NCBI GenBank assembly: GCA_963920665.1
Contig: OY987263.1
Location: forward strand, 40,831,218 to 40,895,217
Direction: 5' to 3'
DNA length: 64,000 nucleotides
DNA from: Straminergon stramineum
Lineage: Eukaryota; Streptophyta; Bryopsida; Hypnales; Calliergonaceae
Below, piece after piece: positions 1 through 64,000 of this stretch. Position 1 is the stretch's first letter, and each line of letters begins with the position of its first letter. The notes below the pieces were generated by a model. That model saw only the letters and a list, made by a program, of their open reading frames with translations. It was not told the DNA's origin and searched no databases. The position numbers and the translations under genes were made by a program.

Positions 1-805
1 AACCCACACGACTATTTCTAGGGTTGAGAAAATGAAGTGGTATACGTAGAGTTCCCAATGTGAGTATAGAATGGATAGAAGTTGCCTTTGAAGATTGAAT
101 TGGTGTGCAGTTGCCTTTAAGTCCTCTTACAAGGATTTGCCTTTGCTTGCAATTTGAAGTCCTGAATTAGTTTTCAATGCTTTCTTGTGTGATCGACTGT
201 AGGGGTGTCATGCTTGCAAATTTTAGAATCTTTGTCGAATGGCTGGCATTCTGTGATAGGATTTGAAGAGGGGTACCTGTCCTTGTGTCTATGACGAAGA
301 AGGCCCTTCCAACTAAGTGAAATCATGTCTTTCAATGTTGTAAATATTTGACTTGGTTCTTTTTAGCACTCATTGTTGGGTGTTAACTTTAGTATTTTTC
401 TTTGATATCAAAAAGGAACTCATTTCTAGCCTAGATGTCTAGTAATTTCAGAGCCACAATAGGTCAATCTTCTCATTGGTAGCTTGATCAATGTAAAATG
501 TGGTGGACCTATTTGCTACATGTAGACATTTCTACATCCAAATTGGCTAAATAGATTGATGACCTAACAAAGGAATGCATCTGATACTGGGATGCAACTA
601 TTCCAAAGAGCTTGAAGGTTGTGTTTAATATGTTACTCCTTAGCAATCCATAACACATGTCTCGTGAATGATAAATGGATGGAATCAAGAGGATGCAAAG
701 GACTTGATTTTGGAGTATGAAACCTAGGTGCAAGGAGTAGACTCCATGTTTTGTTTGGTCACCTCATTTGTAGAGAAGCCTAATGGAGTGATGAGATGAG
801 ATGAT
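1..805. other. Left flank of unit A, non-coding, partly related to 31.3-31.5 kb
   Basis: No convincing gene is seen. The part at about 203-310 resembles 31378-31450: both carry a gggtgtc...cttgcaaatttt-like stretch followed by a tgacgaagaagg word, with a roughly 27-base extra piece in the left copy. This suggests that the upstream region of unit B (29.9-33.4 kb) has its counterpart here and beyond the left edge. Confidence 0.5.
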
Positions 806-2588
806 GAAGCTATTTAGATGGACTTGGTTTCCTTGTCATTACAATTGTTGGACCTCCTCCTAAAGATTGGACATTCCAATTGTGCCCACTATCCAATAAG
901 TTTCAAAAGTGTAGAGCAAATCTATGGCTTGAGTTATGAATTTTCTTTTAATCCAAAAAGCTTGCTATTATAGTGGTTATGGATTTTATATGTCTCTAGT
1001 TGTTTTCTAATTATTGTGCTATACTATGATTAGTTGAGTTATTATTGACCTTGTTAGGATAGGGTCATAGATATTGGTATGGACAATTGGTCTTCTATGA
1101 ATTTTGTTTTGTGTTTTTTTATAATTTGATTTCGTGCTTGATGTGCAGTTTGAAGGATGGTTTGGAATTTAAAAGTGGAAGTGAACTATTGGATGTCTAG
1201 GCAATTGGAATTTTTTTACTTAAGTTGTTACTTTTAAACTAGGGATGTTTGAAGCAATAGACCCAAGAGACCCATTGCAAAGACATAGTTGTTTGAAGTC
1301 TAGATAATATGCACTATGCACTTGCCTAGAAGTTGTGGAAGAACCTAGGCCAATATCTTTAAATGAAATGGCCTCGAGAATGCACTCCAAGGACATGTTT
1401 GAAATCCATTGAGAGTATGCAAAGCTTTTGCTTGTTGGTGTTGAGGTTCTTGAGCATGGAGGAAATGTGATGACTTGAATGGTTCTCTTGATTTATTAGG
1501 ATTTCAAAATGCAAAGCTTTTTTAATTTGGTGTCCAACATGCAATAATGCATTATTGCATTCTACCTAGTTTATTATTTTTGTAGATCTAAGGCTAAAAA
1601 GAAAACCATTTAATAATGGGAACCATGGTCCAATGACTTTTTGATTGCATATAGGATAGTGTTCATTGTTTATAATATGTACATTTTGTTTGATATATAT
1701 GTTGGTTCCAATTAAATCAAAGTTTTATGCAATTGTGCTTATCCATGTGTTTTCCCCTTGGTATTAGGACCTTCATTGCTACCAATCACAATTTGTCAAA
1801 AGCCATTGCTTTGAGTGATTTGAACAATCATCTCTATTTCTAGGTGGTGCAATTTCTTCAATCCAAATTTGTTTATGATATTGTGGAAACGACTATTGTA
1901 GACGAGTTTCATGATTGAATGCTACTATTGAGCATATTTTTTAAAATCTAAATTGGACAATGTCATTAGTGACTTGTATTTTTGTTCTTGCAGATTAAGA
2001 GACTCCTAAGAGGAATTGACTTATTTTGAGGCCATTCAATCAAAAGCATTGTCATATTGCTATGGGCATGTCTTGCTTTTCAAAATTATGTGCCCTTGTG
2101 GTTTGTTCTACACTCATGAGGAATTGCCTCTTAAGATTTTTGCAAAGTAGTCTACAAACTAGGAACAACTAAATAAGTAATTTTCTAAGATACAAAATGT
2201 ATAGCAATTGATAGTGACCCCCCTTACTTAGGACCTTGTTTCAAACACAATCTTGCTTCTTCTTTTGGTTGCTTATCTAAAATTTGATATCAAAGTGTTC
2301 ACAAAAGAAGGGTACAATCCTCTCAAGCATCCCTTCATTTGTATTGTTTATGAAAGCCTAGTTTAAATTTCTATTAAATACCCTTCATTGTGCCTTGATG
2401 ATTATTTATGTGTAACACCTTTGAGAAGATTTAGAGCATGAGTGTGATTTACTTATATTATATGAGTGTTGTGTGGTGGTTTTAGTTTGGCAAGTATTTG
2501 TCGGACTTGGTCTTATTATTTTACTATTTTTAGCCAAGTGTGATGAAGAATGTGCTCGCAGGAAAGCAATCAAGATAATGATGAATCA
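806..2588 (+). other. Upstream region of TNL copy A (promoter/5' leader candidate)
   Basis: This stretch matches 33446-35210 base for base over long runs but has no conserved reading frame, so it is probably promoter, 5' leader or leader intron of the receptor gene. An acceptor-like pyrimidine run ending in cag lies near 1993 (tag in the copy B equivalent near 34614). Another, cag at 2559-2561 (tag at 35181-35183 in B), directly precedes the first predicted coding exon. No promoter element can be assigned with confidence. Confidence 0.4.
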
Positions 2589-5500
2589 ATGCCAAATTAT
2601 TTAGATGGCGATGCAATACAAAGGTGATATCCTAAACCACTTGAAATTTGTCTTTTCAAAGTAGTGTAGGGGACTATGGCATGTTTGGACCTTGATACAT
2701 GTAAGCATTGTTGATTAATATGTATATTCTAGGTATCATCTTTTGTTTTACTTTTGAATAGTGGTGTTGCACTTGTTCCTTTTTGTTTTGAAAGATCTTA
2801 TGATGATGTAGATGTTCCACTAAAAGCTCAAGCATTGATCCTATTTTGGAGCCCAAACACAAGATCTTCTTAAGCCACAATGGAGCTCAAAAGGAGTTTG
2901 TGGAACACCTTTGCAAGGCCTTGGAAGATCGGTGGCGCTATCCCTTTTTTGATCGCCGCCTTGAAAGCTTACCAAAGGGTGAAAGGTTTCCAAAGTTGAT
3001 CATTCAAGCTGCTCAACAATGTGACATGTTGATTGTGGTAGTCTCTAATGAGTATTTTATGTCCAAGTGGCCCATGATTGAATTGAATGCTTTTGTAAAA
3101 GCTCATCAGTTGAACTGTAACACAAAAGGATCAAATGGCAGACCCAAGATTTTGCCTCTCTTCTATGGGCTTTCTATGAAGGACTTGGAAGATAAGGCCA
3201 TGCAAAAGAAATGGTTTCAGAATTGGGAGAAGTTGGCTAAAGATGATCCAAAGAAGCGAATTGTTGTGAGTGATTGGAAGTGTGCCTTGGATGTTTTGAG
3301 GTCATTTAATGGGTTGGAGTACAACAAGCAAATGAAGGAGATATTGGCCTATCAAGATGAGATTGTGGCCTTTGTTTGCAAGTCCATTGGTTCTAATTTG
3401 AAGTGGAAGGATGCACATGTGCAAGGCAAATCTAGTATTTGTAAGGTAATGTCCACAGGTACCTTTACTTGTGTTGCACTTCGGATTTTTCTTGATGTTG
3501 TGGATTAGATGATAGGCATATATTTCCTTGCAATCTCATTGCTTTCTTTTCTCTCAAGATTATAGTTTAATCTATAGAGTGAATTTGAGCAACGAGATGA
3601 ATTTTTCTATTTTTCTATGTTGGAGGTATTGGAATTTGAACCTTTTCTAGCATGTTGTGGTGGTGGGATTTGTAGGTGATTGGTAAGAAGATTGGAAGTG
3701 CCAAAGTTTCCAAGAGTTACCACGTCAAAGTAGTTGGTATCTATGGAGTAGGTGGTATTGGCAAGACTACAACTTGCAAGACATTATTGAATGAATTGTC
3801 GAGTGACTATGAAGGGCGTGTGTGCCATCTTGAATTCCCAAGTGTTCCTTCAATAGATTGCAATCAACTCCTTCAAAAAGCATTGGTAGATTTGACAAAG
3901 AAAAGCAAGGAAGAAATTGAAAACTTGGATGAAGGCATGGTGAGATTGTTGATCTTGGTTTTGATGGCATTTTCTAGTTGTATCTAGATTGGAGTAGAAA
4001 CTTTAATACATGAAGTCTTATTTTGATAGTTTGATGTCTATTATAAATAGTAATTGGACACTTTACATACTTTGATGCCTCTCCCCATTTGAGAAGTTTT
4101 ATGTGGAGGTTTTACACTATTGAAGGTGATTGCTTATGCAATGTTAGGTTTGAAATTGTGTGCTATGATATAGCATGCTTGTTGAACAATTAGCTAATGG
4201 TATTGACATTGAAGTCATTGTGTGTTCAATTGAGATGGCTTACATTTTGAATTCTTTAATGTGAGCAGTGCAAATATGCTTTGCATACAAGTCTTTCCAA
4301 GCAAAAAGTCTTTTTGGCTATCGACAATGTCCCAGATGATGAGAAATTATTGAAGCATGCAAAGATGTTTTTGGAAGTTCCTTATCATCCAGAGAGTTTG
4401 GTAATTGTGACTGCTCGTTCTAAAAGTATTCTTAAGTGTTTGGAAATAGATGAAGATGCATGTGGTGAGATGCCAGAGCTTGAAGAAGTGGATGCAATGA
4501 AATTATTCTTGTACCATGCCGCTCAGGGGAAGGAATTTAATGGAGATGATGTGGGTCACATATTGAAGTGCATCCAAAGTTGTTATCTTTCCAAAGGAGA
4601 TGGATTTGGTTCCCACTACCATCCTTTGGCTTTGGAAGCTTTGGGTTTCCAAATGTATCGCCATGGAGAGAATCCTTCAGAATGGGTGAAGAAATTGCTG
4701 CGGGTTAGAACTTTTAGTTCTTCAGGAAAGGCAAATCCTGTCTTTGACATTTTGAGGAGCAATTTTGACTCTCTACCATCAAGTGAACAAATTTTGTTTA
4801 TGGATTTGGGACTCCTTGATCAAATTTCTAAAGATTACATTGAACACTGGAGTATCGAGTGGTTGTGTGACTTGTACAAGGATGACAAAGATGAAATCCA
4901 AGATCAGGTACAACTTTTGCATTTATCTTTTTATAGTATTGTATATTGTGCTTTCTAGTTCTAGTTATAAGTTTATTTCAATGTTTCACCTTTGAATTAT
5001 AGATGTCATTGGTAATGCATGATGTTCTTTGTTGTTTTTCTTGATGAAACAAATCCACTTGGGATCAATCTATACTTGAATTAAAGATTTGGAATTTTGA
5101 ATAAGAGATATTGAGGTTGGAAGTTGGTAATGAATTTTTCAACTTTGAAAGTTGGTTTTGAATCCAAAGGAGTTGCATTGAGAGAAACATTACAAAGTCA
5201 AATGTACATTTAGATCTGGAAGTTTTTCAAGTTATAGGAAGTTTTTTCTAGAACTTTGTGTGACAAAGATGGTAAATTGATTGAAATGGAGTGTGAAAAC
5301 TATAAAGTGATTCATTTGATCTAAGTTTTGATTCCAATCTTTTGTGATGCATTTAAAGCATGTCTTAGTTATGCAAACACAACATTTCCTAGTTTATTGA
5401 TCATAAAAGAATGTACCTAGTTTTCTTATGAAATGTTTAGTTAACAATGTCTTATGGAATTATTTGTGTGTGTGTTGGAATGGCAGTTGGAGAATTTGAA

Positions 5501-6904
5501 ACGAAATGGCTTGTTGCAAGATGTGGATTTGACAACCGGAAAGATAACCATGCATGATTTGTATTTTGAGTTTGCTAAATTGGAAGCAAAAGGATTTTTC
5601 AACAAGTCGTCAAACATGAGAAAGCAGAAGTGGATGTATGTGGAGAATGGTGATTTCAAAGAGCTTAAAATGACACCCAAGGATAGATGTTGGCCGGAAT
5701 TGAGACGCCTTGCTATTACTCAATGCGGCTATTATCCAACCTGTGGTCAGGTTGCATTTTGGAGGGAATCCAATGGGTTCATTTTTCCAATGTTGAGGTT
5801 CTTCATTTGGTTGGGTTGCATTGGGGATGGGGAACTTTGAATTTAGAGCACTTGGTGTTCTTAAGGGTTTTGTGTTTGTTTGATACTATACAGCTTGCTA
5901 GCCTTGAAGGCTTGGGAAAATTGAAGAACCTCACCCGATTTACATGGATAGTCGATACAGACGGAGCTTGCTTGGAGGGTACTACAGATTTGGTGGGGCA
6001 ACTTCCTTCGTCCCTCAAAACATTGTTCATTGATGGCAATGTGGTATTGGGGTCGGACTTCCTTGCTCAATGCCGGAGTTTGTCCAATCTAAAGCTCAAG
6101 TGGGTTGTAGTGAGTACACTGGATTTGAGCAATTGTCGGTCCCTAGAAATTGTGTCCCTTTGGTGTGTTCAGAAGTTGCAAACTTTGTTAGGGCTGGCAG
6201 CCTGTCGGCCATTCAACCTACAATCTCTTAAGATTAGGAATTGCGAGGATATGGTTGATGTTCCAGGGCTGAATTATGTTGTCAGCCTAAAGCAATTACG
6301 GATTTTGCATTGTCCGAAGTTGGAGGTGCATGGTCTGCCTACTTGCACCGAATTGCCTTATTGGAGATTAAGTTCTGGAGAAGGTGCAGAGGTTAAGAGT
6401 CCGGTGGTGGGTGCACAGAATTTCATTCCATGCCAGCTTCAAGGGCTTTCATGTTCATCGAGCCAATCTATGGAGGGACCGAATCCTAATGGATTTAACC
6501 AATTAGAAGTTCTGGACTTGAGTGGCAACGATGGATTGGCATCCTTGGAAGGATTGGTGGATTTGCCTGCATTGCGAAGCCTCAAGCTTCGGTGCTGCAG
6601 ATCTCTGTTGCGGTTGCCAGACTTGAGTAAGTCTAGGAACCTTGAAGTCCTCGAACTTACCCGATGTGATGCGCTCAAGCTCTATGAGAAAGATATTCAA
6701 ATGCTTTCGGAGTTGCCTTTGTTACTTGTTTTAGGATATGAGTTCCAACAGTTCAGGTTGGACTTTATTCGACAAAAGGCAGTAGTTCATTCATGCAAAG
6801 AGAGGCACTGGCTTCCACGTTCTGGGTGGGTTTGGAAGGAGCATGAATGGGTAGAGAGAGATCTGGGCACTCCTCCAATTCCATTGCGAAGCGTGGCCCT
6901 ATAA
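2589..6904 (+). pseudogene. TIR-NB-ARC-LRR immune receptor, copy A, frameshifted in the LRR exon
   Basis: Predicted coding segments are 2589-2623, 2812-3445, 3676-3939, 4269-4907 and 5487-6904, each bounded by AG acceptors and GT donors in the same phases as copy B. The TIR exon has the FLSHNGAQK opening and the SKWPMIEL motif. The next exon has the P-loop GVGGIGKTTT, the third KVFLAIDNV (kinase-2) and HYHPLAL (GLPLA position), and the last ITMHDL (MHD). Near 5756-5760 one base is missing relative to copy B (gcattttgg against gcatgtttgg). The MHD frame therefore ends at 5840 and the LRR continues in another frame to 6904. The stop comes about 11 residues earlier than in copy B. One 22-residue LRR present in B is absent. 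It could still make a truncated TIR-NB-ARC protein, and an assembly error at the indel is possible. Confidence 0.85.
5756..5760 (+). other. One-base deletion causing the frameshift in TNL copy A
   Basis: Aligning cctgtggtc...ggaggg between the copies gives 19 bases in B and 18 in A. The missing base falls in the gcat(g)tttgg run. Upstream and downstream differences between the copies in this exon are multiples of three (for example 15 bases fewer between ctcaat and cctgtggtc), so this single base accounts for the frame change. Confidence 0.85.
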
Positions 6905-8960
6905 TCCTATATGACAAGCAACTAGTCCCAGGCGCACAGATTTAAAGCATGCTGGCACGCTCTGGAGCATTCTATGCAAATTGAATGGTCAAGATCTGGC
7001 AATCGCAGCTGGTTGAGCCAGCTGAAACGTAGGCTGATGCCCATTGGCCTCTTCTTTGAGTGCTTCTTACACGAAGTTAACGACATCACCAAGCTTGTGA
7101 GTTGATTCGGGAAGAGAAGATGCTATCTTTTGATCCAACTTGGTTCTGGAGAGGTGGCGACGCTTTTAGCAGTCTGCTGGTGTGGCAATCGAATTAGGCG
7201 AATTCCTTGTTGTTTTAGCAGGTGGAATTCGACAACGTGAATGGGCAGAGGATGCACGTGGAGGTTGAGCTTGGTTTTCGAATTTCCCTTAATTCTCTTA
7301 TTTGGGTGTCAGGAGTCGAGGCTGATGGGCTTGGTGATCGCTGTTAAGGATGCGTGTCCTGACGTTTGGTCCTCGCTCAGTGGCAATCGAATTCTTCAAT
7401 CCCGCAAGAAGGATTCCTTCAGTTCGATATTTTGCTCGGCAGCATGCATGTGCGTTTAATATTGCAAACATTTGCGACTATCCGATGGTCCGTGAGCTAC
7501 AAAATTCTGTGTGAACCTCCATTGTTACGCCTGTTGTTTTTGCATTTTCTTCAGTTTACATCGTGTTTGTCTGTGAGAGATCCCCATGCAATTTCTGCCA
7601 TTCACATCCACAGCAGAGAGTGGTAGAGTGAGATTGCCATTCAAGAAGTTGTTTGTAGTGCAAGCACAAGTGAAGTATGCATGCTGTTGTAGCTTTGAGA
7701 CACGAAACAATGCATCATTCGTGGTAAGCAAGGGGCACTCTCTGGAGTTTGGGAGGCCCGAGCAGTGATTTGTGTACGGTCGTTGATTTGCATGACTTTG
7801 CACTCCAATCGTGAGCAGCCCTTTCTGGCCCTCATGGATTCTGTAATGTCTGACACTACACTGATTTATCCCAAGAGTGATGCCACAAAATGAGTGTCAC
7901 CTGCAATATCAAAGTCACTACAAATTGTACTTTTTGTGAACATTAGTACAATTTGTCCATATTCCAATCTGCACCAATGAAAAATAGAGTGAATTTCATA
8001 CATTACATCTTACGCTCGAAGAGTATTAATAAGTGTAGTGATGCAAGAGCTGTGACATATCCGTCCTTGACAGGTGAAAACGTCTTTGTGATGGAAGGAG
8101 GTCATGCAGGTGTATGAGAAATTGGCAATTTCAGGTGTACTGATCGACAGGATAGAAACCATTTGCTGATATTTTGGAGCCGCATTGAACTTGCCTTGTT
8201 TCACCACAATTTGCTCCACCATTTTGCGTGAATGAGAAGTCTCAATTGGTCTCCAGGAGAAGTTGTGATTAACCATTTCATAAAAAGCAGAGACAATTTA
8301 TTCGACGGTGCGGGGTACATGCCACTACTTCTGAGGATTTGCAACAGTCCTGCCGTTGTTATGAAACTCAAGATTTAGAAGTCAGTACCGGATTGGACTA
8401 AAGTCATTGTCGATGAGGACGACAGCGAACATCAAGAACCCAATGACAAAAAATGAAGTATCAAAAGCAGTTCTGCAACCATTGAGGTGCAAAAGCCCTT
8501 TGGTGCCTTGTTTGGCTTGGGAGTTGCAAGCCAATGGGGATCAATATTCCAATTTGAAGAGGGAGCCAACTGAATTGTATGCACCTGTGCGTTTTTGATT
8601 GCAGTCTCCTCGACAACGAGGTAGATCGTGTGGCACTGGGTACGCAATCCGCGGTGGAGGAAGGCATCTGGGACCAGGAGTCATGGGGGCCTTCATAACA
8701 TTTGTCGAAACTGGAGAAGCCGACTGTATGAAAACCAGAAGTACCACTAATTCAGGTATTGAAAACACCTGTAGTCACAAGCTACGTTCAAAGCTAGAGC
8801 TGTAGCCGTAAATTAGTCACCAGCTATCTTGCATGCTCTCGTGCGGTTTTGTGACTTTTGACCATATACTCGCACTCAGAAATATTTTTCCCCAGTAATA
8901 GGAAGATCAGTTGGTAATTTCACGTCCACTGATACCAATCATGGACTGGTACCATTGCAG
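6905..8960 (+). other. GC-richer downstream region of TNL copy A with decayed coding traces
   Basis: This region is visibly richer in GC than the flanking transposon DNA and is well conserved with 39670-41700. The frame that is open at 40990-41298 in copy B is interrupted here by a TAG at 8376-8378 (counterpart 8265-8573). It may be a long 3' untranslated region, extra exons, or remnants of a second gene. I do not recognise a family. Confidence 0.4.
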
Positions 8961-9292
8961 GCTCTGGAAAATTGACTGCAAGAGACCAAGGCGAAGCTGA
9001 TAGCACGCACTCCGGGGCCTCGGAAGACGGCAGCATTCCCAACAAGCAGAGTTGCTACTATTCAAGGACCGATTCTGTCTGTAAGTTGCAGACTCCAGGG
9101 GCTCAGCAAGCTGTTGCGCACAACAGGCCCCAACAAGCGGGCGAACCTGAGCATCCTCAAGTGAAAACTATTCGGTCAGAAAGACATAATGGCCGCCCGA
9201 ACTCTGCAATTCGGCTGGAGGCAGGTCGACTACATGTGAATGTGAGCCATCGATCTGAGAATCGAGAGAACATGATCGCAGTCCAGTCGTAG
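8961..9292 (+). CDS. Candidate terminal exon of unknown gene, copy A
   Basis: A clean acceptor (ccattgcag at 8952-8960) opens a frame running to a TAG at 9292. The predicted peptide (about 109 residues) is hydrophilic, rich in S, E, Q and R, and has no domain I recognise. The copy B partner (41701-42023) keeps the same acceptor, frame and stop, and differs by an in-frame 9-base gap (residues near SCYYSRTDSV). Upstream exons and a start codon were not found. It could belong to an alternative 3' end of the TNL transcript or to a separate gene. Confidence 0.45.
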
Positions 9293-10367
9293 CACGACGC
9301 CACCAGCGCTGACTGCAGCATCACTGACATTGGCATTGTTATTGCTTCATCAGTCGATTCAAGGTTTGATGAAGGTATGTACTGCACACCTAAATGCGTC
9401 CATGCAAGTATTTGACCTGGTTCCTAATCCTTCAATTCCGTTCTTTCTTATCCTTCTGAAAGATAATTCCAGGGCATCTTAGCATTTATTTCTTAGACAT
9501 TTTATGAATCAATTTCTGAATTTGCGAAGGCCTAATTATAGATGTACCCAAAATCAACCTGAATCTCTCATGTTGAGACAATGCACACTTTGGCAAGAAT
9601 CTATGGGGTTGTATTTAGGTCAGGGTAGCGACTAAAGGTAATTATATTATGTAAAACGTTGGAATCCCCAATTTTGTTGATGATATGTTTGGTTTCATAC
9701 TCCATTGGTATTAAAGACTATGGGCTTTTGCATTTGTGCCCAATCGAGAAGTTCCTTGAAACGAATTTGAGACAAGGTAATTGCAGTTTATCAACTCTTT
9801 ATTTTAAACTGTGTTTTTAATTTAATTAAATTGTTTCAATATTTTTTTAGACAATATTGTTGGGAGAATTTTCTCCAGATTTCATGAAGAGATCTCCCTA
9901 CAGTTTTAGTGGTCACTCGGAGGTCCTCTGATATATCTTGGGGAGGCCTTTGTTTTACCATTCGGATCACTCCCTAGGAATCATGGCAGAAGATGCTGTT
10001 TATGATGTTTTATAAAGTTTCTGAAGCCATTTACTTGTACTGAGAAAACTGTTGTTCTGGCTGCTACGCCTAATTATATGATTGGCCTGCACATCAGCTG
10101 TGATCATTTCTTCACTTCAAACGAGTGTAAAAGGTGCTCAAATTTTAGTGCTCTGAAACAAAAACTACAATGTCATGTCAATTTTGCTGTATTTGCCCAA
10201 GTTCACGAATGGGCTCGTTTGCGGGAGCTCTGAAGGACTAGCTTCGCTTCGCACATCAGAATTAGCTTTGAAAGTTTCAGTAAAGGTTTTCTGACTAAAT
10301 ATTACAATCCTACAAAACATAAAGCTACACTCATTTCTTCATTACAAGTTGAGATTTGTATTGAACT
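9293..10367. other. Gene-free stretch after the downstream exon, copy A
   Basis: Well conserved with 42024-43071 but with no sizeable open frame kept in both copies. No transposon ends are recognised. It may include the 3' untranslated part and downstream flank of the preceding transcript. Confidence 0.4.
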
Positions 10368-11310
10368 TTAACCCGAAAAAAAATTTGATTATGTTTTCAA
10401 CAAAAACACTCTAAAACTACCATTTCTTGTACAAGTACCAAATTTTAGAAAAAAATAAAAATTTAGTCACATGTAAACATAGGATCTTGTAGTTTTAGAG
10501 AACATGTAGAAAAAATTTCAGAAATTTCCACCATGTAGATCGTAAGATGTTCGTGTTTGAGTTGAAAAAATCCTTTCGTTGGCCTTGCAAAAAAGAAGAC
10601 AATTGTACTTCACAAGGTCACATTTGTATGAAAAAATGTCCAAAATGGTGGTGCTTCTTTGGATTCATTCTTCAAGGCAAGTTGGTTACATGCTTGAAGA
10701 AATTCAAATCATTTGGAATTATACAAAATATAGGAAAAAAATAGTAAGTAGAAAGAAGTAGAGAATGATTCAAAATACTAAATTGTTAAGAATTTAGTCA
10801 TGGAATTGAAAAATGTCAATCCCAAGGGTTGTAATGTTGTAATGAACAATCTCCATCCGATATTTTTTTTTTCAAAAATATTGAAAATTGAGTTAATTAA
10901 AAGACTTCAAATTTTATCCTAGAGTCTAGATTCTATAACTATCTACAAACTAAACATCCTTGTAGCTTACATCTCATTGATCAAAATGGAATGATTGAAA
11001 GCTTTTCACATGTATAGAAATCTAGAAAATTAATTTCAGATTTTTGTTTCTTAAAAGATTTATTTTTTTAAGAATATTATTGAGTTTCCCAAGGCCCTAA
11101 GTTGCCCATCAAACAATGAAAATTACATATCATGCAATAAATTATTAACCATGTAGTCAAAAGTTATGAAAATTGTTGGGCTTTAAAGAAAGACCTTGTC
11201 TACATGTTATGAGAAATTTTCAAAAAATTAAGAAAAAAAAATTCCATTCATAGTCAGTTGCCCAAAATCACTATGTTGCCAATCAACGCAATTTGATGCT
11301 TTAGGGGTAA
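10368..11310. mobile_element. TTAA-type MITE, long subfamily, unit A member 1
   Basis: The left end is TTAA at 10368-10371 followed by a decayed CCCG end. The right end is CTTTAGGGG followed by TAA at 11308-11310. The interior shares long words with 22912-23841, 25416-26339, 43072-44020 and 61096-62010, including the run aaaaaatgtccaaaatggtg, ttcacaaggtcaca and tatgttttca. No protein is encoded. This is an old copy present before the duplication, since unit B has it too. Confidence 0.75.
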
Positions 11311-12465
11311 AACACTAGAAATTAAAATATCAAATATAAGAAATTCTCAAAATTGTATTTTTCTTTTTTTCTTGGTCCATTCTTGATATTCATTAGGCTG
11401 TTCCTTAGTCTGTGTAAAACACAGATTTTCAGTCCTATAAGACCATTTCCTGGAGGAGGCCTGCATCTTTGAAAAATGAAGGATTTTGCAGAGAGATGGC
11501 ACCCTTCCCTGGTTCAATTTGATTGGCAATTAGTTTATGTGAAGGAAGTACAGGTCATAAATGATGCTGTTTTATTTCCTGAAGTTATTTTAATCTCATT
11601 ATGGAAGTACAAATCATCATAGAAAAAAATTACCATAAGTTAGATGATCTAAATTCATGCAAAAACCTGCAGAAACTGATGATCCTAGAGGATCAAAAAT
11701 ATTTACCTCACCATCTTTAAAATGAACATCTATTTTATTCATGATTTTGTGTCTTTTTGCACTTGATGATGCCACCCTTACGGTGCTCTGAATGATGCTT
11801 CTATGATGAAACCCGCATAAGCTTATTGAGGCTTGAGTTTTGAACTTTTGCACTGAATGATTTGCGCAGAGTCTGTTCACAGGTTCACAACCAGGTCGGA
11901 TTAGCGATGGTTTCTCAAAAGGGGAGAGCAAGACACACATTTGTATAAGTATTGGATGAAGGGTTTAGGGTTTAGGCAGTACTAGCTTAGAACAGCCCAT
12001 TATGGTCAAAAGATCCATGTCAGATACCTATGGAATGACCCCATTAAGGGTTCTATCAATAAATGAGAGTTGGGCCACAATCCTTGGCTTTGGTAACAGT
12101 CATAGAGTATTAAGTTAGTGATCTTAATAGGAACTTTTAGCTTTTCAATGTAAATTCATTGGAGGAAGTGACATTTTTAGGTTTCCATGGCAGAAAATAT
12201 TGTAAGTGCTTTAGATGAGTAAGATGACCATTTAGGGGGGCATTTTTTGTTAGTTTTGGGGTAGTCTAGAGGCTCTTTGGACCATGATGGGCAACACACT
12301 TCAAAAATTCATATCAAATTCATACTTTGTTGAAAAAATATAATTCAACTACTCTCACCATTTCTCACACTTGTCTTTAAAGGGGGGGGGGGGCATTTCC
12401 TTTTCAAACTTTAGCAATGGCATGAAGGCAAACTCTTAATTCTAACCACTATGGGTTGTTTTACC
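11311..12465. other. Gene-free stretch, copy A
   Basis: Conserved with 44021-45186. It holds a short telomere-like motif (11961-11976) and a homopolymer run of 12 G (12382-12393; 14 G at 45101-45114 in unit B). No gene is recognised. Confidence 0.5.
11961..11976 (+). repeat. Short plant telomere-type motif (TTTAGGG)
   Basis: The sequence reads gggtttagggtttagg. The copy B counterpart at 44689-44707 is gggtttagggtttaggggg. Two units are far too few for a telomere. It may be an interstitial relic or a telo-box promoter element. It fits the TTTAGGG repeat of land plants. Confidence 0.6.
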
Positions 12466-13391
12466 TTAAACTCTAAAGTCTCATTGTCCCCTTGAGAAAC
12501 AAAATGACTTTCAAGTAGTTTCCTACAGTTTCAATATTCATTGAGATTTTTGAAATTTTCTTTAAAGATAGGAAAACATATCAACTATTTGAGATTCTAG
12601 GATTATAACTTTTATTTTGATTGGTACCCAATAGCAAAAGTTATGCCACCCTAAGCCCCCAAATGGCATTGGTCAATACAAAAAAATTACAAGAAGGCAA
12701 AATAAAATTTTCAAAATTTTGCTTCTCATAGAGAGTATTTTTGTCAATATCAAAAGATTTGATTCATTCTAATATTTGGAATCTTGTTTTCTAGACAATC
12801 TTGTTTTTTGGACAATCTAAACATCTTCTTGAGAAAATGACTTATAGGATTCATTTTTGAATGCAACTTTCGAAATTTTATCAAAAAAATATTGTTTGAG
12901 AGGGTCAAGTTTGTTTGCCAAACAATCTCACCGTTGGGATTATTGTGCTTCAATTTCTTCTTAGAACTATTAACTGGATTTAGTTTTTTGTTCAATCTCA
13001 TACCTATTTCCACTTAACAATTTTTCAAAGAATGAAAATCAAGTGTGTTTTCTTTGGATTTTTTTTCTAGAATTTTAATTCAATTCTTCAACATAATTTT
13101 TTTAATTTAGCTAGTGTAGTGCAAAAATTTTGAGCTACGAAAATTCAAAGCTTTAAAACATAGGCAAGCAAGGTGGCCAAAATCCAAATTTCTTCACTTC
13201 AAACACAAATATTCTGTAATCCATGTCATCAAAGTTTCTGAAATTTCTTCCACACATTCTTATACCAATTTAGTGTAAGATCCTATAGTTAGATATGCAA
13301 AAGAAAATTATAAAGCTTCTACACTTTGCAATGGAAATGATAGTTTTGAGTAGAATGTGATGAAAAAAAGCCTCGAGACTTTAGGGGGTAA
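12466..13391. mobile_element. TTAA-type MITE, second subfamily, unit A
   Basis: The left end is TTAA (12466-12469) followed by ACTCTAAAGTCTC. The right end is GAGACTTTAGGGG followed by GTAA, giving inverted repeats of about 13 bases (CYCTAAAGTCTC). The interior carries the words cataggaaaacat-like, caaaagttatg and tttctgaaatttcttccacacattc, which also occur in 18490-20252. The unit B orthologue is 45187-46110. Non-coding. Confidence 0.75.
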
Positions 13392-14740
13392 ATGCCAGAA
13401 CATTTGAAGTGTGCCGCTGGATATTTCCACTAGCACTTGGGATAAGCTTATACAGAGGGAGTGGGAAGCCGGTGTTTCTTCACAAGCCAAGATGCAATTT
13501 TGTTTTGCATCTCGACCAGAAGCAATGCTATTTTATTCCCTGGAGATGATTCACTAAGCCATTAGTGGAGCTACTTGTAATTTCTCTTTAAGGTGAAGGC
13601 ATCCATTCCCAACTAGGCTCCCATACTCCCATACGCAACAAGCATGGTGCACCTATCTCCAATCAAGGTCAGAACAAATTTCCAATCAAAGCTTGGATTC
13701 ATTTGCGATTTCAACCCCTTCTTAAGGTTGGGATGAATAAGGTCATGACAAATCTCTCAAAGGAGTGAGCAAGAAAGTAGGAAGTATAGTAGTATGTTGT
13801 TATTGCAATCATCTTCTTCAAACAACCCTATAGGGAACTCTAAATAGACAGTAAGTGGTTGTTAAATGGACTACTAACAATGTGAGAGCATAATTATGAT
13901 TTGTTAGGTATTGATTCTTACTTTGCCGATGGATGGAATAAGAGCCAAAGAGGGTCCATTTCATAGCCAGGGTGTGTCCACATAATTTTTCTAAATGAGA
14001 ATTGATTGCCCCATTGCCTTCTTACAAATGTTAAAAAGAATTTAGGGTCCATTTGAATTTAGTAATGGTTCCATTTGGGAACTTTGTGTATTAGTTTTTG
14101 AATGCAATACTGTTTGTTTTTGGTCAATCCATATCTTCTTTCAAATTACATGTGTGTAGGTTTTGCAAGGCCTGTGATCAAGAATAGGTGCCTACAACAT
14201 AATTCTTTGGAAATTCATAAGTAATTCATAAAGTCTCCAAAAAATATGGAACCACTTGTGTTAGATTCCACATCTATTATTCATTAGGTGATAAATAAGG
14301 GGAAATATTTTGGGGCATTTGAAAACCATCAAAAAGGACCAACAACCCTTAAATGAATGGTTTAGGAGCACACTTCCTCAATGAGCAGGAAAGTAGTTCT
14401 TGAATGATTGGAATTGGACATTGGACATGGGTCAAGATCAACTTCTTCCTTTCAAAATTCATAGTAATTCCAATTTAAGCAATAAAATTGCCAAAGTTTT
14501 TTTGCAATCCCCATCATTTCTATCATTGCACCTCTAAAAAATATTTGCTTTGCCTTGCATTGCTCTAGATCATGTCCCAAATTGCTTCTTTGATCGGTTA
14601 CAGGTGCCTCCATTGTACAAGAACTATTTTGAATAAAAACATGGATTGGATCCCTTCTTACAAAATGGGTATAAGAAATTGCATAAATATTGGAGTTGGT
14701 CCTGTCTAGAGAAGGGAGGACAAGTTCTAGAACTTGTAAG
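13392..14740. other. Gene-free stretch, copy A
   Basis: Matches 46111-46507 and 48082-48993 in unit B, where the 1.57-kb TA-flanked element interrupts it. The intact target TA is at 13793-13794. No coding frame is conserved. Confidence 0.5.
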
Positions 14741-15154
14741 GCATACGACCCATTTCCAACCACTTAAGCAATTACGCATATATGGAGTGGGGAATTCTTA
14801 AGTGGGGAAATTTTCCCGTGTATAGAAATAGAATTGGGAAGGATTCCATATTTTTTCATAATTTTATTTCTCAAAACATAATTACTACAAATTTTTTAGC
14901 TTAAGATTATGTTCAACCCATATTCGACCCATATTGGTCATATAGATTTTTGTATTTCCAACCAAGGGCTAGCTGCAAAATCGACCAAGGACTTGTTGCA
15001 ATATTGACAGTCCTGTGGCCAATCATAATGTGCCACAACTACATTGGGAACTGTGCCACAATTAATCACCACTCTTGACTAACTAATCTGAAAGAAATGT
15101 AGTCTACTTGGCGAAAATGGGGGGGGTGATTGTGAAGGAGTCGCCTCCCTTATA
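14741..15154. mobile_element. Short dispersed repeat, present in A and absent from B
   Basis: About 414 bases separate sequences that adjoin each other in unit B (near 48995-49015). A diverged second copy lies at 28095-28463; the two share words such as tttctcaaaa, ccaaccaaggg, gccaatcata and gccaca...aatc near the same relative positions. GTAAG occurs at both edges (14736-14740 and 15155-15159) and might be a target duplication, although the flank does not match unit B perfectly. No protein is encoded. Confidence 0.65.
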
Positions 15155-15299
15155 GTAAGCAAAACCTAAAAGTGCTACTGTGATTGATGTGCCAATTTCA
15201 AGTGCGCCAATTTCAATGGCTGTGATAATTGGGTCGGTGGATATGATGTAACAATGTGTTAACAGTTGAAACATGAAAACACTCCATGATTTTTGTTAA

Positions 15300-15952
15300 C
15301 CCCTAAATGCCCAAGGCCTATTTTTCAGCTCCTTGGAATTCGTTTTAAATTGAACAAAAAGTTGACATTTTGATCAGTTCTATCAATTTTTGGGAATTGT
15401 TAGTAAGTGTACAAATTGAAACTAGACGTGTTAGAGATTATATGGGAAAAGAAAACACAACAATATCAATTATGGATTGAAAGATTAAAATTGTTTGACC
15501 ATGAGGGGTTTAAAAATGTGAAAGTGATTTCAAGTCTTTCAATCCTTTTTCTACACAATTCTCAAAAATAGGTCACCAAAAGAATATGAAGTGAAAGGGC
15601 ATAATATGCATAACCCCAATCAATTTACAACTTTTCAAAATCTACTCTACAATTTTTTTAAATGAATTTCTAATGTGATTTTCTCTCCAAGATCTAGTGT
15701 ATTTGAGCGGCTCATTTCCAAGAGCCCTCAACACTAAAAACACAAAATTTGCAATGGACACTATTGTCCAAAACCTTGAATAGAGAAATCATAATCATTT
15801 ATTTTCAAATTTTGATTTATGATGTTAAAAATAGACTTCAAAAAGATTTTTCCAAAAATATAAACTATCAAAAATAGTAACTTGGTTGGGTTTTATTTAA
15901 CTTCACAATATTCATGTCATCAAAAGCATTTGGTGCCTCAAGCATTTAGGGG
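15300..15952. mobile_element. TTAA-type MITE, 0.65-kb subfamily, unit A
   Basis: Perfect TTAA on both sides (15296-15299 and 15953-15956). The ends are CCCCTAAATGC at the left and GCATTTAGGGG at the right, an 11-base perfect inverted repeat. The interior is AT-rich and non-coding. The unit B orthologue is 49136-49787. Confidence 0.85.
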
Positions 15953-15956
15953 TTAA

Positions 15957-17874
15957 GCTCTAAATTTGAGAGTTCCAAAAGAATATGCATCTTTGTGTGG
16001 TAGTAGGGCTTGCTTTTTTGAATGTGTATTTGTTGAAGTGTCACAAGTGTATGCTGAATATATTGTTATATGATTTCTATGAATATGGTGTTTTTCATTG
16101 TCTACAATGTGAAACAAGAATTTATAAAATTTAGGAGTCCATTTTCATTGAAAGATAATTATCCCAAAAGTAGGTGTGTTTTTTCCAAGTTTGACTATCT
16201 ACTCAAAAAGACCAACCACTCAAAAACACTAGTCACCTCCTCAAAATAAATCTTGGAAAAAATAAATTATTTGGGTCAACATCAAATTTACAGATATGGT
16301 TATGGTCTAGTATGGATTTGGGTATACATCCAATATCCTTTGTTTTGGGGGTTCAAGATATGAGAGTTGAAGTTAGAAGGTTTGAAATAAGATAAAATGG
16401 GGGAAGGGTCTAGGATCTCAAGCTCTCTTGAGTGAGTATCCACTCACTATCCAGTCAATAAGACCAACCATAACATTTAGTATACTAGCATGAATTACCA
16501 ATACTTCATTTCCATTGGTACTTCTATCTAAACAAGATGAAAATAAATAAAATAAAAATTTGGAGTGCTTAATAGAAAGTGGAATCTAAATTGGGAGATT
16601 TGGGGGAATTATTTAGAAAGAGAAATATAGATCTAGAGATTTTGGGGCAAAGTAAAGTATGGCTTGAAGAGATTCAAGACTTAAAATCCTCATTTTTGTA
16701 ACTTTTTCTTTTTGTCCTATCCCCATATGAACTAATTTAGAACCTTGTACAAAAAATTTGAAGCATCAAGTGATGACTCCAATCACATATCTAAAGCCAT
16801 GCAAATAAAGTACAAAGCATCAAAGTGACCATGCCAATCAACTCTTCAAAAATAGACAAAATTGGTTTTCTCAATATATTTGAATGTACTCCATCTATAT
16901 TATGTAACTCCTATAGGAAGTTCTTGAAATCATTCCTAGTCCACAAAGTAAGTGTGGGGACTTTTAGAGGTTAAAGTAATGAGTAATCTATACAGGTATT
17001 TTATCTTATGATTTTTTGTTCATTCTTATATGATGATTAACTCCAACCTTGAATGGTTGTCTATTTATTTCTCCAATCTAAATGCTATTAAATAGTTGAA
17101 AAGTTAAGGTGTTTTCTTTGTATCTTTAAAGCAAACCACTTATTTCTATTTCAAATGCTATTGTGCTATATCAATCCTCCAATATAACAATCTCATGTCA
17201 TAGATTCTTCAAATATTCCTTCATGGCGTTGGTACTAAGCAAAGGTTAGACTTATGGATTTGCCATCATTTTGAGAGAAGTCTCTACCTTGGAGAAATTC
17301 ACCATCTATATGGAATACTTTAGTGATAAATTTCGCAAAACAAGGAGGAGAACATACTCTTTTTCATCATCAATTTTGTGTAATGAAATTTGCAAATTTC
17401 TTTTGTTCTAATGATATTTGCATTGACGATAGCAAATTTGTTATTAGTGTTGTAACATGTATTAATTTCTTATGGACAAGGGGGCAGTCCAAATTTCTTG
17501 AATTGTGAAGATGCATTATAAAATGCAACTTAGAATCATAATTTAATGATAACTCTCAAACAAGAGTTGTAAAATAATTATAATCCATAGATCATATCCA
17601 TATGGTTAGATTAGGTAGTATCCAAACCAATATTTTCAATGGAGTTTGAGGCCCCAAATTGAAAATTCCTTCTAAAATCAATCATACCTTGAATATTTGT
17701 GATTTTCACAATGTTTTTTTCCTTTAAGTTCAAAATATTAAGTACTAATCATGCCATTTTCAAAGGGTCATTTTTTGAACTAAAAACGTAATATTTTTAG
17801 GTCAAGCCTATCGATATCCTTTGAATATTAGAATATTTGCAAGCAAAGTTTTAAAAATTTGTACTATACTAATG
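15957..17874. other. Gene-free AT-rich stretch, copy A
   Basis: Matches 49792-52991 in unit B apart from the 1.26-kb LTR-like insert. No gene is seen. The part 17485-17874 has a third copy at 27143-27957, split by extra sequence. Confidence 0.5.
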
Positions 17875-17878
17875 TTAA

Positions 17879-18459
17879 CCCCTAAAGTCTAAAGAATCAC
17901 CATGAAGGACTCTTGATGGTTTGGGCAAGTATTTATGATCTCATTTTTTGGAAAGCTTTTTTGAATCTTTCTTTCAAGATAGGAAAATTCATTAACTTTT
18001 GAGGGAATATAATTTTATTCCAATGAGTGCCCGAAAGCAAAAGTAATTCTACAATAAGCCCAATACAAGCAAGGGTAGGCCCCCCTAAAAGCATTGAGAT
18101 AATTCTTTACTAATTTTTATTTCTTATAGATTATACTTTTTTGTATGTGGGAAGATTTGATGCTCTCCATTAGGATGAGTGAGGTGAAAGTTATGAAGCT
18201 TCTTGTTCTGAAGGTAATCCTAGTAAATTCTTGAAAAAATAATGTATTGGATTTGTTTATGAGGTCAATTTTAACAATTAAAAAAAATGTACATGCTTTA
18301 GTTTGCTCTCTAGAAAGATCTCACCTATAAAAGTAATGCAAGATCCTTTGGTTAGGTATTTAAAAAAAATAGAATGCTTAAAGTTTTTGATGTTTGCATT
18401 GTCAAAGACAATTTTGATTGTTTTTTGACAAAAAAAATATGACCTTAGGACTTTAGAGG
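17879..18459. mobile_element. TTAA-type MITE, 0.58-kb subfamily, unit A
   Basis: The left edge is TTAA (17875-17878) followed by CCCCTAAAGTC. The right end is GACTTTAGAGG followed by CTAA, which is TTAA in unit B at 53527-53530. The orthologue is 52996-53526. A third copy of the flanking DNA (27143-27957 and 29074-29206) lacks this element but keeps TTAA at both break points. Confidence 0.75.
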
Positions 18460-18489
18460 CTAAAGAACTAATACAAGAATCTTTTTTAA

Positions 18490-20252
18490 CCCCTAAAGGA
18501 CCGAATGACCGTTGAACGTACACAGGTAATCTTGGGTAGGTTTGTATGAAGTCATTTTGTAACGGATGTTCTCAAAATTTTGACACAAGGTGTGAACATG
18601 TATACTCTAATTGAGATTGTAATTTTTTTTCTGATCGGGTGCCTAGATCAAAAGTTATGTTGCCCTAAACTTTTTTGGCAGCTCGGACAGCATGTGCAAA
18701 ACAACTCTTCTGCTTCTGAAATTTGACAAGTATGTTACTGACATGATAGAAAGGTATGTTCACACTTGGCGTTATGAAAGAATGTCTCTTAAGAAATAAG
18801 AGAACTGTAAAATACTTGGTAGGGCCCTTCTTGTTGAGTCGGCTTGGGGGATAATACTCCCATACTGTACGAGCATAGATTAGCTTCTAGGTGTTCATAC
18901 CTGAGGTCCTGAGCGGACTATTACTTTATGCCCCTCCCCCTCTTTTGCCTCAGTTTCAGTAGAAATCTGTTGATTCTTGTTCTAAGAAGCTGCACTATGG
19001 AGTTTGTGAACAAATTTGGTCTTGCACTAAATGAACTAGGTGTTGCATAGAAGCTCTTTCACAATTTTCATTTAGTGTCTTCAATTGTAGTTTGGTTGAT
19101 TCTATCTAGGTTAGGGAGAGCTCACGGAGACTATAGAGGTTTGTTTTCAACAAAGTTGTAGGGCTTCTTTCACGTTGCCATGCATTGAATATCTTCGACC
19201 AAAGACTAAATTTTGAAACCAAGTATTTGGCAAGAACTCCCATATGTGGTAATGGCAACAAGGAAAATACTCGAAGCTGGTGAAATACTATAGACTTCCA
19301 AAATCCATTCTGTCTCTGAAAATCCATAGATCCTTCCTAAAAACTTCACAACCCAATACATCAGTCCGTCGAACCGAAGCTTCAAAAAATTTGACAAGAA
19401 AAGACGATATGATTCAATGCAGGTTGCGATCACAACTCCATCTATGAGCCAGGTGAGGTACGGTGCATCTCCTTTCTTTTCGTTAAATTGGATATTGCAT
19501 AGACTGTTGCACTCTCAGTAAAGCATACCCAACAAAGATTCAACATTGAAAATTGAGTATTCATTGATTTGGCAACAATCGATCTGTGATCACTCTTGAA
19601 CAATATGTTGTCACTGCAACGGATCAAGGTGGTCTATAGGAGCAGGTTTTCCACCACTTTTGGAAACCGCTCTTTCGTAATGAGGCACTGTGACTCCCAT
19701 TAGCGAAGACGGCCCACAATTTTCTGAAATCTAGATTTTTTGAAGATTAAAAGTTATTTCTTAGGAGCCAGTGTTTAAAATAGTATTCGTGAACACTTGC
19801 CATAGGAGCACTCTTAAATGAGCTCCACATCACCACCCATGTAGGATCGGTGGTTACGAAACCCCGCAGGTGTGAATGCCCTTGCAATTAACAGCTTGTT
19901 CCTATCCTAACACCGGTTGCCTAACGCTAGGTGAGAATGGACCATAAGATGCAAATATCAAAAAAAATAACCACGTGTAGTGTAAAAATCTCACTCTAGG
20001 AGGAGTTATAGGTTGCTGGCCCTATTGGGTAGGGTAGAGAAAAAAAATTCTCCTAACTTCAAATGTTATAATCTTTCAATCTGTATAGTCAAAGTTTCTG
20101 AAATTTTTTCCACACATTCCCATCGTAGTCTAGTACAAATTTGTACAATTATATTTTGAAAAAAACCCTTTTTTTTCATTTTTTTCTCCCTGCCCGAAAA
20201 AGTTGTAGTTTTTCACAATTTGTGTCTAAAATTTGCCTTGGTCCTTTACGAG
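18490..20252. mobile_element. 1.76-kb TTAA-flanked element, private to unit A
   Basis: The left end is TTAA-CCCCTAAAGGACC (18486-18502). The right end is GGTCCTTTACGAG-TTAA (to 20256). The inverted repeat is CYCSTAAAGGACC. In unit B the flanks are joined (around 53551-53557), so it inserted after the duplication or was lost from B. It is longer than the other members and shares interior words with the second subfamily. Several small frames exist but none resembles a transposase, so it looks non-autonomous. Confidence 0.8.
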
Positions 20253-20256
20253 TTAA

Positions 20257-20351
20257 AATAGATGGATGTAAAGCCGGATTTTTGTGTACTCGGAATGTGA
20301 CTGAATTCATTTGTTGTTCAAAACTTGACCATCTAGTCTTTAAAGGGTTAA
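20257..20351. repeat. Right end of a further TTAA-type element (unit A)
   Basis: This segment ends in GTCTTTAAAGGG-TTAA at 20351. It continues the sequence begun at 18460 (aagaactaatacaagaatc), which is split by the 18490-20252 insert. Unit B has the unsplit version at 53527-53655. A third, independent copy lies at 29074-29206 with TTAA at both edges. Confidence 0.6.
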
Positions 20352-22911
20352 TAGTTGCATGTGATTATCATTTGTATCAAATGATGCTTCTTTGTTATGA
20401 CTTATTACACCTACTGGCAAGGTCATTTGTACTACTATTTATAATATCTATCATAAACATTGTTAAATCAAGGTATCTCTTTGTGACTAATCTATTTAAG
20501 ATCCATCATCACATGCATACCTTCCAACCATTGATGTAAGAAAATTAATCAAAAGAACAATTCTTATTGAAAACCTTATTCAATTTATATATTTGTTAAG
20601 TAGAGTATAATTATTACATCAAACATCCATACATTGCATGTTTAACCATTAATTGTCCAAGGTCTATTTTGAGCTTCGTGAAGCTTTCTCTAAACCAAAG
20701 AAAATGCCAAAGTTTTCATAAAATTGATCATCTTCTTTCGATTTGGGGCCACACAATCTTCAACAAGCCCCATTGTGGGGTCACATAGGGAAAGAAAATG
20801 CAATAATATCATATCTAGATTACAAGATTATAATGTTTGTTCATGAGGGGTGAAAATTTTTGATAGTGATTTAATGCTTTTCAACCCTTGTCATTTAACA
20901 TGTCAAATCTTGAGCTTGGAAGTAATATTTGAGCTTGACTATGAGCTTTGCCTACGAGCTTGTGAGGTTGGTCTTCATGGGGAAAGAGGAGGTGGACTTG
21001 GATGGGAAAATCCATTAAAATGACGGTATTCCATACACCATTTTCCCATTCATTTCTAGGACAGGTATAGATTTCATACCGCATGGTCTAAACATGAAAG
21101 TGCCAAGTTCATGGAAGACTGCCGTTTTAATGAAATACAGGTTTTGGGTTTTATGGTTTTACTTGCTCATATTAGAAGGTGGCCCCAGTTGAGCGCAGAT
21201 CCTTTCAAGAATGTGATGCACATGGATATATATGGCAGTGCCTACAATTTCCATGCTTCATATCTTCGGGAGCAGAAACGACACTGTCAGTGTTAGGCTT
21301 CAAAAGTAAAGTTCTGCCATGACTGGCTTGTGCATCATTTGCAGGGCTGTTGATTCTGAAAATGAAGCTGTTGGAAAATGTGCGGAGGTCCAAATCGTTG
21401 TATCGGGGGCTCAAGGGCTGCCAAAACGGATTCACTTGCATAAGAATTGCAAGACCAAGGTGTCTTCCCAGTGACAAATATGGAATCGTCTGCACAGTCG
21501 GACATGGCTGCAGCTTCCTTCCAATAGTCGGTGAGAACGGAGGGCACATGCATGGAGGGGCTCCCAGCTCTGCGTGTTGATCATGATGGATAGGTAGCCC
21601 CCTCCACAGCCTAATCAATCTTTATGCCACCCTTGGGAATAACTGAATCCTTGTTCTTGCATGCACACTCAACATCAGAGCAACAACAAAAAAAAGGTTT
21701 CAGAAATCTTGCAAAATTCAAATTACACGAGCCTACCCGAAATCCATTTTGTCTCCCATGGGAACATAGAAACTTTAGGGGTTAAAATAGTTCTATTTCT
21801 ATTGTTCTCTTTACAAATCTATGTCAACAAATTTTACTTTAAATTTGTCAATCTTGAAGGATAAGATTAACTGTAGAGGGGATTTCATTTTGAGTTCTAA
21901 GCTATAATATTGAAACCTATGTGAGCAAATATATTAGATATTTCAAAAATCTACAACAAGCTTCAATTTACAAGTCAATACCAAATTATTTCTCATAATG
22001 GTTACATGGTGATTGCAAGGAAGACTTCACGTTTTTGAATCAAAAACGCAATTTCTAGCCATAGGACTGACAATACTTTGCACAACTATCAATACTATGT
22101 GTTAGCGGTGCGTTGGCAAATTTGTACCATCGATTCAGTACTAGATAGTACTATAGATTACTATAGGATACTATAGAAGCCATTGGAAGAAGGAAATAGA
22201 AAAATAGGAGTTTGTAGACCTTTTCATTTTTAGTAATTCAAAAAAATTCATAAATTTTCCGTAAAAAAAGTTGTTTTGTTAGAGATGATTGTGTTGGCAT
22301 TGCACCAAAAAATTAATGTAGGAGATTTTTTCCCTCTTTGTAGCCTTTGTGCAAAGGGAGGTCACTTTGATCCCATATGTGCAACCAACATGTTTCTATT
22401 TTCATAAAAACTCATCGTCAATCCTTGTAGTGTTAGTAGACTTTCAACACATCCAATTTTTGGCTTTGAATTTGCATTTTTGGGTCAAAAATAGGGCTAT
22501 AAACCTCCAAAATGGCCAAAAGAGACATCCAATCAGGGGAGTTTAAAAATTGTAAATTAATTTGAAAAATTTGAAAAAAAAACTCAATGTCTACAACTAT
22601 CACATGTACCTTCATTCCAAATTTCACACCAAACGGACAAACAATGCAAAAGTTATGAGCAAAAAAACACCCGTCCCAAGGCAAGAAGACAAAAAATAAG
22701 ACAAATGTTTCTTGCAATCACCCTACAATACAATGCAAAATGAATTCAAATGAAGAAATGAGTGAGGGTGTTTAACCCTAAAATGCTTGCAAAGCTCCAA
22801 ATGGGTAATGAATGACCTCTAGAAAAATGATAGAAACAAAGAATACACTAATTTGTCAAAGCCATCAACCTACCTTGGAAATTGGACCATCTATGTTTGT
22901 AAGAAAAAGTC
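20352..22911. other. Gene-free stretch, copy A, with a TTAA-type right end
   Basis: Homologous to 53656-61095 of unit B apart from that unit's inserts. It carries a good right terminus, GAAACTTTAGGGG-TTAA, at 21773-21785. A matching left end was not found; the TTAA at 20642 is followed by CCATTAATTG. The middle part (about 21090-21660) is less AT-rich but its frames are not kept in unit B. At 22772 a lone TTAA-CCCTAAAATGC left end occurs. Confidence 0.45.
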
Positions 22912-23841
22912 TTAACCCCAAAAGGGTGTTTATTATGTTTTCACCAAAAACGCTCCAAAACTATCTTTTCTAGTACAAGTACCAAATTTTGGAAAACACA
23001 CATTTTAGACACATGTCACTATAGGATCTTGTGGTACACTAGTTTGAGAAGATGTGGAAAAAATTTAAGAAATTTCCACCATATAGATTGCAAGATTTTA
23101 GCATTTCAATTGACAAAAATCCTTTTCTTGGCCATGCGAAAAACTAGGTAGTTGCACTTCACAAGGTCACATTTTTGTGAAAAAATGTCCAAAATGGTGG
23201 TGCTTCTTTGGATTCCTTCTTGAAGGCAAGTTGGCTACATGCTTGAAAGTTTTTAGGTCCTTTTGAACTATACAACACATAGGAAGAAAATAGTAATTAG
23301 ATGGAAGTAGAGAATAAATCAAAATACCAAATTGTTAAGAATTTAGTTATGGAATTGAAAAATGCCAATCCTAATAGTTGTAATGTTGTAATAAAGAATT
23401 GAAATCCTCTCATTTTCTTTTTTTCCCAAAATATTGAAAATGGGGTTGAATAAAGGACTTCAAAGCTTATTTTAGAGTAGGGAATCCATGACCGCTTGCA
23501 AACAAAAATTCCTCATAAATTTATCTCGTTAATCAAAATCGAATGATTAAAATTTTTTCACGTATAAATAAATCAAGAAAACCAATTTCCAATTTTTATT
23601 TCTTAAAAAAGTGATTTTTTAAGAAGTTGTTGGGCTACTCAAAGATCAATGAAAATAGCATATTGTGCAATAACTTTTTAACCATGTAGGCAAAAGTTAT
23701 GAAATTGTTGTGCCTTAAAGCTACTCTTTGGACACATGTTGTGTGAAAATTTCAAATAGAAAAATAAAAATTTCCTTTGTAGTTTGTTGTCCAAAATTAC
23801 CATGTTGCCAAAAAAATATTGTTTGGTCCTTTAGGGGTTAG
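22912..23841. mobile_element. TTAA-type MITE, long subfamily, unit A member 2
   Basis: Left edge TTAA-CCCCAAAAGG (22912-22925). Right end GGTCCTTTAGGGG followed by TTAG at 23838-23841. The interior matches the other long-subfamily copies. The orthologue is 61096-62010. Non-coding. Confidence 0.8.
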
Positions 23842-25411
23842 TACGAGGTGTTGGGTATTCTCTACCTATGAAACTTTTTTACTTTCTTACATGAGAAATG
23901 GCAAATCCATAGAGCACCATGGAGTGTCCTTTAGCAATTTGTGGTCATTTATCTTTATCTAAATTTTAGTCATAATATTGATAATTTTTGAATTTGAGAC
24001 TAACAAATAGAATGAAGCTTATTAAGTTTAGTTTCTATTCTAATTTGAAAATTGAAAAAATCCTGTAAATCAAATTTTTATTGCAAATGAAACTTTGGGC
24101 CTGTATCTAGCTATGGAGTGATGATTTTCTAATTAAGTGTAATTTCTTATTAATCTGATTTTTTTCCCTTCCTTCTAAAACATTCTTGGTAATTTCAAAT
24201 TTTCAAAGGTAAATCTAGAATTTTATATTTTATGTCTTATAGAAGGAATGTGATTACATTTGGGAAAAATAAATACAAAAACACTTATTCATGTTTAGTT
24301 GCAAAATAGAAACTTGGAAAGAGAATGATTTTGAAATTTGAAGACAAAAGTCATTGCTACCAGTGTTTTGAAGGTCAACCTTGAAAAGATGAGTCCATAA
24401 CTTACCATGGATTCCAACCTCTCTATCCTTCACTTCGTTTGCTTCCATTTTACAACTATTTACAAATGAAATTTTTCTTTTTTCTTTTTTTGAAAGGTGG
24501 AATCACATGTCTTTTGAGAGTTATAAAGATTTCGATTTTTTTGGTAAAAATTTGAAGTCATTGTTAGTTTTTTGAGGAAAAAGTGAAGACAACTCAAATC
24601 AAATACAAAATATGTTCAAAAAATTTGAAATTTTTACCATAGGTAGATATTATGTATGGAGTAGCATAGAACATTATGGTAGAAATTGAAGTTATTGATA
24701 GAGTTTATAGGCCCAAAGTTCAAATTACAATGAAATATTGAATTTTGAGAATTCAAAATTTTCAATTGGAGTAGAAACTACACTCAATAAACTTTGTTTC
24801 CTAATTGAATTTCAGTTTAGAAAATATCATTTTTATAGCTAAAACTCACATCACTAAGAATATAGAGCTAGAAGTACCAAAAATGCAGTACAAAGATGAT
24901 CCATGGATTTTTTTATCTTCTTTTCTTCAAAAATCAATAATACAATAGTGAGGGAATGATTAATACTATTCACGTACCACTATATCTTGCTAGCAACTTC
25001 AGTAGAAAATAATTATAATAATTCTTGCCTAAGTTTTTAAGAAATTATCCCCTTATCTTGGCCAATATTTGGAAATTACAATTGGTTGAAGAGGAATTAC
25101 AACATCCTTCTCTAGGAACATTTGTTGGCCATTTATACAATAGAACCTCTCTAATTCAATAAAGTTTTGTTAGACCACATTGATTGTTGGTCCCAACTTA
25201 GCAATATGAACTACATACGAAGTTCATGTCCCTCCCTAATGCAATAACTTCTCTTATCTAATGTGTCAGACCAGACCTAATCTTATTGCTTTAGAGACGT
25301 TCTATTGTAGCAAGACTATCTCAATTCACTTTTGAAGGGTGACAAAATAGCATTAATTGGATTTTAGTCATATCTAACCTTATTTTTGGACTATAATTAA
25401 ATATTAGGCAC
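23842..25411. other. Gene-free AT-rich stretch, copy A
   Basis: Conserved with 62011-63577. No open frame of note and no transposon ends are recognised. Confidence 0.5.
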
Positions 25412-25415
25412 TTAA

Positions 25416-26339
25416 CCTCTAAAGTCCTATGACTATGTTTTCACTGAAAATGCTTCAAAACTGCTATTTTTAGTACAAATGCCAAATTTTTGAAAAAAAG
25501 ATTTTTTTGACACATTTAACTGTAGGATCCTGTAGTATACTGACTTGAGAGCATGTGGTAAAAATTTCAAAAATTTCCACTACATGGATTGCAAAATATA
25601 TGCATTTAAATTCACTGAAATCATTTTTTGGGCCCTGCAAAAAACAAGGTAGCTGCACTTCACAAGCTCACTTTTATATGAAAAAATGTCCAAAATGGTG
25701 GTGCTTCTTTGGATTCTTTTTCCTAGACAAGTTGTCCACATGCTTGAAAAATTTCAGATTATTTGGAGTGTACAACATATAGGAAAAAATTAGTAAGTAG
25801 GTAGTAGTAGAGAATGATTCAAAATACTAAATTGTTAAGAATTGAATTATGGAATTGAAAAATGGCAATCCCAATGGTTGCAATGTTATAATAAACAATC
25901 TACATCATATGATTTTATTTTTTTCCAAAAATATTGAAAATTGAGTAATATAAAGGACTTTGAAGTTTATTTTAGAGTTGAGAATCCATAATTGCCCGTA
26001 AGCAAAAAATCCTCATAACTTTTGACTCCTTGATCAAAATGGAATGATTCAAAGCTTTCCAAGTATATATAACTCTAGAAAACCGATTTCAAATTTTAGT
26101 TTTTGAAAAAAGTGATTTTAAAAAATCTGCCCGGACTGCCCAGTTATGAAAAAAAGCAACATATTAGGCCATAACTTTTGACTCGTATTTCCAAATGTCA
26201 TGAGATTTAGTGCATTTGAAAGATATTCCTCGTCCCCACCTTCTCTTAAAATTTGGGTCAAAAATATGGAAATCTCCAACCACATGTACCTGCCCAAAAT
26301 TGCTATGCAACCAAAAAATGCAAGTTGGTCCTTTAGGGG
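25416..26339. mobile_element. TTAA-type MITE with a filled/empty site pair (private to unit A)
   Basis: This is the clearest case of the family. The element of 924 bases starts CCTCTAAAGTCC and ends GGTCCTTTAGGGG, with TTAA on both sides (25412-25415 and 26340-26343). Unit B has the uninterrupted site ggcacTTAAgtccctc with a single TTAA at 63578-63581, so the four bases were duplicated on insertion or were restored by precise excision. The interior matches the long subfamily. Non-coding. TTAA duplication and ends starting CCY are the features of the piggyBac superfamily. Confidence 0.92.
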
Positions 26340-26343
26340 TTAA

Positions 26344-29300
26344 ATCCCTCAAATACTAGTAAAGTATAGTATTCAATCAAGCAGCTCCCTCAATAAAACT
26401 TGGATGAAATTTTTTTTTTTTTTTCATCCTATAACTCTTCAAGGAATCATCCAAAGGACCCAAGTTATTCACAATGTCCTATCACCAAACAAATGTTGTT
26501 GGCCAAGTAAATTTAGATTCCTAGATGAATAGGTGCATTTTGTATCTCTCTAGTCATTCTTGGAACATTTTTAGTCTTTGACATCATTACAAGGTTAAAT
26601 ATAATACAATCATGCAAAGATATTTAGAAAGAGTTAACAACCATATTCTCAAATGTGGCAAAAGTTAGTAGCAATTCTACTAGGAAACATTTACAGTTGT
26701 AAAACATCTTATCATCACAATGGCAAAATCCAAATTTTCATTACATTGAGCATTCCTTTTAGGAACTGTAACTATTTGTCAAAATCATATTAGGGGCAAT
26801 TGGTGTGTAAGACCTACATGAAGAAAATTTAGCTCTCAAAAATAGTCTAAGCCCTTGGTTTTGAGAGAATCTAGCTAGTATTTTGACAAAAAGTGGATTT
26901 TGCATTTTTTTGGACCTATTGTTTTAACCTATAGGACTCACTTCTACAATGCATATGACTTGCTAGGCATTGCCTTTAGGCTAAAAAATCCAAGAAATTT
27001 TCACTATTCATTTTTTCGTACCCTCACCAATCAAGTTTTGGACAAGCCACAAGACCCATCCCTCACTTCAAGGAGTTTTTTTTAATTTTTCTTTGGATTG
27101 CCTTCTTGGCAAGGGAATGTCACTTAACCCCTAAAGAACCAAAGGCTAGTCCAGATTTCCAAAATGATGAAGATGTATTATAAAATGTAATTTTAAAAAA
27201 TAATTTAAAGATGACCCTCAAACAAAAATTGTAAATTACAATCTATAGATCATATCCATATGGTTAGAGTAAACTTGCCATTTACTACACATATCCCAAA
27301 ACCACACAACAACCATTGCCATTTACCGTACACTAACTGCACGATGCAACTACCAATTCAATTGCTATGGGAACAAAATTCTGTATCACTGCCCAATGAC
27401 CACACAATGTGAGGTGAAGGGTTGTAAGGAATTTTCAACTAGATTTTAGCTTCATTGCCTTTAGATTGCAATAAAATTTGTCAAAACAAATCTTTTTGCA
27501 TTTTGTTTTTTGGAGGTGAATCTTACAATGACATTTAATGATCATGCCAAATTTTAAAACATTCAAGGCTCTATATTTATATGGAAAAGGATTTGAATTT
27601 CGTCTGTGTAGTGATTGGCAAGTTTACAATAGATCAACTAGTACACAAATCAATAGTTTTTAAAAAAATCTAAAGCTAAAAATTGAAAATTCCTTCTAAA
27701 ATCTCTTGTAGATTGAACATTTGTGATTTCTACAAGAATTTTTTTCCCTCTAAGTTCAAAATGTTAATTAAGTTCTAATCATAGTAATGTTTGAAGATTT
27801 TCCTTTTATTCTTTTATTCAAGTCATTTTTTGAGGGCCATTTTTTGAATTGAATAGTTACTTTTTGAGGTCAAACCTACGAATATCCCTCGAATTATAGA
27901 ATATTTGCAATAAAAAACCTTAAAATATGTACTTGTAGATAGGTGTTAATTTTTGTTGGATTGCTTGATGTGTAGTTTTGCCAATTTTAGAGGGTAGGTT
28001 CAATATTTATCTATTAGATGTGAGAACAAAGTCTTAACTTTGGGGTTTATAGAGTCCAAATGGAAAAGGTGGTATCTAGGGGAGTTTAAGAGGTGAGGCA
28101 ACCCATTTTTGACCACTTAAACAAATACATATTTTTGCAAAAGAGTTTTAACAATGGGAAATTTTTCCATATGCAAAAATAGAGTTCATAAGATTTCCAT
28201 AATTTTCAGATTTTTATTTCTCAAAAAAAAACTACTATGAATTTTTAGTTGGAGATTTCATCCCACCCCATATTAGTCATACATACTAGCTTCCTATTAT
28301 CAACCAAGGGTTGGTTTCAATATTGAGAGTGTTGTAGCCAATCATAAAGCACCACAATTGCAACGAGAACTATGCCAACATTAATCGTGTTCATTACCTC
28401 CTAATTGAAATTACAATACTTTACATTGCCATAATGGGGGAGTGATTAGGAATGGGTTGCCTCCCATAGTAGTTGTAATGCTAGAAGTTTTTGAAAAAAA
28501 ATGGATTCCAACAATTGTGACTTGATTCCAAGTTGGTAGTTGGGGTGGTTGAGTTTGTTGACAAGGGATGGTATTTAGCTAGCTTTCCAAGTTTGCATTT
28601 TCCACCCACAACTAAAGATGTGCGTGTAAGTTCCAACTAAGTTGGTTGCTTTTTCTTGTTGTTTAGGAGTGTGATATTTGGTTGTGTCAATTTCTATTTG
28701 GGATTAATGTAAAGAAGTTTGTGCAAATCTACTACATGTGTGCTTGTGTATATGATTGCTCAAAATGAGAAGTGTTGTTGTGGAGATTGTGTATGTCTAT
28801 GTGTTGCTGAATTGAATGTAGCATTTGTGTTCCCGATATGGTATTGAGTGTTGTTGGTGAATGTGTTCATAGTTTGGAATTTTCCTAATTATGAAGTGTA
28901 GATGCCAAGCAAGAATTGTCTCCTTGTCCTTGGTTGTGTTACCCAATTTGAGAATGAATGTCTTTGTATAGACTAGCCCTACTTGATTGTCTCCCATGAT
29001 TTGAACTTATTATACTAGAGAATGATTTTCTAATTGGTGATTATTCTATTTCTACGATTTATTGTACAATTGTTAAAGAACTAATACAAGAATCTTCCAA
29101 AAAATGGTGGATAAAAAAATGCATTTTTGCAGGCTTAGGATGTGCTTGCATTCATTTGTTGCTCAAAATTTGAATGCTTAGTCTTTTAGGAATTAACCTA
29201 GGAATGGTGCTAGAAGGACAAAAATTGCTTACCCAAATTTGATGTGGATGTGTATCATCCAAATTTTTATTGCCAAGTTTTTTGAGTGGTCATATGACCA

Positions 29301-29899
29301 TTTCAAGTTCATTTTGGGTCATTTGGATTATTTTTGATTTTATGTACAATCTTTGATGCCAAGGTTGTGAGTGAAAATGGATCTTTAAAATAGTGTATTT
29401 TGGAGTTTTTTGGCTCATTTTCCAATATTGAAGTTAGGATAATAGATTGATCTTTATTGCATTGGACTCCACTCAACAAAATGTAGCTTTCAAAGTCTAC
29501 TTTTCTATCCCTTATAAATTTCCAAAAAATTCATAAAATTGAATGTTTTATTGTAACTAGAAGTTCAATAACTATTACCATGGAGTAGGGGTATTTATTA
29601 TTTTTAGTGTCATAGATGATTTTCATCCACAGTGATGCTCTTTATTATAAAATATGCATGTGTAAAAAAAATTGGATTTAAGAAATTCTTTTTTCTTGAT
29701 TAATATGAATTTTCTTTAGAATCTCTTCACGAAATGATAGAAAATTCAGAATTTCACCAAATTTTGTGAAAAAATTAAGAATTATATTTCGTACAACCTC
29801 TGTCTACCAAAAATATGAGGTTGAATTTGGAGTAAATTTGCTGCGCAAAATTAAGTGTAAATGATAAGGTAGATTTCATGGCTATAGGTCCGGCATTTA
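26344..29899. other. Gene-free AT-rich right end of unit A
   Basis: Up to 26765 this matches unit B; the rest lies beyond the window in B. It holds a lone left terminus TTAA-CCCCTAAAGAACC (27124-27140), a third copy of the unit A flank (27143-27957 against 17485-17874), the inverted-repeat element 28095-28463 and a small TTAA-bounded piece (29074-29206). A terminus GCATTTAGGGG-TTAC ends at 29907, where GC content rises. This could be the right end of an element begun at 27124, disrupted by later insertions. Confidence 0.45.
28095..28463. mobile_element. Short dispersed repeat with terminal inverted repeats
   Basis: The ends are GAGGCAACCCATT (28095-28107) and its exact inverse AATGGGTTGCCTC (28451-28463), so this 369-base repeat is MITE-like. 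It is a diverged copy of 14741-15154. It sits inside a longer stretch (27954-29073) that replaces the TTAA element of unit A in an otherwise similar context. Confidence 0.65.
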
Positions 29900-32800
29900 G
29901 GGGTTACGGGTTACCCGTTTACTGTCTGCCCTAGTCTGTCTGCAATTGCCCCTCCCTGCCTTTGGTGTTCCTACAAAGAAAGCTTCGCTGTGCGTGGCGC
30001 TGTGAGTTAGCGACTCTCCATATCCGCTAGCTGGTGATGCAGAAGTGCAATTCATGGTTGTTTGCGCATGAATGTTCGTCTTTGCGGCCCAGAAACGCCG
30101 TTTCTTGTGAATCTTGAACTTGGTTTTTAGTCCTGATTCCTGCTCGTTATTGCCGTAGCGGAAATCTCCTTCACGACGTACGGAGGGGGCGGGAGAAGTG
30201 CAGCAAGGTGGAGGTCAAGTTGAGGAGGAGTTTTCTTCCCTGCTCAAGGAGAGTGAGAGACTCTTACACTGCAGCACAGTGTTTGCAGTTGTGCACAAGT
30301 AGACTGCTACAGACAGGTGAAGGTGGAGCCGTTCTCGCCATTCGCCTCCAAACCCTCGACTGAGTCTTACCATTCCAAACCACGAGGGCGTTCCGACTGG
30401 CGCTCAGTACGCACGAGGTGTATCTGCTCAGAGTTATCGCAACCGCGCGTGGGGAGTGAATTGGTACGACGCTGTCGGTAGCGCCCACGGCGTCGCTGCA
30501 GCAGGTTGAGATTGATGTCCTTTGTGAGCGTGTTTCTTCTTGAGTCTGTTTCCAAACTTGAGAGCGTGTGCTGTGCATTGTTTGCAGATTTACTTTTGAG
30601 GATTCCGTTTTGGTTCTGTTTTTGTTTGTTTTCGTGTACTTTTGTTCTACCGACAACCATGGTGTTCCATCTGAACTGATGACCTTATTATACAAAGCCA
30701 ACTGAGAGATAGTGGTGGATGAGATCGAGTTGATGAAGCTTGTCAGTCGCTGTTTGTGGAAGTTGATCCTTTTTCGGGAGGGTCTTCGGCTTTGAACTAG
30801 GTTAGTCTGGATGCAAGGTCGAGCCAGCGTGGCGTGACTGTTTTACCGCCACGATGACCTCGCTCTGAAAGCAATAACCAGACATCGCTAGTTTTCGGTG
30901 CGATGGAGCCTTTCACTTTGTCGCAGCTCTGGGGTTATTCTAGTCGTGAGATTTGTGCGGGCCTATTTTCCCCTACCGCTGGTCATCTTGGTTTGGCCGT
31001 TGAATTTTCTTTGGACGTCGTTTCTGGAGGATATTTTGTGAGGCATTTCAGCAAGTCCCTCTCTCTCAAGGTTTGTTTGGATATTGCTCCTGCAGTCTTG
31101 AGTTTTTTGTCGGGAAAGTGGTTATGGAGCTATGCCAGGAGCTGCCAGCGTATGCCGGTTAATGCAACGCATTCTACTAGTTCCGACGATGTATTGCAAG
31201 GGGTTGAGATTGGAAATCAGTGTTTTGCTAAGTTTCCCACTGTGGGACAGAATGGATTGCAATTTGGCACTGAGGATTGAAATGGTGCGCACAAGTCCGC
31301 TGCCATGATCCATTTTGACTTGAGATCTGATGAATTCATAGATCAATTTGGAGTGCTTTCTTCTTCGCCAGATGCCAGGGTGTCGCTCTTGCAAATTTGC
31401 GTATCTAAGTCGAACTCCCGGCATTTTGTGTCTGACGAAGAAGGGCCTGTTGTGAAAATTTACGTTGGTGTGCAGCTATCTTTAGCACCCACGCAGCGGC
31501 TGGAACATATTGAGCCTGCTTTCCTTTCTTGTTGTGCCTGGGTGTCGGTTTCACTTGAACTGAGGGATCCAATCTTGAGAGCAGAGCGTTGCGTTTTGTT
31601 AGCGCACTTAGTCCGCGGCGTTGCCCGCTGTGTTCGGTCATTAGCTGGTTCTCTTGGTTGTGCTTTTGTTTGACCGACAACGGTAGTCTGCTGGAGACTT
31701 TGCTTCTTAGCTGGTGGACTTCTTGAGCAAGTAAGAGTGAGATAGAGGTGGAGCAGATGGATGGTTGATGCTTTGGAACAGTGATGCTCGTGCCAGTCAT
31801 CCCAAACGCAGTGGTTGAGAATCGGTGTATGGTCAGGGCACAACGTGGATCCTGCAATCGAACTCTGTAGTTCATTGGGCAGCGCAGTAGGCGTCTGGAG
31901 TGATCACTTAGGGTTTGAGATTTGACGAAGTTATAGAGTGGAGCGATTTCTTTTTTGGCAGATGATGCAAGTGTGTCGCTGTGTTGCAATTGAAGTCCTT
32001 TGCTAGAATGTTTGGCTTGTTGTTTTCGATTAGTGTTGGGGTTGGGTGTTCCTGGACGTGTTTCGTGTATAAAAGTCAGAATTGAGCAAAGGCATGGCTT
32101 AGATACGCGCTCATTAGGGCCTTTCGTTAATTTCAGGTCTTTCTTGGTGCAGTTTACTGAGAGTCCGTTTCGCCGTTGCAAAATGTGGTGGTAGTAAATT
32201 TGTCAAGCATGAGGAGACTTGCGTTGCTTTTTGGCGAGAATCTGATTTTGCGTGAACAATTATGCCGTAACTCGCGAGTAGTGTTTGAGTAGTATGAGTC
32301 TGTGGCTTGATAGAGGACTCTACCGTTTCTACGTCGTCAGGTGACTTGTTCCTTTCCGAATCTGTATCCGTTGTATCCGTTTTCTGAGAATCATTTTGTG
32401 CCTTTTAGAAGTCGAAGTTGACCATCAAATGTCACCGATGAAGTTTCAATCCATAGATTGATGTATTCATGTTCTTCTTTCTTGAGGTGCAATTAGTTGA
32501 CTTGCACACTTCCAATACAGTTTAAGCATCTGCAAGCTTGGATTTTAGGTCATGTTCAGACTCCAGCATGTGTTCGGAGTTCAACGTTCGTTCAAATTCC
32601 GCAAGGTGGAGAACTCTAACTCTTGTTTTAATCAAACGAGTCCAGTGATTGCACTTCACCTAGTCATGATAAAATAGGATTTTATGAAGTCTTGAAATCC
32701 TGTTCCTCTAGGGTCCATAATGGTTCCTTCCGGTCAGGTTATTCATATGAAGTCTCCCTTTCGGAGGCACCCCGCGAGATCTCAGCGGAAGTCTGTTTAC

Positions 32801-33445
32801 GTGCCAATCACCGTAGAGACATAATCAGGGCTTTTTTATTTTGCGAAATTTCTGCAGATCTGTCAGAATCTGACCACTGTGAATCTGGCCCTCCAAAATC
32901 TGGCCTGTGCAGTGAAGCCAACACAGGGGACACTAGTCCAAAAAAAAAGCCCTGGACATAATGCAAACTCTTCTGCACATTAAAATAGAGACTTGCATGC
33001 TCTGAAATTCGGCGTGCTTATCAAATGCCATGGTAAGATTCACCTTCAAAAAACGGAATGCAAAAAGGCAATGAGGCTGAAATTTAGTTAAAAATTCCTT
33101 GCAGCCGTTTACCGCACAGTGTGCGGTCACTGCGATAACACTAAATTTGCATCCCATCTCGTTCCGTTTCATTCCCCCAACTGTCTGGATGAACTTTCCG
33201 TTGGTGGATGATGTTTCAGATAAGGGCGGACGGCTAGACGACCAAGGTGACGGCTTTGCATGTTAGTTTTCGGTGTATGTTCTTTTCTAGGTCGCCCGCG
33301 TCGCTGCAAGTTCTTCCGTTGCCTATTCTCTCTCAGGCTCGGAGTTTCAGGAAGCTGATTCGAAGAGGCTCAATGCCCGCAGGCATTGGATGGTGCCTTT
33401 GTAAGTTCAACCTTTGACCGAATTTTGGGGCAATTTCTGTGCCGA
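29900..33445. other. GC-richer region upstream of unit B with diverged internal repeats
   Basis: Composition shifts sharply at about 29900 to a balanced, gene-like GC content and returns to AT-rich at about 33446. It contains imperfect internal duplications: about 31310-31400 resembles 31907-31997 (ttgagat...gcagatgat/gccagatgcc...tgtgtcgct), and the word accgacaac follows similar T/G-rich sequence near 30650 and 31674. Open frames (for example 30903-31280 plus, 31405-32181 minus) have no recognisable domain, and the minus-strand peptides look random. It may be the upstream control or leader region of the TNL, or an old gene remnant. Confidence 0.45.
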
Positions 33446-35183
33446 TGATGGAGCTATGTAGATGCAATTGGTTTCCTTTGCATTTCAATTGTTGGATCTC
33501 CTCCTAGGGATTTGTGCCTACTATCCAACAAATTTCAGAAGTGTAGAACAAATCTATGTCTTGAGTTATGAATTTTCTTTTAATCCAAAAACCTTGCTAT
33601 CATAGTGGTTATGGATTTTATGTGCTTGTATTTGTTTTTTGATTATTGAGCTTTACTTTGATTAGTTGAGCTATTATTCACCTTGTTAGGATAGGGTCAA
33701 TGGTATTGGTATGGACAATTGGTCTTCTATGAATTTTGGTTTTTCATAATTTGATTTCGTGCTTGATGTGGGGCTTGAAGGATGGTTTGGGATTTTAAGT
33801 GGAAGTCAGCGATTGGATATCTAGGGAGTTGGAATTTTTTCACTTGAGTTGTCACTTTTAAACTAGGGATGTTTGAAGCAATAGACCCAAGAGCCCCATT
33901 GCAAAGACATAGTTGTTTGAAGTCTAGATAGTATGCACTATGCACTTGTATAGGAGTTATGGAATAGTATAGGCCAACATCTTTGAATTAAATGGTGTAG
34001 AAGATGCACTCCAAGGACATGTTTAGAATCCATTAAGGGTATGCAAAGCTTTTGCTTGCTTGTATTGAAGGTTTTGAACATGGAGGAAATGTGATGACTT
34101 GAATGGTTCTCTTGATTTATAAGGGTTTTGAAATGTGAAGCCTTGTTAATTTGGTGTCTAGCATGCTATAATGCATTCTAGCAAGCTTGTTATTTTGTAG
34201 ATCTAAAGCTAAAAAGAAGACCATTCAATAATGGGAACCATGGTCCAATGATTTTATGATTGCATATATGATAGTGTGCATTGTTCATACTATGTAGATT
34301 TTGTTTGATATATGTGTTGGTTCCAATTAAAGCAAAGTTTTATGCAATTGTACTTATCCATGTGTTTTCTCCTTGTTATTAGGACCTTCATTGCTACCCA
34401 TCACAATTTGTCTAAAGCCATTGCTATTTGTACGATTTAAGCAATCATCTCTATTTCAAGGTGGTGCAATTTCTTCAAAAACCCAATTTGTTTTATGAGG
34501 TTGTGGAAATGACTATTGTAGAAGAATTGCATGACTAAATGCTCTTGTTGTGCATATTTTTGAAAACTTCGATTGGACAATGCCTTAAGTGCCTTGTATT
34601 TTTGCTCTTGTAGATTAAGAGACTCCTAAGAGGAAGTAGCTTATTTTGAGGCCATTCAATCAAAAGTATTATCATATTGCTATGGACATGTCTTGCTTTT
34701 CAAAATTATGTGCCCTTTGGTTGGTTCTATGTTTGTGAGGAATTGCCTCCTAAGATTTTTGCAAAGTAGTCTACAAACTAGGAACAACTCAATAAGCAAA
34801 TTTCGAAGATACAAAATGCGTAGCAATTGATAGTAACCCCCCTTATTTAGGAGCTTGTTTCAAACATGATCTTGCTTCTCCTTTTGATTGCTTATCTACA
34901 TTTTTATATCAAAGTGTTCACAAAAGAAGGGTTCAATCCTCTCAAGCGACCCTTCATTTTTGTTATTTACTAAAGCCTATTTTAAATTTATGTTAAGATA
35001 CCATTCATTATGCCTTGATGATCTTTTATGTATAGCACCTTTCAGAAGATTTAGAACATGAGAGTGATTTACTTATACTATGTGAGTGTTGTGTGGAGGT
35101 TTTAGTTTGACAAGTATTTGTTGAAGTTGGTCTTATTATTTTTCCATTTGTAGCTAAGGATGTAACAAACAATGTGTTTGTAG
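33446..35183 (+). other. Upstream region of TNL copy B (promoter/5' leader candidate)
   Basis: Counterpart of 806-2561, strongly conserved but without a shared open frame. An acceptor-like site ends near 34614. No TATA box or start site can be placed with confidence. Confidence 0.4.
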
Positions 35184-35245
35184 GAAAGCATTCAAGATAA
35201 CGATAATTCAATGGTGAATTCTTTAGAAGGTGATGCAAAGCCTAG
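35184..35245 (+). CDS. Small first predicted exon of TNL copy B
   Basis: This 62-base stretch is flanked by a tag acceptor-like site (35181-35183) and by an AG|GTGAT donor at 35245/35246. Read from 35184 it is open and ends with two bases of a codon. That is exactly what the TIR exon needs, since it starts at 35448 with one completing base and has no ATG of its own before a TGA at 35440. The copy A equivalent (2562-2623) keeps the same frame, length and donor. Both contain an in-frame ATG at the tenth codon (35211 and 2589). It could also be an internal exon preceded by others not recognised here. Confidence 0.6.
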
Positions 35246-38200
35246 GTGATGTCCTAAACCTCTTGGAATTTGTCTTTTTAAAGTAGTGTTGGGGAAAATG
35301 GCATGTTTGGACCTTGATGCATGCAAGCACTCTTGAATATTCTTCATGTTGTATGTCTCATGATTTGTTTTAGTTTTGAACTATGGTGTTGTATGTTTCT
35401 ACCTACACTTGTTCCTTTTTGTTTTGAAAGATCTTATGATGATGTAGGTGTTCCAATGAAAGCTCAAGCATTGACCCTGTTTTGGAGCCCAAACACAAGA
35501 TCTTTTTAAGCCACAACGGAGCTCAAAAGGAGTTTGTGGAACACCTTTGCAAGGCCTTGGAAGATCGGTGGTGCTATCCCTTTTTTGATCGCCGCCCTGA
35601 AAGCCTACCAAAAGGTGAAAGGTTTCCAAAGTTGATCATTCAAGCTGCTCGACAATGTGAGATGTTGATTGTGGTGGTCTCCAATGAGTATTTTATGTCC
35701 AAGTGGCCCATGATTGAATTGAATGCTTTTGTAAAAGCTCATGAGTTGAATTATGAGGCCAAATGTCCAAAAGGTGGACCCAAGATTTTGCCTCTCTTTT
35801 ATGGGCTTTCTGTGAAGGACTTGGAGGATGAGGCCATGCAAAAGAAATGGTTTGAGAATTGGGAGAAGTTGGCTAAGGATGATCCCAACGGGAGAATTGT
35901 TGTGAATGATTGGAAGCATGCCTTGGATGTTTTGAGGTCCTTCAATGGATTGGAGTACAACAAGGAAATGAAGGAAATCATGGCTTATGAAAATAATATT
36001 GTGAGCCATGTTTGCAAGTCCATTGGTCCTAATTTGAAGTGGGAGGATTCACATGTGCAAGGCAAATCAAATATTTGTAAGGTAATATCCATTGGTACCT
36101 TTACTTGTGTTTCACTTTGTATTTTTCTTGGTGTTGTAGATTAGATGATAGGCATACATTTCCTTGAAATCTCTTTGCTTTCTTCTCTTTTGAAGATTAT
36201 AGTTTAATCTATAGAGTGAATTTGAGCAACAAGATGAAATTTTTCTCTTTTTCTACATTGGAGTATTGGAATTTGAACCTTTTCTAGGATGTTGCGTTGG
36301 TGGGATTTGTAGGTGATTGGTGAGAAGATTGGAAGTGTCAAAGTTTCCAAGGAATATCACAAAGTGGTTGGTATTTATGGAGTGGGTGGTATTGGCAAGA
36401 CTACAACTTGCAAGACATTGTTGAATGAATTGTCGAGTGACTATGAAGGGCGTGTGTGCCATGTTGAATTTCCAAGTGTTCCTCTTAAAGACTCCATTGA
36501 GCTTCTTCGAAAAGCATTGGTAGACTTGACAAAGAAAAGCAAGGAAACAATTCAAAACTTAGATGAAGGCAAGGTGAGATTGTTAATCTTGGTTTTGATG
36601 GCATTTCCTAATTGTATTCAAATTGGAGCAGAAACTTCAATACATGAAGTCTTATGTTGATAGTTTGATGACCATTATAAATAGTAGTTTGACACTCCAT
36701 ATACTTTGATGTCTCCCTTCATTTGAAAAGACTTATGTGGAGGTTTTGCTCTATTGAAGGTGATTGCTTATGCAATGTTAGGTTTGAAATTGTGTACCAA
36801 GATATGACATGCTTGTTGAACATTTAGCCTATGGTATTGATATTAAAGTGATTGTGTGATCAATTGAAATGGCTTAAGTTTTTATCTTTTAAATGTGAGC
36901 AGTGTAAAAATGCATTGAAGATGAGTCTTTCCAAGCAAAAAGTCTTTTTGGCTATCGACAATGTCTCGAACAATGTCTCGAATGATGACCAATCATTGAA
37001 GCTTGCAAAGATGTTTTTGGAAGTTCGTTATCATCCAGAGAGTTTGGTGATTGTGACTGCTCGTTCTAAAAGTATTCTCCAAGACTTAAGGATAGACGGA
37101 GATGCATGTATTGAGATGCCAGAGCTTGAAGAGGTGGATGCAATGAAATTATTCTTGCACCATGCTGCTCAGGGGAAGGAATTTCTTGAAGATGAAGATA
37201 AGGGTCACATATTGAAGTGCATCCAAAGGTGTTATTTTTCCAAGGGAGTTGGGCTCGGTTACCATTACCATCCTTTAGCTTTGGAAGCTTTGGGTTTCCA
37301 AATGTATTACCATGGAGAGAATCCTTCGGAATGGGTGAAGAAATTGCCGCGGGCTAGAGCTTTTAGTTCTCAAGGAAGGGCAAATCCTGTCTTTGTCATT
37401 TTGAGGAGCAATTTCGACTTGCTACCATCAAGTGAACAAATTTTGTTTTTGGATTTGGGAGTCCTTCACCAAATATATGGATCTGAGTTTGGACTCTGGA
37501 GTATTGAGTGGTTTTATGACTTGTACAACAATGACAAAGATAAAATCGAAGAACAGGTAGAACTTTTGCATTTATCTTTTTGTAGTATTGTGTATCATAC
37601 TTTCCATTTCTAGTTTAATGTTTATTTTATGGTTTCACCTTTGAATTGTAATTGTCATTGGTAATGCATGATGTTCATCATCGTTTTTCTTGATGAAACA
37701 AATTATCCTCTTGGGAACAATTTGCGCTTGAATGAAAGATTTGGGATATTGAATAATGAGATATTGAGGTTGGAAGTTGATAATGAGTTTTTCAACTTTG
37801 AAAGTTGGTTTTGAGTCCAAATGAGTTGCCCTTGGAGGAGCATTAGGAAGTCAAATGTACATTCAGATCAAGCAACTTTTTAAGTTATGTGAAGTTCTTT
37901 CTAGAACATTGTGTGACAAAGAAGGTAAATTGATTGAAATGGAGTGTGAAAACTATGAATTGATTCATTTGATCCAAGTTTTGATTACAATAATTTGTGA
38001 TGCATTTATAACATGTCTTGGTTATGCAAACACAGTTTTTCCTAGATTATTGATCATAACAAAATGCACCTAGTTTTCTTATGGAATGTTTAGTTAACAA
38101 TGTCTTATGGAATTATTTGTGTGTGTGTTGGAATGGCAGTTGGAGAATTTGAAACGAAATGGCTTGTTGCAAGATGTGGATTTGACAACTGGAAAGATAA

Positions 38201-39669
38201 CCATGCATGATTTGTATTCCGAGTTTGCTAAATTGGAAGCAAAAGGATTTTTCAACAAGTCAACAGACTTGGGAAAGCAGAAGTGGATTTATGTGGAAAA
38301 TGGTGATCTCAAAGAGCTCAAAATGACACCAAAGTATAGATGTTGGCCAGAATTGAGACGCCTTGCTATTTCTCAATTCTGTTCTGATGCAGAAGAAGCT
38401 TGGCAATCCTGTGGTCGGATTGCATGTTTGGAGGGAATCCAATGGGTTCATTTTTCCAATGTTGAGGTTCTTCATTTGGGTGTGTTGCATTGGGGATGGG
38501 GAAGTTTGAATTTAGAGCACTTGGTGTTCTTAAAGGTTTTGTGTTTGATTGATACTTTTCAGCTTGGTAGCCTTGAGGGCTTGGGAAAATTGACGAACCT
38601 CACTCGATTTTCATGGGAAGTCGATTCAAATGGATGTCAAGTGGGTACTATAGATTTGGTGGGGCAACTTCCTTCGTCCCTCAAAACATTGATCATTGAT
38701 GGCTATGTAGCATTCGAGTCGGACTTCCTTGCTCAATGCCAGAATTTGTCTAATCTAGAGCTACTGTATATTAATGCGAGTACGCTGGATCTGAGCAATT
38801 GTAGGTCCCTAGAAAGTATGCGCCTCCAGTTTCTTCACGAGTTGCAAACGCTAGATCTGAGCAATTGTGTGTCCCTAGAAAGTGTGTACCTCCAAGATGT
38901 TCAGAAGCTCCAAACTTTGTTAGGCCTCACGAGCTGTCGGCCATTCAACCTGCAATCTCTTGAGATTAGGAATTGCGAGGATTTGGTTGATGTTCCAGGG
39001 CTGAATCATGTTGTCGCCCTAAAGAAATTACTGATTTTGCATTGTCCGAAGTTGGAGGTGCATGGTCTGCCTACTTGCACCGAAATGCCTTATTCGGGAT
39101 CAAGTTCTCCAGGAGGTGCAGGTGTTAAGACTCTGGTGGTGGGTGCACGGAATTTCATTCCATGCCAGCTTCAAGGGCTTTCAGGTTCATCGAGCCAATC
39201 CATGGAGAGACCGAATCCCAATGGATTCAACCAATTAGAAGTTCTGGACTTGAGTTACAACTCTGGATTGGCATCCTTGGAAGGATTGGTGGATTTGCCT
39301 GCATTGCAAAGCCTCAAGCTTCTGTACTGCGAATCTCTGTTGCGGCTGCCGGACTTGAGTAAGTCGAGGAACCTAGAAGTCCTCATACTTACCGGATGTA
39401 GTGCGCTCGAGCTTCATGAGAAAGATATTCAAATGCTTTCGGAGTTGCCTTTGTTACTTGTTTCAGGATATAAGTCCCAACAGTTCAGGTTGGACTTTAT
39501 TCGAAAGAAGGCAGTAGTTCATTCATGCAAAGAGAGGCACTCGGTTCCACGTTCTGGGTTGCTTTGGAGGGAGCATGAATGGGAAGAGAGAGATTTGGAC
39601 ACACCTCCAATTACATTGCAAAGCGTGGCCCTGTATGACAAGCAACTAGTCCCGGGCGCACAGATTTAA
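35211..39669 (+). CDS. TIR-NB-ARC-LRR (TNL) intracellular immune receptor, copy B, intact
   Basis: Predicted coding segments are 35211-35245, 35448-36081, 36313-36573, 36903-37556 and 38140-39669, joined in compatible phases to about 1037 residues. Every junction has GT and AG ends. The order is TIR (about 28-215; FLSHNGAQK at 31-39; SKWPMIEL with the glutamate at about 102, the position of the NADase glutamate in known plant TIRs), then NB-ARC with P-loop GVGGIGKTT (246-254), kinase-2 KVFLAIDNV (323-331), an RNBS-B-like SLVIVTARS, HYHPLAL in place of GLPLA (431-437) and MHD (550-552), then LRRs to about 1000. Family knowledge: TNLs sense pathogen effectors in the cytoplasm or nucleus and signal through TIR NADase activity. 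The ATG at 35211 is chosen because it is conserved in copy A and the exon phase fits; further upstream exons are possible. Confidence 0.88.
38785..38916 (+). repeat. Duplicated 66-bp leucine-rich repeat unit inside TNL copy B
   Basis: Two successive LRR units of 66 bp (22 residues) begin at 38785 and 38851 with nearly identical LDLSNC...SLES segments. Copy A has a single unit here (about 6120-6185). The difference is in frame, so the receptor stays open. Gain or loss of one LRR is a common way for recognition surfaces to diverge between tandem receptor genes. Confidence 0.85.
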
Positions 39670-41700
39670 AGCATGCTGGTGCACTCTGGAGCATTCTATG
39701 TAAATTGAATGGTCAAGATCTGGAAATTGCAGCGGGTTGAGCCAGCTGAAACGTAGGGTGATGCTCATTGGCGTCATCTTTGAATGCTTTTTACACGGAG
39801 TTAACAACATCACCAAGCTTGTGACTTGATTCGGGAAGAGAAGATGGTATCTTTTGATCCAACTTGGTTCTGGAGAGGTGGCGACGCTTTTAGCAGTCTG
39901 CTGGTGCGGCAATCGAATTAGGCGCATTCCTTGTTGGTTTAGCACGTGGAAATCGACAACATGAATGGGCAGAGGAGGCACGTGGAGGTTGAGCTTGGTC
40001 TCCGAATTTCCCTTACCTCTCTTATTAGGGTGTCAGGAGTCGAGGCTGATGGGCTTCGTGATCGTTGTTAAGGATGCGTGTCTTGGCGTTTGCTCCTAGC
40101 TCAGTCGCAATCGAAATTTTCAGTCCCGCAAGAGGATTCCTTCAGTTCGATATTTTTCTCGGCAGCATGCATGCGTTTAATATTGCAAAACATTTGCGAC
40201 TATCCGATGGTCTGAGCTCCAAAATTCTGCGGGAACCTCCATTGTTACGCCCATTGTTTTTGCATTTTCTTCTGTTTACATCGTGTTTGTCTGTGAGAGA
40301 TCCCCGTGTAATTTCTGCCATTCACATCCACAGCAGAGACTGGTAGAGAGAGATTGCCATTGAAGTTGTTTGTAGTGCAAGCACAACTGAAGTATGCATG
40401 CTGTTGTAGCTTTGAGAAACGAAACAATGCATCATTCTTGGTAAGCAAGCGGCACACTCTGGAGTTTGGGAGGCCCGAATAGTGATTTGTGTACGGGCCT
40501 TGATTTGCATGACTTTGCACTCCAATCGTGAGCAGCCCTTTCTGGCCCTCATGGATTCTACAATGTCGGACACTACACTGATTTATCCCAAGAGTGATGC
40601 CTCAAAATTAGTGTCACCTGCAATATCAGAGTCACTACAAAATGTACTTTTTGTGGACATTAGTACAATATGTCCACATTCCAACCCGCACTAAATCACT
40701 ACTGAAAAATAGAGTGAATTTCATACACTTCTTCTGACGCTCAAAGAGGATTAATAAGTGTAGTGATGCAAGAGCTGTGACATATCCGTCCTTGACAGGT
40801 GAAAACGTCTTTGTGATGGAAGGCGGTCGTGCAGGTGTATGAAAAATTGGCAATTTCAGGTGTACTGATCGACAGGATAGAAACCATTTGCTGATATTCC
40901 GTAGCCGCATTGAACTTACTCTGTTTCACCACAATTTGCTCCACCATTTTGCTTGACTGTGAAGTCTCAATTAGTCTCCAGGAGAAGTTGTGATTGACCA
41001 TTTCATAAAAAACAGAGACAAATTATACGATGGTGCGTGGTACATGCCACGACTTCTGAGGATTGGCAACAGTCGTGCCGGTGTTTTGAAATTCAAGATT
41101 TCGAAGTCAGTACCGGATTGGACTAAAGTCATTGTCGATGTGGACGACTGCGAGCATTTAGAACCCACTGATAAAAAATTAAGTATCAAAAGCAGTTCTG
41201 CAACCATTGAGGTGCAAAAGCCCTTTGGTGCCTTGTTTGGCTTGGGAGTTGCAAGCCAATGGGGATCAATATTCCAATTTGAAGAGGGAGACAACTAAAT
41301 TGTATGCACCTGTGCGTTTTTGACTGCAGTCTCCTCGACGACAAGGTAGATCGTGTGGCACTGGATATGCAATCCGCGGTGGAGGAAGGCATCTGGGACC
41401 AGGAGTCATGGGGGCCTTCATAACATTTGTCGAAATGGAGAAGCCGACTGCACTCACTGCAGCTGTATGAAAACCAGCAGTACCACTAATTCAGGTATTG
41501 AAAACAACTATAGTCAAAAGCTACGTTCAAAGCTACAGCTGTAGTCGTAAATTAGTCACTAGCTATCTTGCATGCTCTCGTGTGGTTTTGTGACTTTTGA
41601 CCATATACTCACACTCAGAAATATTTTTCCCCAATAATAGGAAGATCAGTTGGTAATTTCTCTTCCATTGATACCAATCATGGACTGGTACCCGCTGCAG
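39670..41700 (+). other. GC-richer downstream region of TNL copy B
   Basis: Counterpart of 6905-8960. Besides the frame at 40990-41298, a short frame around 41315-41420 reads through segments like CSLLDDKVDRVAL and EEGIWDQESW and is also open in copy A (8584-8684). These look protein-like but no full gene model could be assembled. No family is recognised. Confidence 0.4.
40990..41298 (+). CDS. Possible exon of unknown protein, open only in copy B
   Basis: The frame is about 102 residues, begins after an in-frame TAG at 40972 and has no ATG at its start, so it would have to be an internal or terminal exon. It contains segments such as VLKFKISKSVPDWTKV and EVQKPFGALFGLGVAS and ends EEGDN-stop. 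Its beta-rich look could fit a post-LRR domain, but this is only an impression. The copy A version has an internal stop at 8376-8378. It may equally be untranslated RNA. Confidence 0.3.
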   Translation: MIDHFIKNRDKLYDGAWYMPRLLRIGNSRAGVLKFKISKSVPDWTKVIVDVDDCEHLEPTDKKLSIKSSSATIEVQKPFGALFGLGVASQWGSIFQFEEGDN

Positions 41701-42023
41701 GCTCTGGAAAATTGACTGCAAGAGACCAAGGCGAAGCTGATAGCACGCACTCCGGGGCCTCGGAAGACGGGAGCATTCCCAACAAGCAGGATTGCGTCAC
41801 CGACTCTGTCTTTAAGTTGCATGCTCCAGGGGCCCAGCAAGCTGTTGCGCACGACAGGCCCCAACAAGCAGGCGAATCTGAGCATCCTCAAGTGAAAACT
41901 ATTCGGTCAGAAACACATAATGGACGCCCGAACTCTGCAATTCGGCTGGAGGCAGGTCGACTTCATGTGAATGTGAGCCAACGATCTGAGAAGCGAGAGA
42001 ACATGATCGCAGTCCAGTCGTAG
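41701..42023 (+). CDS. Candidate terminal exon of unknown gene, copy B
   Basis: It follows the acceptor cccgctgcag (41691-41700), with two bases completing a codon, and is then open to a TAG at 42023. The peptide is hydrophilic with short segments such as GASEDGSIPNKQ and NSAIRLEAGRLHVNVS. It matches the copy A exon (8961-9292) with one in-frame 9-base gap and mainly single-base changes. Conservation of the frame through an indel favours real coding. Function unknown. Confidence 0.45.
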
Positions 42024-43071
42024 CACGACGTCACCAGCGCTGACTGCAGCATCACTGACATTGGCATTGTTATTGCTTCATCAGTCGATTCAAGGTTTGA
42101 TGAAGGTATGTACACCTAAATGCGTCCATGCAAGTATTTGACCTGGTTCCTAATACTTCAATTCCATTATTTCTTATCCTTCTGAAAGGCCATTCCAGGG
42201 CATCTTAGCATTTATTTTTTAGACATTTTATGAATCAATTTCTGAATTTGCGAAGGCCTAATTATAGATGTACCCTAATCATGTTGAGACAATGCACACT
42301 TTGGCAAGAATCTATGGGGTTTTATTTAGGTCAGGGTAGCGACTAAAGGTACTTATATTAAGTAAAACGTTTGGAATCCCCAATTTTGTTGATGATATGT
42401 TTGGTTTCATACTCCATTGGTATTAAAGACTATGAGTTTTTTGCACCCGTGATCAATCGAGAAGTTCCTTGAAACGAATTGGAGACAAGGTAATTGCAGT
42501 TTATCAACTCTTTATTTTAAACAGGGTTTTCAATTTAATTAAATTGTTTCAACATTTGTTGGACAACAGTGTTGGGAGAATTTTCTCCAGATTTCATGAA
42601 GAGATCTCCCTACAGTTTTAGTGGTCACTCGGAAGTCTTCTGATATATCTTGGGGAGGCCTTTGTTTTACCATTCGGATCACTCCCTAGGAATCATGGCA
42701 GAAGATGCTGTTTATGATGTTTTATAAAGTTTCTGAAACCATCTACTTGTACTGAGAAAAATGTTGTTCCGGCTGCTACGCCTAATTATATGATTGGCCT
42801 GCACATCAGCTGTGATCATTTCTTCACTTCAAACGAGTGTAAAAGGTGCTCAAATTCTGAAACAAAAACTACATTGTCATGTCAATTTTGCCGTATTTGC
42901 CCAAGTTCACGAATGGGCTCGTTGGCGGGAGCTCTGAAGGACTAGCTTCGCTTTGCACATCAGAATTAGCTTTGAAAGTTTCAGTAAAGGTTTTCTGACT
43001 AAATATTACAATCCTACAAAACATAAAGCTACACTCATTTCTTCATTAGAAATTGAGATTTGTATTGAACT
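42024..43071. other. Gene-free stretch after the downstream exon, copy B
   Basis: Conserved with 9293-10367, with no sizeable conserved frame. Confidence 0.4.
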
Positions 43072-44020
43072 TTACCCCCCTAAATTTTTTTTAATATGTT
43101 TTCAACAAAAACACTCTAAAACTACCATTTCTAGTGCAAGTACCAAATTTTAGAAAATAAAATAAAATTTAGACACATGTAATTGTAGGATCTTGTAGTA
43201 TTAGAGAAGATGTGGAAAAGGTTTCAGAAATTTCCAGTATGTAGATTGCAAGATGTTAGTGTTTGAAGTGAAAAAAATCCTTTTCTTGGCCCTCCCAAAA
43301 AATGGGCACTTGTACTTCACAAGGTTACATTTGCATGAAAAAATGTCCAAAATGGTGGTGCTTCTTTGGATTCATTCTTCAAGGCAAGTTGGTTACATGC
43401 TTGAAGAAATTCAAATCATTTGGAATTATACAAAATATAGGAAAAAAATAATGTGATTAGAAAGAAGTAGAAAATGATTCAAAATACGAAATTGTTAAGA
43501 ATTTAGTCATGGAATTGAAAAATGTCAATCCCAAGGGTTGTAATGTTGTAATGAACAATCTCCATCCGATATTTTTTTTTCCAAGAATATTGAAAATTGA
43601 GTTAATTAAAAGACTTCAAATTTTATCTTAGAGTCTAGATTCGATAACTATCTACAAACTAAACATCCTTGTAGCTTTCATCTCATTGATCAAAATGGAA
43701 TGATTGAAGGCTTTTCACATGTATAGAAATCTAGAAAATTAATTTCAAATTTTTGTTTCTTAAAGGATTTATTTTTTTAAGAATATTATTGAGTTTCCCA
43801 AGGCCCTAAGTTGCCCATCAAACAATGAAAATTACATATCATGCAATAAAATTATTAACCATGTAGTCAAAAGTTATGAAAATTGTTGGGCTTTAAAGAA
43901 AGACCTTGTCTACATGTTGTGAGAAATTTTCAAAAAATTAAGAAAAAAAAATTCCATTTGTAATGAGCTGCCCAAAATCACTATGTTGCCAAAAAACACA
44001 ATTTGATGCTTTAGGGGTAA
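43072..44020. mobile_element. TTAA-type MITE, long subfamily, unit B member 1
   Basis: Orthologous to 10368-11310. The left end reads TTACCCCCCTAAA and the right end CTTTAGGGG-TAA, so this copy keeps the left inverted repeat better than its partner. Non-coding. Confidence 0.75.
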
Positions 44021-45186
44021 AACACTAGAAATTAAAATATCAAATATAAGAAATTCTCAAAATTGTATTTTTCTTTTTTTCTTGGTCCATTCTTGATATT
44101 CATTAGGCTGTTCCTTAGTCTGTGTAAAACACAGATTTTCAGTCCTATAAGACCATTTCCTGGAGGAGGCCTGCATCTTTGAAAAATGAAGGATTTTGCA
44201 GAGAGATGGCACCCTTCCCTGGTTCAATTTGATTGGCAATTAGTTTATGTGAAGGAAGTACAGGTCATAAATGATGCTGTTTTATTTCCTGAAGTTATTT
44301 TAATCTCATTATGGAAGTACAAATCATCATAGAAAAAAATTACCATAAGTTAGATGATCTAAATTCATGCAAAACCCTGCAGAAACTGATGATCCTCGAG
44401 GATCAAAAATATTTATCTCACCATCCTTAAAATGAACATCTATGTTATTCATGGTTTTGTGTCCTTTTGCACTTCGTGATGCCACCCTTGTGGTGGTGCT
44501 CTGAATGACACTTCTATGATGAAATCCACATAAGCTTAACTTATTGAGGCTTGAGTTTTGAACTTTTGCACTGAATGATTTGCACAGAGTTTGTTCACAG
44601 GTTCACAACCAGGTCGGATTAGCGATGGTTTCTCAAAAGGGGAGAGCAAGACACACATTTGTATAAGTATTGGATGAAGGGTTTAGGGTTTAGGGGGTAC
44701 TAACTTAGAACAGTCCATTAAGGTCAAAAGATCCATGTCAGATACCTAGGAAATGACCCCATTAAGGGTTCTATCAATAAATGAGACTTGGGCCACAATC
44801 CTTGGCTTTGGTGACAGTCATAGAGTTATTAAGTTAGTGATCGTAATAGGAACTTTTAGGTTTTCAATGTAAATTCATTGGAGGAAGTGACATTTTTAGG
44901 CTTCCATGGTAATAAATATTGTAAGTGCTTTAGGTGAGTAAGTTGATCATTTAGGGGGGCATTTTTTGTTAGTTTTGGGGTAGTCTAGAGGCTCTTTGGA
45001 CCATGATGGGCAACACGCTTCAAAAATTCATATCAAATTCATACTTTGTTGAAAAAATATAATTCAACCACTCTCACCATTTCTCACACTTGTCTGTAAA
45101 GGGGGGGGGGGGGGCATTTCCTTTTCAAACTTTAGCAATGGCATGAAGGCAAACTCCTAATTCTAACCACTATGGGTTGTTTTACC
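44021..45186. other. Gene-free stretch, copy B
   Basis: Conserved with 11311-12465. It includes the telomere-type motif (44689-44707) and a run of 14 G at 45101-45114, two bases longer than in unit A. Confidence 0.5.
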
Positions 45187-46110
45187 TTAACCCCTAAAGT
45201 CTCATTGTCCCCTTGAGAAACAAAATGAATTTCAAATAGTTTCCTACAGTCTCAATATTCATTGAGATTTTTTGAATTTTTTTTAAACATAGGAAAACAT
45301 ATCAACTATTTGAGATTCTAGGATTATAACATTTAATTTGATTGTTACCCAAAAGCAAAAGTTATGCCACCCTAAGCCCCCAAATGGCATTGGTCAATAC
45401 AAGAAAATTACAAGAAGGCAAAATAAAATTTTCAAAATTTTGCTTCTCATAGAGAGTATTTTTGTCAATATCAAAAGATTTGATTCATTCTATTTGGAAT
45501 CTTGTTTTCTAAACAATCTTGTTTTTTGGACAATCTAAACATCTTCTTGAGAAAATGACTTATAGGATTCATTTTTGAATGCAACTTTCAAAATTTTATC
45601 AAAAAAATATTGTTTGAGAGGGTCAAGTTTGTTTGCCAAACAATCTCACCGTTGGGATTATTGTGCTTCAATTTCTTCTTAGAACTATTAACCGGATTTA
45701 GTTTTTTGTTCAATCTCATACCTATTTCCACTTAACAATTTTTCAAAGAATGAAAATCAAGTGTGTTTTCTTTGGATTTTTTTTCTAGAATTTTAATTCA
45801 ATTCTTCAACATAATTTTTTTCATTCAGCTAATGCAGTGCAAAATTTTTGAGCTACGAACATTCAAAGCTTTAAAACATAGGCAAGCAAGGTGGCAAAAA
45901 TCCAAATTTCTTCACTTCAAACCCAAATATTCTGTAATCCATGTCATCAAAGTTTCTGAAATTTCTTCCACACATTCTTATACCAGTTTAGTGTAAGATC
46001 CTATAGTTAGATATGCAAAAACAAATTCTAAAGCTTCTACACTTGGCAATGGAAATGATAGTTTTGAGTAGAATGTGATGAAAAAAAAGCCTCGAGACTT
46101 TAGGGGGTAA
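45187..46110. mobile_element. TTAA-type MITE, second subfamily, unit B
   Basis: This is the best preserved left end of the subfamily: TTAA-CCCCTAAAGTCTC (45187-45203). The right end is GAGACTTTAGGGGGTAA ending at 46110. Orthologous to 12466-13391. Confidence 0.8.
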
Positions 46111-46598
46111 ATGCCAGAACATTTGAAGTGTGCCGCTGGATATTTCCACTAGCACTTGGGATAAGCTTATACAAAGATGGAGTGGGAAGCTGGCGTTTCT
46201 TCACAAGCCAGGATGCAATTTTGTTTTGCATCTCGACCAGAAGCAATGCTATTTTATTCCCTGGAGATGATTCACTAAGCCATTAGTGGAGCTACTTGTA
46301 ATTTCTCTTTAAGGTGAAGGCATCCATTCCCAACTAGGCTCCCATACCCAACATGTATGTTGCACCTATCTCCAATCAAGGTTAGAACAAATTTCCAACC
46401 AAAGCTTGGATTCATTTGTGATTTTATCTCCTTTTCAAGGTTGGGACGAATAAGGTCATGACAAATCTGTCAAAGGACTGAGTAAGAAAGTAGAAAGTAT
46501 AATAGTAAGGTGGGTACCCCAAAAAACACTCTGTGCCTAAAAGTGCCATCTACAACAATTGAACATTCCTAAATTCAATTATGTACCTATTTGCATAG

Positions 46599-46972
46599 TG
46601 TCGCGCCCCTTAGTAACACTTACCAAACACTTAACACCTTAGTGCCACTAAGGTTCACACTCTCTCCTAACACTGCACATGCCACGCACCCACAATGTTA
46701 GGTTCCAATTCAAGTCACGGGGTTCCCCATTCCTCCGTGACTCCCAATCCTTTCCTTCCAATACTCAACTCCTACAAGACACCGGGTGTCGCGCCCCTTA
46801 GTAACACTTACCAAACATTTAACACCTTAGTGCCACTAAGGTTCACTCTCTCCTAACACTGCACATGCCACGCACCCACAATGTTAGGTTCCGACTCAAG
46901 TCACGGGGTTCCCCATTCCTCCGTGACTCCCAATCCTTTCCTTCCAATACTCAACTCCCACAAGACACCGGG
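46599..46972. repeat. Two tandem copies of a 187-bp unit inside the TA element
   Basis: The unit starts gtgtcgcgcccctta at 46599 and again at 46786, and ends with acaccggg. The copies are nearly identical; small differences include the loss of ca in cactctctcc. The high identity suggests a recent duplication within the element. Confidence 0.9.
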
Positions 46973-47566
46973 CATCTCATTTGATGACGTGGGGCGGAAT
47001 TTCCATTGATGTCCAAGCACTCGGTGAGGCACTACTCCCACCGGTGCTAACCGCCCTTGAATGGGATCCAACTCCCCACTAAGCCCAACCCAACTCATTT
47101 CGGGACTCACTAATCGGGACTCACACGATGGCCTAGTGTGGAGTGGGACACCACCCAACCGGTATCAAGGAGTGCACAAGCACTCCATGGTAACACACAA
47201 GTGGTGGTGAGGCTCCAACACTAGCCTCACCACCCGGGGCCACTTAGGCTCACCATGGCACCATCTGGGAGTGAGGAGGGAGACCACCCCTCCTCATAGT
47301 ACTCTCTGCGGGATTCGGCAGCCCCCCCCATACGAGAGGTCACCGGGAACCCCCAAGATGCACCCCATCTTGGAAGACCACCCATTTCTCCCGATTCGCG
47401 CTAGTTTGGGACTCCCGAACTTCCACCCGGCATAACTTTGCGGTCCGGGATCCAAATCGCACATGCGACCCCATTTTCGACATCTACGCAACGCGTAGAT
47501 GCCGATGGACTACTCACTTGCTCCATTCGGATAAGTACTCGCAAAGATATCGCCCTCCAAAGATTC

Positions 47567-47637
47567 GGGACACTCCCGGCGCGGCCGAGACACTCCCGGC
47601 GCGGCCAGGGTCTTCCCGGCGCGACCGGGACACCCCC
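47567..47637. repeat. GC-rich 20-bp tandem repeat
   Basis: Units beginning at 47567, 47587 and 47607 share cactcccggcgcggcc or a close variant, followed by a partial fourth unit. It lies inside the TA-flanked element. Confidence 0.85.
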
Positions 47638-48081
47638 AACTTTGAACGCCCATAACTTTTGACTCGCAAGTCTAAATCACGCGTTCTTTGGACGGCTAGA
47701 AGCGCCTTCTCAAGACCTTTCCAAGCGTATATCACACGCCCCCAAATTCGTCCAGATCAGAGCGCTACATCGCTCTGATCGCTCGGGACTCCCAGTCCCC
47801 CTCACCTCATCTCTTGCAAGGCTTGGGGAGTCACCCCCAATGTCCCCCTTGCTCACTGAGGTGGCACGGGCACGCCTTGTGATGAGGGTCATGACACATA
47901 GAGCGCTTTTAGAAACAGACTTTGACGTGAATAACTTTTGCATATAATATACAAATGATGTGTTCTTTGGTGCATTGGAACCTCCTTTCTCTTGCCAACA
48001 AGGAAATCTAAAAATTTGATCAGCCCAATGATAGTAACAATGTACAATACCAATTTGTGGCGCTTTAGGGTGTACCTACCT

Positions 48082-49135
48082 TATGTTGTTGTTGCGACCA
48101 TCTTCTTCAAACAACCCTATAGGGACCTCTAAAATGGACAATAAGTGGTTCTTAAATGGACTGCCAACAATGTGAGAGCATAATCATGATTTGTTAGGTA
48201 TTGGTTCATATTTTGCCAATGGATGGAATAAGAGCAAGGGAGGATCCATTTCAAAGCCAAGGTGTGTCCACTTAATTTTTCACTATGAGAATTGATTGCC
48301 CAATTGCCTTCTTACAAATGTTAAAAGAATTTAGGGTCCATTCACGTTTAGTAATGGTCGCATTTAGGAATCTTATATATTACTTTTTGAATTCAACAGT
48401 GCTTGCTTTTGGTCAAGCCATATCTTTTTGCAGACTACATGAGTGTGGTGTGTGCAAGGCCTATGATCAAGAATAGGTGCCTACCATAGAATTCTTTGGA
48501 AATGCATGAGTAATTCATAAATGCTCAAAAAAATATGAAACCACTTGTATTAGATTCAGCATCCATTATTCTTCAATTGGTAAATAAGGAAAAATATTTT
48601 CGGGCATTTAAAAACCATCAAAAAGGCCCAACAATCCTTAAATGGATAATTTAGGAGCACACTACCTTAATGAGCAAGAAAGTAGTTCTTGAATGATTGG
48701 AATTGGACATGGGGCCAGATCAACTTCTTCCCTTCAAAATTCATAGTATTTCTAGTTCAAGCAATAAAATTACCAATTTTTTTGCAATCCCCATCATTTC
48801 TATCATTGCAACTCTAAAAACACCAGATCATGTCCAAAATTGCTTCTTTAATCGATTATGGGGGCCTCCATAGATCAGGAACTGTTTTGAATAAAAACAT
48901 GGATTGGATCCCTTCTTACAAAATGGTTATGAGAAATTTTTCATTTTTATTAGAGCTGCTCCTGTTCAGAGCAGAGAGGGCAAGTTCTAAGTTAGAACTG
49001 GTATAGTAAGCAGAACCTAAAAGTGCTACTGTGATTGCAGTGCCAATTTCAATGGCTGTGATAATTGGGTCACTGGATATGATGTAACAATGTGTTAACA
49101 GTTGAAACATGAAAACACTCCATGATTTTTGTTAT
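48082..49135. other. Gene-free stretch, copy B
   Basis: Resumes homology with 13793 onward. The site where unit A carries the 414-base repeat is uninterrupted near 49000-49010. Confidence 0.5.
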
Positions 49136-49787
49136 CCCCTCAATGCCCAAGGCCTATTTTCTAGTTTCTTAGAACTTGCTTTAAATTGAACAAAAAGTTG
49201 ACATTTTGATCAATTTTATCAATTTTTTGGAATTGTTAGTAATTGTACAAATTGAAACGAGACAAGTTAGAGATCATATGGGAAAAGAAAACACAACAAT
49301 ATCAATTATGGATTGAAAGATTAGAATTGTTTGACCATGAGGGGTTTAAAATTGTGAAAGTGATTTCAAGTCTTTCAATCCTTTTTCTACACAATTCTCA
49401 AAAATAGGTCACCAAAAGAATATGGAGTGAAAGGGCATAACATGCCTAACCCCAATCAATTTGTAGCTTCTCAAAATCTACTCTACAATTTTTTTAAATG
49501 AATTTCTAATGTGATTTTCCCTCCAAGATCTAGTGTATTTGAGCGGCTCATTTCCAAGAGCCCTCAACACTAAAAACACAAGATTTGCAATGGACACTAT
49601 TGTCCAAGATCTTGAATAGAGAAATCATAATCATTCTTTTCAAATTTTGATTTTTGATGCTAAAAATAGACTTCAAAAAGATTTTTCCAAAAATATAAAC
49701 TACCAAAAATAGTAACTTGGTTGGGTTTTATTTAACTTTTGAGTATTTATGTCAACAAAAGAATGTAGTGCCTTGAGCATTTAGGGG
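49136..49787. mobile_element. TTAA-type MITE, 0.65-kb subfamily, unit B
   Basis: Orthologue of 15300-15952. The left end has decayed (TTAT-CCCCTCAATGC); the right end is GCATTTAGGGG-TTAA ending at 49791. Non-coding. Confidence 0.8.
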
Positions 49788-51360
49788 TTAAGCTCTAAAT
49801 TTTAGAGTTCTAAAAGAACATGCATCTTTGTGTGGTAGTAGAGCTTGCTTTTATGAATCTATATTTGTTGAAGTGTCACAAGTACAAGCCGAATTTATTG
49901 GTACATGATTTCCATGAATATGGTGCCTTTCATAGTCTACAATATGAAACTGAATTTATAAAATGAAGGACTCCATTTTCATAGAAAGAGAATTGTACCC
50001 AAAGTAGGTGTGCTTTTTCCAAGTTTGACCATCTACTTGAATAGACCAACCTCTCAAAAACACTAGTCACCTCCTCAAAATAAATCTTGGAAAAACAAAA
50101 TTATTTGGGTCAACATCAAATTTACGGATATAGCTATGGTCTAATATGGATTTGGGTATACATCCCATATTCCATATCCTCTATTTTGGGGGGTCAAGAT
50201 ATGAAAATAGAAGTTAAACGGTTTGAAATAAGATAAAATGGGCTGGGGGCTAAGATCTCAAGGTCTCTAGAGTGAGTATCCACTCACTATCCACTCAATA
50301 AGACCAACCATAAAATTTAGTATACTAGCATGAATTACCAATACTTCATTTCCATTGATACTTCTATCTAAACAAGACAAAAGTAAATAAAATAAAAATT
50401 TGGAGTTCTTAATAGAAAGTGGAATCTAAATTGGGAGATTTGGGGTCATTATTTAGAAAGAGAAATATAAATCTAGAGATTTGGGGGCAAAAGAAATTAT
50501 GGCTTCATAAGATTCAAAACTTACAATCCTCATTTTTGTAAGTTTTCTTTTTGTCCTATCCCCATATGAACTAATTTAGAACCTTGCATAAAAAAATATG
50601 AAGCATCAAGTGACCACTCCAATCACATATCTAAAGCCTTGCATAAAAAGTACGAAGCATCAAAGTGACCATGCCAATCAAATCTTCAAAAATAGACAAA
50701 ATTGGTTTTCTCAATGTATTCGAATGTACTCCATCCATGTCATGTAACTCCTATAGGAAGTTTTTGAAATCATTCCTAATCCACAAAGTAAGTGTGGGGA
50801 CTTTTACAAGTTAAAGTAATGAATCATCTATACAACTATTTATTTTATGATTTTTTGTTCATTCTTATATGTTGATTAACTCCAACCTTGAATGGTTGTC
50901 TATTTATTTTTCCAATCTAAATGCTACTCCATATTAAATAGTTGAAAAGTTAAGGTGTTTTCTTTGTATCTTTAAAGCAAAACACTTATTTCTATTTCAA
51001 ATGCTATTGTGGTATACCAATCCTTCAATATAACAATCTCATGTCCTAGATTCTTCAAATATTCCTCCATGATGTTGGTGCTAAGCAAAAGGTTAGACTC
51101 ATGGATTTGCCATCATTTTGAGAGAAGTGTCTACCTTGGAGAAATTCACCATCTATATGGAATACTTTAATGATAAATTTTGCAAAACAAGGGGGAGAAC
51201 AAACTCTTTTTCATCATCAATTTTGTGTAATGAAATTTGCAACAAATGTTGCATTCTAATGATATTTGTACTGATAATAGCAAATTTGTTATTAGTGTTG
51301 TAACATGTATTAATCCCTTATGGACGAGGGGGTAGTCCAAATGTCTAAAATTATGCAGAT

Positions 51361-52618
51361 TGTTGAAGAAGGATAATGACTGAATTGGAAACTATCCTAT
51401 TAGTATAACAAGTTTGTTCCAAGGGAGATGGTCAAGTAGGATATTTCTATGCTAATAGGTTCTATATCTAAAATCAAATATCTTGACTTATTCAATAACC
51501 CAACTTGGAATTCCATACCCCAAAACATAACTACAACGACATTGCAAACCCAATTTGGATGTTGACTTCAATTAGTACAAGTCACATTCCATCAAACACA
51601 CCAATTGAGCTTAAATACTCTATTATTTTTATTTTTGAATTGGTGATAAAATCATCGTTACAATCATTTTTTTCTTGTCAGAAATCTCCAACCAATTCTT
51701 CTCACTGCTCCACAGCATTCCAAGTTGGAACCATTCTCCGCACTCATTCACGTCACTCAGACATGCATTTTTATTTTTTAAAATTTTTTTACTATGTTTT
51801 ATTTTTATTTTTTTTATATTAGTCCTAATTGGAATACTTGATCTCTATCATCAATAATCCTCAATTAGATCTTACTCATTTCTCAACTTAATTTCATTAC
51901 TGACTCATCTTCTCCACTCACTTTCACAAACTTCCAACTTGTAAACTTTCTCCAATTTGGTCACAAACTTCATTCTTCCACAAACTCACACACATCACAC
52001 ACCACAAATAAACTTGGATCATTACCATGACACAACAAGCATAACACATAAATCAACACCAAGCACCAACTTGGAATAAACACAAGCAAACACAAATACG
52101 TAGCACAACTGGCTGGGACACGACTAGACTCACTCCACAAACGGTAAAGACAAATGAAATAAAAATTAGACCAAATAGGAATTCCAAACTTGGGGGTTAC
52201 CAATTTGGAAGAGACAACCCAACTACCATCTAACTACCAAATTGGAATTACACATGCAACTGCCCCACACATAAACAATTCCAAATTGGAATTAACTCTC
52301 AAAATAGCCAACTGGACTAGACACTCACATACAGTTTGACTTGGACTAAATCAACACCCCATTTGGATTACAAATTAAAAAAATTTGAACTTGGTTGAAA
52401 AACCGAACTACTCCAATTAGGAAACCACCCATCCAAATCAACACAATCATTCATTCAAAATTCATTCACCATCCAAAAACACACTAAATTGGAACTCAAC
52501 CAACCCATTAAAACACACAATTAAGACACAAAATGCAAACAATTAAGTCAAAAACAATCAAAGACACCTCAAAATCAGCCAAAAATTTACAAGAAAAAAT
52601 CCTAATTGGCATTCTACA
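51361..52618. mobile_element. Probable solo LTR of a retrotransposon, private to unit B
   Basis: This 1258-base insert starts TGTTGAAG and ends TTCTACA, so it has the TG...CA ends of a long terminal repeat. It is flanked by the 5-base repeat CAGAT (51356-51360 and 52619-52623). Unit A has the joined site aagatgc at 17508-17514. No internal retrotransposon domain is present, which fits recombination between two LTRs. The insert is unusually rich in the words CCAATT/AATTGG and ACTTGG/CCAAGT. The small plus frame around 51505-51822 is not recognised as a gene. Confidence 0.85.
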
Positions 52619-52995
52619 CAGATGCGTTATAAAATGCAACTTATAATCATAATTTAATGTTTATTCTCAAACAAGAGTTGTAAAATAATTATAATCCATA
52701 GATCATTTATATCCATATGGTTAGATCAAGTAGTATTCAAACCAATATTTGCAATGAAATTTGAGGCCAAAAATTGAAAATTCCTTCTAAAATCAATTGT
52801 AGCTTGAATATTTGTGATTTTCATAATGTTTTTTTTCCCTATAAGTCCAAAATACTAAGTTCCAATCATATTGTTTTTGAAGGATAATTTTTTGAACTCA
52901 GAAAGTTATAGTTTTAGGTCAAACCTATTGATATCCATTTAATAATAAAATATTTGCAAGAAAGGTTTTTAAAATCTGTATTATATTGATGTTAA

Positions 52996-53526
52996 TCCCT
53001 AATGATCTCCTTTTTCGGAAAGAATTTTTGAATCTTTCTTTGAAGATAGGAAAACTAATTAACTTTTGAGGAAATATAATTCTATTCCAATGAGTGTCCA
53101 AAAGCAAAAATAATGCTACAATAAGCCCAAAACAAACAAGGGTAGCCCCCCCCCCAAAGCATTGAGATAATTGTTAATTAATTTTATTTCTTATAGATTA
53201 TATTTTTTTCTATGTGGAAAGATTTGATTCTCTCCATTAGGGTAAGTGAGTTGAAAGTTATGAAGCTTCTTGTTCTGAAGGTAATTCTAGTAAATTCTTG
53301 GAAAATAATGTATTGGATCCGTGTATGAGCTCAATTTTAACAATTAAAAAAAATTGCACGTGCTTTAGTTTGCTCTCTACAACAATCTCACCTTTGGAAG
53401 CAGTGCAAGATCCTTTGGTTAGGTATGTTAAAATAATAGAATGCTTAAAGTTTTGTATGTTTGCATTGTCAAAGACAATTTTTAGTGGTTTTTGATGAAA
53501 AAAATATAACCTTAGGACTTTAGAGG
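52996..53526. mobile_element. TTAA-type MITE, 0.58-kb subfamily, unit B
   Basis: TTAA stands at both sides (52992-52995 and 53527-53530). The right end is GGACTTTAGAGG; the left end has decayed to TCCCTAATG. Orthologue of 17879-18459. Non-coding. Confidence 0.75.
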
Positions 53527-53876
53527 TTAAAGAACTACTACAAGAATCTTTTCACAAATGGATGGATGGAAAAATGGATTTTTGTGTGCTTGGAATGTGA
53601 TTAAATTCATTTGTTGTTTAAAACTTGACCATCTAGTCTTTGAAGGGTTAATAGCTGCATGTGATTATCATTTGTATCAAACGATATTTCTTTGTCATGA
53701 CTTATTACTCCTACTTGCAAGGTCATTTGTACTACTATTTTTTAATATCTATCGTACACTATTGTTAAATATAGGTATATCTTTGTGAATAATCTATTTA
53801 AGTTCCATCATCACATGCATACTTTCCAACAATTGATATAAGAAAATCAATCAAAAGAACTATTCTTATTGAAAAC

Positions 53877-55651
53877 TATAATGTAGATTTTGCCTACTCG
53901 ACAAAACCTAGGAAAATATAGTATAAGGGGGTAATTCCTAAGGAAAGGTCAATAAGTCTGACGTTTGCGTGACTAAGGTCACTTGTTTTCGTATTTTGAA
54001 TATTTATCTATTTGGTTTTACGTTTTGTTCTAGAGTTTTGACAAAGAAACCCACACTATTAGTCAAATAGTCTCAGTCCATCCCAAATGCTATTTATAAT
54101 AGACTCCATGTATGCGGTCCCCGTCCTATATAGTATATTTTTGGCTTGTGGCAAATCCTCTGGTCAATGCCTCAAGTTTGATCAATTTGTCTTGACAATG
54201 CATGCACTATCGACGTAATCAAATGCACCAAGATATATATTTGAAATACAATAAACTTTTTAGGGAAATTACTTTAATTCCTCTTTATTTTCCCTCTTCT
54301 ATTCTGTATTATAGTACTAGCCTAATTGCTAATTTTAATATGCAAATATCAAATCCGTATTTTCTATCCATTTGATCAGTATGCAGAGTATGAAAAGTTT
54401 AGAATTGCATTCCTCATTTAGTCGATTTATTCTTCACGTCAGCCCCATAGCTTTAGCTTTTCCATTGGATTTGTCTTTAGCTTTATCCAAGCTCCAATTA
54501 TATCAATTTGTCAAGACTTAAGGCCATTAACCATACAACTATTGGACTGGTACTTCTAGTACCGAAGACCGTGCTTCTCTGTCTATTGGCCACTGTTCCG
54601 ACAATTAGCCCGAAACTTTGGCTACACTGTCTATTTGATACAGGCAATAATCTCGCATCTTGACCAACTGTCCATAACTCAAAACTAAGCTAAATTGACT
54701 CCGAGTTGTTTTATATGCAAATTTGATATACTGGAATTACTTTGTAAACAAAAGCATATTTAAATAATTTCTAATTCTGTCCAATTGTTTAACACGTTCT
54801 AACTAGTTGTCATCAGTTCTAGTCAAATTATATCTCTGGTTTCATCACACGATGTTAGGAAATTATTCAATACACTTCCAACTAGACTCATAGGTTGATA
54901 TACATTGCAATCGTCCACTAGATCATTAGCTCTCAACTATTTGATTTCACATGCTGGAATTTGCTCACCACTTCCACACTGAGCAATTCAACTAGTCCAA
55001 CAATTTCAGTAATTACTTAAACGACCAATTAGATATTAATTCATATTCTTAACAATTTGATCATTTAACTCACTTAATCAATTAACACGCACTTCTCACA
55101 TAAGATTATAATTAAGTCAATATTCACAATTTGACTAATCCAGCAATTGATCATGCAACCACGGCAAGTAGAACACAGGGAAACTCCCACCAAATCGACA
55201 TACCCTACCGATTACTTGAATTCACTCAAACAGTGCTCCAACAAACTCTAATTTGACTTAACAACACAATTCTCTATTCACAATAGTTACTTGCACAAAT
55301 TGACTTAGTAATCCTCACCAATTATGAGTACACAATATTCACTTTAATTAACACCAATTGATTCAAACTTTACAACTTGATCTTCAAACACACATACACA
55401 ATTTACACAATTTGACCGCTCAGAAATTAGTCCACAATTACTATTTGACTTGGCTCCAGCACTTATTCTCACAACTTGACAATATAATTACTCACCAACT
55501 AGAAACTCCACACAATTTCAGATTACACCCACACAATTGAGCTAACTGCTCAAAGACAATTAGAATAATTTTCAATATATTAACTCATATAAGTTTCGGC
55601 AAGTAGTACAACACTAGATAATTCGACACGCTAAGTACTGGTGCTCTTCAC

Positions 55652-55692
<41 letters not shown>

Positions 55693-55953
55693 GCAAATAG
55701 ACATTTGGACTTATAGTCCCAAAAGAAAATTGACAAAGAGTGTGATTGTTCATTGGAAATGTACCTTCATCTATTTGACCTGCTTCGAATCCTAGCCTAT
55801 CAGACCTATTCAAATCTATTAATATGTCTTTTGGCTTTATCTACAAAATATTTGGCCACTTCACATACTACAAAAGAAAATAGGCTATTTGTTCACTCTA
55901 TCTACACCTGCAAGGCCAAATATATAAAAGAAAAGAAAACTATTGGAACTACA
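53877..55953. mobile_element. 2.08-kb insert with 5-bp flanking repeat, private to unit B
   Basis: Unit A reads ttgaAAAACcttattc across the site (AAAAC at 20570-20574). In unit B the AAAAC occurs at both edges (53872-53876 and 55954-55958). The insert ends CTACA and has TGTAG five bases inside its left edge, so it may be a solo LTR with a slightly altered left border. It contains a GA microsatellite and many CAATTTGAC-like words. No protein domain is recognised. Class uncertain. Confidence 0.7.
55654..55690. repeat. (GA)n microsatellite
   Basis: About 18 uninterrupted GA units inside the private insert of unit B. Confidence 0.97.
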
Positions 55954-55984
55954 AAAACCTTATTCAATTTATATATTTGTTGAC

Positions 55985-56626
55985 TAAAGTAAAATTGCAT
56001 CTAGGCAATAATTAGCTTAGGGTACTCCAAAAGGTTGTCTTAACTACAATGTTAGTCCACTCTCATGTGTCAAACAACCTCATCTTTTAAATATAATATA
56101 GTATGATTTCACAAAATGTGGTTTTAACTACCTAAACTGAGAATGTATCAAGAAAAAAAAATTCATCACAATCAAAGAATTTTAAGAATTTTTAATGAAT
56201 TTTTTAGTTGAAAAAGTAAGTTTCGTCCTATGTATATAAAATCCTCAATAACAAGCATTTGGAATATCAAATAATTTTATTTCAATAAGATTTTTGGATA
56301 TGACTTATATTTTGTGGTCTAATATATAAAATAATTAATTTTATCAATAGAAAATTAATAAATTGTGCATTCTGATGCATGCAAATCCCCCAATTCTAGC
56401 ATTTTTTCTCACATCTATGAATAGATCCAAAAAATTCAAATTTCAAATAAACAACTATTTAGGAATATACATTTTGATCTTGTTAAGGTGCAAGAATTTT
56501 TTTTCATTTTAGGGTCTTCTTAATTGATCAAAATGAACAAATTAGACAAACTTTGGAGGTTTTAAGACAAAATCACCTAATTAGTATGTCCAAAAAGTGA
56601 TACCCCAAGTTGACCATTGCCCATCT
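55985..56626. other. About 640 bases present in B where A has about 45
   Basis: Homology with unit A stops after caatttatatatttgtt and resumes at tttaaccattaattgtcc (56627; 20641 in A). AT-rich, with no gene. No clean target duplication is seen, so a deletion in unit A is as likely as an insertion in B. Confidence 0.6.
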
Positions 56627-58803
56627 TTAACCATTAATTGTCCACGGTCTATTTTGAGCTTCTTGAAGTTTTCTCTAAACCAAACAAAATACCAAAGTTA
56701 TGATAAAATTGATCATCTTCTTTTGATTTGGAGCCAGACAATCTTCGACGAGACCCACTATGGGATCACATAGGAAAAGAAAATGCAATAATATCACATC
56801 TAGATTAGAAGATTATAATGTTTGTTCATGAGGGGTGTAAAATTTGGAGAGTGATTTAATGCTTTTCAATCCTTGTCATTAAACATGTCAAATATTGAGC
56901 TTGGAAGTAATATTTGAGCTTGACTATGAGCTTGTGAGGTTGGTCTTCACGGGGAGAGAGGAGGTGGACTTGGATGGGAAATTCCATTAAAATGACGGTA
57001 TTCCATACACCATTTTCCCATTCATTTCTAAGATAGGTATAGATTTCATACCACACGGTCTAAACGTGAAAGTGCCAAGTTTATGGAATACTGCCATTTT
57101 AACAAAATATCGGTTTTGGGTTTTATGGTTTTACTTGCTCACATTAGAAGGTGGCCCCAGTTGAGCGCAGATCCTTTCAAGAATGAGATGCACATGGATA
57201 TGGCAATGTCTACAATTTCCGAGCCTCATATCTTCGGCAGCAGAAACGACACTGAGTTAGGCTTCAAAAGTAAAGTTCTGCCATGACTCGCTCGTGCATC
57301 ATTTGCAGGGCCGTTGATTCTGAAAATGAAGCCGTTGGAATATGTGCGGAGGTCCAAATCGTTGTGACGGGGCCTCAAGGGCTGCCGAAACGGATTCCCC
57401 TGCATTGGAACCGCAAGACCAAGGTGTCTTCTCAGTGACAAATACGGAATCGTCTGCACAGTCAGCCATGACTGCGGCTTCCTTTTAATAGTCGGTGAGA
57501 ACAGCGAGCACATCGAGCGACTCGATCAATTGCAGAGTGCGGTGCCAGCTCGAGCAAGCAGCAACACCTGCATTGGCTGCAAAGTGAATCATCTTCCGAG
57601 GGGCTCCCAGCTCTGCGTGTCGATCATGATAGATAGAGAGCCCCCTCCACAGCCTAATCGATCTTCACGCCACCCTTGGGAAGAACCAAATCCCTGTTCT
57701 TGCATGCACAGTCAACATCAAAGCAACGACGTAAAAAGGTTTCAGAAATCTTGCAAAATTCAATTACACAAGCCTACCCGAAATCCATTTTGTCCCCCAT
57801 GGAACATAGAAACTTTAAGGGTTAAAATAGTTCTATTTCTATTGTTCTCTTTACAAATCTATTTCAACAAATTTTACTTTCAATTTGTCAATCTTAAGGA
57901 TAAGATTAACTATAGAGGGGATTTCATTTTGAGTTCCAAGCTATCTTATTGAAACCTAAGTGAGCAAATGTATTAGATATTTCAAAAATCTACAATAAGC
58001 TTCAATTTACAAGTCAATACCAAATTATTTCTCATATTGGTTACAAGGTGATTGCAAGAAACACTTCATGTTTTTGAATCAAAAACAAAATTTCTAGCCA
58101 TAGGATTGATAGTACTATGTAGAACTATCAATATCATGTGTTAGGGGCGCACTTGCAAATCTATACTATCAATTCAATACTACATAGTACTATAGATTAC
58201 TATAGGGTACTACAAAAGCCACTAGAAGAAGGAAATAGCAAAATAGGGGTCTATAGACCTTTTCATTTTTAGTAATTCAAAAAAATTCATAAATTTTCCA
58301 TAAGAAAATCATTTTGCTAGAAATGATTATGCTCACATTGCACCAAAAAATTCATGTAGGTAATTTTTTCCCTCTTTGGAGCCTTTGCGCAAAGGGAGGT
58401 CACTTTGATTCCATGTGTGCAACCGACATATTTCTATTTTCATAAAAGCTCATGGTCAATCCTTGTAATGTTAGTAGACTTCCAACATGTCCAATTTGTG
58501 GCTTTGAATTTGCATTTTTGGGTCAAAAATGGGGCTATAAACCTCCAAAATGGCCAAAATAGACATCCAATCGGGGGAGTTTAAAAATTGTAAACTAATT
58601 TGAAAAATTTGAAAAAAAAATTCCAATGTCTACAACTACCACATGTACCTTCATTCCAAATTTCACACCAAATGGACAAATGATGCAAAAGTTATGAGCA
58701 AAAAAACACTCGTCCCAAGGCAAGAAGACAAAAAATAAGACAAACGTTTCTTGCAATCACCCTACAATACAATGCAAAATGAATTCAATGGAAGAAATGA
58801 GTG
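56627..58803. other. Gene-free stretch, copy B
   Basis: Counterpart of 20641-22764. The TTAA-type right terminus is decayed here (GAAACTTTAAGGG-TTAA near 57810-57823). Short frames are not shared with unit A. Confidence 0.45.
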
Positions 58804-59106
58804 AGGGCGTGTAGAAAGAAAACTTTAAAAATAGTGAATTTAGACTATTTAAGCTTATTAGGGGTCCCTTAGTAGAAAAAGTTAGAAATAAAGTACCTTT
58901 TAAAGTAAAAGTTTACCAATAAATGTAAATAGGGTTATTCTATTAGGATGGATGAAAAAAAAATTTAAAAAAACGAAATTTAAATAATGAATGAGGTGTG
59001 TCCCAGACACACCTCTTCAAAATTAGGTCATGTCTTTTCATTTTTTTTATATAAGAGGAAAAAAACAAAATGAACATGACGGCATTGTAAGACCCAAAAA
59101 AAAATT

Positions 59107-59109
<3 letters not shown>

Positions 59110-59143
<34 letters not shown>
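59110..59143. repeat. (TA)n microsatellite
   Basis: About 17 TA units inside the 58810-60948 insert. Confidence 0.95.
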
Positions 59144-59146
<3 letters not shown>

Positions 59147-60594
59147 CTTTTGCAATTATATTTATTGTGTTTGTATATGTTGATATGTTTTGAATATCAT
59201 TGTTGTTGAGATTTGGTAGTATTTTGAGCATGTATTCGAGAGAATTGGAGCACTGTGAGTATGCGGTGTTTGATGAGTGAAATTGGAAAATTTATACAGA
59301 CTTTGCACTGAATTCTTAGTTTGTAAATTGTAATACTCTGAGTATTTTTTTGTTTTTGTTTTGTTTTCGTGAGGCATTAATCGACGTTGTAGTCAGAGTA
59401 TTTGGTGGCATCAACGCAAATTTTGGCGAATTCTGACCGATTCGTCAAAATCACACTGAATTGAGGGGCTGGTGTGCGTGGAATCAAGGGAGCGAAAGAT
59501 ATCAATAGTAAATTTCGACGAGATTGGAAGCAATTGGGAAAGAGATTCTGTGAAGATCTGTAATCGGGCGAGAATTGGCGGCAGTTTGCAGCACTGGACC
59601 AGTCGAACCTAATTTGTGGGCTATTTCTCAAATTCGTCGAAATCTGCCCGACTGGAGGCTTGGTGTGAGTTGTAAAGATCAAGCGAGAAGGTAACAACAA
59701 CAGATTTAGAGAAAGTCGATGAACCTGTGAAGAAATCATAGGATTGAGAAAGCTTGCGGTTGTCTGGGAGCATCCCCCAATTCTCAAAATTTTGCGCAAA
59801 TTTCTTGCTTTGAAAAGTATTGAGACTTCAGGATGATGAATCGAGACCAAATCTGAGAGAATATTTCAATTAAAAAAAAAAATTGTGACCAAAACCTTGT
59901 GATCGGAGGCACGGCAGTCTGCGGAGCCTGCTGCGGTAATGTGCGCATGGTAATAGGATGCGCCGCGCGGTCATAGGGTCCTGATCTCCACAGTTATAGG
60001 TCAAAACGAGCGGTTATAGGTCAAAATCCTAGTTTTTGTCCCCTGCGTGTTTATAGGGACTGATTGCTTGGTTTTGGGGGCCATTTTCGGTGGTTTTAGG
60101 CTACTGCCTTGGTTTTGGGCTGTAGTCTACGGCCTTAGAGTACATAATACAGCTATCGGTCCAATTACTTGTTATTTGGGCTACGTACCTATGATTTAAA
60201 TGCTTTTATGATGTACGGTGTTAGGCCTCCTAAGTTTGGACATAACCTACATTGATTCAATGTATATCTTCATATGTGGTTTAGGATTGACTCGTGGTTT
60301 GGACTTGTTGCCCCTGAGACTTGTTGCCCAAACTTAAAAGAAAGGAGAAAGCTCAAAGATCGAGGATCTGGTACTTCGTCCTAAACCTTTCATACTTTGG
60401 CATACTGGACTTGTTGTCTATTGTGACAGACTCGTTTAGGCATTTTTGCACATAGATTCGAAAAGCTCATAAAGAACAATTACTGGCCCTATTGCCCAAC
60501 ACATAAAAAGGTGTTAATTAAAGAATTATTTGTATATTTTAAAAGTATTATCTTGTATATATATGATTAGGTCATAGGCTGCATCCATGTATAA

Positions 60595-60642
60595 GACGTG
60601 TTGCCTAACTTGACGTGTTGCCCAACTTGACGTGTTGCCCAT
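60595..60642 (+). repeat. 17-bp tandem repeat (gacgtgttgcccaactt)
   Basis: Three units start at 60595, 60612 and 60629. Related words cttgttgccc recur upstream at about 60305, 60320 and 60404, so the motif is spread over more than 300 bases of the insert. Confidence 0.85.
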
Positions 60643-61095
60643 CCTAGAATACTATATAGGACCGGGACTCTTCGAACATTATGTTTGCATTAGTGGTACT
60701 GGACTGTCCACTAAATTGAGAGAACCTCGGAATAAGGGAAGGAAAAGAAGGAAAGAAAGAAAAAGAATAGAAGTATAAGAATAAAGTTCCCAAATATGTT
60801 TCACAAAATTAGTTTACACATAAACTAAATCTACTTTAAAAGTGACATTAGACGCACCAACGATAGACTACGTTGGCTTATCCATGGATGAACCCCTATA
60901 CTACTGGTACTTGACAAAAAGTAAAAGTTAGTGAAAAAGTACCTCATAGGGCGTTTAACCCTAAAATGCCTGCAAAGCTCCAAATGGGTAATGAATGACC
61001 TCTAGAAAAATTATAGAAACAAAGAATGTACTAATCTATCAAAGCCATCAACCTACCTTGGAAATTGGACCATCTATGTTTGTAAGAAGAAGTCT

Positions 61096-62010
61096 TTACC
61101 CCAAGAGGTTTTTTAGTATATTTTCATCAAAAACGCTCCAAAATTGTCTTTTTTAGTACAAGTACCAAATTTTGGAAAAAACATATTTTGGACACATGTA
61201 ACTATAGGATCTTGTGGTACACTAGTTTGAGAAAATGTGGAAAAAATTTAAGAAATTTCTAACATGTAGATTGCAAGATTTTAGCGTTTCAATTGACAAA
61301 AATCCTTTTTATGGCCATGCAAAAAATTGATTAGTTGCACTTCACAAGGTCACATTTGTGTGGAAAAATGTCCCAAATGGTGGTGCTTCTTTGGATTCCT
61401 TCTTGAAGGCAAGTTGGCTACATGCTTGAAAGTTTTTAGGTCATTTTGAACTATACAACACATAGGAAAAAAAAAGTAATTAGATGGAAGTAGAGAATAA
61501 ATCAAAATACCAAATTGTTAAGAATTTAGTTATGGAATTGAAAAATGCCAATCCTAATAGTTGTAATGTTGTAATAAAGAATTGAAATCCTCTCATTTTC
61601 TTTTTTTCCAAAAATATTGAAAATGGGGTTAAATAAAGGACTTCAAAGCTTATTTCAGAGTAGGGAATCCATGACTGCTTGCAAACAAAAACTCCTCATA
61701 AATTTATCTCGTTAATCAATTTCGAATGATTCAAATTTTTTTAGGTATGAATAAATCAAGAAAAAAAAATTTCAAATTTTTATTTCTTCAAAAGTGATTT
61801 TTTAAGAAGTTGTTGGGCTACTCAAAGATCAATGAAAATAGCATATCGTGCAATAACTTTTTAACCATGTAGGCAAAAGTTATGAAATTGTTGTACCTTT
61901 AAGCTACTCTTTGGGCACATGTTGTGAGAAAATTTCAAATTTTCTTTGTAGTGAGTTGTCCAAAATTACTTTGTTGCCAAAAAAATATTGTTTGGTCCTT
62001 TAGAGGTTAG
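61096..62010. mobile_element. TTAA-type MITE, long subfamily, unit B member 2
   Basis: Orthologue of 22912-23841 with more decayed ends: TTTACCCCAAGAGG at the left and GGTCCTTTAGAGG-TTAG at the right. Confidence 0.75.
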
Positions 62011-63577
62011 TACGAGGTGTTGGGTATTCTCTACCTATGAAACTTTTTTACTTTCTTCCATGAGAAATGGCAAATCCATAGAGCACCATGGAGTGTCCTT
62101 TAGCAATTTGTGGTCATTTATCTTTGTCTAAATTTTAGTCATAATATTGATAATTTTTGAATTTGAGACTAACAAATAAAATGAAGCTTATTAAGTTTAG
62201 TTTCTATTCCAATTTGAAAATTGAAAAAATCCTATAAATCAAATTTTTATTGCAAATGAAACTTTGGGCCTGTATCTATGAAGTGATGATTTTCTAATTA
62301 AATGTAACTTTGTATTAATCTGATTTTTTTTCCCTTCCTTCTAAAACATTCTTGGTAATTTCAAATTTTCAAAGGTAAATCTAGGATTTTATATTTTATG
62401 TCTTATAAAAAAACTGTAATTACATTTGGAAAAAATAAATACAAAAACACTTATTCATGTTTAGTTGCAAAATAGAAACTTGGAAAGAGAATTAATTTGA
62501 AATTTGAAGACAAAAGTCATTGCTACTAGTGTTTTCAAGGTTGACCTTGAAAAGACGAGCCCAAAACTTACCATGGATTGAAGCCTCTCTATCCTTTATT
62601 TTGTTTGCTTCCATTTTACAACTATTTACAAATGAAAATTTGCTTTTTTATTTTTCAAAGGTGGAATCACATATCTTTTGTGAGTCATAAAAGTTTCAAC
62701 TTTTTTTGGTAAAAATTTGAAATCATTGTTAATTTTTTGAAGAAAAAGTGAAGACAATTCAAATCAAATACAAAATATACTCAAAAAATTTGAAATTTTT
62801 ACCATAGGTAGATATTATGTATGGAGTAGCATAGAACATTATGGTAGAAATTGAAGTTATTGACAGAGTTTATAGGCCAAAAGTTCAAATTACAATGAAG
62901 TATTAAATTCAAACAATTCAAAATTTTCAATTGGAATAGAAACTACACTCAATAAACTTTGTTTCTTAATTGAATTTTTAGTTTAGAAAATATCATTTTT
63001 ATAGTTAAAACTCACATCACTAAGAATATAGAGCTAGAAGTAGCAAAAATGGAGTACAAAGATGATCCATGGATTTGTTTATCTTCTTTTCTTCAAAAAT
63101 CAATAATACAATAGTAAGGGAATGATCAATACTATTCACGTACCACTATACCTTACTAACAACTTTGGTAGAAAATAATTTTAATAATTCTTGCCTAAGT
63201 TTTTAAGAAATTATCCCCTTATCTTGGCCAATATTTGGAAATTATAATTGGTTGAAGAGGAATTACAACATCCTTCTCTAAGAACATTTGTTGGCCATTT
63301 ATACAGTAGAACCTCCCTAATTCAATAAAGTTTTGTTAGACCACATTGATTGTTGGTCCCAACTTAGCAATATGAACTATATATGAAGATCATGTCCCTC
63401 CCTAATGCAATAACCTCTCTTATCTAATGTATCAGACCAGACCCAATCGTATTGCTTTAGAGACATTCTACTATAGCAAGACTATCTCAATTCACTTTTG
63501 AAGGGTGACAAAATAGCATTAATTGGATTTTAGTCATATCTAACCTAATTTTTAGACTATAATTAAATATAAGGCAC
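62011..63577. other. Gene-free AT-rich stretch, copy B
   Basis: Conserved with 23842-25411. It ends at the empty TTAA site (63578-63581) that is filled in unit A. Confidence 0.5.
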
Positions 63578-64000
63578 TTAAGTCCCTCAACTACTAGTAA
63601 AGTATAGTATTCACTCAAGCACCTCTCTTAATAAAACTTAGATGAAAAAAATTGTTTTTTTTCATCCTATGACTCTTCCAAGAATCATCCAAAGGACCCA
63701 AGTTGTTCACAGTGTCCTATCACCAAACAAATGTTGTTGGCCAAGTAAATTTAGATTCCTAGATGAATAGGTGCATTTTTTGTCTCTCTAGTCATTGATG
63801 GAACATTTTTAGTCCTTGGCATCATTACAAGGTTAAATATAATACAATCATGCAAAGATATTTATAAAGAGTCAACAACCATATTCTCAAATGTGGCAAA
63901 AGTTAGTAGCAATTCTACTAGGAAACATTTATAGTTGTAAAACATCTTATCATCACAATGGCAAAATCCAAATTTTCATTACATTTAGCATTCTTTTCAG

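Follow-up and report, generated by a model that had tools for sequence, protein, structure and literature searches.

The 64,000-nucleotide stretch of DNA analyzed here (the window) contains a tandem duplication, with unit A at about 0.8-26.8 kb and unit B at about 33.4-64 kb. Open reading frames (ORFs) with TIR domains and leucine-rich repeats occur in both units (2846-6904 and 35482-39669) and, judged by their predicted domains, represent a tandemly duplicated resistance-gene-like locus. Unit A also carries the subject of this report, a 924-bp, A+T-rich element (25416..26339, minus strand) whose longest ATG-initiated ORF is 60 amino acids and which we interpret as a non-autonomous piggyBac transposon. 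We assign it to the minus strand because three longer relatives described below (L060, L061, and L071, as fetched) are collinear with it in that orientation.

The window belongs to a 326-Mb assembly of 59 contigs. The original prediction took the host to be a plant, and the genome indeed contains a LEAFY gene. Among five solved sequences, part of its DNA-binding domain is most similar to 4bhk (FLORICAULA/LEAFY HOMOLOG 1), which we take to be the LEAFY protein of Physcomitrium patens, scoring 136 bits versus 93 bits for 2vy1, presumably Arabidopsis LEAFY; by our count, 63 of 67 residues are identical to 4bhk. One ORF in the window has 14 relatives, and the better of the two that bear a species name is from Physcomitrium patens. 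Together, these two likenesses indicate that the host is a land plant, most likely a moss.

Copies of TTAA directly abut the element on its left (25412..25415) and right (26340..26343) sides. The terminal inverted repeats are short, comprising CCTCTAAAG on the left (25416..25424, plus strand) and, reading inward, CCCCTAAAG on the right (26331..26339, minus strand). Eight of the first nine bases pair in the window copy, and all nine pair in the majority sequence built from 39 further genomic copies, which has CCCCTAAAG at both ends; beyond these bases the ends are mostly divergent in both. Inverted ends beginning with CCY are a signature of the piggyBac family, and the CCY-type ends proposed for this element are borne out both by the majority sequence and by the CCCCT starts found at eight of nine transposase loci (below). 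The terminal CCCCTAAAG (25416-25424 and 26331-26339) includes CCCTAAA, the repeat unit of plant telomeres, which is probably a coincidence.

Unit B preserves the same site without an insertion. BLAST within the window aligned 22765-25415 with 60948-63581 and 26340-26760 with 63578-63997; the two flank alignments overlap in unit B by exactly 4 bp, so the tandem paralogue holds one TTAA (63578..63581) and lacks the element. The junctions read GGCAC-TTAA-GTCCC in unit B and GGCAC-TTAA-(element)-TTAA-ATCCC in unit A. The filled and empty pair described in the original prediction, with TTAA on both sides in unit A and a single TTAA in unit B, is thus confirmed by alignment and by direct reading of the junctions.

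Other insertions also distinguish the two units. Only unit A contains another element, about 1.76 kb long (18486-20256), with TTAACCCCTAAAGGACC on the left and, on the right, a degenerate counterpart of that end plus TTAA; its empty site is less clean, since unit B shows CACA instead of TTAA at that position. Two insertions are found in unit B and are absent from unit A. One, of about 1.6 kb (46508-48081), has inverted ends GGTGGGTAC / GGTAGGTAC and is apparently not piggyBac. The other, of about 2.1 kb (58808-60947), is flanked by a repeat of roughly 8-9 bp (AGGGCGT..), as might result from insertion of a Mutator- or hAT-type element.

A DNA search of the genome, in which 40 of 7053 loose candidates were scored, allowed us to fetch 39 full-length copies in addition to that in the window. 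As they were chosen for being best-scoring, these copies are skewed toward the window copy. Their lengths fall between 919 and 930 bp, and the exact 27-base pattern of the left end occurs at 82 places in the genome, compared with none for the reversed control. The element is therefore short, non-coding (ORFs of at most 60 amino acids), numerous, and nearly uniform in length, in keeping with its original designation as a member of a MITE family; its 924 bp lie slightly above the 100-800 bp given for MITEs in the available part of a 2023 review (PMC10004981).

TTAA flanks both sides of 31 of the 39 best-scoring copies (left, 34/39; right, 34/39), and one of the eight that lack it on both sides has CTAG at each end (L032). 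We also examined left ends located by the 27-base pattern, requiring a non-G base just outside the four flanking bases; this excludes the 10 of 82 ends with G there and leaves 72, which overlap the 39 copies in part. TTAA is found at 60 of these 72 ends. Since TTAA occurs at just 0.6% of window positions, both tallies place TTAA flanking beyond chance, and the listing of flanking tetranucleotides that the original prediction had proposed as a check favors its TTAA assignment.

The exceptions are informative as to the length of the duplication. Three of the 12 non-TTAA left ends were already among the 39 copies, and the other nine were newly fetched. These nine comprise one CTAG/CTAG copy (L072), one ATAA/ATAA copy (L073), five with another left tetranucleotide (ATAA, TTAC twice, TTTA, and TCAA) and TTAA on the right, one offset by a single base (TTAAC before CCCC, right TTAA), and one whose right end was searched for and not found. 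L078 aside, L044 (TAAA/ACGA) is the one mixed site seen where TTAA is missing from both sides. In L032, L072, and L073, the same four off-consensus bases are present on both sides, and these matched CTAG and ATAA pairs indicate that all four bases are duplicated, giving a 4-bp target-site duplication.

To what enzyme might such an element respond? The piggyBac transposase domain (PF13843, DDE_Tnp_1_7) has at least 118 matches in the genome (best E value, 7.8e-79), a lower bound, as 116 of 473 candidates were scored. A control with this domain gave no match in 14 named genomes, and carries low weight because the output did not give their identities. Protein searches yielded many relatives, at least 200; among viral contigs, a scan turned up no close relative of the transposase. 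An earlier search for ends at 12 transposase loci with 1.5-kb flanks recovered them in 0/12, the flanks being too short. Nine 10-kb loci were then drawn from the best-scoring rows, a set that includes two pairs of closely related loci. In eight of them, the transposase domain sits between inverted ends that begin CCCCT and are flanked by TTAA, with up to 2 mismatches allowed over 12 bases and each locus offering 62-506 TTAA pairs to choose from. The ninth, L068, has no TTAA/inverted-end pair within its 10-kb stretch.

The long elements delimited in this way span 5.1-7.5 kb. Two of about 6.4 kb, L060 (972-7402, counting the flanks) and L061 (1051-7373), have the same ends as the miniature; in L060, another possible right end lies farther out than the one adopted here. 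L060 and L061 are 98.7% identical to each other, and this likeness ceases no more than 8 bp from their TTAA-flanked ends, which indicates separate insertions and rather recent movement of the family. L071 (1979-9456; 7.5 kb) also has piggyBac ends. Other piggyBac families, TTAA-flanked with the different ends CCCCTCAACGCC, CCCCTGAGCGCC, and CCCCTAAGCGCC, are represented at L062:1797-6921, L069:817-7171, and L070:3146-9558. The longer relative with a piggyBac DDE transposase that the original prediction called for thus exists: L060, L061, and L071 share the miniature's ends and encode PF13843.

The transposase ORF of L060 (3394-5916; 840 amino acids) matches PF13843 at 3.2e-79 and, among solved structures, piggyBat (9c0f; 2.7e-25) and piggyBac (6x67; 2.9e-21). 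Residues D494, D583, and D700 (and D703) align with the piggyBac catalytic triad D268/D346/D447, as numbered in the available part of PMC7351741. A full Pfam scan of two L060 ORFs gave no other transposase; in the enzyme itself, PF13843 was accompanied at E 0.1 by neither a THAP domain nor any other. Cysteines in the tail align with those of relatives that bear PF13842 (P0035 and P0037), and Pfam reports no PF13842 match in L060 at that threshold. The N-terminal region is long, acidic, and repetitive.

The miniature can be read as the two ends of such an element joined together. Its segment at 25419..25710 (minus strand) resembles the right, high-coordinate end of L071, at 78% over 303 in the window copy and 80% over 304 in the majority sequence, and, more weakly, L060/L061. 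The segment at 25728..26339 (minus strand) corresponds to the opposite, left end, at 84% over 617 in the window copy and 86% over 615 in the majority sequence, and its last 204 bp are 82% identical to L060/L061. In the majority sequence, nt 313-925 correspond to the first 614 bp of L071 (86%) and nt 1-295 to its last 303 bp (80%), with L060/L061 matching nt 713-925 at 80% and nt 1-375 at 67%; the top score among 50 letter shuffles used as a control was 34.6 bits. Matches of the two parts to the two ends of L071 give the anatomy of an internal deletion, with a putative junction, relative to an L071-type element, at 25711..25727. Two other loci were tried as alternative parents: L062 has no match to the miniature, and L067 has a weak one near its right end alone (73% over 131).

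L071, the closest of the long relatives found, is itself no clean working parent, because its transposase ORF runs, relative to the ends, opposite to that of L060/L061, and N occupies its second catalytic position. It is apparently a rearranged or chimeric element with ends similar to those that gave rise to the miniature, and it may have acquired a different piggyBac gene between ends of foreign origin.

We conclude, with a probability of roughly 0.96, that the 924-bp element is a non-autonomous, miniaturized piggyBac transposon that arose by internal deletion of a long piggyBac element and was presumably mobilized by a piggyBac transposase. The shared ends, the relatives encoding transposase, and the matches to the first 614 and last 303 bp of L071 are the grounds for the deletion origin. 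Under this model, a long piggyBac element would have lost several kilobases of its middle, including the transposase gene, leaving terminal segments of about 0.6 kb and 0.3 kb. Transposase supplied by full-length relatives would bind the CCCCTAAAG ends together with subterminal sequence, excise the element, and insert it at TTAA, which would be copied on both sides. The ends, the 4-bp duplication, the empty site, the homology to long elements, the transposase family, and the conserved aspartates are directly supported. We infer that such a transposase moved this element, and did so through the chemistry familiar from piggyBac, with hairpins and seamless excision. Counting against this reading are the flaws of L071, the 67-80% likeness of the L060/L061 ends to the majority sequence, the lack of an end pair at L068, the additional right-end candidate of L060, the eight of 39 copies without TTAA on both sides, and the loss of the right TTAA from older copies. 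The piggyBac reading given in the original prediction is nonetheless supported, for copies lacking TTAA do not predominate and the long relatives with its ends encode a piggyBac transposase, the Pfam scan of two L060 ORFs giving no transposase of another superfamily.

Other superfamilies could in principle account for parts of this picture. A Kolobok-type element would also duplicate TTAA, as described for Xenopus, and in the accessible part of that report its ends start with RR (AG in the listed copies) and its enzyme usually bears a THAP domain (PMC6004289). The ends here start with CC, and PF13843 is the sole Pfam domain of the L060 enzyme at E 0.1, which makes Kolobok membership exceedingly improbable. 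A Tc1/mariner or PIF/Harbinger MITE might instead have a TA or TAA duplication that merely resembles TTAA, and at a single empty TTAA site the TA, TAA, and TTAA duplications are indeed indistinguishable. The two CTAG copies and the one ATAA copy, however, repeat all four bases on both sides, most copies retain the outer T and A, and the long relatives bear PF13843, so we give this explanation almost no credence. On the combined evidence of ends, 4-bp variant duplications, and enzyme, both readings were dropped.

A further question concerns the history of the empty site, which might be the product of precise excision from unit B if the element were older than the tandem duplication. This scenario is compatible with our main reading, and seamless excision is an established habit of piggyBac (PMC7351741, available part). 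Divergence between the window copy and the majority sequence (K2P, 0.049) exceeds half of that between the unit A and unit B flanks (0.063-0.070; about 0.03-0.035 per side), as expected under excision. The majority sequence is not, however, the true source, and the distance to the nearest copy (0.066; about 0.033 per side) fits insertion after the duplication; conversion between the units would, moreover, reduce their divergence. We consider excision the less probable history, while giving it some weight. Across 40 copies, K2P to the majority sequence ranges from 0.033 to 0.073 (median, 0.049). Two older related copies are shared by both units: 22929..23840 (plus strand; paralogue at 61109-62009), with TTAA on the left in unit A and TTAG on the right in both, and 10386..11312 (plus strand; paralogue at 43087-44022), with TTAA on the left in unit A and TAAA on the right in both. 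The former inserted before the tandem duplication.

The best-known relatives of the moss elements are animal transposons. IFP2, the piggyBac of the cabbage looper, is about 2.5 kb in length, whereas the elements described here span 5.1-7.5 kb, reside in a plant, and in L060 encode the long, acidic, repetitive N-terminal region noted above. Shared with IFP2 and with piggyBat of bats are the TTAA target and the DDD aspartates (PMC7351741, available part). A cysteine-rich C-terminal stretch may be common to them as well, since the cysteines align, although PF13842 was not called in L060. Short non-autonomous piggyBac-type derivatives occur in other host lineages, such as mPok (of Pokey) in Daphnia (PMC4912750) and MITEs of corals (PMC2872659); we liken these to the moss element by their descriptions. 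Kolobok/T2-MITE of Xenopus likewise targets TTAA but combines AG ends with a THAP enzyme, in contrast to the CC ends and piggyBac enzyme found here (PMC6004289, in part).

In plants, the 2023 review cited above names PiggyBac as one of seven MITE superfamilies of angiosperms (PMC10004981), and a 2024 review counts it as a superfamily of DNA elements in plants (PMC10794571), so an element of this type is no novelty there; the available part of the former gives the same superfamily assignment without a parent transposase or an empty site, both of which we provide for the moss element. The original prediction that such transposons are seldom reported in land plants is fair as worded, and a claim that they are unreported would fail against the angiosperm entry in that review. 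A 2023 animal paper gives insects, fungi, and plants as sources of isolated piggyBac elements (PMC10813416), the repeat table of a fern genome paper includes a PiggyBac entry of 1230 (PMC6890710), and the word piggyBac occurs in genome papers on grass pea, switchgrass, bamboo, and cork oak. For mosses, the string appears twice in a genome paper, once as 'expression piggybacking' (PMC10619864), and a Physcomitrella engineering paper describes piggyBac as a tool yet to be tested there (PMC5505980). We found no description of a moss piggyBac in the open-license literature as accessible to us, where absence is weak evidence.

The moss finding is well supported and comes from a host lineage that is little documented for piggyBac. 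We think the odds are about even that mosses possess their own diverse and recently active piggyBac lineage, with the ends CCCCTAAAG, CCCCTCAACGCC, CCCCTGAGCGCC, and CCCCTAAGCGCC, more than 100 transposase matches in one genome, and high-copy MITEs, which would be native, undescribed, and possibly mobile. PiggyBac is a standard transposon for animal genome engineering, yet little has been documented of the part it plays naturally in land plants. A moss genome that combines miniatures, long relatives whose catalytic residues are conserved, and a filled and empty pair of sites offers a test for a native, seamlessly excising TTAA system in plants.
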